Source of the DNA: an uncultured Ruminococcus sp.
GTDB taxonomy: Bacteria > Bacillota > Clostridia > Oscillospirales > Acutalibacteraceae
DNA length: 45,465 nt
Direction: 5' to 3'
Assembly (NCBI GenBank): GCA_934476515.1
Contig: CAKSNZ010000014.1
Location: 1-45,465, forward strand
Position numbers and translations under genes: made by a program. Shown here piece by piece: positions 1 to 45,465 of this stretch; position 1 is the stretch's first letter, and the number at the start of each line of letters is the position of its first letter. A model generated the notes under the pieces. It made no database searches and was not told the origin of the DNA. It saw nothing but the letters and a program-made list of their open reading frames with translations.

Positions 1-40
1 GGAGTTTGTTTTTTATACTCATCGCTAAAGCTTTTTTGAA

Positions 41-63
41 CCCCCGATACAATCGGGGGTTTT
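41..63 (+). terminator. Intrinsic terminator at left edge
   Basis: A perfect 8-bp GC-rich stem (CCCCCGAT at 41-48 with ATCGGGGG at 52-59) is followed by a short T-run on the plus strand. It probably ends a plus-strand gene that lies outside the window. Positions 1-40 hold no gene that I can support. Confidence 0.7.
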
Positions 64-75
64 CGTTATACAAGA

Positions 76-110
76 AAGTCGGCTAACATACAATTTATGT
101 TAACCGACTT
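76..110 (-). terminator. Terminator-like hairpin after metF
   Basis: Two 15-base arms (76-90 and 96-110) pair with one mismatch around a 5-base loop. On the minus strand the hairpin is followed by TTCTTG, and on the plus strand by a short T-run, so it may work in both directions. It lies 47 bases beyond the metF stop codon and is the likely end of the metE-metF transcript. Confidence 0.6.
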
Positions 111-156
111 TTAGGGTATATAGAATATGGGGTAAAACAAATTTAGTAGGTAGTAA

Positions 157-1020
157 TTACTTAATAAAATTATGAATTTCTGAAGAAATTCGTTTTGCTA
201 CCATTGGATTATTCATTGTATAGATATGAACACCATCTACATCACTTGTAAGTAAATCAATGATTTGGCTTATACCATAGGACATACCTGCATCAAAAAG
301 GGCATCTTTGTTACTGCCAAATTTATTAACTATTCTTTCAAGTTGTGGTGGGATTGTAACTCCACATAAAGATACCATTTTCTCAAGTTGAGATTTACTG
401 ATAGCAGGCATAATACCGGCTATAATCGGTACATCAATATCAGCTACTTTGCACTTTTCCTGAAAATCATAGAAATAATTGTTATCAAAAAATAACTGTG
501 AAAGTAATACTTCTGCACCTGAATTGACCTTTTCTTTAAGATGCTTAATATCAGCTACTGAGTTCTCTGACTCTGGGTGGCTTTCAGGATAACAAGCACC
601 TAAAAAGCAAAAATCGTATTTTGACTTCATATATTTAATTAAATCCGATGCATATTTAAAGTCATTCTTAGCTTGAATATTAGGAATTTTATCTCCTCTT
701 AAAGCAAGAATATTCTGTACACCTGACTGTTGAAGTTGTTTTGCAATTAAGTCAATTTCAGCTTTACTGAAATTTAAGCAAGTTAAATGAACAACAGGTT
801 CAATGTTATACTTTTCTTTGATTTTTCTTGCAACTTCTATGGTACTATTACAGTTTTCGCTACCACCTGTACCAAAGGTTACACTGATAAAATCAGGATT
901 AAGTTCACACAAAATATCAAGTGTTTCATCAATACTGCTTAATTCACTGTTCTTTTCAGGTGGGACAATTTCAAAAGAAAGAGTTTTCTTTTTGTCTTTA
1001 TGTAGTTCAGAAACTTCCAT
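157..1020 (-). CDS. metF: Methylenetetrahydrofolate reductase
   Basis: Cytosolic flavoenzyme that reduces 5,10-methylene-THF to 5-methyl-THF, the methyl donor used by the MetE encoded just upstream. At 287 residues it is the usual length for bacterial MetF, a single TIM-barrel domain. Visible family motifs are FEIVPP near residue 17 (FEFFPP in the E. coli enzyme), SVTFGTGGS, and the flavin-site segment LALRGD. The ATG overlaps the metE stop codon by one base (TAATG), so the two genes are translationally coupled in one operon under the palindrome upstream of metE. Transcription probably ends at the hairpin at 76-110. The identification is firm. Confidence 0.96.
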   Translation of the reverse strand: MEVSELHKDKKKTLSFEIVPPEKNSELSSIDETLDILCELNPDFISVTFGTGGSENCNSTIEVARKIKEKYNIEPVVHLTCLNFSKAEIDLIAKQLQQSGVQNILALRGDKIPNIQAKNDFKYASDLIKYMKSKYDFCFLGACYPESHPESENSVADIKHLKEKVNSGAEVLLSQLFFDNNYFYDFQEKCKVADIDVPIIAGIMPAISKSQLEKMVSLCGVTIPPQLERIVNKFGSNKDALFDAGMSYGISQIIDLLTSDVDGVHIYTMNNPMVAKRISSEIHNFIK

Positions 1021-3293
1021 TACTTTACTTCTTTTCTAATAATCTTTGCAGCCTCAACCATATTCTTTAGGCTCTTTTCTGTTTCAGGGATACCTCTTGT
1101 TTTTAGACCACAGTCTGGATTAACCCATAGCTTTTCTTTATCAATCTTAGTTAGCATTAAATGAAGTGCATTGACAATTTCTTCAACTGATGGAACTCTT
1201 GGTGAATGAATATCATATACACCCGGACCTACTTCTGTTTCAAAGTTATGTTCCTTTAATGAAGTTAAAATCTGCAAATCTGAACGAGATGCCTCAAATG
1301 TAATAACATCAGCATCCATATCATCAATAGCAGGGATAATATCTGTAAATTCACTATAGCACATATGTGTGTGAATCTGAGTATCTGCTTTAACTCCACT
1401 ATGAGTTAGTCTAAATGCAGGAATTGCAAAATTCAAATATTCTTTCTGCCAATCAGACTTACGAAGTGGTAGCTTTTCTCTTAAAGCTGCCTCATCAATT
1501 TGGATAATTTTGATACCGTTCTTTTCAAGGTCAAGAACTTCATCACGAATAGCAAGTGCAATCTGTGAGATAGAGTCTTTAATAGAAATATCTTCTCTTG
1601 GGAATGACCAGTTTAGGATAGTTACAGGGCCTGTAAGCATACCTTTCATAATCTTATTTGTTAATGACTGAGCATATACTGACCAATCAACTGTAATTGG
1701 CTTTTCTCGATATACATCACCCCAGATAATTGGAGGCTTAACACATCTTGTACCATATGACTGTACCCATGCTTTTTCTGTAAATAGGAAACCTCCAAGT
1801 GCTTCACCAAAGTACTCTACCATATCATTTCTTTCATACTCGCCATGAACAAGTACATCAAGACCGATTTCTTCTTGAAATTTAACACATTCTGCAATTT
1901 TCTTTTTGTTGAAATCTACATATTCTTCCTTAGAGATTTCACCTTTCTTAAATGCTGAACGATTAACCTTTACTTCCTTAGTCTGTGGAAATGAACCGAT
2001 AGTTGTTGTTGGGAATAACGGTAGGTTAAGTTCAACCTTTTGAAGTTTCTGCCTTTCTGCTCTTGCAGGTAGTCTTGTATAGTCCTTATCTGTAACACTG
2101 GATAGTCTGTCATGTACAGCCTGATTAAAGCAATCTCTCTGTTCTGTAAATAACTTCTTATTATTCTTGTATGTTTCTTCATTTGCATAATCACTTAAGT
2201 CAGCTAATAATTTTAACTCTGATAGTTCAACCAGCTTTTCTTCTGCAAATGAGAAGTGAGAAAGGTACTTAGCATCTAGCTTTGTTTCATGCTTTAGAGT
2301 ATAAGGAACATGAAGCAATGAACAAGATGTTGAAAGCACTGTGTTAATACCCTTATTCTTCAAATCATTAAGAGTTTCAAGTGTCTTTTCATAATGGTTC
2401 TTCCAGATATTTTTACCATTTACAAGACCTGCAAATAAAACCTTATCACTTGGGAAGCTAAACTTATTAACTAGGTTATATGTTTCTTTACCCTCAATAA
2501 AGTCAAGACCAATACCATCAAATGGCTTGTTAATTAAATCAGCATATACATCTCTTACATCACCAAAGTATGTTTGTAGAAGGACTTTGCAATTCTGCTT
2601 AGTTGAAAGAACTTCACCGTAAATCTTGTTAAATAATGCTAGGTCATCACTTGTCATATCCTTTACAAGTGATGGTTCATCAATCTGTAACCACTTAACA
2701 TCATTTTCTTCACACTTAGTAACTAAGTCCTTATAAGCAGTAATAACTACATCTACAAAATCAGCACAAGTTTTGTTGCCTGTAAATCTACATAGCTTTA
2801 GTAAAGTATATGGACCGATAACAACCGGTTTTGTTTCGATACCTAAAGACTTTGCTTCATTGTATTCATCAAATAGTTTGTTGCCAACTAGCTTGATTTC
2901 TGTATCATCATCAACTTCAGGAACAATGTAGTGATAGTTAGTGTTAAACCACTTTTTCATTGCAAGTGCTTTAACATCACCTGAATTATCCTGAAAACCA
3001 CGAGCCATAGCAAAGTAAGTATCAAGGTTAGAAAGGTTAAGGTCCTTGTATCTGTTAGGGATGATATTAAATAATACTGCTGTATCTAAAGTCATATCAT
3101 AAAAAGAAAAATCATTGCTTGAAATAAATTCAATACCGGAATTCTTCTGTGTATTCCAATGAATTTTACGCAAAGACTTTGCAATATCCAAAAGTTCAAC
3201 TGAAGTGATTTCTTTTCTGAAATACTTTTCAGAAGCAAACTTAAGTTCTCTTAATGTACCGATTCGAGGGTATCCAATAACTGATGTTTTCAT
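1020..3293 (-). CDS. metE: Cobalamin-independent methionine synthase
   Basis: Transfers the methyl group of 5-methyl-THF-polyglutamate to homocysteine without B12. About 757 residues, the family's usual length, with two homologous barrels: an N-terminal one starting IGYPRIG and a C-terminal catalytic one. Zinc ligands are visible as His and Cys in HTHMCYSEF, Glu in FEASRS, and Cys near residue 728 in [11 protein letters not shown] start at the ATG at 3293 because GGAG at 3300-3303 sits correctly in front of it; an in-frame TTG at 3305 would place that ribosome site inside the gene. It is the first gene of the operon with metF. The MET-box-like palindrome at 3396-3420 is the likely control site, and no SAM riboswitch or T-box is visible in this leader. 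Confidence 0.97.
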
Positions 3294-3395
3294 AATATTC
3301 TCCAAATCAAAATTTATATTTTACCGATATTTATATCGCTTGGTGTTAATTATATAACAATTACTTTGATTTGTATAATATATATAATTATAAGT

Positions 3396-3420
3396 TTGCT
3401 ATAGTTTTAAACTATAGCAA
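3396..3420 (-). promoter_or_regulatory. MET-box-like operator upstream of metE
   Basis: A perfect 25-bp palindrome: arms TTGCTATAGTTT and AAACTATAGCAA around a single central base. Its core, TATAGTTT-N-AAACTATA, matches as I recall it the MET-box bound by LysR-family methionine regulators (MtaR/MetR) in streptococci. It lies about 100 bases upstream of the metE start, with TATAAT-like sequence between the two, which suits a LysR-type activator site. The site is seen in the sequence; which regulator binds it is inference. Confidence 0.75.
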
Positions 3421-3474
3421 TGATGATTTTGAACATCAGTATTAAAATCGAGTTTGTTATTATGTAATTTTTTA

Positions 3475-4008
3475 TCATAGTGCCGTGCCTTTCTTTGGGA
3501 TAAAAAGATTTTTCATATCTGTTTTTTCTAATTTTAGTAGTTGAATCTTTTTATCTATTCCACCGGCATAACCTGTTAAGCTACCATTTGTGCCAACAAC
3601 TCTATGACAAGGAATAATAATTGAAATAGAATTATGACTGACTGCACCACCTACTGCTTGAGCAGACATTCTATTAGTGCCTTTTTCTTTAGCTATTATA
3701 TTTGCAATTTCACCATAGGTCATAGTTTTGCCATATGGAATGGTGAGCATAGCTTCCCATACTGCTTTACGGAATGGTGTTGTTTTCATCAATAACGGTG
3801 GTATAAAATCAGGTTCTTTGCCACTAAAATAAATATCAAGCCACTGTGTCACTTCTGTAAAAATAGAAAGTGACTTTTCTATATGCTCTCCTTTTATTGA
3901 ATTGGCATAGTATTTTTGTCCATCAAACCATAAACCAATGAGATAATCACCGTCACTAGCCATTGTAATTCTGCCAAGTGGTGAATTGTAATAATATGTA
4001 TAAATCAT
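3475..4008 (-). CDS. ogt: Methylated-DNA--protein-cysteine S-methyltransferase
   Basis: Suicide DNA-repair protein that moves the O6-alkyl group of guanine onto its own cysteine. The active-site motif PCHRV is present with the acceptor Cys at residue 134, followed by the family's GSLTGYAGG segment. A 177-residue protein with an N-terminal Ada/Ogt-like domain and a C-terminal winged-helix methyltransferase domain is typical of Ogt. The start is supported by AGGAG immediately upstream, although the spacing is tight. It stands alone, with the same orientation as metE but about 180 bases from it, and the metE operator lies between them. Nothing links it functionally to methionine metabolism. Confidence 0.95.
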   Translation of the reverse strand: MIYTYYYNSPLGRITMASDGDYLIGLWFDGQKYYANSIKGEHIEKSLSIFTEVTQWLDIYFSGKEPDFIPPLLMKTTPFRKAVWEAMLTIPYGKTMTYGEIANIIAKEKGTNRMSAQAVGGAVSHNSISIIIPCHRVVGTNGSLTGYAGGIDKKIQLLKLEKTDMKNLFIPKKGTAL

Positions 4009-4198
4009 TCTCCTATTGCCTCACCATAAGTTTTGTAATTACAATTATATCATTATAATCAACTATTTAAAGTAAATTATTTATATTTCAAGCCATATTA
4101 ATCTGGTATTATTAATTAATATCAAATTGGTAGTTTTAATATAACCAAATAATTTATATAATTGTGGCAACAGTTTTGAAAGGAAAGGAAAATTTGTT

Positions 4199-5074
4199 AT
4201 GAGTAACGAAAGATTTGAATTAAACAAGAATTTAGCACAAATGTTAAAGGGTGGAGTAATTATGGACGTTACTACACCTGAACAGGCTAAGATTGCTGAA
4301 GAAGCCGGTGCTTGTGCAGTTATGGCTCTTGAAAGAATCCCTGCCGATATTAGAGCTGCCGGTGGTGTTTCTAGAATGAGTGACCCTAAGATGATTAAGG
4401 GTATTCAGGAAGCTGTTTCTATCCCTGTTATGGCTAAGTGCAGAATCGGTCACTTTGCAGAAGCACAGATTCTTGAGGCTATTGAAATTGACTACATTGA
4501 TGAAAGTGAAGTTCTATCTCCTGCTGATGATGTTTATCACATTGACAAGACAAACTTTAAAGTACCATTCGTATGTGGTGCTAAGGACCTTGGTGAGGCA
4601 CTAAGAAGAATTAATGAAGGTGCATCAATGATTAGAACTAAGGGTGAACCCGGTACAGGTGATGTTGTTCAGGCAGTTAAGCATATGAGAATGATGCAGT
4701 CTGAAATCAGAAGACTTGTTTCTATGAGCACTGATGAACTATATGAGGCTGCTAAGCAATTACAAGTTCCTTACAACCTTGTTCAGTATGTACACGAAAA
4801 CGGTAAGCTACCTGTTGTTAACTTTGCTGCCGGTGGTGTTGCAACTCCTGCTGATGCTGCTCTAATGATGCAGTTAGGTGCTGAAGGTGTATTCGTAGGT
4901 TCAGGTATCTTTAAGTCAGGCAACCCTAAGAAGAGAGCTAACGCTATTGTTAAGGCTGTTACTAACTACAATGATGCTAAGATGCTTGCTGAACTTTCAG
5001 AAGACCTAGGAGAAGCTATGGTTGGTATCAACGAACAGGAAATTGAAATTCTAATGGCTGAAAGAGGAAAGTAA
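4199..5074 (+). CDS. pdxS: Pyridoxal 5'-phosphate synthase, PdxS subunit
   Basis: Synthase subunit of the R5P-dependent (DXP-independent) vitamin B6 pathway. It builds PLP from ribose 5-phosphate, glyceraldehyde 3-phosphate and ammonia passed on by PdxT. The 291-residue length is standard. Catalytic lysines are visible as Lys80 in VMAKCRIGH and Lys148 in [10 protein letters not shown], with Asp23 in [10 protein letters not shown]. The start ATG follows AGGAAAGGAA. pdxT begins two bases after the stop codon, so the pair is one operon forming the usual 12+12 complex. The 190-base leader is AT-rich, and I found no riboswitch or convincing operator in it. Confidence 0.98.
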
Positions 5075-5076
5075 TA

Positions 5077-5649
5077 ATGGTTGTTGCTGTTTTATCTTTG
5101 CAAGGTGCAGTAATTGAACATATACAAATGCTAGATAAACTAGGTGTTGAAACTTTTGAAATTAGAAAAAAGTCTGACCTAGATAAGCACTTTGACGGTC
5201 TGATTATTCCCGGTGGTGAAAGCACAGTACAAGGTAAATTACTTCATGAACTTGACATTTATGATACATTAAAAGAAAAGATTGAAAACGGTTTGCCTGT
5301 ATTCGGTACTTGTGCCGGACTGCTACTTCTTGCTAAAAGTATTGATAATGACGATAAGACTCACTTAGCTACTATGGATATTACTGCTATGAGAAATGCT
5401 TATGGCAGACAGTTAGGCAGTTTCTATACTAAAAGTTCATTTGACGATAAAGATGAAATTCCTATGACATTTATCAGAGCACCTTATATTTCAAGTGTTG
5501 GTGATAATGTTAAGGTACTTTCTACAGTTGATGGTAAAATTGTTGGTGCAAGAGAGGGCAATCAGCTTGTAACTGCTTTTCATCCTGAACTAAATGATGA
5601 CTTAACAGTACATAAATATTTTATAGATATTATAAAAGAAAATATGTGA
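5077..5649 (+). CDS. pdxT: Pyridoxal 5'-phosphate synthase, glutaminase subunit PdxT
   Basis: Class I glutaminase that hydrolyses glutamine and channels ammonia to PdxS. The triad is complete: Cys79 in GTCAGLLLLA, and His169 and Glu171 in FHPEL. The PGGEST oxyanion-region motif lies at 45-50. At 190 residues it is the normal length. The ribosome binding site (AAAGAGGAAAG) lies inside the end of pdxS, and only two bases separate the genes, so translation is tightly coupled. A terminator follows at 5693-5733. Confidence 0.98.
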   Translation: MVVAVLSLQGAVIEHIQMLDKLGVETFEIRKKSDLDKHFDGLIIPGGESTVQGKLLHELDIYDTLKEKIENGLPVFGTCAGLLLLAKSIDNDDKTHLATMDITAMRNAYGRQLGSFYTKSSFDDKDEIPMTFIRAPYISSVGDNVKVLSTVDGKIVGAREGNQLVTAFHPELNDDLTVHKYFIDIIKENM

Positions 5650-5692
5650 TTTTCCCTTTTTAGAAAATTTCATATTATATATTACATAACCG

Positions 5693-5733
5693 ATGGATGT
5701 TTTCTGTTTTATTCAGAAAGCATCCATTTTTTA
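5693..5733 (+). terminator. Terminator after pdxT
   Basis: A 14-bp stem (5693-5706 with 5714-5727, including one G-U pair) around a 7-base loop is followed by TTTTTATT. It ends the pdxS-pdxT transcript. Confidence 0.9.
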
Positions 5734-5812
5734 TTACCTATTTATCCATTTACACTCACAATAATAAAATCATTACATAATTTATAGTGACTAAAAATTT
5801 TAAGGTGATTGT

Positions 5813-6040
5813 ATGTCACAAGTAATAGATTTATGTAAAGCTGAATTAAACAAAGACTATATTGTTCACAAGATAAAAAATAATAACAAGGTATATGAGA
5901 ATTACGGAATATTTGAAAATGCACCTATTGTACCTTTATACAGAAGTATGGGCAAAAACATTTCTGCTTACAAAACTTATTACGGTATCTTTGCTATTAG
6001 AAATAAAACTGCTGAAAACATAAAGGTGAGAAATGTGTGA
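5813..6040 (+). CDS. FeoA-like SH3-domain protein
   Basis: A 75-residue protein resembling the small cytosolic FeoA partner of the ferrous iron permease. The C-terminal half (PLYRSMGKNISAYKTYYGIF, then AIRNKTAENIKV) follows the FeoA pattern of a loop, a turn into YGIFAIR, and a final xxAxxI segment. The start is supported by AAGGTGAT. Its last codons overlap the feoB start by 8 bases, so the two are co-translated. Sequence similarity alone is weak at this length; the position directly before feoB is what makes the call persuasive. I see no iron-regulator site that I can name in the 80-base leader. Confidence 0.8.
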   Translation: MSQVIDLCKAELNKDYIVHKIKNNNKVYENYGIFENAPIVPLYRSMGKNISAYKTYYGIFAIRNKTAENIKVRNV

Positions 6041-7823
6041 TAATAATTTAGTAATATTAATCGGTAACCCTAATGTGGGTAAAAGTTCTATATTCAACAG
6101 GCTTACAGGGGACAATCAACACACAGGTAATTGGACAGGTAAAACTGTTGAATGTGCAGAAGGCAAGTTAAAATGCAACAAGGATATTTGTATTGTTGAT
6201 TTACCCGGTATATACACTTTATGTGCTGCTAATGCTGAAGAAATTTGCAGTAAAAAATTTTTGTTACAACACAAAGATGCACTTGTAATAGTTGTCGTTG
6301 ATGGTAATAACATCTACAAAAGCCTTACACTTATTGAGGAAGTTTCTAACATAACAAGTAATGTAATTATATGTATCAATCAATATAAAAGTGCAACAAA
6401 ATCCGGCACTAAAATTAACATAGATAAGCTAAAAGAAATACTGAAAATTCCTATTGTTACTACAGAGGCTACTGACAGAAGTTCACTTGATATACTTAAT
6501 AATATAATAAATATTAATATAAACAATCATTTTCCTACACCTATAAAACACAGAAAACTTGATAAGGAAAATATTATTAAAGAAGTTGTTGATGACAGGT
6601 GCAATGACAGGCAAAGAAAGTTAGATAAAATTTTCACTTCAAAAGTTACTGGTATTCCTATAATGTTTTTGTTACTTGCAATGGTACTGTACATTACTAT
6701 TATTGGTGCTAACTATCCCAGTGATTTTTTGAGTTATATATTTGCTAAAGGTGGAGAATATCTATATGAATTTTTAAACTATATTTCTTTGCCTAGTTAT
6801 ATAATTTCTTTAATATGTGATGGTGTATATAGGACAGTAACATGGGTAGTTGCAGTTATGTTGCCACCTATGGCTATCTTCTTCCCTATATTTTCTTTAC
6901 TTGAGAATTTTGGTTATTTACCTAGAGTTGCATTTAATTTAGACAGAGTGTTTTGTAAAGCTAATTGCAGTGGAAAACAAGCATTAACTATGTGTATGGG
7001 TTTTGGTTGCAATGCTTGTGGTGTTACCGGTTGTAGGATAATTAACAACAGAGAGCAAAGGCTAAATGCTATTGTTACAAATAACTTTGTACCTTGTAAC
7101 GGTAGGTTTCCTACACTTATTTCCATTATCACTATATTTATGACTTCTTACTTTAGCAGTAAATTACGGTCACTTGTATCTGCATTAATACTTACGGGAT
7201 TTATTATATTAAGTATTATTGTTTCTATGGGTATTTCATTTTTACTTAGCAAAACTATACTGAAAAATGGAAACAAAGATTTTGTAATGGAAATGCCTAA
7301 ATACAAGAAACCTAAAATCTTTGCTACTATTTATGAGTCAATTAAGAATAGAGCCGTTTTCGTGTTGCTTAGGGCATTAGTTGTGGCTTTACCTGCCGGT
7401 GCTATAATTTGGTTATGTGGTAATATTAAAATCAATGACTACACTATACTAAGTTATATTGTTGATTTTCTTAATCCGATTGGAAAAGTATTTGGACTTG
7501 ACGGTGAAATACTTATTGCATTGTTACTGGGCTTTCCGGCTAATGAAATTGTAATTCCTATTATGTTAATGGCTTATTGTGGCAGTAGTACACTTGTTGA
7601 ATGTAGTGACTTAGGGGCATTAAGTAACCTACTAATCAGTAATGGTTGGACTATTAAAACTGCAATTTGTATGATAATTATTGTATTAATGCACTTTCCA
7701 TGTTCAACAACTTGTCTTACTATTTATAAGGAAACAAAAAGTAAATTATGGACTTTGATTTCTATTTTATTACCGACTATAACAGGATTAATATTTTGTT
7801 TTCTTATAAATATAGTTATGTAA
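6033..7823 (+). CDS. feoB: Ferrous iron transport protein B (short, divergent)
   Basis: Inner-membrane Fe2+ permease with an N-terminal G domain. G1 is GNPNVGKSS (11-19) and G3 is DLPG (56-59). The FeoB-specific NWTGKTVE lies at 33-40. Two gate-like membrane repeats follow (FGCNACGVTG, then FVPCNGRFP; and LLLGFPANE, then HFPCSTTC). Two points are odd. The G4 motif reads NQYK at 116-119 where NxxD is expected, so guanine selectivity may be altered. At 596 residues it is also shorter than typical FeoB, mainly because the helical linker between the G domain and the first membrane helix (about 163-205) is cut down. The ATG overlaps the end of the FeoA-like gene. Most likely a functional iron permease of a divergent short subfamily. 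Confidence 0.93.
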   Translation: MCDNNLVILIGNPNVGKSSIFNRLTGDNQHTGNWTGKTVECAEGKLKCNKDICIVDLPGIYTLCAANAEEICSKKFLLQHKDALVIVVVDGNNIYKSLTLIEEVSNITSNVIICINQYKSATKSGTKINIDKLKEILKIPIVTTEATDRSSLDILNNIINININNHFPTPIKHRKLDKENIIKEVVDDRCNDRQRKLDKIFTSKVTGIPIMFLLLAMVLYITIIGANYPSDFLSYIFAKGGEYLYEFLNYISLPSYIISLICDGVYRTVTWVVAVMLPPMAIFFPIFSLLENFGYLPRVAFNLDRVFCKANCSGKQALTMCMGFGCNACGVTGCRIINNREQRLNAIVTNNFVPCNGRFPTLISIITIFMTSYFSSKLRSLVSALILTGFIILSIIVSMGISFLLSKTILKNGNKDFVMEMPKYKKPKIFATIYESIKNRAVFVLLRALVVALPAGAIIWLCGNIKINDYTILSYIVDFLNPIGKVFGLDGEILIALLLGFPANEIVIPIMLMAYCGSSTLVECSDLGALSNLLISNGWTIKTAICMIIIVLMHFPCSTTCLTIYKETKSKLWTLISILLPTITGLIFCFLINIVM

Positions 7824-7866
7824 AAAAAGGTATCTCACTTACTAAAATTTGTGAGATACCTTTTTA
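7824..7866. terminator. Bidirectional terminator between feoB and the antiporter gene
   Basis: A strong hairpin has arms AAAGGTATCTCAC and GTGAGATACCTTT, flanked by an A-run on the left and a T-run on the right. It can therefore end both feoB (plus) and the converging antiporter gene (minus). Confidence 0.9.
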
Positions 7867-7888
7867 ATTCATATTAAATTTTAAAAAG

Positions 7889-8821
7889 CTACTTAACACA
7901 TAAATATGCAAAATATCCGGCATAACAAAGTAACATTAATATACCACAAGGTCGTCTCAATTCTTTATGTTTAATTGTACCTAACCAAAGAATTATACCT
8001 GCACCGATAGCTACACAAGTATCAATTAAGAACTTGCTTTCAAATGGCACATCACAGATAAGACCTGTAATACCGATTACAAATAATATATTAAAGATAT
8101 TACTGCCTACTATATTACCGATAGCTATACCAACATTACCTTTCTTTGCTGCTGTAATTGAAGTTACAAGTTCAGGTAGTGAGGTACCAAATGCAACAAT
8201 AGTTAAGCCGATAAATCTATCACTCATACCAAAGAACTTTGCTATGTAAGATGCACCATCTACTGCAAAGTCACTGCCCTTTACTACCATAATGCCACCT
8301 ATAACCATAAGCAATAGGCATTTCCAAACCGGAAAATCTTTTGCAGTTTCTTCTTCGGTAGGTGAGCCCTTTTTAGCCATATAAAATAGATAGCCAAGAA
8401 AAGCAACAAATAGAATACATAGAATTACACTTTCAAAGAAAGTAATCTTTGAATCTGTATAACCGAATATCATCATTACAACAGTAATACCTATCATAAA
8501 GGGTATTTCATAATATAAAGTTGATTTTTGTATAGCAACACTTGTTATAACTGAGGTAATACCTAGAATAATCAAAATATTCATAATGTTACTACCTACA
8601 ACATTACCTACTGTAATTCCGGCATTACCGTTTATTGCAGCAGTAATACTAACTGCTGCCTCAGGCATACTTGTACCCATTGCTACAATGGTAAGCCCTA
8701 CTATTAACTGAGGTATTCCCATTTTCTTTGCAATACTTGCAGCACCTTCTACAAACCAATCAGCACCCTTTACGAGTAACAGGAAACCAACCAGCAATAA
8801 AAGCACTTGTAATATCATCAT
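7889..8821 (-). CDS. Calcium/sodium antiporter (CaCA family, YrbG-like)
   Basis: Membrane exchanger of about ten helices built from two inverted repeats. Each repeat carries the alpha motif: GTSMPEAAVS with GNVVGSNIMN in the first, and GTSLPELVTS with GNIVGSNIFN in the second. These acidic and asparagine-containing motifs are the ion-binding core of the K+-dependent Na+/Ca2+ exchanger branch. The 310-residue length is usual for bacterial members. The start is preceded by GAGGAAC; a second ATG follows directly and would serve equally well. It is a single-gene unit lying between two metal-transport operons on the other strand. Substrate (Ca2+ versus another cation) cannot be read from the sequence. 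Confidence 0.93.
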   Translation of the reverse strand: MMILQVLLLLVGFLLLVKGADWFVEGAASIAKKMGIPQLIVGLTIVAMGTSMPEAAVSITAAINGNAGITVGNVVGSNIMNILIILGITSVITSVAIQKSTLYYEIPFMIGITVVMMIFGYTDSKITFFESVILCILFVAFLGYLFYMAKKGSPTEEETAKDFPVWKCLLLMVIGGIMVVKGSDFAVDGASYIAKFFGMSDRFIGLTIVAFGTSLPELVTSITAAKKGNVGIAIGNIVGSNIFNILFVIGITGLICDVPFESKFLIDTCVAIGAGIILWLGTIKHKELRRPCGILMLLCYAGYFAYLCVK

Positions 8822-8936
8822 AACTGTTCCTCTTTTCGTTCTAAATCATTACTTAATCAGGTAATATAATAACATAATCTACATATAAATACAATCAAAA
8901 TAGTAACATAAAATTTATAAAAATGATTGTAAAATC

Positions 8937-8965
8937 TTGACTATTTTTAGGTGTTGTAATAAAAT
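8937..8965 (+). promoter_or_regulatory. Promoter of the DUF6110-like/P1B-ATPase operon
   Basis: TTGACT at 8937-8942, a 17-base spacer and TAAAAT at 8960-8965 form a near-consensus sigma-A promoter. The predicted start of transcription is about 8972, immediately before the hairpin at 8974-8999. Confidence 0.7.
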
Positions 8966-8973
8966 AAAAACAA

Positions 8974-8999
8974 GCAGTTAGTTATAGCTTACTAACTGC
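8974..8999 (+). promoter_or_regulatory. 5'-end hairpin or operator palindrome
   Basis: Perfect 9-bp arms GCAGTTAGT and ACTAACTGC surround an 8-base loop. The element sits at the predicted 5' end of the operon mRNA and about 28 bases before the start codon. It has no T-run, so it is not a terminator. It could be a repressor operator overlapping the transcription start or an mRNA-stabilising 5' hairpin; the sequence does not decide between these. Confidence 0.5.
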
Positions 9000-9027
9000 A
9001 AAAATAATCACAAAAGGAGTTTTTAAA

Positions 9028-9273
9028 ATGTTAGACATTCTAAAGAATGAAAAATTATGGTGTGCAGTTGCAGGTGCAGCAGCAATAGTTGTAGGTAAGA
9101 AAGTTCTTAAGTCTGAAAAGACAAGAAACCTAGCAGTTACAGGTCTTGCAAAAGGTATGAAGCTACAGAATGATGCAAAGGCTACATTCCAGAACATTAA
9201 GGATGAAGCTTCTGACATTTGTTATGATGCTAAAACTGAAGCAGGTATTACAGAAGAAGCAGTAGCTGAATAA
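9028..9273 (+). CDS. Small membrane-associated protein, DUF6110-like
   Basis: An 81-residue protein with one short hydrophobic glycine/alanine-rich segment (WCAVAGAAAIVVGKKVL, residues about 11-27) followed by a charged helical tail. It resembles the DUF6110 proteins found next to heavy-metal P-type ATPases in Clostridia. I base this on overall pattern (segment, KxL, then KxxAV near 30-40 and a DAK motif near the C-terminus) and on its position. A strong AAAAGGAG site precedes the ATG. The ATPase begins 17 bases after the stop codon, so they share a transcript. A role as accessory subunit or regulator of the pump is inference; its biochemical function is unknown to me. Confidence 0.8.
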   Translation: MLDILKNEKLWCAVAGAAAIVVGKKVLKSEKTRNLAVTGLAKGMKLQNDAKATFQNIKDEASDICYDAKTEAGITEEAVAE

Positions 9274-9290
9274 TTAAGAAGTGAATATTA

Positions 9291-11426
9291 ATGAAATTCA
9301 AAATTGTATATGATAAACCTTGTCGTATTCGTTTCAGATGTGGCAACTATGCTATTCCTAAAGAATATGAGGAGAGTATTCGATTTTATATTTCTACAAG
9401 TAGTTTTGTAAAAGAAGTTTATGTTACAAGCATTAACGGTGGTATTCTTGTTATGTACAAGACCGGTTTCAGAGAAAAGGTTGTTGAATTAGTTAAGAAC
9501 CTTAATATAAACACTCTTGCTCCTATGGCAGAAAAAAGAGAATATGGCATAAAAGAAATTGATAAAGAATTTAAAGACAGTTTACTTAAAATTGCTTTAA
9601 AGAGAGTATTTTTCAAAGCATTTGTGCCTAACCCTATTGCCACAGCACTTACAATTTACAACAGTGTTAAGTACATTAAAAATGGCTTAAAAGCACTTAG
9701 TGAATGTAAGCTAAATGTTGATGTACTGGACAGTGCATCTATTGTCGCTTGTTTTGTCAGAAAGAACTTTAAAACTGCAAGTACAGTTATGTTCTTACTA
9801 TCAATTTCCAGCTTACTGGAAAAATATACCAGAGAAAGAACAAAAGCTGTATTAACTGACAGCCTAGTTATTAAGACTGATAAGGTATGGCTGGTAACTT
9901 CCGGTGAAGATGTTGAGATACCTATTACAGAACTACAAGTTGGGGATAAAATCCGTATTCATACAGGTAATGTTATTCCTATTGACGGTATTGTTACTGA
10001 TGGTGAAGCTACTGTTAACGAGGCATCTATTACAGGTGAATCTCTACCGGTAATGAAAGTTGCTGATACTTCTGTTTATGCAGGTACAGTAATTGAAGAA
10101 GGTTCTGTTGTTGTAAAAGTTAGAGAACTTTCTTCTAACACAAAGATTAGCAAGATTATTGAACTAATTGATAATTCAGAAAATCTAAAGGCTAGTGTAC
10201 AGAGTAACGCAGAAAACTTAGCTGACAGAATTGTACCATTCAGTTTCTTAGGATTCTTCTTAACATTGATTTTCACAAGAAATGTAAACAAGGCTCTTTC
10301 ACTTTTGATGGTTGACTATTCTTGTGCTATTAAGCTATCAACCCCTATTGCAGTAATTTCTGCTATTAGAGAGGCTGCAGTACACGATATTACTATTAAA
10401 GGTTGTAAATACCTTGAAGCATTCTCAAATGCTGATACTATTGTATTTGACAAGACAGGTACACTGACTAATGCTGAACCTACTCTTGAAAAGATAGTTT
10501 CATTTGGTAAATACAGTGAAGAAGAAATACTAAAAATTGCAGCTTGTCTTGAGGAACATTTCCCTCACAGTGTAGCAAATGCAGTTGTAAATGCTGCTAA
10601 TGAAAGAGGTATTGCTCATTTAGAGGAACATACTGAAGTTAACTATGTTGTAGCACATGGTATTTCTACTACACTACATGGCAAGAAAGCTATTATCGGT
10701 AGTAAGCACTTTGTTGTTGAAGATGAACACATAACTGTTACTGACGAACAAGAAGAACTTATCAATGAAAAGTCCGGTGCTTGTTCTGTACTTTATCTAG
10801 CTATCGGTGATGAATTAGTAGGTGTTCTTTGTATTAGTGACCCTCCAAGGGATGATGCTAAGGATGCTATTGCTGAATTAAAGTCACTTGGCATTAATAA
10901 TATTGTTATGCTTACAGGTGACAGTTATAAGGCAGCAAAAACGACTGCTGAACAACTCGGCATTACAGAATACAAGTATCAGGTGCTACCTGAAGACAAA
11001 CATAAATACATAGAAGATTTGAAAGATAAAGGTCACTGTGTAATTATGGTTGGTGACGGTATTAACGATACGCCTGCTTTGGCTGCTGCTAATGTATCTG
11101 TAGCAATGAATGATGCGTCAGACATTGCAAGAGAAACTGCTGATATTACTATTAAAGATTCTTCACTAAATCAGCTGGCTAGAGTTAGAATTTTAAGTAA
11201 AGAATTGATGGAGAGAATTCATAAAAATTACAGATTTATTTTAGGGTTTAATTCTTCCCTACTTTTACTTGGTTTTATGGGTGTTATTACTCCTTCCATT
11301 TCAGCTTTACTTCACAATGCATCAACAATGATGATTTGTGCAAAGTCTATGACTCCTTTATCCGATAAGAAAAATAAAGATAAAGAAGTTAAGAAAATTG
11401 AAGAAACATCATCAACAGAAGAATGA
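9291..11426 (+). CDS. Heavy-metal-translocating P1B-type ATPase
   Basis: ATP-driven cation exporter of 711 residues. The N-terminal ~75 residues resemble a degenerate HMA domain without a CxxC metal site. Actuator motif TGES is near residue 247, the phosphorylated Asp387 lies in DKTGTLT, and GDGINDTPAL forms the hinge. The nucleotide-domain histidine motif is EEHFPHS rather than SEHPL. In the metal-binding membrane helix the usual CPC is replaced by Ser344-Cys345-Ala346 (DYSCAIKLS). I have seen this variant in a clostridial group linked to DUF6110, so it is probably a subfamily feature and not damage. The C-terminus is a charged tail rich in K and E. Metal specificity is uncertain; proximity to feoAB suggests Fe2+ or Mn2+ but does not prove it. 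Confidence 0.93.
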   Translation: MKFKIVYDKPCRIRFRCGNYAIPKEYEESIRFYISTSSFVKEVYVTSINGGILVMYKTGFREKVVELVKNLNINTLAPMAEKREYGIKEIDKEFKDSLLKIALKRVFFKAFVPNPIATALTIYNSVKYIKNGLKALSECKLNVDVLDSASIVACFVRKNFKTASTVMFLLSISSLLEKYTRERTKAVLTDSLVIKTDKVWLVTSGEDVEIPITELQVGDKIRIHTGNVIPIDGIVTDGEATVNEASITGESLPVMKVADTSVYAGTVIEEGSVVVKVRELSSNTKISKIIELIDNSENLKASVQSNAENLADRIVPFSFLGFFLTLIFTRNVNKALSLLMVDYSCAIKLSTPIAVISAIREAAVHDITIKGCKYLEAFSNADTIVFDKTGTLTNAEPTLEKIVSFGKYSEEEILKIAACLEEHFPHSVANAVVNAANERGIAHLEEHTEVNYVVAHGISTTLHGKKAIIGSKHFVVEDEHITVTDEQEELINEKSGACSVLYLAIGDELVGVLCISDPPRDDAKDAIAELKSLGINNIVMLTGDSYKAAKTTAEQLGITEYKYQVLPEDKHKYIEDLKDKGHCVIMVGDGINDTPALAAANVSVAMNDASDIARETADITIKDSSLNQLARVRILSKELMERIHKNYRFILGFNSSLLLLGFMGVITPSISALLHNASTMMICAKSMTPLSDKKNKDKEVKKIEETSSTEE

Positions 11427-11436
11427 TGATACATAA

Positions 11437-11478
11437 AAACAGACATCAACAAATAAAGTTGGTGTCTGTTTCTTTTAT
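11437..11478. terminator. Terminator after the P1B-ATPase gene
   Basis: A 14-bp stem (11437-11450 with 11458-11471, one G-T pair) is followed by TCTTTT on the plus strand. On the minus strand it ends in TTTTT, so it can also stop transcription from the converging MFS remnant. Confidence 0.88.
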
Positions 11479-11494
11479 ATAATTATGTATGTAT

Positions 11495-11947
11495 TTAATT
11501 CTCTTTATATGTTTTAAGTCCGATAACTTGAAGTGCAAAGCATGCAACTGCAAGTATTAATAAGAAAATAAAACTATGAGTAGAACCGCCGACAGTTTTC
11601 TCAGCATAATTCATAGAATTATCCATACTTTGTGCTGATGAAACTAAAGCTGCACATATGCTTGTACCAACTGCTCCTGCAAACTGCATTAATGTATTAA
11701 AAGAAGTATTACCATATGCCTTTTGCTGAACAGGAAATCGCAAGTTACCGATAGTCATAGTATTACCAAAAGTTATACCACAACCGATACCAAAAATAAT
11801 ATAGAAACCTATTACCATATATGTATTAAGTGACATACCGAAAATTGTAAACAACAGTATATCCATTGCCAAATTAAACAAAAAACTGTTTGTCGATCTT
11901 TGCTCTGATGATTCAATCATTTCAGCTGAAAAACCTGTTTTCTTCAT
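11495..11947 (-). pseudogene. Truncated MFS drug transporter (C-terminal remnant)
   Basis: A 150-codon open frame whose residues 21-147 look like the last four membrane helices of a DHA2 (EmrB/QacA-type) major facilitator. The pattern includes FGIGCGITFGNTMT, then GNTSFNTLMQFAGAVGTSI, and a final hydrophobic helix. Full-length members have 12-14 helices and more than 400 residues. There is no convincing ribosome binding site before the ATG, and an in-frame TGA lies about 30 bases upstream. The rest of the gene is missing: the MATE gene ends only 44 bases away on the same strand. I read it as a decayed gene left by a deletion. An expressed four-helix protein is possible but unsupported. Confidence 0.75.
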
Positions 11948-11991
11948 AGTATCTTTAATAATTTTTGAGTCATATAATCATCTCTAGAATA

Positions 11992-13347
11992 TCAACTTAC
12001 CGTATGAGGAACTAGCCATTTGCCTTTCCACACATAGATGACCATTAATACTAGACCTACCATCCAAGATACCGGATACAAAACATAGATACCGTCTATT
12101 GTACTAAAGAATGGTAATGCCACTTGTAACCATACTATTCTAAATAGGCACATTGAAGTAAGTAGTACAACCATTGGTGGAATACTCTTGCCTGTGCCTC
12201 TAACTGTACCAGCTAGACATTGCAAACAACTAATTAAAATATAAAATGGGCAGAAGTAATCCATAGCCAGTTTGCCATACTCTATTACATTAGGGTCATT
12301 TGTGAAAAGTCGCATTAATGGTGTTGAGAAAGTTAGCAGTAAAATACCTGTTATGATAGTATAAACTGCACCCATTGCAAGGGTTATCCACATACCCTTT
12401 TTTACTCTGTCAATTTTATTAGCACCATAGTTTTGACCTACGAATGTGGTAATAGCCATACTGAAACTTAGTACCGGTAAAATATTGAAACCATCTATCT
12501 TCATATATGCACCAAAACCAGCCATTGCTGATGCACCAAACTGATTTACACTTGACTGTACTAATACATTGGAAAGTGAAATTGTCATATTCTGAATACC
12601 GGTAGGTAAACCTATTTTGATTATTCTGCCGGCAGTAGATTTATTAAGCTTTATATCTTTTAACTTAATTTTATAAGGTTCATTTACTTTTACCAAATAA
12701 CCTATTGCTAATATACAAGAAACTACTTGGCTAATATCTGTTGCAATAGCTGCACCTTCAACACCCATACCTAAAATATTGATAAACACAATATCAAGGA
12801 TGATATTTGTAACTGAGGCATAGCCTAAATAATAAAGTGATCGTTTTGAATTACCTGCTGCATTAAGAATACCTGATGCCATATTATATACAACATTAAA
12901 TAATAAGCCACCTGAATATATCCTTAAATATGTAACTGAGTCACCTAAAACCTCTTTAGGTGTATTCATCCAAATAAGTATCTGCCTACTTAGAAAAACT
13001 CCACCAACTGTTAAAACTAAACCTAGGATTATTGAAATTGCTACTGCTGTATGAACTGCATCATGGGTTCTCTTTCTATCCTCAGCACCTAAATACTGAG
13101 ATACTACAACACCGGCACCTGTTGCTGCACCTTGGCTAAAGGCTATTAACAAATAAATCAGTGATGTACTGGAGCCTACTGCTGCTAAGGCATTACTGCC
13201 TACAAAGTTACCTACTATAATTGAATCAACTGTACTGTAAAGTTGTTGAAGTAAATTACCTAAAATAAGTGGTATTGAAAAGAATAATATTTGCTTAACT
13301 ATATTACCCTGTGTCATTAAATTTGTTTTTCTTTTGGCAATAGCCAT
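11992..13347 (-). CDS. MATE family efflux transporter
   Basis: Multidrug/toxic compound exporter of the MATE fold, 451 residues and twelve predicted helices in two bundles. The opening is typical of the family: a short polar N-terminus, then FFSIPLILGNLLQQLYSTVD and IIVGNFVGSNALAAVG, with the matching second-half motif GLPTGIQNMTISLSNVLVQS. AGGGAAG about ten bases before the ATG supports the start. It is separated from the upstream ABC operon by a terminator at 13424-13460, so it has its own promoter. Substrate is unknown; most members use Na+ or H+ antiport. Confidence 0.93.
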   Translation of the reverse strand: MAIAKRKTNLMTQGNIVKQILFFSIPLILGNLLQQLYSTVDSIIVGNFVGSNALAAVGSSTSLIYLLIAFSQGAATGAGVVVSQYLGAEDRKRTHDAVHTAVAISIILGLVLTVGGVFLSRQILIWMNTPKEVLGDSVTYLRIYSGGLLFNVVYNMASGILNAAGNSKRSLYYLGYASVTNIILDIVFINILGMGVEGAAIATDISQVVSCILAIGYLVKVNEPYKIKLKDIKLNKSTAGRIIKIGLPTGIQNMTISLSNVLVQSSVNQFGASAMAGFGAYMKIDGFNILPVLSFSMAITTFVGQNYGANKIDRVKKGMWITLAMGAVYTIITGILLLTFSTPLMRLFTNDPNVIEYGKLAMDYFCPFYILISCLQCLAGTVRGTGKSIPPMVVLLTSMCLFRIVWLQVALPFFSTIDGIYVLYPVSWMVGLVLMVIYVWKGKWLVPHTVS

Positions 13348-13423
13348 TTATATCATCTTCCCTACTTTTTTCGCCATAAATATTATATAACCTAAGTTGC
13401 AAAAATTTCAAGTAGTAATATAC

Positions 13424-13460
13424 AAAAAGGTGAATGTATCTATAAAACACATTCACCTTT
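13424..13460 (-). terminator. Terminator of the TetR-ABC operon
   Basis: A 12-bp perfect stem (AAAGGTGAATGT with its complement) around an 11-base loop runs into CTTTTTG on the minus strand. It lies 31 bases beyond the stop codon of the second ABC gene. Confidence 0.88.
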
Positions 13461-13490
13461 AAATTTTATTTTACAATAATTTAATTCAAG

Positions 13491-15224
13491 TTACTTAATA
13501 GTCCAACTGTTACTTTGCTTTTGTAAACTAGCCATATGACTATAAATGCCATTTTGTTTTTCAAGTTCTGTTGGTGTGCCACTTTCGGCAACTGTACCAT
13601 TAGCTAAAACAACAATCTTGTCGGCATCTGCAACTGTTCTCATTCTGTGGGCAATAATCAAAACTGTTTTATCTGTAATAAGTTTTGAAAGTGCATTTTG
13701 AATAAGAGTTTCATTTTCAACATCAAGGGACGCAGTTGCTTCATCAAGTAGAATAATAGGTGCATCCTTTAGAAATGCTCTGGCAATAGATATTCTCTGT
13801 CTTTCACCACCGGAAAGTTCACAACCATTTTCACCGATTTCTGAGTTATAACCATTAGGTAACTTCTTTGCAAATTCATCACAATTTGCAAGTTTAGCTG
13901 CCTTTAGCACTTCTTCATCTGTGGCATCTTTTCTACCGATACGGATATTCTCCATAATTGTGTTATTAAATAGTGTAACATCTTGGAAAACTATTGAATA
14001 AAGTGAAAGTAATGTTTCCGGTTCAATCTTGGAAATATCCATACCACCTACTGTGATTGTACCACTATCTGTGTCCCAAAATCTACTTGCCAGTCTTGAA
14101 ACTGTTGTTTTACCACCACCGGAAGGACCTACTAAAGCAGTGATTTCACCTTGTTTTGCAGTAAATGTCACATTGTTAAGAATTATTTCTTTTCCGTTAT
14201 AAGAGAATGAAACATTATTAAAATCAATATCATAACCCTTATTATCCATCTTTTCAGCACCTTGCTGAATATCATGATCAAGGATTTCGTTCATTCTTCC
14301 GATATTTGTCTTTGATGCAATAATTGCTGCTAAATTTTGCAATGAACCTTGTAGTGGGTCATATAGTCTTGATACTACAAGTAAGAACATAAACATTGTG
14401 ATTACAGAAATACTACCGTTTATAAGCTGATATGCACCAACTAAGGCAGTTGTAGCAATACCAAGTTTCAAAATCATTTGTGCTGAACCAACAAATACTG
14501 CTGTACCAAATTCAGTTTTAATAGCTTGTTTCTCAACATTATCAATTTTCTTATCAAGTCCCTTTAGATAAGTTCCTTCTGCATTATTAGACTTAATATC
14601 CTGGATAGTTTCGATACATTCCTGAATACCGTCAGCACATTCAATCTTTGCTTTCATAGACTTTTTGTTAAGCTTTTGCTGAATTTTTGATGAGAACAAA
14701 ACAATACAAAAAGCTATAGGCAATACCCACAATGAGGCAATGGCAAGTTTCCAATCAACAAAAAATAAACTAATTGCAATTAATGTTGTAGAAATAATTG
14801 CACCAAATAGTGGTGGAATAAAGTGAGAAAAAGCAGTTTCAAGATATGTACAGTCAGCCATAATAGTTGAGGTTAAATCTGCTAAATCTTTTTTACCGAA
14901 AAATGAAAGTGGAATTTTTCTAAGTCTTTCGGCTAAAGTAATTCTTCTTACACCACTTTCTACATAGGTAGCAAGGAATGTACAATTATATTGTAAATAA
15001 GTTGATAAAGCAATTAAGAGAAGTGTTACTACTGTACCTACTATATAAAATACAATGTGACTTTGGCTAATACTACCCTTTAGTAAATCATCTACTAATA
15101 GATAAAGCAAACCTACAGGCAACATAAATACAATATTCTGCAATGTACAAGCCAATATACCTTTTACTAAATCTACTGCACCCTTATGAGAAAGTGCATA
15201 TTTCTTTCGAATTTTCTTAATCAT
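13491..15224 (-). CDS. ABC transporter, fused permease/ATPase (second half-transporter)
   Basis: A 577-residue half-transporter with a six-helix type-I exporter domain (about 1-320) and a C-terminal ATPase. Walker A is GPSGGGKT near 365, the signature is LSGGERQR, Walker B is IILLDEATASLD near 490, and the switch is IIAHRMRT. It overlaps the preceding ABC gene by 4 bases (ATGA), with GGAGG upstream, so the two are co-translated and should form a heterodimer. The GPSGGGK form of Walker A is common in the siderophore/lipid-type exporter pairs placed behind TetR regulators. Both subunits keep the catalytic Glu, so neither ATP site is obviously degenerate. The substrate is unknown. Confidence 0.93.
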   Translation of the reverse strand: MIKKIRKKYALSHKGAVDLVKGILACTLQNIVFMLPVGLLYLLVDDLLKGSISQSHIVFYIVGTVVTLLLIALSTYLQYNCTFLATYVESGVRRITLAERLRKIPLSFFGKKDLADLTSTIMADCTYLETAFSHFIPPLFGAIISTTLIAISLFFVDWKLAIASLWVLPIAFCIVLFSSKIQQKLNKKSMKAKIECADGIQECIETIQDIKSNNAEGTYLKGLDKKIDNVEKQAIKTEFGTAVFVGSAQMILKLGIATTALVGAYQLINGSISVITMFMFLLVVSRLYDPLQGSLQNLAAIIASKTNIGRMNEILDHDIQQGAEKMDNKGYDIDFNNVSFSYNGKEIILNNVTFTAKQGEITALVGPSGGGKTTVSRLASRFWDTDSGTITVGGMDISKIEPETLLSLYSIVFQDVTLFNNTIMENIRIGRKDATDEEVLKAAKLANCDEFAKKLPNGYNSEIGENGCELSGGERQRISIARAFLKDAPIILLDEATASLDVENETLIQNALSKLITDKTVLIIAHRMRTVADADKIVVLANGTVAESGTPTELEKQNGIYSHMASLQKQSNSWTIK

Positions 15225-16996
15225 TTTACTACCTCCTTCTTAACTTTCCAATTTACAGAGGTCTGATAGTTCTTCCACATACTACTGAAGATACCATTAG
15301 AATTAATTAATTCTTCACTTGAACCATTTTCTGCAATTTCACCGTTATTAATAACAAAGATTTTGTCAGCATTAATAACTGTTGAAAGTCTATGGGCAAT
15401 CATAATAACTGTTTTACCCTTTGAAAGTGTATTAAATGCTTGTTGTACTTTTGTTTCATTATCAGGATCAGCAAATGCAGTTGCCTCATCAAGAATAACA
15501 ATAGGACTGTCCTTTAATATTGCCCTGGCAATAGCTATTCTCTGACATTCACCACCTGATAGATAAATACCGTTAGTGCCTATTAATGTATCAATACCGT
15601 TAGGTAGCTTATTTATAATATCCATACATTGGGCTTTCTGTAGTGCTGACAATACTTGTTCTTTTGTGGCATCTTCTTTACCTAGTTTTACATTGTCATA
15701 AATAGTACCTTTAATTAATCTACTGTTTTGGAATACAAAAGAAACAGTATTCATTAATTCTTCTTTTGGAATATCCTTTGAATTAATATTGCCGATTAAA
15801 ACTTCACCACTATTAGGGTCAAAGAATCTTGCAATAATATTTGCTAAAGTAGATTTACCACCACCTGATGGTCCTACGAATGCTACTGTTTCACCTGAAT
15901 TAATTTTTAAGCTAACATTATTTAGAGCCTTTTTCTCACCATCATAACTATAAGAAACATTCTTTAGCTGAACTGAACCGTTCTTAGGTGACTGTGGAGT
16001 AGTTGATGATGAAAGAGGTTCTAACTCTAATACAGAGTTGATTCTATTCATTGCATCATTTAGAATTTGGTTATTTTCGCTTGCATGCATTGTTTTAGTC
16101 AATGTTACTGAAATAATAGGTGTAATGATTATATAGAAAATTAAGTTTAGAATAAATTCTGTTGTGATAGTATCTCTTGTAAAGAACAAAGTTCCACCAA
16201 TTAAAAATGCAAATACACCGTTAATAAGCATAGTATAGATTGTCATAGGCATACGCAATTCTTTTGTATAAGAAATTGCCCATTTGCTATATCTGTCAAT
16301 AGCACCCTTAAATCTTTTAAATGAAAATACTGATTGACCAAAGGTCTTTACAACAGGAATACCTCTTACATATTCAACTGCCTCATTTGACATATCATTA
16401 AGGGCATTTTGGTATTCTTCCATTTTCTTTTGCATTCTCTTACCTGTCATAGTTGCCATAATAACAAAGGCTAACACAACCGGTATAAGGCTAAGGAGAC
16501 CTAATCTCCAATCAAAGAAGAATAACATAAATAATAACGCAATAGGTGTTACGAAAGAATTTGCCATATCAGGTAATTGGTGAGCAAGATATGTTTCTGT
16601 TGCACCACTAGACTCATTAATAATACTTCTTAATTTACCACTACCGAAAGATTCAATCTTGCCCAGTGGTAATGTTGTAATATGGTGAGTCATAGTTTTT
16701 CTTAAATTTGCTTGTACTCTAAAGGCTGATAAATGGGAACACATTAAAGCACATATATAAATCAGTATAGCAAGTACAGAAAAAATAACTGCCATCCAAC
16801 CATAGTATGTAAGGTTCTCTGCATCCTTTAAATCAGAAATATTATCAAGAATTTCTTTGATAATTTTCCAAATGTAAATGAAAGGAACTAATGCTACTAA
16901 TGCACTAATACCCGACAGTACCCATGAAAGATATGTAAGGACTTTATATTTCCCTGCATATTCCATTAGGGTTGATAGATTTGATTTCTTTTTCAT
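15221..16996 (-). CDS. ABC transporter, fused permease/ATPase (first half-transporter)
   Basis: A 591-residue partner of the downstream half-transporter. Six membrane helices lie in the first ~310 residues and an ATPase follows: Walker A GPSGGGKS near 374, signature LSGGECQR, Walker B IVILDEATAFAD near 500, and switch MIAHRLST. The D-loop reads AFADPDNE instead of the common ASLD. I have seen this form in IrtA/YbtP-like exporters, which are usually encoded as pairs like this one. AGGAGGG precedes the ATG. The gene starts about 60 bases after the TetR stop codon; that gap holds two small inverted repeats and no obvious promoter, so a single TetR-ABC-ABC transcript is likely. Confidence 0.93.
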   Translation of the reverse strand: MKKKSNLSTLMEYAGKYKVLTYLSWVLSGISALVALVPFIYIWKIIKEILDNISDLKDAENLTYYGWMAVIFSVLAILIYICALMCSHLSAFRVQANLRKTMTHHITTLPLGKIESFGSGKLRSIINESSGATETYLAHQLPDMANSFVTPIALLFMLFFFDWRLGLLSLIPVVLAFVIMATMTGKRMQKKMEEYQNALNDMSNEAVEYVRGIPVVKTFGQSVFSFKRFKGAIDRYSKWAISYTKELRMPMTIYTMLINGVFAFLIGGTLFFTRDTITTEFILNLIFYIIITPIISVTLTKTMHASENNQILNDAMNRINSVLELEPLSSSTTPQSPKNGSVQLKNVSYSYDGEKKALNNVSLKINSGETVAFVGPSGGGKSTLANIIARFFDPNSGEVLIGNINSKDIPKEELMNTVSFVFQNSRLIKGTIYDNVKLGKEDATKEQVLSALQKAQCMDIINKLPNGIDTLIGTNGIYLSGGECQRIAIARAILKDSPIVILDEATAFADPDNETKVQQAFNTLSKGKTVIMIAHRLSTVINADKIFVINNGEIAENGSSEELINSNGIFSSMWKNYQTSVNWKVKKEVVK

Positions 16997-17055
16997 AAAA
17001 TCCCTCCTAAAAATTAGTTAGTTATAGCTAACCTATATGTAAAAAATATAGGGTT

Positions 17056-17673
17056 TTAGAACCCCATAATTTTTTCCCAACCTGCGGTATAGAAATCTCT
17101 AAGTTGCTTAACATATACAACTGCCTCTTCTTTAGGCATATTGTGTCTTACAATTTCAAACATTCCACCAAACATACCACTTGCAAGAATATGACAAAGT
17201 TTCTTGTCTATTTCCGGTACTTGGTAACCTAGTTTCCTCTGTACTTCAATAAATCTATAAGTTGACTCAACTTCCACTTCAACCATATTGTGAATAAAGT
17301 GTTCATATGGTGTACCTTGTGAACAACAGATAATCAACTTAAAAATATCAAAATTATCGTAAATATATTCTACACATCTTGAAATACAATCTCCGGAACA
17401 ACTGCCCATATTTTCTCTTTTATTTTCATCAGGAATACTGTCAAATTCTTCTTGTGACTCCATAAACATATGCATTACGGTTTTTGCTTGTTCTTCAACA
17501 AGACCACTAAACAAGGCCTCTTTGTTAGAGAAATAGCCATAAAATGCACCTGTAGTTACATTAGCTTTCTTTACAATATTTCTTAATGATGAAGATAAGA
17601 AACCTTTTTCTAAAAATTCTTCCTTACCTGCATTTAAAATATTTTCAAGTGTTCCATTATCTTTATTTATCAT
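17056..17673 (-). CDS. TetR/AcrR family transcriptional repressor
   Basis: A 205-residue repressor with an N-terminal helix-turn-helix (LRNIVKKANVTTGAFYGYFSNKEALF, split by the turn near residue 40) and a helical ligand domain containing several cysteines (GSCSGDC, ICCSQ). I start at the ATG at 17673, because AGGTG lies five bases before it; an ATG twelve bases further upstream lacks a site. It heads the operon with the two ABC half-transporters and should control them. Two overlapping palindromes directly downstream of its consensus -10 box are the likely autoregulatory operators. The ligand is unknown. Confidence 0.93.
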   Translation of the reverse strand: MINKDNGTLENILNAGKEEFLEKGFLSSSLRNIVKKANVTTGAFYGYFSNKEALFSGLVEEQAKTVMHMFMESQEEFDSIPDENKRENMGSCSGDCISRCVEYIYDNFDIFKLIICCSQGTPYEHFIHNMVEVEVESTYRFIEVQRKLGYQVPEIDKKLCHILASGMFGGMFEIVRHNMPKEEAVVYVKQLRDFYTAGWEKIMGF

Positions 17674-17684
17674 ACCACACCTCA

Positions 17685-17712
17685 TATAACATTGTTATAT
17701 AACACTGTTATA
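17685..17712 (-). promoter_or_regulatory. Tandem TetR operator palindromes
   Basis: Two 15-bp perfect palindromes, TATAACA-T-TGTTATA (17685-17699) and TATAACA-C-TGTTATA (17698-17712), share two bases and have centres 13 bp apart. They start at the -10 box and cover the predicted transcription start and leader of the TetR gene, a classic position for steric repression by cooperative TetR dimers. Confidence 0.8.
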
Positions 17713-17740
17713 TTATAATCCCACATAATTATTTTGTCAA
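17712..17740 (-). promoter_or_regulatory. Consensus promoter of the TetR-ABC operon
   Basis: On the minus strand TTGACA (17735-17740), a 17-base spacer and TATAAT (17712-17717) form a perfect sigma-A consensus. Such a strong promoter fits one that is normally held off by the adjacent operators. Confidence 0.88.
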
Positions 17741-17742
17741 TA

Positions 17743-17782
17743 GAAAAAGCGAGTAATTAGGATAATTCCTCTTTACTCGCTT
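17743..17782 (-). terminator. Terminator after the sigK-like gene
   Basis: Arms AAGCGAGTAA and TTACTCGCTT pair around a 16-base loop, followed by TTTTT on the minus strand. It insulates the TetR promoter, whose -35 box lies three bases away. Confidence 0.85.
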
Positions 17783-17789
17783 AAAATAA

Positions 17790-18476
17790 TCAGTTGTTAT
17801 CATACCTTTCTTTTAATTTTTCCAAAGCCTTTTTCTCTATTCTTGAAACATATGACCTAGATATATTCATAATTGATGATACTTCTCTTTGAGTTAGTGG
17901 TTTACTTCCATTAAGTCCATATCTCAGATTGATAATTTGTAATTCTCTTTTAGTTAAAGTTTCTGTTAGGTACTTATTAATCTTTTGGAGATTTAGCTTT
18001 TTATCAAGGTTATCTGCAAAATCATCATCAATAGAAAGTAAATCCATTAATTTTAGAGTGTTACCGTCTTTATCAATATCAACTGCATCTTCTAAAGAAA
18101 CATTTTGGGAGGACTTTTTCAGATTTCTAAAGTGCATTAGAATTTCATTTTCAATACACCTTGATGCATAACTGCTGAGTTTTATATTTTTGTCCATATC
18201 AAATGTATTTATGGCCTTTATAAGTCCTATTGTACCGATTGAAACTAAATCATCTTGGTCAACATTTACTGCATAATATTTCTTGATAATATGTGCCACT
18301 AATCGCAAATTATGTTCTACTAAAATATTTCTTGCCTTAATATCACCATTCTTAGACTTTAGTAGATATTCCTTTTCTTTATCTTCTGACAAAGGTTTAG
18401 GGAATTTTCCGTTACCACATATGTGAAGAATAAAAGTAAAAATATACTGACTTAAAAAATTTATAAATTCCAGCAC
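17790..18476 (-). CDS. sigK: RNA polymerase sporulation sigma factor, SigK-type
   Basis: Late mother-cell sigma factor of the SigE/SigK group, 228 residues. After a hydrophobic leader (FINFLSQYIFTFILHI, residues 4-19) comes PLSEDKEKEYL, then region 2 (RNILVEHNLRLVAHIIKKYY, DDLVSIGTIGLIKAINTFD) and region 4 with the helix-turn-helix LTQREVSSIMNISRSYVSRI. The leader matches the pro-sequence that a membrane protease removes in SigK. The frame is continuous, so no skin-type element interrupts it. Translation starts at a GTG seven bases after GGAGG. SigE is the alternative; the KPLSEDKEKEYL start and length favour SigK. A possible self-recognised promoter lies at 18506-18533. Confidence 0.9.
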   Translation of the reverse strand: MLEFINFLSQYIFTFILHICGNGKFPKPLSEDKEKEYLLKSKNGDIKARNILVEHNLRLVAHIIKKYYAVNVDQDDLVSIGTIGLIKAINTFDMDKNIKLSSYASRCIENEILMHFRNLKKSSQNVSLEDAVDIDKDGNTLKLMDLLSIDDDFADNLDKKLNLQKINKYLTETLTKRELQIINLRYGLNGSKPLTQREVSSIMNISRSYVSRIEKKALEKLKERYDNN

Positions 18477-18505
18477 AACACCACCTCCAAATTACTAATA
18501 CATTT

Positions 18506-18533
18506 TATTCAATGAATTTGGCATTTTGCTTGT
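18506..18533 (-). promoter_or_regulatory. Possible SigK/SigE-type promoter
   Basis: On the minus strand AC at 18532-18533, a 17-base spacer and CATTGAATA at 18506-18514 fit the SigK pattern AC-N17-CATANNNTA with one mismatch. Transcription would begin a few bases before the ribosome site. The pattern is short, so this is tentative. Confidence 0.4.
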
Positions 18534-18566
18534 ACATAAAATTTATATTGTAATTATATAGAAATA

Positions 18567-18589
18567 GCTGACACCTAAGTGGTATCAGC
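18567..18589 (-). terminator. Hairpin after the 97-codon gene
   Basis: Nine-base arms (GCTGATACC and GGTGTCAGC on the minus strand, one G-T pair) around a 5-base loop are followed by TATTTCTAT. The T-run is poor, so termination here is plausible but not certain. Confidence 0.5.
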
Positions 18590-18610
18590 CTTTCTTATTA
18601 CATATTGATT

Positions 18611-18904
18611 TTACTTTGATTGTTGTAACACTTTGCTATAATCAATCTTAATAAGTGGTTCATCTCCGATTTTGTCTGCTGACTGATATGCAATATGGCC
18701 TACAGTACCAACATAATTAATTGTGTTGTCCCTATTAACTGCCATAATATCGGATAGTTTTCTTTCTGTTGGCTTTTTACAGTCACTAAAAGTGAAACCT
18801 TCATTTTCGGCATCAATCATAAACTGATTTGCTACTTCCTTATCCTTTAGATAAACATAGATTCTTCCTTCATTTTCTGCTAATAAGTTTTTAATTCTTG
18901 ACAT
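18611..18904 (-). CDS. Unknown 97-residue protein under SAM riboswitch control
   Basis: I do not recognise this family. The 97-residue product is soluble and mixed alpha/beta in appearance, with no signal peptide, membrane helix or cysteine pair. Noticeable segments are GRIYVYLKDKEVANQF, DAENEGFTFSDCKKPTE and a GTVGHIAYQS patch. I start at the ATG at 18904 because AGGGAGAA lies six bases before it. A longer frame reaching 18958 begins next to the riboswitch terminator and has no ribosome site. The gene is alone between its riboswitch and a hairpin. Control by SAM implies a job in methionine, SAM, cysteine or methylation economy, but the sequence does not say which. A nucleic-acid or metabolite-binding role is equally open. 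Confidence 0.85.
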   Translation of the reverse strand: MSRIKNLLAENEGRIYVYLKDKEVANQFMIDAENEGFTFSDCKKPTERKLSDIMAVNRDNTINYVGTVGHIAYQSADKIGDEPLIKIDYSKVLQQSK

Positions 18905-18945
18905 AAAAAATTCTCCCTTTGAGTAATAATTCCACAAAGAGAGGT

Positions 18946-18979
18946 AAAAAAATAACACCCATCGTTACCGATAGATGTT
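18946..18979 (-). terminator. Riboswitch expression-platform terminator
   Basis: An 11-bp stem (AACAUCUAUCG with CGAUGGGUGUU, G-U pairs allowed) and the loop GUAA are followed by AUUUUUUU. The 5' arm and its flank (AUCGGU) can instead pair with ACCGAU in the 3' strand of aptamer helix P1, giving an antiterminator. Confidence 0.85.
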
Positions 18980-19088
18980 GACCAGTCTAAATATATACAC
19001 ACCATCGGTTAAGCTTTACCACCTTGCCTTTTGGTAGGTTGGTGTGCGATCATAGGGCTTACTCCCTCACGCACTCTTTATGGTAGTT
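18980..19088 (-). promoter_or_regulatory. SAM-I-class riboswitch aptamer
   Basis: The RNA (minus strand) has P1 (ACCAU with AUGGU), then AAGAG, P2 (GUGCG to CGCAC, 19044-19074) enclosing GAGGGA and GCCCUAUGA, then ACCAACC leading into P3 (ACC-U-ACC with GGUGGU), and J3/4. These blocks follow the SAM-I core (AAGAG, GAGGGA, GCCCGAUGA, CAACC, AAGGUGCUAA). The P2-loop bases UAAGC pair exactly with GCUUA in J3/4, whereas classic SAM-I uses CUGG with CCAG, so the pseudoknot is preserved by covariation. The P4 hairpin is absent or minimal, which points to a SAM-I/SAM-IV-variant architecture. Binding SAM should stabilise P1 and favour the terminator, turning the 97-codon gene off. Confidence 0.85.
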
Positions 19089-19090
19089 TT

Positions 19091-19119
19091 ATAATAACAC
19101 TTAATAATTTATATGTCAA
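19091..19119 (-). promoter_or_regulatory. Promoter of the riboswitch leader
   Basis: TTGACA (19114-19119), a 17-base spacer and TATTAT (19091-19096) on the minus strand. The predicted transcript starts about at 19085-19089, just in front of the P1 strand of the aptamer. Confidence 0.8.
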
Positions 19120-19143
19120 GAAATTTATAATAATTTTTCAAAG

Positions 19144-19174
19144 TAAAACTGACACCACATAGTGTGATGTCAGT
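19144..19174 (-). terminator. Terminator after the giant LRR gene
   Basis: Arms ACTGACA and TGTCAGT extend through CACA/TGTG to a tight loop and are followed by TTTTAC on the minus strand, 17 bases beyond the stop codon. Confidence 0.82.
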
Positions 19175-19190
19175 TATTACTTTTATTAGA

Positions 19191-22100
19191 TTAATTCACC
19201 TTTACTTTACACTTTAGAGTTTCACCATTTGTTTTAACGATGATTACTGCATTACCTTTTTTCTTAGCTAGGATTTTGCCGTATTTATTTACGGTAACAA
19301 TCTTAGTATTGGAAGAAGTGAATTTTGCAATTCCCACTTTACCCATAACTTTCAGTGTATAGGATTTATTTTTCTTTAGTGTAAGTGAAGTTTTGTTTAG
19401 CTTAGGTTTCTTCACTACAAGTGTCATAGTTTTAGATACCTTATTATTTGTAACGGTAATTTTAACTGTACCTAACTTATAAGTAGTGATTACACCCTTA
19501 CTGTTTACCTTTGCAATTTTAGTATTGCTACACTTATAAGTAGTTTTACCAACAGGATTTTTAATTGTAGCTTTTACAGTAGTTTTAGCCTTTACATAAA
19601 CAGATTGTTTAGCTTTCTTTAGAGTAATAGTTGTTTTCTTTAACTTTGGAACAACCTTTTGGGCTACAATCACCTTACCACAAGTTGAACAATGAGAACC
19701 CTCAGTTAAACCTGTATGTGTATATGTAGGTTTTACTGCCTTATCCTTAACTACTGTATGACCTAGCTTTGGAACTGTCTTTTGTGGTGTGATTACTTCG
19801 CCACATACTAAACAATGCTTACCCTCTGTTAGACCATTCTTTTCACAAGTCGGTTTAACTTCTTTATCTATTACAACTGTATGAGCTATCTTTTCAATAG
19901 TTTTCTCAGAAACTACCTTATTACAAATAGAACATACATATTCCATTTTACCTGTTTCTTTACAAGTAGCTTCTTTAAGCACTTTCCAAGTACCGTTATG
20001 TAGAACTGTAACTGTTGTAGTAACTGTTTTACCATTTGAAGCAATGGTTAATGTTTGTTCACCGGCTTTTGTATTGTCAAAACCTGTTACTGTGTAATCA
20101 TCAACATATGAAGAAGAACCATCTGTATAAACTGCAACCAGCTTTAAACCGTCATTACAGAATGTTTCACCCTCAAAATACTGTTTTACAGAGAAATCAG
20201 TTGTGATAACCAGTTTTTCAACCTTATTTTCTACAACATTAATGGTATAAGTTGCTGAGATATTATTTGAAGTTGTTGCAGTAATAACTGTTTTACCACT
20301 CTTTATGAATGATACTACACCATTGTTATTAACTGTGGCTACTGAATTATTACTTGAAGTCCATTTAACTGACTTATTAGAAGTGTTATTTGGTGTAAAG
20401 TTGGCTATCAGCTTTGTTTTTTCTCCAACATAGAAAGTATCTTTATTTTCTGTATATGGAGAAGTTACATTAATTGAAGTTGCTTTTACTTCTGATTTAC
20501 CGGTGAATTTAGCAGTAATTTCTGCGAATTCAGTCATTTCAAGAATATAGGTAGGGTCAGAACTTACCTTTTCACCGTTTACATACCAACCTGCAAAAAT
20601 TGAGTCAGCTGACTTTTCTGCTGTAAGTGCTACATCTTCACCAACAAAGTAGTAACCGTCACTACTTGTCTGTGTAACATTACCATCACCCTCTGTAACA
20701 ATAGTTAAAGGTAATTTCTTATTAACCTTAAGAACTGTTGGTTCGGAAGTCATTACTTCTAGGTCTTTATTTTCAAGAATTCTGATTGATAGATAATCCG
20801 AATTACTTAAACCTGTAACAGTAGCATCAACCTTATTGTTAATTGTTACTGCCTTTGACCAATCAGCTTTTGCAGTTAATGAAGAAACCGTTGCTACTTG
20901 ATATGAATAGTTTTCATTTAGGTTAGTTAGATAATACTTACCATCTGAATATTTAACTGAAACATTTTTGCTAACTGACTTTTTAGCATAAACATTTACT
21001 GTTGTAATCTTACCGGACATATTATTGCTACCGGACTTTAGTCTAACTCTTAGGATAGTTCTTACTGTCTTAGGATATACATTGATATATCCGTCACAAG
21101 TATGCCATACACCATCTTCTGTACAATATTCATACTTATCATCAAACTTTTCTACTGTACGAAGATTGTTATAATCAATAGTTACTGTTGGTGCTGATGG
21201 CTGAGTGATACTTTCTTTTCTTTCAATATCAAAGATGCTATCTCTTGAAGATAAGATTTTTTCATAAACATAATCAAATACTTCTTCGATATCCTTTGCA
21301 TTAATACCGAAGTAATCATTTACTTCTTTAACAATCTTTGCATCAAATTCTTTATCTGTATGAATAATATTTGAATTATCACTGTTAATATACTTATAGA
21401 ATAGTTGTTCACCCAGTAGTCTAATCTGACAAAGTGACTTCATTTCATATAAAGTATATTCAGCTAATGAGTCGTCATTTAAAGAAGAATCATCAGAAAC
21501 AATATCCTTAAATAAACCTGTTGAAAGGAGATTACCGTTTTTATTCTTATAACTGTTAGAAATTGTGTTATAACCTGATTCTACTGCCATTGAAATATAG
21601 TTTGCAACTGCAAATGAATCTGCTGCTTCATACATATCACCAATACCAAAGGCTAAATCTACTACTTGGAATGTGGCTGAAAGTGCTTCATACCAAATTG
21701 CCAACTTACCAAGTGACTTAGAAATAGCTTCATCAAGTGCAATATTTGCAACTGAATTTGCAGTAGCTGAGGCGAAATTCTTAGCAAGTTCTAATCTAAA
21801 GTTATATGAGTCATTTAGTAACTGTGACTTTAGCTTTTTAGCCTCATCAGCAATTAGCTTTTTGTAGTTTGTATTAGCTGACTTATACATTAATGAATTA
21901 AGCTGAGAGTCTTTCATAAAATCTCTAAAGCGTTCTTCATCAGAATAATAACTGATTAAGGTATTTAGTAGTAATGTAGCTTGTTCAACAGATGCTTGAG
22001 CCTTTAACTGAGTATAAAGGTAACGAGAAGTAACTGCATCATTATAAGCATTAATAGGATTTTCTACTAATAATTCAACTGCCATACCACCGTATTCACT

Positions 22101-25100
22101 TACACCTGTGATACCCTTAAATAATGCTGAGTTTTCACTATAGCCTAGGTTATCACCAACTAGCTTTTTAAACGTAGTAACTGATATACCACCAACTGCT
22201 GATAGTCCAAGTTTTCCATAGAATGTATTAATAATTGAATCTTCATCAGTTGAGTTTTCTAAATTACCTGCTAATTCGTTTATTGTATTAGTGCTATCTA
22301 ATGCATTACTGATAATAGCAGTTACCTTTTTTTTAGTTGTATTATCACCAAAGTCAAAGGAATCACAAGAACTTTTTATAACAGAAAGAGCATTCTTAAC
22401 TGCACTTACATACTGGTCACTTACTAATCCGTTAATGTTTTGTTCTGAATTATCATCGGTAATCATTTTAACAAGTAATTCATCAATTAACTTCTTCTTA
22501 TCATCCTTTGTAAGTGTTTCAAAATCAAGTGTTAATGCAAGTTTTAGGCTATTATAAACACCCTCACCAAGAGAATTAGCCATATCACTGTTTTTAACAT
22601 ATAGGAAGTTGTTACCGTTTAATAGATAATCAGCTGATGACTTTCTGCTATTATCTTCTTTAGAAGTTAAGTCATTCGCCTTTTCTTTAGAATTAGCAAA
22701 ACTATAATAGTTAAAGTCTATCGGTGTTACTGTTACACCTCCACCGATACCGTCAAGCACCTTATATGATGCTGACTTAAACTGAGCAATATCATCATAG
22801 TTAATTGCGTTATATGCTATATAATCAAAATAGATTGATTCATTAGGAGCAAGAGTATTTATATTTGTAGAAACACTGCCATCCTTTGAGTACTTATAAT
22901 CAACATACTTACTTTGATTATCTGCTGATACAGTTCTAACATTCATTAGTCTTGCATCTACTGAAAAATCAGGAGAATAATTTTCATCTGATGGGTCAAG
23001 ACCAAGTGCTGTTGAAGTAATATTCTTTACAATATTATTAAAGTCAAGAGAAGGGCAAATTGCATCAATATTACCAACATTCTTTAGCCCGATATTAAAG
23101 TAGAAAGCATTGTTTCTGATTTCTTTACATACTTCAACATTAAACATTATGTTTGTCATACCGTAAACATCAATAGGTTCATCGGTTTTGAAAGAAGTCT
23201 TAACTGTCTCTTCAAACTCACTTAGCACACCGGAATAATCTGCTGACAAGTCATAAGAACCTACCTTATCACCACGAACAATCCATGACAGTGTCTTAGT
23301 TTCTTGACCTACAAGTTTATCAAACTTAACATTCTTACTGTTACACCATTCACCGGAAACATTATCCATTAGGTGAAGTTCATCAGGTACATTTAGGTTC
23401 ACTTCATTATTTGTTAGGACAAAGTTTTTAGTTGCGTTATTTACAATATGAAGTTTTACATCAAAGAATTCTTTTAGCGTCTTTGCAGTAGCATCAAACT
23501 GTAGAATTGCAATAAACTCTTTATTTTCTTTGTTTGGAATAAAGCTAATACCACTAATAGTAGAATTTCCGTTACCGTTAGGTTTGTTTTCGTCAGGTTT
23601 AGAGCCACCGGAATTAGAAACAGTATATTTTATAATTTTGTTATCATTTCTAATATACTTAATTGGAATTTCTTTTTCACCATATCTAACAGTAACTTCA
23701 ACAGAATAAACATTTTGGTTAGCTGGGTCATATACATCGATACCTGCATCAACGATTTCGTTAAATGTCATTCTTGTTACTTCAAAAGTACCGGTAACAA
23801 GTTCTTCCTTAATCATAGTTAGAGTAATTTCTCTAGTTGCATTTGTAAGGGCTGTTACATTCTTTCTAACAGGTAAATATCCTGACTTGTAACAACCTAC
23901 TAATGTATCACCACCGGCAAGGTTGTATGAAGAATAACCGTTACTATCGGTATAAATAACCTTTTGGTTATCTTCACCTAGATTAAAGTAAACAGGTGCT
24001 TGAGGAATAATCTTGCCCTTTTCATCAACTACTTTAACTTTTACTGTACCGATTGCAGTTCTTTCTTTAACTGTTACTGTGAAAGTTGCAGTTGACTGTT
24101 CACCAAATGAGTCTGTTACAGTTAGCTTAACTTCATATGTACCTGCTAATCTATAACTTTTAATAGGTTGAATATCATCAGAATAAGTGCCGTCACCAAA
24201 ATCCCAATGATATGAAACAATACTGTCGTCATCTGTTGAAGAATAACCGTCAAAATATTCTTCAACTCCCTTTTCCATTACTTCATTACCGTTGATTCTG
24301 GCAACAGGTTTTTCGTTATTTTCTTTATCTCCAACAGTTTTGTATTCTACTGTATTTGATAAAGTTGAGGAGTAGTTACCTGAATCATCATAAGTTTCCA
24401 CTTTGTAAGTATATTTTGAATCAGACTTAGAACTGATAGTATCATAAAATTCATATGAATGGTTAGAAGAAACTTGTCTTGAACCTAAGTATGTTTCTCT
24501 ACCCTTTTCATCAATTCTGTATATCTTAAAGCCTGATAGGTCACTGTCTTTATTATCTGACCAATTAAGAGTTACTGTGTTTTTCTTAATTTCTGCTTTT
24601 AGGTTATTAATTGATGGTGCTAAGTCATCATATGTATAAGTATAAACTTTGCTATATTCTGACTTTAGACCACTTGTATCTGTACAATATACTCTAACAT
24701 AAACTTTCTTTGAGTTAGTAATACCTGATAAAGGAATATCAGCTGATACTGTTTTATAGTCAGCATTTATGTTCTTCACTGTACTAAATGTTTTGTAATT
24801 ATCTTCACCCTCAATTTTATATTCAAAAGTAACTGTATCTAATAAGTAATTATCCTTTACTAAAGCACTTACTGTATGGAACTGTTTACTGATTGAAGAA
24901 TTGCTATCAGGAGAGATACTAATAACTTCAGGAGAAATTATATCCTCAGCAAGTTTTGCACTTACTGTCTGTGAAAATTCACTAACATTGCCTACTGTAT
25001 CTGTAACGGCAATTTTGTAATAATATACTGTGCCACTCTTTGCAGTAGTATCGTAATAATTAATCTGCTTTAATCCACTTGAAAGTAGGATAAATCCACT

Positions 25101-28100
25101 ATCCTTTTCAGTTGAACGATATACCGAATAAGTTGACAAGTCTTCTTCTGAACCTTGTAACCATGTTAGATAAATTGCATTATCTGTACTTGTAGCTACT
25201 AAATTTGTAGGTGAAGATGGTGCAGTTTTGTCAATCATATATTCAACAAATGGTGCATTGCTTGAAGTATCACTAACATTACCGGCAAAGTCGGTTGCAA
25301 CTGCTCTTACATAAATACTACCGTCATTAAACTCATCAACATTTACATTAAATGAATATGTTGCAGTTTTTGATACTGTTGTAAATTCTTTATTTGATAG
25401 AGATTTCCAAGTTTTTAGGTCAGTTGAAATTTGAATTTCTATTGACTTAATACCGTAGTCGTCCCCGGCTGTTGCACTAAAGTTAATTACTGAATTTCTT
25501 CTACCGGCTGATGGTGATAATGAAGTAACTACAGGTGCAGTTGTATCATCAGTAGTTGTAACTTCTAATGTATCGGAATATCCACCAATGTTACCGATTT
25601 TATCAACACCGGCTACACGATAAATATGTTTTGTATTTGGTGTTAAGTTTTCAATAACACAACCGTTATCGGTGATTTTATCTTTCACTACCTTAAAGTT
25701 ACCGTTTTCCAACTTTTCTTCTAAGACATAACTTGCTAAATCTTCAGCCTTTGGTTGATCCCATTTTAAAGTAACTTTTGTTGAAAGAACTTTACTAATA
25801 GCAAAATCTGTTACCTTGTCAGGTCCTTGATTATCAATCTTGTACTTAACAATCTTAGGTTCACTTTCGTTACCCTGTAGGTCATATACAACAGCTTTAA
25901 CAGAGATTTCTTTATCTGTTAATTCTTTAGTATTGAAAGCAAATGTGAATGGAGAATTCTTCACTGTATCAATTAAAGTCCAATTTTCTTCATCTGTACT
26001 ATAGTATAGCTTTGCACTACCTAACATTAGATTGTCTGTTGCTTCAACTGTAATCTTCTGTACATTACCGATATAGCTATAACTTGATGGGGTTATTGAA
26101 GTAATTACAGGCGGTTCTTCATCAATACCACGCATTGCAATAGTTTCATTAGACTTTTCGCTGACAATACCAAAACTGTTTTCTGTAATTACATAGTAAG
26201 TATATAGTCTGTTTTTCTTTACATTTGTATCAGTATAAGAAAGAATATCTCTACCCTTAATAGTAGTTAATAGAGAGAAATCTGTATCAACTTCGGATTT
26301 TCTATAAATTTTATAAATCTTACTATCTACTTCACTGGACTTAGACCATGAAATTTTTATGTCATTATAATCACCTAAAGCAACAACATTCTGGATTTTT
26401 TCAGGTACACTTTTATCTACACGAATTGTACCTTCCTTTTCTACTGTTACATTGTCAATATCTGTATAAGTAAATAGAACTTTATATTCACCGTTTGGAA
26501 TATCTTCAACATCTAAATCAAAGTTAAAGTAAATTTTGTCGCTGATGACTGCATTTGACTTACCGATAAATATTTTATTATTATCCTTGTTAAAGTAATA
26601 TAGTTTACCTAAAACTGCATTACCATCTAAATCAATACCGTTATTTTCATTCTTTGCACTTACAGTAATTGAACCGTCTTGTACAGAAACAGTATTTTGA
26701 CTATGCGGAGTAGTAATATCAAGAACATCCATTGAATGTGGAGTTACTGATAATTTAGTACCTCTTGTTTTATCTCCGGCATCATTTACACCGTAAACAG
26801 TATATTCATAGGTTTTATTTGGTGTTAAATCATAATCAATAAACTGATTATTCTTTGGTGTTGCAATCTGTTCGCCATCTCTAGTGATAATATAGCTTGT
26901 TACAGTATCATTTTGGTGCTTAGACCATGTAAGTTTTACTGTTTTGCTATATACATTAGAAGCAGTTAGATTTCTAACACCACACTTCATAGTATCTGTT
27001 GAGAATACTGCGTTGTTCTTGTACTTATCAAACTTATCTACAAAATTATCCTTAGTTTCTACAGGAACAAAAATTGTTTCAAGAGAATTCATTGAATAGA
27101 ATAAATCTTCAAAAGGACAATTTGGAACTTTAGTACCTGTAAACATAAATTCCTTAACAGAAGCCATTTCGTTAAATGGGTTATAGTAATAATAATTACT
27201 TGTACCGATATTTCTGATATTTGTACCCAGTACAACACTTTCAACATTTTTACAATTTCTAAATGCATTATCGTAAATATCTGTTACTAAATCAGGGATT
27301 CTGATTTCTCCCTTAATAGAAGAACAATTTTCAAAAGCATACCTTGAAATTGCAGTTAGTTTTTCTGATAGAGTTAATGATGTAATACTACTACAGTTTT
27401 GGAATGAACCTTCACCCATTGAAGTTACGCTATCAGGAATAATAAGTTCACCTGTAAGGCTTGTACAATTTTGGAACGCATATGTACCGATAGTTTCTAC
27501 TGAACCTAAGTCAAGTGAAGTTAAAGCCTTAGCATTTCTAAATGCATAAGAACCGATAGATATACCATTCTTGTTACCCTCAATCTTTAGAGTAACAATA
27601 CTACTGTCACCGTCAAAAGCACTACTACCGATAGAAATTACTGAACTTGGTACTCTCAGGTCACCACTTATATCAGTACAATTTGCAAAAGCTGATGAAC
27701 CGATAGTAGTAAGGCTATTATTTAAGTTTACACTTTCAAGAGAAGTACAACCATAAAATGCTCTGCTACCGATAGTTTCAAGATTTTTATTTACTTCATA
27801 TGATGTTAGATTAATACAATTTTCAAAAGCATAAGAAGAAATTGACTTTAGATTTTCATTGAAAATCACTTTTTCAATGGTACTGTTATTTTGGAATGCT
27901 GAAATTTCAATAGTTTCAACATTTTCAGGAATTGTTACCACTGTATCATTACCTTGATATAGTAATAACTCATTCTTTTCATTTACAATAAAGTCATCTT
28001 TGTAACCTAAAACCTTGTATCTTGCATTGTTAATATATGCTGAATATGTATAACCAAATGACTTGTATGCCTTTAGAGTTACATATACAGTTTGTAGTCT

Positions 28101-31100
28101 ATTCATTGAATAGAAAATATCGTTAAATGATGCTGATGGTAATGTATCACCTTTAAATGTAAATTCCTTTACAGAATTCATACCGTTGAACGGGTTGTAG
28201 TAGTAATAATTACTGCTACCGATAGTTTGAACATTCTTACCTAAAGTAACTGTTTCAACACTTGAACAATTATTAAATGCATGATTATCAATAATAGTTA
28301 CAGAATCAGGAACTTCAATACTTTCTAAACTTTTACAACCATCAAAAGTGTATTCACTAATTCTAGTTAGAGAATCAGGAATTTCAACATTAGTAATACT
28401 TGAACAGTTTTGGAATGCACCTGTTGCAACTGTTATAACACTGGTTGGGATAACTAATGAATCAATAATATTGCTACAATTTCTAAATGCATATTCACCA
28501 ATTGTTTTTAGAGTATCATTAAACTGTACTTTTGTATTGATACCTTTACAGTTATCAAATGCATACTTACCGATTGAAGTAACATTACCTAGTGAAATTG
28601 ACTTAATAGAAGTATCATTTTGGAATGAATAGTCACCGATTTTAATTTCTTCATTGTTACTTGCAATTTCAACAGAAGTTAAGGAAGAACAATTAGCGAA
28701 AGCATAATTACCTACACTTCTTGTGTTTTCAGAAATTTTTAATACACCTGAAAGTTTTGTACAACCATAGAAAGCACTATTACCAATAGAACTAATTAAG
28801 TTATTGAAAATAACTGTATCTAGATTTGTACAACTATAAAAAGCTGATTGGTTAATTTTCTTAATATTCTGAGAGAAAGTTACCTTTTTGATATTTGTGT
28901 TATTCTTAAATGCTGAGTCACCGATTTCTGTTACATTATCAGGAATTACAACATCTGTGTCATTACCTGAATACTGAAGTAGCACACCATCTTTAATAAC
29001 AAAGTCACTGTCTGAAATCATAACAATTCTTGCATTATTGATATATGGTGAAAATCTGGTTACATAATCACTATAACCATCAACCGGTACATAGACAGTT
29101 TCTAGGTTATTCATATATTGGAATAAATCTGCATATGGAGTTGTAGGTACTTTTTCGCTATTAAATGTAATCTTCTTTACACTAGTCATATTATAAAATG
29201 GATTATAGTAATAACCATTTGATGTACCTAGTTGAGTTAAACCTTTACCCAGTTCAATTTCTGTTACAGCTGAACAATTTTCAAAAGCACAATTTTCTAT
29301 TATTTTTATATTATCAGGAATAGTTATTTTCTTTAATGATGTACAATTAGAAAATGTTTCATAGTTGATTGTATCAAGGCTTTTGGAAAATTCTATTTCT
29401 GTAATACTCTTACAATATGAAAAAGCATTATTCTTAATTGTTGTTACACTATCAGGTATAGTTAGTTTACCGGTTAATGAAGTACAATTATTAAATGCAT
29501 ATGCACCTATTGATGTTACATTTCCTAAATCTAATGTTTTGATACCGATTGCATTTTGGAAGGAATAATTACCGATAGTTGTACCATCTTCATTACCTTT
29601 AATAGTAACTGAAGTAATTTTGTTATCTTCTGCAAAAGCATTATCACCAATAGTTTTTACTGATGATGGGATAAGTAAATCATCAGTTAATGAATCGCAT
29701 TTATAGAAAGCATAGTTACCGATTGTTTCTACTGAAATTGGAATTGTAATTTCTGTTAAAGCAGTACAACAACTAAAAGCATAATCACCGATAGTAGTGA
29801 TTTTGTCAGTTAAATTAATACTCTTTAATGATGTACAATCACTAAATGCATTTAGTCCTAAATAAGTTAAGTTATCATTAAGTACAACATCAGTTAGATT
29901 TTTACAACCTAAAAATGCTCTAGAAGATACCTTTTCTACATCCTTTGAGAAAGTAACCTTAGTAACAACTTTATTATTTTGGAAGGCTGATGGTCCAATC
30001 TCTGTGATACCATTAGGAATTGTTACTTCCGGATTATCACCTTGATATGAAAGAAGAACGTTGTCTTTAACTACAAATTCATCTTTATTATTTACTAGTA
30101 CAAAATTTGCATTATTTATATATGGTGCATATTTAGCTACATAATCACTATAACCATCAACCGGTACATAGACAGTTTCTAGGTTATTCATAAATTGGAA
30201 TAAATCTAAATATGGGGTATTAGGTACTTTTTCAGTATTAAAAGTAATCTTCTTTACACTAGTCATATTATAAAATGGATTATAGTAATAACCATTTGAT
30301 GTACCTAGTTGAGTTAAGCCTTTACCCAGTTCAATTTCTGTTACAGCTGAACAATTTTCAAAAGCACAATTTTCTATTGTTTTTATATTATCAGGAATAG
30401 TTAATTTCTTTAATGATGTACAATTAGCAAATGATTCATGGCCTATCACTTCTAAATTTTTAGAAAATTCTATCTCATTAATATTTTTACAACTAGAAAA
30501 AGCATAACTATTAAGTGTTTTTACACTGTCCGGAATAGTTAACTTACCACTTAATGAAGTACAATTATTAAATGCATTTGTACCGATTGAAGTTACATTT
30601 CCTAAATCTAATGTTTTGATACCGGTTGCATTTTGGAAAGAATAATTACCGATAGTTGTACCCTCTTCATTACCTTTAATAGTAACTGATGTGATTTTGT
30701 TATCTTCTGTAAAAGCATAATCACCGATAGTTTTTACTGATGATGGAATTACTAATTCATTTGATAATGAAGTACATTTATAGAATGCATAGTTACCGAT
30801 TGTTTCCACTGAATTTGGAATTGTAATTTCTGTTAAAGCAGTACAACCATTAAATGCATAATTATCGATTGTAGTGATTTTGTCAGTTAGTTTTACACTC
30901 TTAAGTGCAGTACAACCACTAAATACAGATTTACCGATTTTAGAAACATTTTCTCCAATAGTAATTGAAGTGATTTTCTTGTTATTCTTAAATGCTGATT
31001 GGCTGATTTCTTCTACTGTACCTGGAATAGTTACATCAGTAGCTTCACCTGTATATTGAAGCAGTACACCATCTGAAACAACAAATTCATCATTTGAACT

Positions 31101-33170
31101 CATTAAAATTCTACCGTTGTTGATATATGGTGTAAATCTTTCAACATAGTCATTATATGAAACTGCCGGTACATAGACAGTTTCTAGGTTGTTCATATAT
31201 TCAAAAGTATCAGCACATGGAGTTGTTGGTACTTTTTCACTATTAAATGTAATCTTCTTTACACCTGACATATTATAGAATGGATTATAGTAATAACCAT
31301 TTGATGTACCTAGTTGAGTTAAACCTTTACCCAGTTCAATTTCTGTTACAGCTGAACAATTTTCAAAAGCACAATTTTCTATTGTTTTTATATTATCAGG
31401 AATAGTTATTTTCTTTAAAGATGTACAATTAGCAAATGATTCATAGCCTATCACTTCTAAGTTTTTAGAAAATTCTATCTCATTAATATTTTTGCAACTA
31501 GAAAAAGCATAACTATTAAGTGTTTTTACACTGTCCGGAATAGTTAACTTACCACTTAATGAAGCACAATTATTAAATGCATTTGTACCTATTGATGTTA
31601 CATTTCCTAAATTAAGAGAAGATGCATTACTTACATTTTGGAAAGAATAATTACCGATAGTTGTGCCATTAGAATTACCCTTAATATCAATAGATGGAAT
31701 TTTGTTGTCCTCAGCAAAGGCATAATTACCGATAGAAGTAACTGATGATGGAATTACTAAGTCATTTGATAGTGATGTACACTTATAAAATGAATAGTCA
31801 CCTATTGTTTCTACTGAATTAGAGATTGTGATTTCTTTCAAAGAAGTACAACCATTAAAAGCAGAATTTGAAATTGTCTTTAAATCTTTATTTAATGTAA
31901 CATTCTTAAGGTTTGTACAACCCATAAATGCACAATCTGAAATCTTTTCAACATTACTGTTTAGTTCCACAGTTTTGATAGAAGTATTATTTCTAAATGC
32001 TGATGGACCAATTTCTGTTACATCACTTGGAATAACAACATTTGCATCATTACCTTGATATAACTTAAGTACACCATCTTCAATAATGAAATCTGTATCA
32101 TCGTTTAATAAAACAAACTTGGCATTATTAATGTAAGAAGAAAATCTTTCTAAATAATCACTATATGACTTAGCAGGAACATAAACTGTTTCAAGGTTAT
32201 TCATATATTGAAATAAATCTAAATATGGGGTATTAGGTACTTTTTCACTATTAAAAGTAATCTTCTTTACACTAGTCATATTATAAAATGGATTATAGTA
32301 ATAACCATTTGATGTACCTAGTTGGGTTAAACCTTTACCTAGTTCAATTTCTGTTACAGCTGAACAATTTTCAAAAGCACAATTTTCTATTGTTTTTACA
32401 TTATCAGGAATTATAATTTTCTTTAGTGATGTACAATTAGAAAATGATTCATAGTTGATTTTTTCAACTGAACTTGGGATGGTAACTTCAGGTGTAACAC
32501 TTGTAAAATTATAAAAAGCATAGTTACCTATTGAAGTAATACCATCAAATAATTTTATTGACTTAGCTGTTGATTTATAATTTTTCCAAGGTTGGTTATC
32601 AGAATTATAATTTTTAATTTCACCATCACCGTAAACATAAAGTGAGCTTGTGAGATTGTTGTATCTGTAACTTATGTTATCGTCTTGTCCGGACTCTGAC
32701 ACTTTATCTGAAGCAAATCTCTTCTTATAGTTCATATCATTTTCTGTTACAAACTTGTCAGCATCAGAATTTCGTTCCACAATATAAACACAATCATCAT
32801 TTGATGTTAAAGTGTTTGTGTCAATATTCTTTAGTGTAGCAGGTAGGCTGATATACTGAGCCTTTAGGCAATTTTTAAAAGCACCTTGACCTATGGTTGT
32901 AACACCATTAGGTATTTCAATACCTACAATACTGTTATCATTCTTGAATGTAGTAGATGAAATTTCTGTTACACTGTGTCCGTCAATTTCAGAAGGAATA
33001 TCCACAAACAAATCACTACCGTTATAGCCGGTAATTATTGCGTTATCCTCAGACAAAGCATAAGTAAATTCATCATTAATATTATCTTGATTTTCTGCAC
33101 CAAATACCGTCATAGGCATTGATGAGAAAACAACAAGAATGATAAGCATAATGGATAATACTTTTTTCAT
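19191..33170 (-). CDS. Giant secreted BspA-like leucine-rich-repeat surface protein
   Basis: A 4659-residue exported protein. I start at the ATG at 33170 (AAGGAGAG before it), giving a signal peptide that ends near VFGA-E. Approximate order: LRR_5 repeats in six super-repeats (30-2060); five FN3 domains alternating with four Ig-like domains (2070-2945); a PKD domain with DFGDGTYSD (2950-3035); a Cna-B/carboxypeptidase-regulatory-like domain (3040-3130); an unrecognised beta-rich region (3130-3490); an unrecognised helical region (3490-3980); a short region before an InlB/divergent-repeat domain with GWYVNGEKV (4160-4225); BIG2 and Ig-like domains (4230-4385); three Cys-motif modules (4388-4510); and two BIG2-like domains at the C-terminus. 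There is no LPxTG sorting motif or terminal helix, so attachment is non-covalent or it is released. It is likely to bind host or microbial polymers or cells; the ligand is unknown. Unlike most window genes, it is a single 14-kb monocistronic unit. Confidence 0.93.
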   Translation of the reverse strand: MKKVLSIMLIILVVFSSMPMTVFGAENQDNINDEFTYALSEDNAIITGYNGSDLFVDIPSEIDGHSVTEISSTTFKNDNSIVGIEIPNGVTTIGQGAFKNCLKAQYISLPATLKNIDTNTLTSNDDCVYIVERNSDADKFVTENDMNYKKRFASDKVSESGQDDNISYRYNNLTSSLYVYGDGEIKNYNSDNQPWKNYKSTAKSIKLFDGITSIGNYAFYNFTSVTPEVTIPSSVEKINYESFSNCTSLKKIIIPDNVKTIENCAFENCSAVTEIELGKGLTQLGTSNGYYYNPFYNMTSVKKITFNSEKVPNTPYLDLFQYMNNLETVYVPAKSYSDYLERFSSYINNAKFVLLNDDTDFIIEDGVLKLYQGNDANVVIPSDVTEIGPSAFRNNTSIKTVELNSNVEKISDCAFMGCTNLKNVTLNKDLKTISNSAFNGCTSLKEITISNSVETIGDYSFYKCTSLSNDLVIPSSVTSIGNYAFAEDNKIPSIDIKGNSNGTTIGNYSFQNVSNASSLNLGNVTSIGTNAFNNCASLSGKLTIPDSVKTLNSYAFSSCKNINEIEFSKNLEVIGYESFANCTSLKKITIPDNIKTIENCAFENCSAVTEIELGKGLTQLGTSNGYYYNPFYNMSGVKKITFNSEKVPTTPCADTFEYMNNLETVYVPAVSYNDYVERFTPYINNGRILMSSNDEFVVSDGVLLQYTGEATDVTIPGTVEEISQSAFKNNKKITSITIGENVSKIGKSVFSGCTALKSVKLTDKITTIDNYAFNGCTALTEITIPNSVETIGNYAFYKCTSLSNELVIPSSVKTIGDYAFTEDNKITSVTIKGNEEGTTIGNYSFQNATGIKTLDLGNVTSIGTNAFNNCTSLSGKLTIPDSVKTLNSYAFSSCKNINEIEFSKNLEVIGHESFANCTSLKKLTIPDNIKTIENCAFENCSAVTEIELGKGLTQLGTSNGYYYNPFYNMTSVKKITFNTEKVPNTPYLDLFQFMNNLETVYVPVDGYSDYVAKYAPYINNANFVLVNNKDEFVVKDNVLLSYQGDNPEVTIPNGITEIGPSAFQNNKVVTKVTFSKDVEKVSSRAFLGCKNLTDVVLNDNLTYLGLNAFSDCTSLKSINLTDKITTIGDYAFSCCTALTEITIPISVETIGNYAFYKCDSLTDDLLIPSSVKTIGDNAFAEDNKITSVTIKGNEDGTTIGNYSFQNAIGIKTLDLGNVTSIGAYAFNNCTSLTGKLTIPDSVTTIKNNAFSYCKSITEIEFSKSLDTINYETFSNCTSLKKITIPDNIKIIENCAFENCSAVTEIELGKGLTQLGTSNGYYYNPFYNMTSVKKITFNSEKVPTTPYADLFQYMNNLETVYVPVDGYSDYVTRFSPYINNARIVMISDSDFVIKDGVLLQYSGNDTDVVIPDNVTEIGDSAFKNNTNIKKVTFSQNIKKINQSAFYSCTNLDTVIFNNLISSIGNSAFYGCTKLSGVLKISENTRSVGNYAFANCSSLTSVEIASNNEEIKIGDYSFQNDTSIKSISLGNVTSIGKYAFDNCKGINTKVQFNDTLKTIGEYAFRNCSNIIDSLVIPTSVITVATGAFQNCSSITNVEIPDSLTRISEYTFDGCKSLESIEVPDSVTIIDNHAFNNCSSVETVTLGKNVQTIGSSNYYYYNPFNGMNSVKEFTFKGDTLPSASFNDIFYSMNRLQTVYVTLKAYKSFGYTYSAYINNARYKVLGYKDDFIVNEKNELLLYQGNDTVVTIPENVETIEISAFQNNSTIEKVIFNENLKSISSYAFENCINLTSYEVNKNLETIGSRAFYGCTSLESVNLNNSLTTIGSSAFANCTDISGDLRVPSSVISIGSSAFDGDSSIVTLKIEGNKNGISIGSYAFRNAKALTSLDLGSVETIGTYAFQNCTSLTGELIIPDSVTSMGEGSFQNCSSITSLTLSEKLTAISRYAFENCSSIKGEIRIPDLVTDIYDNAFRNCKNVESVVLGTNIRNIGTSNYYYYNPFNEMASVKEFMFTGTKVPNCPFEDLFYSMNSLETIFVPVETKDNFVDKFDKYKNNAVFSTDTMKCGVRNLTASNVYSKTVKLTWSKHQNDTVTSYIITRDGEQIATPKNNQFIDYDLTPNKTYEYTVYGVNDAGDKTRGTKLSVTPHSMDVLDITTPHSQNTVSVQDGSITVSAKNENNGIDLDGNAVLGKLYYFNKDNNKIFIGKSNAVISDKIYFNFDLDVEDIPNGEYKVLFTYTDIDNVTVEKEGTIRVDKSVPEKIQNVVALGDYNDIKISWSKSSEVDSKIYKIYRKSEVDTDFSLLTTIKGRDILSYTDTNVKKNRLYTYYVITENSFGIVSEKSNETIAMRGIDEEPPVITSITPSSYSYIGNVQKITVEATDNLMLGSAKLYYSTDEENWTLIDTVKNSPFTFAFNTKELTDKEISVKAVVYDLQGNESEPKIVKYKIDNQGPDKVTDFAISKVLSTKVTLKWDQPKAEDLASYVLEEKLENGNFKVVKDKITDNGCVIENLTPNTKHIYRVAGVDKIGNIGGYSDTLEVTTTDDTTAPVVTSLSPSAGRRNSVINFSATAGDDYGIKSIEIQISTDLKTWKSLSNKEFTTVSKTATYSFNVNVDEFNDGSIYVRAVATDFAGNVSDTSSNAPFVEYMIDKTAPSSPTNLVATSTDNAIYLTWLQGSEEDLSTYSVYRSTEKDSGFILLSSGLKQINYYDTTAKSGTVYYYKIAVTDTVGNVSEFSQTVSAKLAEDIISPEVISISPDSNSSISKQFHTVSALVKDNYLLDTVTFEYKIEGEDNYKTFSTVKNINADYKTVSADIPLSGITNSKKVYVRVYCTDTSGLKSEYSKVYTYTYDDLAPSINNLKAEIKKNTVTLNWSDNKDSDLSGFKIYRIDEKGRETYLGSRQVSSNHSYEFYDTISSKSDSKYTYKVETYDDSGNYSSTLSNTVEYKTVGDKENNEKPVARINGNEVMEKGVEEYFDGYSSTDDDSIVSYHWDFGDGTYSDDIQPIKSYRLAGTYEVKLTVTDSFGEQSTATFTVTVKERTAIGTVKVKVVDEKGKIIPQAPVYFNLGEDNQKVIYTDSNGYSSYNLAGGDTLVGCYKSGYLPVRKNVTALTNATREITLTMIKEELVTGTFEVTRMTFNEIVDAGIDVYDPANQNVYSVEVTVRYGEKEIPIKYIRNDNKIIKYTVSNSGGSKPDENKPNGNGNSTISGISFIPNKENKEFIAILQFDATAKTLKEFFDVKLHIVNNATKNFVLTNNEVNLNVPDELHLMDNVSGEWCNSKNVKFDKLVGQETKTLSWIVRGDKVGSYDLSADYSGVLSEFEETVKTSFKTDEPIDVYGMTNIMFNVEVCKEIRNNAFYFNIGLKNVGNIDAICPSLDFNNIVKNITSTALGLDPSDENYSPDFSVDARLMNVRTVSADNQSKYVDYKYSKDGSVSTNINTLAPNESIYFDYIAYNAINYDDIAQFKSASYKVLDGIGGGVTVTPIDFNYYSFANSKEKANDLTSKEDNSRKSSADYLLNGNNFLYVKNSDMANSLGEGVYNSLKLALTLDFETLTKDDKKKLIDELLVKMITDDNSEQNINGLVSDQYVSAVKNALSVIKSSCDSFDFGDNTTKKKVTAIISNALDSTNTINELAGNLENSTDEDSIINTFYGKLGLSAVGGISVTTFKKLVGDNLGYSENSALFKGITGVSEYGGMAVELLVENPINAYNDAVTSRYLYTQLKAQASVEQATLLLNTLISYYSDEERFRDFMKDSQLNSLMYKSANTNYKKLIADEAKKLKSQLLNDSYNFRLELAKNFASATANSVANIALDEAISKSLGKLAIWYEALSATFQVVDLAFGIGDMYEAADSFAVANYISMAVESGYNTISNSYKNKNGNLLSTGLFKDIVSDDSSLNDDSLAEYTLYEMKSLCQIRLLGEQLFYKYINSDNSNIIHTDKEFDAKIVKEVNDYFGINAKDIEEVFDYVYEKILSSRDSIFDIERKESITQPSAPTVTIDYNNLRTVEKFDDKYEYCTEDGVWHTCDGYINVYPKTVRTILRVRLKSGSNNMSGKITTVNVYAKKSVSKNVSVKYSDGKYYLTNLNENYSYQVATVSSLTAKADWSKAVTINNKVDATVTGLSNSDYLSIRILENKDLEVMTSEPTVLKVNKKLPLTIVTEGDGNVTQTSSDGYYFVGEDVALTAEKSADSIFAGWYVNGEKVSSDPTYILEMTEFAEITAKFTGKSEVKATSINVTSPYTENKDTFYVGEKTKLIANFTPNNTSNKSVKWTSSNNSVATVNNNGVVSFIKSGKTVITATTSNNISATYTINVVENKVEKLVITTDFSVKQYFEGETFCNDGLKLVAVYTDGSSSYVDDYTVTGFDNTKAGEQTLTIASNGKTVTTTVTVLHNGTWKVLKEATCKETGKMEYVCSICNKVVSEKTIEKIAHTVVIDKEVKPTCEKNGLTEGKHCLVCGEVITPQKTVPKLGHTVVKDKAVKPTYTHTGLTEGSHCSTCGKVIVAQKVVPKLKKTTITLKKAKQSVYVKAKTTVKATIKNPVGKTTYKCSNTKIAKVNSKGVITTYKLGTVKITVTNNKVSKTMTLVVKKPKLNKTSLTLKKNKSYTLKVMGKVGIAKFTSSNTKIVTVNKYGKILAKKKGNAVIIVKTNGETLKCKVKVN
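27180..32320 (-). repeat. Six-copy ~1-kb super-repeat inside the giant LRR gene
   Basis: A marker block encoding YYYNPF recurs at about 32292, 31284, 30278, 29201, 28193 and 27180, giving periods of 1008, 1006, 1077, 1008 and 1013 bp. Each period carries about fourteen 23-residue LRR_5 units plus a non-LRR insert (NLETVYVP ... YINNA ... DGVLLQYxG). The first four copies are nearly identical at DNA level around the marker (for example 32225-32400 against 30205-30380), while the last two are diverged (GSSNYYYYNPFN). Confidence 0.9.
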
Positions 33171-33470
33171 GTTCTCTCTCCTTTTATAACTATAGAATGT
33201 AGTTATAAATATTTTCATATTATAATAATTACCAATAAATTATATCGTTATTTTGTTAATAAAATATGAACAAATTAGAATATTTGTGAACTTTGTTAAT
33301 AATTCTACTATTTGCACATCTTTTTATAAATATATACTTTACAATTATATCTTTCTGTCAAATTATTAACATAAGAATAAAGAATTGAATTAAAGATATA
33401 TATATTTATTTGTTTTTATACTGTCTTTCTTATTATTTATCAATATGTTATAATTAATTTGGTGATAAAT
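33171..33470. other. Divergent intergenic region, giant LRR gene / LysR gene
   Basis: No gene is visible in these 300 very AT-rich bases. On the minus strand TTGACA lies at 33356-33361 with -10 candidates AGTATA or TATATA 17 to 19 bases on, which would give the giant gene a leader of about 140 bases. TATAAT at 33449-33454 is a -10 candidate for the LysR gene. An 11-base direct repeat, TTTGTTAATAA, occurs at 33252-33262 and 33292-33302. Between the copies lies the inverted repeat ACAAAT-N6-ATTTGT (33270-33287). Confidence 0.5.
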
Positions 33471-34352
33471 ATGGAACTGAGAGTTTTGAATTATTTTTTA
33501 GTTATTGCTAATGAAAAGAATTTTACTAAGGCAAGTCAGCTACTACATATAACTCAGCCTACCCTATCAAGACAAATTGCTCAACTTGAAAAGGAACTTG
33601 GCACAAAGTTATTTATTAGAAACAATCACAACATTTCTTTAACCGAGGATGGATTAATTCTTAAAAGGAGAGCACAGGAAATTTTGTCTTTAGCCGATAA
33701 GACAGTTAAAGAACTTTCTTACAATGAAAAAGAACTTGAGGGTGTAATAAATATTGGTTGTGGGGAATTTTTATCTTCTAAAATTTTAGGTGATATTATA
33801 GCTGAATTTAGGAAGAAATATCCACTTGTACAATTTGATTTACACAGTGGTAACGGATACAGTGTTTTTGACAGAATTGAAAGTGGACTTCTTGACATTG
33901 GTCTTGTACAAACTCCTATTGATATTGACAAATATAACTATGTTGCTATGCCTATTAAAGAACTTTGGGGTATTTACACTTGTGAAGAATGTGAGTTAGC
34001 TAACAAAGAATTTGTTGAACCTAAGAACTTAAAAAGTGTTCCAATGATAGTTTCTATGAACAAGTTTATGGAACAAAAGGTTAACAGTTGGCTAGGTAAA
34101 AACAATGGTAATATGATTGTTGGTAAAGGCAACCTAATGTATAATCAAGCTGTGATGGGCAAAAGTACAGAAAGTTGTGTTGTGGGAATTAAACTTAACT
34201 GTAAATATGATGGGTTAAAATTTGTTCCATTCAGTCCTAAAATTGAAAGTGAAACTGTACTAATTTGGAAGAAAGACTGTATATATTCTACTGCTACATC
34301 AACATTTATTGAGTTTATAGAGCAATACCTAGAAGGCATAACTGGCGATTAA
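33471..34352 (+). CDS. LysR family transcriptional regulator
   Basis: A 293-residue regulator with the standard N-terminal winged helix-turn-helix (FTKASQLLHITQPTLSRQI, residues about 18-36) and a C-terminal periplasmic-binding-like effector domain. I start at the ATG at 33471, preceded by GGTGAT; a TTG twelve bases earlier is in frame but lacks a site. It lies 90 bases upstream of, and in the same direction as, the cupin/flavodoxin/CMD genes, which it probably controls. It could in principle be the protein that binds the MET-box at metE, since LysR proteins do so elsewhere, but position argues for the local operon. The effector is unknown. Confidence 0.93.
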   Translation: MELRVLNYFLVIANEKNFTKASQLLHITQPTLSRQIAQLEKELGTKLFIRNNHNISLTEDGLILKRRAQEILSLADKTVKELSYNEKELEGVINIGCGEFLSSKILGDIIAEFRKKYPLVQFDLHSGNGYSVFDRIESGLLDIGLVQTPIDIDKYNYVAMPIKELWGIYTCEECELANKEFVEPKNLKSVPMIVSMNKFMEQKVNSWLGKNNGNMIVGKGNLMYNQAVMGKSTESCVVGIKLNCKYDGLKFVPFSPKIESETVLIWKKDCIYSTATSTFIEFIEQYLEGITGD

Positions 34353-34442
34353 TTTTAAGTATTAGACATTGTATTATTAAGGATATATAATGTAAATAAG
34401 GAATATGATATAAGTTATTTATTAGTAAAGGAGGAAAAGTAA

Positions 34443-34886
34443 ATGAAGTATTTAGATAAGGAAGAATTTGACAAAGCCAATAAATTTGGCACAGGTAATA
34501 CTAACGATGCTTTTGCAAAGTATTTTGTTGGTAATTCATTTTTAAATCCATTAACTAATCCTAAGGATACAGCAGTATTCCTAGCTAATGTAACATTTGA
34601 ACCGGGTTGCAGGAACAACTGGCATATTCATCACGCAAAAAGTGGTGGTGGACAACTACTAATCTGTACTGCAGGTGAAGGTTGGTATCAAGAAGAAGGC
34701 AAAGCTGCAGTTGAACTAAAGGAAGGTTCTGTTATTACAATTCCGCCTGAAGTTAAACATTGGCATGGTGCAAAGAAAGACAGCTGGTTCTCTCATATTG
34801 CAGTAGAAGTTCCCGGTGAAGAAACTTCTAACCAGTGGTGTGAAGAAGTTAGTGATGAAGAATACAACAAATTGGAGGAAAAATAA
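34443..34886 (+). CDS. Cupin domain protein
   Basis: A 147-residue single-domain cupin. The metal-binding motif 1 is visible as WHIHHAKSGGGQLLICTAGEG, in pieces HIHH and GEG near residues 60-78, and motif 2 as PPEVKHWHGA near 100-109. His residues in both halves fit a bound divalent metal. AAAGGAGG precedes the ATG. The flavodoxin gene starts at the base after its stop codon. This type of small cupin commonly travels with carboxymuconolactone decarboxylase-like proteins, as here; a role in redox or aromatic/aldehyde detoxification is inference. Confidence 0.9.
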   Translation: MKYLDKEEFDKANKFGTGNTNDAFAKYFVGNSFLNPLTNPKDTAVFLANVTFEPGCRNNWHIHHAKSGGGQLLICTAGEGWYQEEGKAAVELKEGSVITIPPEVKHWHGAKKDSWFSHIAVEVPGEETSNQWCEEVSDEEYNKLEEK

Positions 34887-35360
34887 ATGAGTAAAAAATT
34901 AGTTGCTTATTTTTCAGCAAGTGGTGTTACAAAAAGCGTTGCAGAAAGACTTGCTAATATTGCAAATGCTGATTTATTTGAAATTGAACCTACTGAAAAA
35001 TATACAAGTAAAGACCTTGACTGGATGGATAAGAAAAGTAGAACTACTTATGAAAAGGACCATCCTGACTTTAGACCTGAAATTAAATTTACAGTTGAAA
35101 ATATGGAACAGTATGATGAAGTTTTTGTTGGATTTCCTATTTGGTGGTATGTTGCTCCTAACATTATTGATACTTTCCTAGAAAGTTATGACTTCTCAAA
35201 CAAGAAAGTAATTCCATTTGCTACTTCCGGTAGTAGTGGTCTTGGCAGAACTGTTGATGTACTAAAGCCTCTATGTGACAGTAGTACAAAGTGGGATAAG
35301 GGCAGAATGATGAACAATATTTCTGATGATGAAATCAAAAATTGGGTAGAAAGTTTATAA
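34887..35360 (+). CDS. Flavodoxin
   Basis: A 157-residue flavodoxin fold protein that carries FMN. The phosphate-binding loop is FSASGVTKSVA (residues 9-19), a variant of the TGNT/SxTGxT loop. Aromatic flavin-side motifs are FVGFPIWWYVAP (about 80-91) and TSGSSGLGR. The ATG follows directly on the cupin stop codon, with GGAGG inside the cupin's last codons, so translation is coupled. It probably supplies electrons to, or acts as an FMN-linked reductase with, its operon neighbours. Confidence 0.93.
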   Translation: MSKKLVAYFSASGVTKSVAERLANIANADLFEIEPTEKYTSKDLDWMDKKSRTTYEKDHPDFRPEIKFTVENMEQYDEVFVGFPIWWYVAPNIIDTFLESYDFSNKKVIPFATSGSSGLGRTVDVLKPLCDSSTKWDKGRMMNNISDDEIKNWVESL

Positions 35361-35369
35361 GGTGATAAT

Positions 35370-36050
35370 ATGAACTTGAAAGTTACTGACCCTGAATATA
35401 TTGAAAGATTCAATCATTTTGCTTTTGATGAAGTTGTAAATGCTGATGAAAGTCTAGACACTAAGACTAGATATATGGCAATTCTTGCAACACTAATTGG
35501 TTGTCAAGGTACTGATGCTTACAGAGAAATGCTGGGTAAAGCACTTGATGACAAAGTTAGTCCTGTTGTAATTAAGGAAGTTGTATATCAAGCTACCGAT
35601 TATCTTGGTTATGGCAGAACTCTTAATTTCCTAAACATTACTAATGAAGTATTTAATGAAAGAAATATTGAAATGCCACTTGAAAGTCAGTGTACAACTA
35701 CACTTGAAGACAGACTTGAAAAAGGTATTGAGGCTCAAGCTACTATCTTTGGTGAACATATGAAAGAGGCTTGGAAAGCAGGTACTATTAACAAGTGGTT
35801 AGCTGATAACTGCTTTGGTGACTACTACACAAGAAAAGGACTTGCTCTAGCTGAAAGAGAAATGATTACTTTCTGTTTCTTATCTGCTCAAGGTGGTTGT
35901 GAACCTCAGCTTATTGCCCATTCAAAGGGTAATATGAATATGGGCAATGACAAAGAATTTTTAATTAAAGTTGTTTTACAATGTGTTCCATACATTGGTT
36001 ACCCAAGAAGTCTAAATGCAATTAACTGCATTAATAAGGCTTGTGAATAA
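35370..36050 (+). CDS. Carboxymuconolactone decarboxylase family protein (two CMD domains)
   Basis: A 226-residue helical protein with two tandem CMD/AhpD-like domains (about 20-105 and 130-225). The first has MAILATLIGCQGTDAYREML, the second EMITFCFLSAQGGCEPQL. The CxxC pair of true AhpD peroxidase partners is missing; only single cysteines are present in each copy, so an AhpD disulfide reductase role is doubtful. AAGGTGAT precedes the ATG, nine bases after the flavodoxin stop. It is the last gene of the LysR-linked operon and is followed by a terminator. Substrate and reaction are unknown. Confidence 0.9.
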   Translation: MNLKVTDPEYIERFNHFAFDEVVNADESLDTKTRYMAILATLIGCQGTDAYREMLGKALDDKVSPVVIKEVVYQATDYLGYGRTLNFLNITNEVFNERNIEMPLESQCTTTLEDRLEKGIEAQATIFGEHMKEAWKAGTINKWLADNCFGDYYTRKGLALAEREMITFCFLSAQGGCEPQLIAHSKGNMNMGNDKEFLIKVVLQCVPYIGYPRSLNAINCINKACE

Positions 36051-36067
36051 ATTTAATTATAAAAATT

Positions 36068-36107
36068 GACCTACACATTAGCGTAATGCTTTTGTGTAGG
36101 TCTTTTT
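36068..36107 (+). terminator. Terminator of the cupin-flavodoxin-CMD operon
   Basis: A perfect 9-bp stem (GACCTACAC with GTGTAGGTC), with a 17-base loop that can fold further, is followed by TTTTT. Confidence 0.88.
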
Positions 36108-36281
36108 ATATTTACTAATAACTATACCAGGTCAAATTTTATATTAATAACAACTTTTTTCTCATATTAATATACAACACCTAAAATGCAATTACTATAG
36201 ACAAATATTACATATGCTTTGCTAATTATTACATTCTTTTATAAATTTCTACAATAACTTTAAAAGTTCATAATTTTAAGT

Positions 36282-36287
36282 TATAAT
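36282..36287 (+). promoter_or_regulatory. -10 box of the LytTR two-component operon
   Basis: TATAAT lies 22 bases before the start codon. The base run 17 positions upstream (TTTAAA at 36259-36264) is a weak -35, so activation may be needed. The 255-base gap 36051-36305 otherwise holds only the preceding terminator and AT-rich DNA; I found no small peptide gene with a ribosome site in it. Confidence 0.5.
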
Positions 36288-36308
36288 ACTGTATATGGGG
36301 GTATAATG

Positions 36309-36998
36309 ATGAAAATTTTGATATGTGATGATAATAAAGTCATATGTAATGATATATCAAAGTATATTGAAAGCAACTTTGATTACAATGTATCGGTTGC
36401 AAATGACAAGAACAGTATTTATCATTACTTAAATGAAGATAAATTAGACTTATTAATTATTGATATTGTACTTGGTAAAATTAACGGAATAGATATTGCT
36501 AAGGAATTTACAAAGCAATTTCCAAATTTAAACATTATTTTTATTACGGGATACGGGGACACATACTACAAGGATATTTATAAAGATATTAATCCTTGTG
36601 GATTTCTTGAAAAACCTATACAGTATAATATTCTTAATTTTTTCATTAAACAAATTGAGTATCACTTTAATGCCAGAAACTCAAAGCTAAAAATTAAGTA
36701 CAATTACAATAGCTATATAATTCCTTACCAGGATATTATATACATACAAAGTGATAAGAGGTTAAGTGTTATACACACTACTGCTGAAAAATTCAAGACT
36801 TATAAAAAGTTATCGGATATGTTGGAGGAATTACCTGATACTTTTATCAGATGTCATCAAAGTTTCATAGTTAATAGGGATTATGTTAGAAATGTAGAAG
36901 GTAATCAGTTTTTGCTAAGTTCAGGAAATGTAATTCCTATCAGTAAAAAATATTCTAAGAATGTAAAAGACTTATTTCTGCTAAACTATGGAGGTTAA
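36309..36998 (+). CDS. LytTR family response regulator
   Basis: A 229-residue AgrA-like regulator. The receiver domain (about 1-118) has the acidic pair in CDDNK, phospho-acceptor Asp52 in LLIIDIVLG, and Lys near 103 in LEKPIQ. The LytTR DNA-binding domain (about 130-229) includes DIIYIQSDKRLSVIH, FIRCHQSFIVN and the C-terminal ISKKYSKNVK. Two adjacent ATGs are possible. I prefer the second because GGGGG lies seven bases before it. The kinase gene follows two bases after the stop, and its GGAGG is formed by the last codons here. LytTR regulators often control secreted or surface proteins, which fits the neighbouring genes. Confidence 0.94.
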   Translation: MKILICDDNKVICNDISKYIESNFDYNVSVANDKNSIYHYLNEDKLDLLIIDIVLGKINGIDIAKEFTKQFPNLNIIFITGYGDTYYKDIYKDINPCGFLEKPIQYNILNFFIKQIEYHFNARNSKLKIKYNYNSYIIPYQDIIYIQSDKRLSVIHTTAEKFKTYKKLSDMLEELPDTFIRCHQSFIVNRDYVRNVEGNQFLLSSGNVIPISKKYSKNVKDLFLLNYGG

Positions 36999-37000
36999 TA

Positions 37001-38332
37001 ATGGTACTGATAATTGCTCAAACAATAATAGATTTGCTGACAACTGCAATTTTTCTGCAATATCCACTACAACTGCTTACATTAAAAAGAGACAAGCCAA
37101 TATATAAAGTCATTTTATATATGTTTTACATAATTACAATGGTTGTTTCATTTTTATCAAGAATAAGTGAAGAAGTTAATAGTAACCCATTTAAACCGAC
37201 TTTCTTGTTTGGTTTGTTAGCATTTGTATTTTACTTTTGCTTTAGCAACAAAGCTTCCCAAAAATCTATAGCTTACATAATGTTCATTATGTCGATGTGT
37301 GGTACTGAATTAATAGTAATGGCATTATTCACATTTATGGGATTTGACTTAGTAAATAACAAAGTAGCAAATACAGTAAGTGGTGTTGTGGCTATCTTGA
37401 TGTTATGGTTATTGCTTTTATTCTGGAAGAGAATATTTAACAATAAGTTAGGTAATAAAAATTACTCATCAAATATGTGGCAATTTGATATAATCATTTT
37501 CTCACAACTTATGTGCAGTTCTACAATTACAATGTCAATATATAAAAACACCGATTTTGAATTATCAGGTTCTAACATTGTTCTATATTTATTTGTATTT
37601 TTAACCATAGTATCAATGGTTATTTGTGATATTGCGTTATACAAAGTTCTTCTTGTAAACTCAGAAAATCATGATTTGAAAGAAGAACTGGAACTTTCTA
37701 AAATCAAAAGTACATATGAAATGGAATACTACAACAAACTAAAAGATAATATTTCTGAAACAAGAAAGATGAATCATGACATTAGTAATATAATTACTGT
37801 TGTACAAAGTATGATTGATGACAACAAAGACTCTGAAAAGTATCTACAAGCAACTAGGATTATTGATGAATTAAGCAGTACACTTAGGAGTAATAAAATT
37901 AGAATTTTCTGTGAGAATGAACTTGTAAATATTATCATTATTAATAAGTACAAATCAATTAGTGAAAACAATATTGCTTTTACTGCTAATCTCACCATAC
38001 CTAATAATATTAATATTAAGGATATTGACTTATGTAGAATCTTCACAAACATCATTGACAATGCCATTGAATCATGTATTCAAAATAATAACAGTGATAA
38101 GAATTTCATTGTTCTATCTGCTAATATTAGGGACGATAACTTTATTGTAAAATGTGAAAATTATTGTGATAAAGAGGTAGATTTATCTGATAAAAAAATT
38201 AAATCAACTAAGGATGGTCATTCCGGTTTAGGACTTGAAATTATCAGTAATATTGTTGAAACTTACTCAGGTTACATTACTACACATTATGAAAATAACA
38301 TTTTCACTACAGTTGCATTGCTGAAAATATAA
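37001..38332 (+). CDS. GHKL-domain sensor histidine kinase (AgrC-like)
   Basis: A 443-residue membrane kinase. About seven hydrophobic segments fill residues 1-220, followed by a short coiled coil. The phosphorylated residue is probably His259 in RKMNHDISNII, the form typical of AgrC-like HPK10 kinases. The ATPase has an N box at IFTNIIDNAIESC and a G box at GHSGLGLEIISNIV. The many-helix sensor resembles peptide-sensing kinases, but no AgrB protease or AgrD-like peptide gene is in the window, so the signal is unknown. It is co-transcribed with the LytTR regulator and ends at a terminator. Confidence 0.94.
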   Translation: MVLIIAQTIIDLLTTAIFLQYPLQLLTLKRDKPIYKVILYMFYIITMVVSFLSRISEEVNSNPFKPTFLFGLLAFVFYFCFSNKASQKSIAYIMFIMSMCGTELIVMALFTFMGFDLVNNKVANTVSGVVAILMLWLLLLFWKRIFNNKLGNKNYSSNMWQFDIIIFSQLMCSSTITMSIYKNTDFELSGSNIVLYLFVFLTIVSMVICDIALYKVLLVNSENHDLKEELELSKIKSTYEMEYYNKLKDNISETRKMNHDISNIITVVQSMIDDNKDSEKYLQATRIIDELSSTLRSNKIRIFCENELVNIIIINKYKSISENNIAFTANLTIPNNINIKDIDLCRIFTNIIDNAIESCIQNNNSDKNFIVLSANIRDDNFIVKCENYCDKEVDLSDKKIKSTKDGHSGLGLEIISNIVETYSGYITTHYENNIFTTVALLKI

Positions 38333-38352
38333 TTTGAAATATTGATATAAGG

Positions 38353-38384
38353 AAATCCCGATTCAAATGAATCGGGATTTTTAG
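38353..38384. terminator. Terminator between kinase and LRR/FN3 gene
   Basis: Arms AAATCCCGATT and AATCGGGATTT (38353-38363, 38370-38380) are followed by TT on the plus strand. It lies between two converging genes, and both could use it. Confidence 0.8.
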
Positions 38385-38389
38385 TTAGC

Positions 38390-40666
38390 TTATTTTTTGT
38401 TATATGAAGCCACATTATAAGAATCCAATAATGCTTGTTTTCTTTGATTATAAGACATTTTAGTCCATAGTTTTTTGTAGATAATTTGAGTATTCTTATG
38501 GATATTCACACAATTTTTTAATTCATCGTTAAGAATTGTATTATACTCTTTTTTACTAATTATCTTATATTTATCACTACTATCTTCATTCATATATCCA
38601 CTAGCACCATTATAAAATCTATATTTATATTTTAATGGATAAGTGTTATTGGTTGCATCTTTTACGAATGCTGCATAATAATTTGATGTGATACTATCAT
38701 TATCAATGTTTAATCTAAAATTTCCTTGCCAGAAACCAGAAGGTCCACTAGATACTGTACCAATACCATGAATTTCATATTGTTTAGATAATTTATTGTA
38801 ATAATAATTTAAAGTATTTTGAAATACACCGTCATATTTTACTATTTTATTATCTTTAAAGGAGAAAACCACTGCATCTCGGTTCATTAAAGAACCTCCC
38901 TCTTCTTGAACAACAAGTTCATTTACACCGTCAAAATCTATATCAGTAAATTCAAATCCGGCTGCATAGCCTCTACCAATAGGACTACTTTCCTTTGGTA
39001 GCCATTGAGATTGATTATTCATCAATTCATTAATGAATCTATCCCTAACTTTATCAGCCATTTTATATTTTATTTTTGTAGGAATAATATAGTAACCACT
39101 AATATATTTTCCTTTTTTATTTAAACTTCTAATACAATACTGATAGATGTGACCTGCCTTAGGATTTTTATGTACAAATGTTGTTGATTTAGTATCAACT
39201 AGTTTTTTCCATCCTTTGTTTGTTTTTAATAATACTCTGTATTTAGGAATTTTATATTCCCCATCCCACTGGATTTTTATACCATTTTTCACTGTGGTAA
39301 TAGTTCTAATAAATTGAGCCATATGAAAACAATTTAACTTTCCTTTAGGATTAATGCCACTGCAATTTTTTCCATTACTATTTAGGCATCTTACTGTATA
39401 GTAACGATTATTCATTGGAGCGTTATAATCTATAAAAGAATTGGTATTAGATGTACCAAGTGTTTTCCAATTTTTCTTCGTATTAGGTCTATAAAGAATT
39501 TTATATTTACTAATTCCTTTAACTTTACTCCATTGAAGTTTAGCTCCATTAAAAGCATTAGTGATTTTTAAAATTTTTGGTGCATTAAAATAAGTAACAG
39601 TTCTACCGTTTTGCATTTTACTACAACCATATTTATTAATACTTACAACATTAAAAGTATATTTTTTACCTGATTTCACTTTATTATATATAATATAATT
39701 CTTATTTGTATCACAATATTTCTTCCATTTACCGTTTACTTTTCGATAAACCCTATATTTATCAACACCTTTTACCTTTTTCCAACCAATTTTAATACCA
39801 TTATATACACTGGAACATATGTTAATTGTAGGAAAAACAATTTTACCTGATGTTTTACCTGTTAATTTATAATTATAATGTATTCTTACATTAGAAATTC
39901 TTTCCTCTAAAAAATCACAATTATCTACAAGTTTCTTCCATTGTTTTCTATTTCCACCATAATAAATATCTTTTAACCTTTTACAATAATCAAAAGAATT
40001 TATTCCAATAGCCTGTACAGTTTTGGGTATAACAACCTTCTTCAAATTTCCACAAAAATAGAAAAACCCATCCATCATAATTTTTATACTACTAGGAATA
40101 GTCAAATATTCAATGCTAGAACGATTAAATATATGTTTCCCAACCATTTTTACAGTATTAGATATCTCAACAGTTTTTAAATTCTGTGATTCTTCAAAAG
40201 CACAAAATGATATAAACGACACTTTTGATGGAATTTTAAATATAAAGCCTGATTTATTAGCTGGATAATAAATTAATGTGGTTTTTGACTTATCATATAA
40301 AATACCATTAACCGTAGAATAATATTTATTTTTATTGTCAACAGTAATTGAAGTTAATTTAACACAACCATTTATTGCATAAATATTAAACCATGTAATA
40401 TTCTTTCTAATATACATTTTTTTAATTTTGTTTGCATAGGAGTACCATGGTAAAGCTGTATAATCAGTCATTCTACCATTGCCTTCTATAACAAGGCTAC
40501 CATCTTTATATAGTTTATATGTAACATTATTACCTTTGTCACCACAATTACCTTGTTCTACAACATCATTATCTTTACTAGTAGCATATACAGATTGGAA
40601 ATTTACAGTTTCAAAAACGCTAAAAAATAATGCAACTGATAATAATATACTAAATATCCTCTTCAT
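38390..40666 (-). CDS. Secreted LRR_5/FN3 protein with C-terminal VCBS-like domain
   Basis: A 758-residue exported protein with an N-terminal signal peptide (about 1-29, ending near YATS). Residues 40-270 hold a BspA-type segment whose opening (DGSLVIEGNGRMTDY, then LPWYSY) matches the start of the giant LRR protein, followed by LRR_5 units. Residues 280-535 hold three FN3-like domains rich in lysine (GWKKVKGVDKYRVYRK and similar). Residues 535-758 form a separate domain with DIDFDGVNELVV, reminiscent of FG-GAP/VCBS repeats, whose function I do not know. There is no sorting motif. AAGGGG lies before the ATG. It is the last of three minus-strand surface genes. Confidence 0.88.
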   Translation of the reverse strand: MKRIFSILLSVALFFSVFETVNFQSVYATSKDNDVVEQGNCGDKGNNVTYKLYKDGSLVIEGNGRMTDYTALPWYSYANKIKKMYIRKNITWFNIYAINGCVKLTSITVDNKNKYYSTVNGILYDKSKTTLIYYPANKSGFIFKIPSKVSFISFCAFEESQNLKTVEISNTVKMVGKHIFNRSSIEYLTIPSSIKIMMDGFFYFCGNLKKVVIPKTVQAIGINSFDYCKRLKDIYYGGNRKQWKKLVDNCDFLEERISNVRIHYNYKLTGKTSGKIVFPTINICSSVYNGIKIGWKKVKGVDKYRVYRKVNGKWKKYCDTNKNYIIYNKVKSGKKYTFNVVSINKYGCSKMQNGRTVTYFNAPKILKITNAFNGAKLQWSKVKGISKYKILYRPNTKKNWKTLGTSNTNSFIDYNAPMNNRYYTVRCLNSNGKNCSGINPKGKLNCFHMAQFIRTITTVKNGIKIQWDGEYKIPKYRVLLKTNKGWKKLVDTKSTTFVHKNPKAGHIYQYCIRSLNKKGKYISGYYIIPTKIKYKMADKVRDRFINELMNNQSQWLPKESSPIGRGYAAGFEFTDIDFDGVNELVVQEEGGSLMNRDAVVFSFKDNKIVKYDGVFQNTLNYYYNKLSKQYEIHGIGTVSSGPSGFWQGNFRLNIDNDSITSNYYAAFVKDATNNTYPLKYKYRFYNGASGYMNEDSSDKYKIISKKEYNTILNDELKNCVNIHKNTQIIYKKLWTKMSYNQRKQALLDSYNVASYNKK

Positions 40667-40713
40667 TTTAATTATGACCCCTTGTTAAATGAATATACTA
40701 ATAATCAAGTAAA

Positions 40714-41913
40714 TTAAACATTATTTGTAGTTGATACTAAAGTTTTGCTACCTGTCTTTAGGTTAACCATATATGTATATGTTCTAAGTAGTAGTGGTCG
40801 CCAACCCATACCACCTGTTGGTGAAAATACTTTTATTTCAATTAGAGCCATATCTCCATATGAACCCACTCCTACACCTACTGCATATGAATTATTTGGA
40901 TCTGTACTTTTTACATAGGAACTAGCCTTAAATAATCTTTTACTCTTGCCTTTACCTATATAAGAAGAATATAAATCTTCATTATTAGATCCAACATCTT
41001 TTGCAAAAAGGCAATAATTATTTAAATTTGACTCTTTAAGATTATTTATACCTTTAACTTTTGTACATTTACCATTAGAAATAATTTTGTAGAATGAAGA
41101 TGTTTCATATTTTTGTACTAAACCATATATACAATTCTTACCGGGTGTAAATGAATATATAGACTTATTTGAAATTTTCTTAATACCGGCACCTATTGAA
41201 TTCATTTTATATACTACACCACTATAATACAGACCTGTGCCTTCATAAGAACCTACAGAAAATATAATATTTTTCTTAAATACGTGAGATGCAGTACAAC
41301 TAATTGTACTATGACCATATTTTTTTATAGTTAATGTAGATGCTGTTTTTGATTTATTTTTACTTAAATTAAATCTTTTTATTGTAATTTTATATTTAGA
41401 ACCAACTTCTTTAGTAGAGTAATAAAAAATATACTTACTATTGGAACACATATATGAATTACTGTAGGAATTTATTCTCTTAACTTTCTTATTAAATCTA
41501 ATAAGCGTAAGTCCTGTATTATAATCACTAGAGATTATACCTTTATTACAAATTCCAACTGATTCATATTTACCCTTTTTCAAGTAAAATTTCTTATTGT
41601 TTTTTGGAATATAACACATTACACCCTTATTGTCATTAAAATATATTCTATTTTTATATGACAATAAATTGTCATTAGAGTAAAAGTTTATATTAGAGAT
41701 AGTTTTCTTTTTCTTACCTGCAGAATTCACCCTATACAATGTGCTTTTTCCATTTTTATTTGAATCAACAAAGAAATAGTAACCACCACATTTTACAAAC
41801 GTTCCAGTCTTAAAGCTATTAGCATCATTGGTAGCTGCACTAACTGTATTAGGCAAAACCAATATACTTACTAGCATTAAAATTGAAATAACAATTAAAA
41901 ATAATTTTTTCAT
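40714..41913 (-). CDS. Secreted DUF5050-like repeat protein
   Basis: A 399-residue exported protein with a clear signal peptide (VISILMLVSILVLPNTVSAA, cleavage after VSAA near residue 26). The mature part is made of short beta-rich repeats in which tyrosine, lysine and asparagine dominate (YYFFVDSNKNGKSTLYRVNS, then NRIYFNDNKGVMCYI). That layout resembles the beta-propeller-like DUF5050 proteins of Clostridia. AAAAGGAGAA precedes the ATG. It lies 36 bases after the zinc-ribbon/YARHG gene and 47 before the LRR/FN3 gene, so the three may share a transcript. No catalytic motif is visible. Confidence 0.82.
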   Translation of the reverse strand: MKKLFLIVISILMLVSILVLPNTVSAATNDANSFKTGTFVKCGGYYFFVDSNKNGKSTLYRVNSAGKKKKTISNINFYSNDNLLSYKNRIYFNDNKGVMCYIPKNNKKFYLKKGKYESVGICNKGIISSDYNTGLTLIRFNKKVKRINSYSNSYMCSNSKYIFYYSTKEVGSKYKITIKRFNLSKNKSKTASTLTIKKYGHSTISCTASHVFKKNIIFSVGSYEGTGLYYSGVVYKMNSIGAGIKKISNKSIYSFTPGKNCIYGLVQKYETSSFYKIISNGKCTKVKGINNLKESNLNNYCLFAKDVGSNNEDLYSSYIGKGKSKRLFKASSYVKSTDPNNSYAVGVGVGSYGDMALIEIKVFSPTGGMGWRPLLLRTYTYMVNLKTGSKTLVSTTNNV

Positions 41914-41949
41914 TTTTAATTCTCCTTTTAAGAAATGTTATTTTATGGG

Positions 41950-42846
41950 TTATCTATAACCCTTTTTCTTCATATATGAATCAATAGTAGCGATATTCTT
42001 AGTTTCGTATTTATTAAACACTGAATCACTGAAATCTTCCGGTTCTATATAACCGGAATACCAGCTCTTACCATCAAAATATGATTGAAGTGTACTGTCA
42101 TTAAACTTACGTCCATGTCTTGCATAAATTTCGTTTAATGCAATGTTAAGATCAGTTCTATCTAAAAATTCAAGATCACTTTCTGTTACATATGAAATAG
42201 CAGAGTCAGGAAGAATATAATCATCAGAACTATAAGAAGAAGTTGGCTTTTCTCCCTTAGAAACATAAAGGGTAATTGTTTCATTATCGGCAATCGGTTC
42301 TCTGTATGAAGGAGTTTGTGATACTACATAGCCTTCATCAAGTTCAACTGAATATGTATATTTTATATTCCACTGATAACCGTCTTGATTTATCTTATTG
42401 ATGGCTTGCATTTTATATAAGCCAACATAATTTTGTGTTAATCTATTTGCAACTGTTGTAGAAGTGGTAGTAGGTTCTGTTGTTGAAGTAGTTCCTGTGG
42501 TTGTATCTGAAACTGAAGTTGAAGAATTTAATACTTCATCAGAACTATTACTATCCTTATTAAATATAAAGAAAAATAAACATACACACACTGCAACTAC
42601 TGCAACACCTACAGCGACAATAGCAATAATTATACTAGTGTTATTCTTTTTAGGTGGTTGGGTAAATGTTGATGTTTCATTGTAATGCACAATATCATCA
42701 CTGTAATTATCATCATAATCAAAATTTGTATTTTGATTACTATTATCATATACCGGTTCATTATCATCAGAATGTAATTGGAAACCACACCTTTGACAAT
42801 ATTTTGAACAGTCATCATTTTCATAACGACAATTTGGACAAATCAT
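41950..42846 (-). CDS. Zinc-ribbon, single-pass membrane protein with PASTA and YARHG domains
   Basis: A 298-residue protein. Residues 1-25 form a zinc ribbon (CPNC and CQRCG). One membrane helix lies at about 72-95 (IIIAIVAVGVAVVAVCVCLF). A Thr/Ser-rich linker (TTTGTTSTTEPTTTSTT) leads to a PASTA domain (about 135-200, with VVSQTP) and a YARHG domain (about 210-298, with EIYARHGRKF and DGKSWY). The zinc ribbon should sit in the cytosol and the rest outside; PASTA suggests contact with peptidoglycan or muropeptides. I start at the ATG at 42846 (AGGAAG before it) and not at the GTG nine bases upstream. It heads the surface-gene group. Confidence 0.9.
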   Translation of the reverse strand: MICPNCRYENDDCSKYCQRCGFQLHSDDNEPVYDNSNQNTNFDYDDNYSDDIVHYNETSTFTQPPKKNNTSIIIAIVAVGVAVVAVCVCLFFFIFNKDSNSSDEVLNSSTSVSDTTTGTTSTTEPTTTSTTVANRLTQNYVGLYKMQAINKINQDGYQWNIKYTYSVELDEGYVVSQTPSYREPIADNETITLYVSKGEKPTSSYSSDDYILPDSAISYVTESDLEFLDRTDLNIALNEIYARHGRKFNDSTLQSYFDGKSWYSGYIEPEDFSDSVFNKYETKNIATIDSYMKKKGYR

Positions 42847-42946
42847 TATAAACACTTCCTATTAATAATATGTAAATATTATACATTATTAATAGTGAAA
42901 TGTAAATATATTTGTCGTAATTAGCTTAAATTTTGTAATATTTATC

Positions 42947-43633
42947 CTAAATTAGTAGTTGAAAGTGGTTTTTTGTATTAATGATAAATTTTTCTTTTTG
43001 CATTTTGCTGATTTCGTAGGACAAGGCACTTCTATCTACATTAAGGTAATCGGCTAATTCTTGGCGATTATAGGGAATATCAAAGGTAGTAGAATTATTT
43101 GATTTTGACACATAGGATAGGTATGACAATAATTTTTCTCTAATAGTTTTAGGGGTGGTTATAAGAATTTTCTTAGACAAGTTAAGGCACTTTACTGATG
43201 AGATTGTTAGTAAATTTTTGATTATACTATTATGATAAGTACACACATTACTGCATAAATTAAGAATTTTATTAATTTCAAAGAATACTACTTTTGAATT
43301 TTTTGCTGACACCACATCAACTAAAATTGGTTCATTTATAATACAAGCATAATTTTCTCCGAAAATCTCCCCTACTGTTACAGTATCAATTATGTTTCTA
43401 TTACCCCACACATCATTATTTTCTATTATTATATTGCCATCAAGTACAAGTCCTATTGATTTTACATTCTGTCCTGTAGTGAAGATATACTCACCTTTAT
43501 TATATTCTTTTATAGTTGGTTTTAGGCAATGCAATAAGTTATTTAATTCTTCAACAGAAATATTATTAAACAATAATGAATTTTCTAGGACTTTTATGTT
43601 CTCTTGATTTAAAAGTTTTTCTTGTAATTTCAA
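42947..43633 (-). CDS. Crp/Fnr family transcriptional regulator
   Basis: A 228-residue regulator with an N-terminal cyclic-nucleotide-type beta barrel (about 18-130) and a C-terminal winged helix-turn-helix (RQELADYLNVDRSALSYEI). It is transcribed away from hcp, as HcpR-type regulators of nitrosative stress commonly are. Cysteines are present (for example LCSNVC), but no clear Fnr-type iron-sulfur quartet is at the N-terminus, so the sensing cofactor is open. The start is uncertain: the frame opens with TTG at 43633, and the nearest AAGGATG is too far upstream to be ideal. Its likely operator lies at 43661-43676. Confidence 0.9.
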   Translation of the reverse strand: MKLQEKLLNQENIKVLENSLLFNNISVEELNNLLHCLKPTIKEYNKGEYIFTTGQNVKSIGLVLDGNIIIENNDVWGNRNIIDTVTVGEIFGENYACIINEPILVDVVSAKNSKVVFFEINKILNLCSNVCTYHNSIIKNLLTISSVKCLNLSKKILITTPKTIREKLLSYLSYVSKSNNSTTFDIPYNRQELADYLNVDRSALSYEISKMQKEKFIINTKNHFQLLI

Positions 43634-43660
43634 AATAGTAAATTCATCCTTTTTAGATTT

Positions 43661-43676
43661 TGTTGTAGAAACAACA
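43661..43676. promoter_or_regulatory. Palindrome between Crp/Fnr gene and hcp
   Basis: TGTTGT-N4-ACAACA is a perfect 16-bp palindrome. It lies 28 bases from the regulator's start codon and 73 bases before the hcp start. Size and placement suit a Crp/Fnr dimer controlling both genes. Confidence 0.6.
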
Positions 43677-43748
43677 TAATTATAATTGAAAATATATTAT
43701 ACTAACCTCACAGAGTCAAGGGACTTTGAAATTTTGGAGGTATATATA

Positions 43749-45386
43749 ATGGAAAATAAAATGTTTTGTTATCAATGTCAAGAGACTGCTAACTGTAGTG
43801 GTTGTACTCTAAGTGGTGTATGTGGTAAAACACCTGACACAGCAGTTATACAAGATTTGTTGGTATATGTAAGTAAGCTGCTTTCTACTGTTACTACACA
43901 GTTAAGAAAAGAAAATAAGGTTATTGATAAGGAAATTAATCACCTTATTACACTTAACCTATTTACAACAATTACCAATGCAAATTTCGACAAAAAGGTA
44001 ATTGAAGATAGAGTTACAGAAACCTTAAAGGTTAAGGAAGAATTACTTTCTAAGGTTATGGATAAAGAGACTTTACCTAAAGAAGTATTTTGGAATGGGA
44101 ACAAAGATGAATATGAAAGCAAAGGTAAAGCTGTTGGTGTACTTTCTACTAAAGATGAAGATGTTAGAAGTTTAAGAGAGCTAATCACTTACGGTTTAAA
44201 GGGCCTTTCTGCTTACAGTAAACATGCTAATGTGCTGATGAGTGACAATGAAGAACTTGATGCATTTTTACAAAGTGCATTAGCTAAGACACTTGATGAC
44301 AGTCTATCTGTTGAAGAATTAATCAGTCTTACACTTGAAACAGGTAAATATGGCGTTGATGGTATGGCTATGCTTGACAAGGCTAACACATCAACTTATG
44401 GCAATCCTGAGATTACTAAGGTTAATATTGGTGTACAAAATCGTCCCGGTATTCTTGTTTCAGGTCACGATTTAAAGGACCTTGAAATGCTACTAAAGCA
44501 AAGTGAAAATTCAGGTGTTGATATTTACACACATTCAGAAATGCTACCTGCACACTACTATCCACACTTTAAAAAGTATTCTCACTTTGTTGGTAACTAC
44601 GGTAATGCTTGGTGGAAACAGAAAGAAGAATTTGAAAGTTTCAATGGTCCTATCCTAATAACTACTAACTGTATTGTGCCACCTAAGAAAAGTTATATTG
44701 ACAGACTATTCACTACAGGTGCTACAGGTTATCCGGGTGTTAAGCACATTGATGGTGGCATTGGTGAAGAAAAAGACTTTTCAGAAATTATTGAACTTGC
44801 AAAGAAATGTCCACCACCTACAGAAATTGAACAAGGTGAAATTATCGGTGGCTTTGCACATAATCAGGTACTTTCACTTGCAGATAAAATTGTTGACGCA
44901 GTTAAAAGTGGTAATATTAAAAAGTTTGTTGTTATGGCAGGTTGTGACGGTAGGGCAAAATCCAGAAACTACTACACAGACTTTGCAAAGGCTTTACCTA
45001 AGGATACAGTTATTCTTACAGCCGGTTGTGCTAAATACAAGTACAACAAGCTAAATCTAGGTAATATTAATGGTATTCCTAGAGTTCTTGATGCCGGTCA
45101 ATGCAATGACTCTTATTCACTTGCAGTAATTGCACTAAAATTAAAAGAAGTTTTTGGACTTGATGACATTAATCAGTTACCTATTATTTACAATATCTCT
45201 TGGTATGAACAAAAGGCTGTTATTGTACTACTAGCATTATTATACTTGGGTGTTAAAAATATTCATCTTGGTCCTACACTACCGGCTTTTCTATCTGAAA
45301 ATGTAGCAAAGGTACTTATTGATAACTTTGGTATTTCCGGTATAGGTACAGTTGAAGATGATATTGAATTATTCTTCGGAAAATAA
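43749..45386 (+). CDS. hcp: Hybrid cluster protein (hydroxylamine / nitric oxide reductase)
   Basis: A 545-residue cytosolic iron-sulfur protein that in studied homologues reduces NO or hydroxylamine under anaerobic nitrosative stress. The N-terminal cluster cysteines are Cys7, Cys10, Cys19 and Cys25 in [20 protein letters not shown]. The hybrid cluster ligands are visible later in the C-terminal half: [33 protein letters not shown] and the final SWYEQKAV. The length matches the clostridial class. I start at the ATG at 43749, since GGAGG lies nine bases before it; a longer frame from 43686 has no ribosome site. It stands alone after the divergent Crp/Fnr regulator and ends at the hairpin at 45401. 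Confidence 0.96.
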
Positions 45387-45400
45387 TATAAAGTAAAGAT

Positions 45401-45428
45401 CCACCGGCTTAGCCGGTGGCTTTTCTTT
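45401..45428 (+). terminator. GC-rich terminator after hcp
   Basis: A perfect 8-bp stem (CCACCGGC with GCCGGTGG) and the loop TTA are followed by CTTTTCTTTT. It ends hcp transcription. A second small palindrome (GCCTT-AAAGGC) follows at once near the window edge. Confidence 0.85.
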
Positions 45429-45465
45429 TAACGCCTTAAAGGCTATGTTACTAGCTTCGTCTAAA

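What the first reader, a model, noticed from the sequence alone, without database searches (positions are those of the whole stretch)
18611..19119. A SAM-I-class riboswitch with its own consensus promoter controls an unrecognised 97-residue protein
Seen: TTGACA-N17-TATTAT, then an aptamer with AAGAG, GAGGGA, GCCCUAUGA, CAACC and GGUGGUAA blocks, a P2-loop/J3-4 pseudoknot kept by different bases (UAAGC with GCUUA), an alternative pairing (ACCGAU with AUCGGU) and a terminator with seven Us. Established: SAM-I riboswitches switch off methionine, cysteine or SAM genes when SAM is high. Inference: the small gene downstream is a new or poorly described member of the SAM regulon. It has no motif I recognise, and the nearby metE lacks such a switch.
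Basis: partly seen in the sequence, partly recalled or inferred. Interest (0 to 1): 0.78.

Follow-up and report, generated by a model that had tools for sequence, protein, structure and literature searches.

The report
Phage-shared SAM riboswitch and mystery protein
A SAM-sensing RNA switch of a known class sits in front of a small protein of unknown function; the protein's relatives in gut bacteria and their phages carry the same switch upstream in every locus examined, so it likely marks a mobile gene that is predicted to turn on when the cell runs short of the methyl donor SAM.

Summary
Window 18999-19086 (minus) is a full-length RF00162 SAM-I aptamer (51.8 bits, cut-off 44.4) with its own promoter, antiterminator/terminator and a 97-aa gene without Pfam or NCBIfam match. 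"A new SAM-regulon member" is too narrow. Homologues found by protein search carry RF00162 upstream in 20 of 20 loci (19 immediately upstream): five bacterial genomes, one phage record, 14 viral contigs. Conversely 32 of 44 viral contigs caught by two S-box patterns (21 of 33 distinct leaders) have a family member just downstream. In four of five carrier genomes no other S-box was found. Own partners beat swapped ones (0 of 20,000 permutations); 15 of 21 such leaders show it against 5 of 31 ordinary S-boxes. I predict a one-aptamer switch acting on transcription and translation, spread by phages. SAM binding, the lock and the protein's activity are untested; the protein's predicted fold (pLDDT 94.5) has no significant match.

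The parts
19091..19119 (-). promoter TTGACA-N17-TATTAT (extended -10 TG)
   Evidence: similar promoter-like sequences stand before many of the homologous leaders (by eye)
18999..19086 (-). SAM-I (S-box) aptamer, RF00162, P1-P3 and pseudoknot
   Evidence: covariation over 21 leaders 0 of 500 shuffles on all five measures
18967..19009 (-). antiterminator pairing ACCGAUG (19009-19003) with UAUCGGU (18973-18967)
18954..18979 (-). intrinsic terminator hairpin, 11 bp, followed by seven U (18952-18946)
18931..18952 (-). post-terminator 'lock' element, predicted to pair with the aptamer 5' strand (core CUCUUUGUGG 18941-18932 with CCAUAAAGAG 19083-19074)
18913..18943 (-). predicted Shine-Dalgarno-sequestering hairpin that shares its 5' arm with the lock element (arms 18943-18935 and 18921-18913)
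18611..18904 (-). 97-aa protein of an uncharacterised family; alpha/beta AlphaFold model pLDDT 94.5
18566..18590 (-). intrinsic terminator after the gene: predicted single-gene transcript
19147..19175 (-). terminator-like hairpin after the upstream giant gene, which separates it from this cassette

Best explanation
A SAM-I riboswitch stands directly before a gene for a 97-residue protein of an uncharacterised family shared by gut Clostridia and their phages, and it is predicted to switch that gene on when SAM is scarce. Shown by sequence: promoter, aptamer, mutually exclusive antiterminator and terminator, gene, terminator; the same class of leader upstream in all 20 homologous loci examined. 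Inferred: with SAM bound, P1 closes and transcription ends; without SAM the P1 3' strand builds the antiterminator, and the freed 5' strand of the aptamer would then capture the post-terminator element, which would open the Shine-Dalgarno site and stop the aptamer from refolding (a one-way lock). In transcripts that read through with SAM bound, the same element would hide the Shine-Dalgarno site. Inferred: the cassette moves as a unit by phages into bacteria that mostly lack an S-box regulon. Inferred and least certain: the protein acts as a small binding partner that protects the host or resident phage when the SAM pool collapses.
For: RF00162 full-length match. RF00162 upstream in 20 of 20 loci found by protein search: L001, L003-L007, L011-L012, L013-L024; L021's ends about 960 nt before the gene with two ORFs between. 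Reverse test: open frame of a family member beginning 21-133 nt after the core pattern in 21 of 30 viral contigs (N8 pattern) and in 11 of 14 (canonical N7 pattern); 21 of 33 distinct leaders; 13 of the 14 protein-first viral contigs are among these 44, so the two directions overlap. No other S-box found in 4 of 5 carrier genomes. Aptamer, pseudoknot and terminator covary (53 cells changed on both sides against 15.5 in shuffles, 0 of 500); antiterminator 91.9% of cells paired. Lock: 15 of 21 phage-type leaders at p<=0.05, median z -2.76, against 5 of 31 canonical, median z -0.39; own partners better than swapped, 0 of 20,000, 1 of 20,000 with the SD-like core made identical. Predicted SD exposure higher in the full transcript, median 0.42 against 0.09, 23 leaders. 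Phage hallmarks: terminase, integrase, helicases.
Against: No ligand binding or expression was measured. Six of 21 leaders miss p<=0.05 in the lock test: L006, L019 and L021 clearly, L016, L020 and L023 narrowly; L006 and L019 rank last or nearly last with their own partner. The lock is not the predicted ensemble in L004, L006, L023 and L042, and on fixed alignment columns it is only 73.8% paired, with one of five measures not above shuffles (130 of 500). For the window itself SD exposure is predicted low in both states (0.06 and 0.00). In the antiterminator count one of five measures is not above shuffles (74 of 500). Host and viral labels need four changes on the tree and are never one clade in 200 bootstrap trees, but they are somewhat clustered (30 of 500 shuffles as low) and few branches are supported (2 of 23 starred), so the direction of transfer is not shown. 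Nothing shows what the protein binds. Genome completeness is not told, so 'only S-box' may be an undercount.
Confidence: 0.7

Rival explanations
1. Ordinary SAM-regulon gene: the protein helps methionine or SAM supply in the host, and the phage copies are auxiliary metabolic genes picked up from hosts.
For: S-boxes mostly control methionine and SAM genes (established); one viral S-box precedes a MetK-like ORF (L042, by eye) and G143's second S-box precedes a metK-like ORF (by eye). Phages can carry host metabolic genes (recalled).
Against: No methionine gene was recognised among the neighbours that I identified (20 by profile; some by eye; most neighbours were not identified); in the window metE/metF are 15 kb away; in 4 of 5 carriers no other S-box was found.
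Confidence: 0.25
2. SAM-collapse alarm in phage competition: the switch detects SAM destruction by a rival phage (SAM lyase) or by defence, and the protein blocks superinfection.
For: Phage SAM lyases degrade the SAM pool (PMC7877911 and PMC8406200, start of abstracts seen). A gene of cluster c2 lies near the family gene in five phage loci, L013, L016, L017, L019, L021; its L017 member matches GP17 superinfection exclusion (PF17420, E 1.3e-26). The family gene is predicted ON at low SAM.
Against: That neighbour was not seen in the other loci; only one member of the cluster was identified by profile; nothing links the protein to exclusion; no PADLOC match.
Confidence: 0.2
3. The lock is incidental: the post-terminator hairpin only hides the Shine-Dalgarno site from stray upstream transcripts, and its likeness to the aptamer strand follows because AAAGAG resembles AAAGGAG.
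For: A hairpin over the region is stronger than in shuffles in 16 of 24 leaders; the core of the complementarity is SD-like.
Against: Pairing runs on into the P1 and P2 strands (means 2.9, 5.1 and 9.9 pairs in the three parts, though part of the last is purines against the U-run); with the core made identical own partners still win (1 of 20,000); ordinary S-boxes rarely show it (5 of 31).
Confidence: 0.25
4. The RNA is a decayed S-box or has changed its ligand.
For: Its score (51.8) is below those of the canonical matches listed (about 89-106 bits, best of the list only); spacing between UGA and CAACC differs: the N8 pattern fits 15 of 21 family leaders and 0 of 31 canonical ones.
Against: Core blocks are invariant over 21 leaders and helices covary.
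Confidence: 0.08

Closest known systems
SAM-I / S-box riboswitch (RF00162)
   Same: Aptamer core, pseudoknot, antiterminator/terminator logic
   Different: Most family leaders have one more base between UGA and CAACC than canonical ones, most have a post-terminator element complementary to the aptamer 5' strand, and the target is an unknown phage-shared gene in place of a methionine, cysteine or SAM gene
Bi-mechanism SAM-II/SAM-V tandem riboswitches (PMC9481103, passages read)
   Same: Control first at transcription, then at translation
   Different: Those use two aptamers; here one aptamer is found and the translational step would come from recapture of its own 5' strand
Phage-borne riboswitches: glutamine riboswitch of phage Melnitz (PMC9004378, abstract and passages) and manA/wcaG motif RNAs in cyanophages (PMC2864571, passages)
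   Same: Riboswitch or candidate regulatory RNA carried by a phage
   Different: Other RNA classes and targets; PMC9004378 calls riboswitches rare in phages
Uncharacterised small phage proteins in BFVD (e.g. A0A8S5SUX2, A0A516MFD3)
   Same: Similar predicted fold, Foldseek probability 0.98-1.00, TMq 0.53-0.55
   Different: E-values only 0.005-0.02, 16-17% identity; the library holds viral proteins only, so this says nothing about cellular relatives; function unknown

Membership tests
SAM-I riboswitch (RF00162) | Covariance-model score above the curated cut-off | tested here: met
   51.8 bits against 44.4, positions 1-108
SAM-I riboswitch (RF00162) | P1-P3 helices and P2-loop/J3-4 pseudoknot, conserved by covariation | tested here: met
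   With the terminator: 96.0% of cells paired, 15 pairs with two-sided change, 0 of 500 shuffles
SAM-I riboswitch (RF00162) | Expression platform exclusive with P1 | tested here: met
   Antiterminator uses the P1 3' strand
SAM-I riboswitch (RF00162) | Binds SAM and discriminates against SAH | not testable with these tools
   needs in-line probing or ITC
SAM regulon (methionine, cysteine, SAM genes) | Downstream gene of sulphur or methyl metabolism | tested here: inconclusive
   No Pfam, NCBIfam or PDB match; no methionine gene beside it in the window
Bi-mechanism tandem SAM riboswitch | Two aptamers in one leader | tested here: not met
   One RF00162 match only; no second SAM aptamer in 18900-19150 at E<=10
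Known anti-phage defence protein | Match to a PADLOC model | tested here: not met
   0 families for 57 members at E<=1 (PADLOC-DB of 2023)
Small phage proteins of the same fold (BFVD) | Significant structural match | tested here: inconclusive
   Best E 0.0053, probability 1.00, TMq 0.55; none at E<=0.001

The most novel reading that the evidence does not exclude
Phages of gut Clostridia spread a self-contained SAM-shortage cassette: a SAM-I subtype that switches one gene at both transcription and translation with a single aptamer, because the read-through mRNA captures and locks the aptamer's own 5' strand, and whose main output in phages is one unknown protein family deployed when SAM collapses. 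Bacteria that have no S-box regulon of their own then keep the cassette.
Probability: 0.38. Interest if true: 0.88.

Novelty: new variant of a known kind. Interest (0 to 1): 0.74.

Why it matters
It would give SAM-I riboswitches a phage-borne regulon with an unknown output, and a new way for one aptamer to act irreversibly and at two levels. It makes a concrete question testable: why do phages and their hosts need to sense a fall in SAM? The family is common (299 homologues at E<=0.001; one cluster 95% identical to the window's protein stands for 595 sequences), and the window's protein and the 57 members tested have no Pfam family at a curated cut-off.

Tried and rejected

Literature: ten searches of the held library listed no paper that I could recognise as a report of phage-borne SAM-I riboswitches, of this protein family or of such a lock; I saw listings and, for four papers, abstracts or passages. 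Subscription journals and preprints are mostly outside that library.

Full report
What was checked. The leader at 18999-19086 minus matches RF00162 over its whole length at 51.8 bits (cut-off 44.4), the only Rfam match above a gathering score in the window. Promoter, antiterminator, terminator with seven U, pseudoknot and 97-aa ORF are as described. Terminator-like hairpins lie before (19175-19147) and after (18590-18566) the cassette, so the gene is probably transcribed alone. metE and metF lie at 1020-3305 and 157-1020 minus and have no RF00162 match.

The protein. No Pfam or NCBIfam family, PHROGs best E 0.012. A profile search of about 5.8 billion proteins gave 299 homologues at E<=0.001 among 716 candidates; none of the 120 listed has a Pfam domain. 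AlphaFold with 57 rows gives pLDDT 94.5, pTM 0.86, order helix-strand-helix-strand-strand-helix-strand-helix. No solved structure matches. In a library of viral proteins only, 119 matches at E<=10, none at E<=0.001, best 0.0053; the named ones among the 50 shown are nearly all uncharacterised phage proteins. No library of cellular predictions was on hand.

The link between leader and gene. All 20 have RF00162 above its cut-off upstream on the same strand; in 19 the aptamer's 5' end lies 156-194 nt from the start codon; in L021 the aptamer ends about 960 nt before it, behind two small ORFs. L007, L011 and L012 are near-copies. From the RNA side, an S-box core pattern (fitted in part to these leaders) found 30 viral contigs; in 21 an open frame of a family member begins 21-133 nt after the pattern. 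Because that pattern fits 0 of 31 canonical S-boxes, I scanned again with the canonical spacing, which fits 25 of 31 canonical and 2 of 21 family leaders: 14 contigs, 11 with the family. Together 32 of 44 contigs, 21 of 33 distinct leaders; counting the contig of L021, 33 of 44. Thirteen of the 14 protein-first viral contigs are among the 44, so the two directions overlap. Of the other leaders one precedes a MetK-like ORF (L042, by eye) and several precede other ORFs, among them two that look like one second family (L031, L105; by eye); L106 and L111 look like canonical leaders.

Distribution. In 391 genomes of the class of L001's genome the single-sequence search found 5 carriers, that genome included; orders of two carriers have 2 of 28 and 1 of 95; a phylum sample has 2 of 398, both already known. 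RF00162 is common in the phylum (145 of 159), but in the five carriers it occurs 1, 1, 2, 1 and 1 times, in four of them only before this gene; the extra one precedes a metK-like ORF. In the two orders only 3 of 28 and 3 of 95 genomes have any match; at most 92 and 35 candidates per genome were scored, so these are lower bounds. Of those, three precede the family gene, one an N-formylglutamate-amidohydrolase-like ORF, one a 70-aa ORF (both by eye), and one weak match (L069, below the cut-off) was not resolved. Four host copies with longer flanks sit in chromosomal surroundings that differ from each other (by eye). On the tree the host and viral labels need four changes (two forced by supported branches) and hosts are never one clade in 200 bootstrap trees; the labels are still somewhat clustered (28-30 of 500 shuffles as low) and support is weak. 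I infer transfer of the whole cassette by phages; its direction is not shown.

The leader's extra layer. After the terminator comes a stretch like CUCUUUGUGG. In a local test it pairs with the Shine-Dalgarno region (hairpin p<=0.05 in 16 of 24 leaders) and with the aptamer's 5' strand (duplex p<=0.05 in 21 of 24). In a wider, nearly uniform test 15 of 21 phage-type leaders reach p<=0.05 (median z -2.76) and 5 of 31 canonical ones do (median z -0.39), the latter mostly with terminator-like arms by eye. Each leader's 5' strand tends to pair better with its own 3' element than with those of other leaders: mean -20.4 against -16.8 kcal/mol, 0 of 20,000 permutations, also with the 18 family leaders alone, and 1 of 20,000 with the SD-like core made identical. 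These permutations do not remove relatedness among leaders. On fixed alignment columns support is moderate: 73.8% paired, covariation score 1 of 500, but pairs with two-sided change 130 of 500. In the predicted ensemble the SD is freer in the full transcript than in the 3' segment alone in 13 of 23 leaders, though the window's own SD is not (0.06 against 0.00). Counter-examples: L006, L019 and L021; L016, L020 and L023 fall just short.

Mechanism proposed. Shown: parts, exclusivity of pairings, conservation. Inferred: SAM low, antiterminator forms, the gene is transcribed; the displaced aptamer 5' strand takes the post-terminator element, which frees the SD and prevents SAM from closing the aptamer again. 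SAM high: P1 closes, transcription stops; leaky transcripts keep the SD hidden. The protein's action is unknown; I lean to a small binding partner used under SAM collapse. Two concrete forms, help for methionine supply or an alarm against SAM-destroying rivals, are kept as rivals.

Comparison with print. PMC9004378 (abstract and passages) calls riboswitches rare in phages and reports a glutamine riboswitch; PMC2864571 (passages) reports manA and wcaG motifs in cyanophages; PMC9481103 (passages) describes two-level SAM control by two aptamers in tandem. None of the passages I saw describes this arrangement; see the ten searches named under Tried and rejected.

Noticed in passing
L031:8360-8530 and onwards; L105:8770-8808 and onwards: A second phage protein type (138 and 142 aa, alike by eye) also follows a phage-type SAM-I leader; L031's leader shows the lock-like pairing, L105's by eye only.
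   Followed up: partly
L013, L016, L017, L019, L021: A gene of cluster c2 lies near the family gene in five viral loci; its L017 member matches GP17 superinfection exclusion (PF17420, E 1.3e-26).
   Followed up: partly
L007:5287-8758 minus (clusters c5 and c6 also in L011, L012, L022): The family gene is convergent with a C5-cytosine DNA methylase and a ParB-N/N6 methylase, both SAM users; identified by profile in L007.
   Followed up: partly
L067 (G010), L068 (G452): In genomes poor in S-boxes, single phage-type S-boxes precede an N-formylglutamate-amidohydrolase-like ORF (named by eye) and a 70-aa ORF.
   Followed up: partly
window 19191-33218 minus: A 4675-aa ORF with BspA-like leucine-rich repeats (by eye) lies upstream of the cassette.
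   Followed up: no
window 17790-18476 minus: A SigK-like sigma factor with GTG start, 278.9 bits against the SigK equivalog cut-off 298.65, lies downstream.
   Followed up: no
L023:5503-5550 plus: A gut-2 sRNA (RF02990, 53.9 bits) lies about 4 kb from the family gene on a viral contig.
   Followed up: no
proteins P0004, P0025, P0092, P0106: Over-long protein predictions in the database whose N-termini look like a translated riboswitch leader (by eye): probably further homologues with the leader.
   Followed up: no
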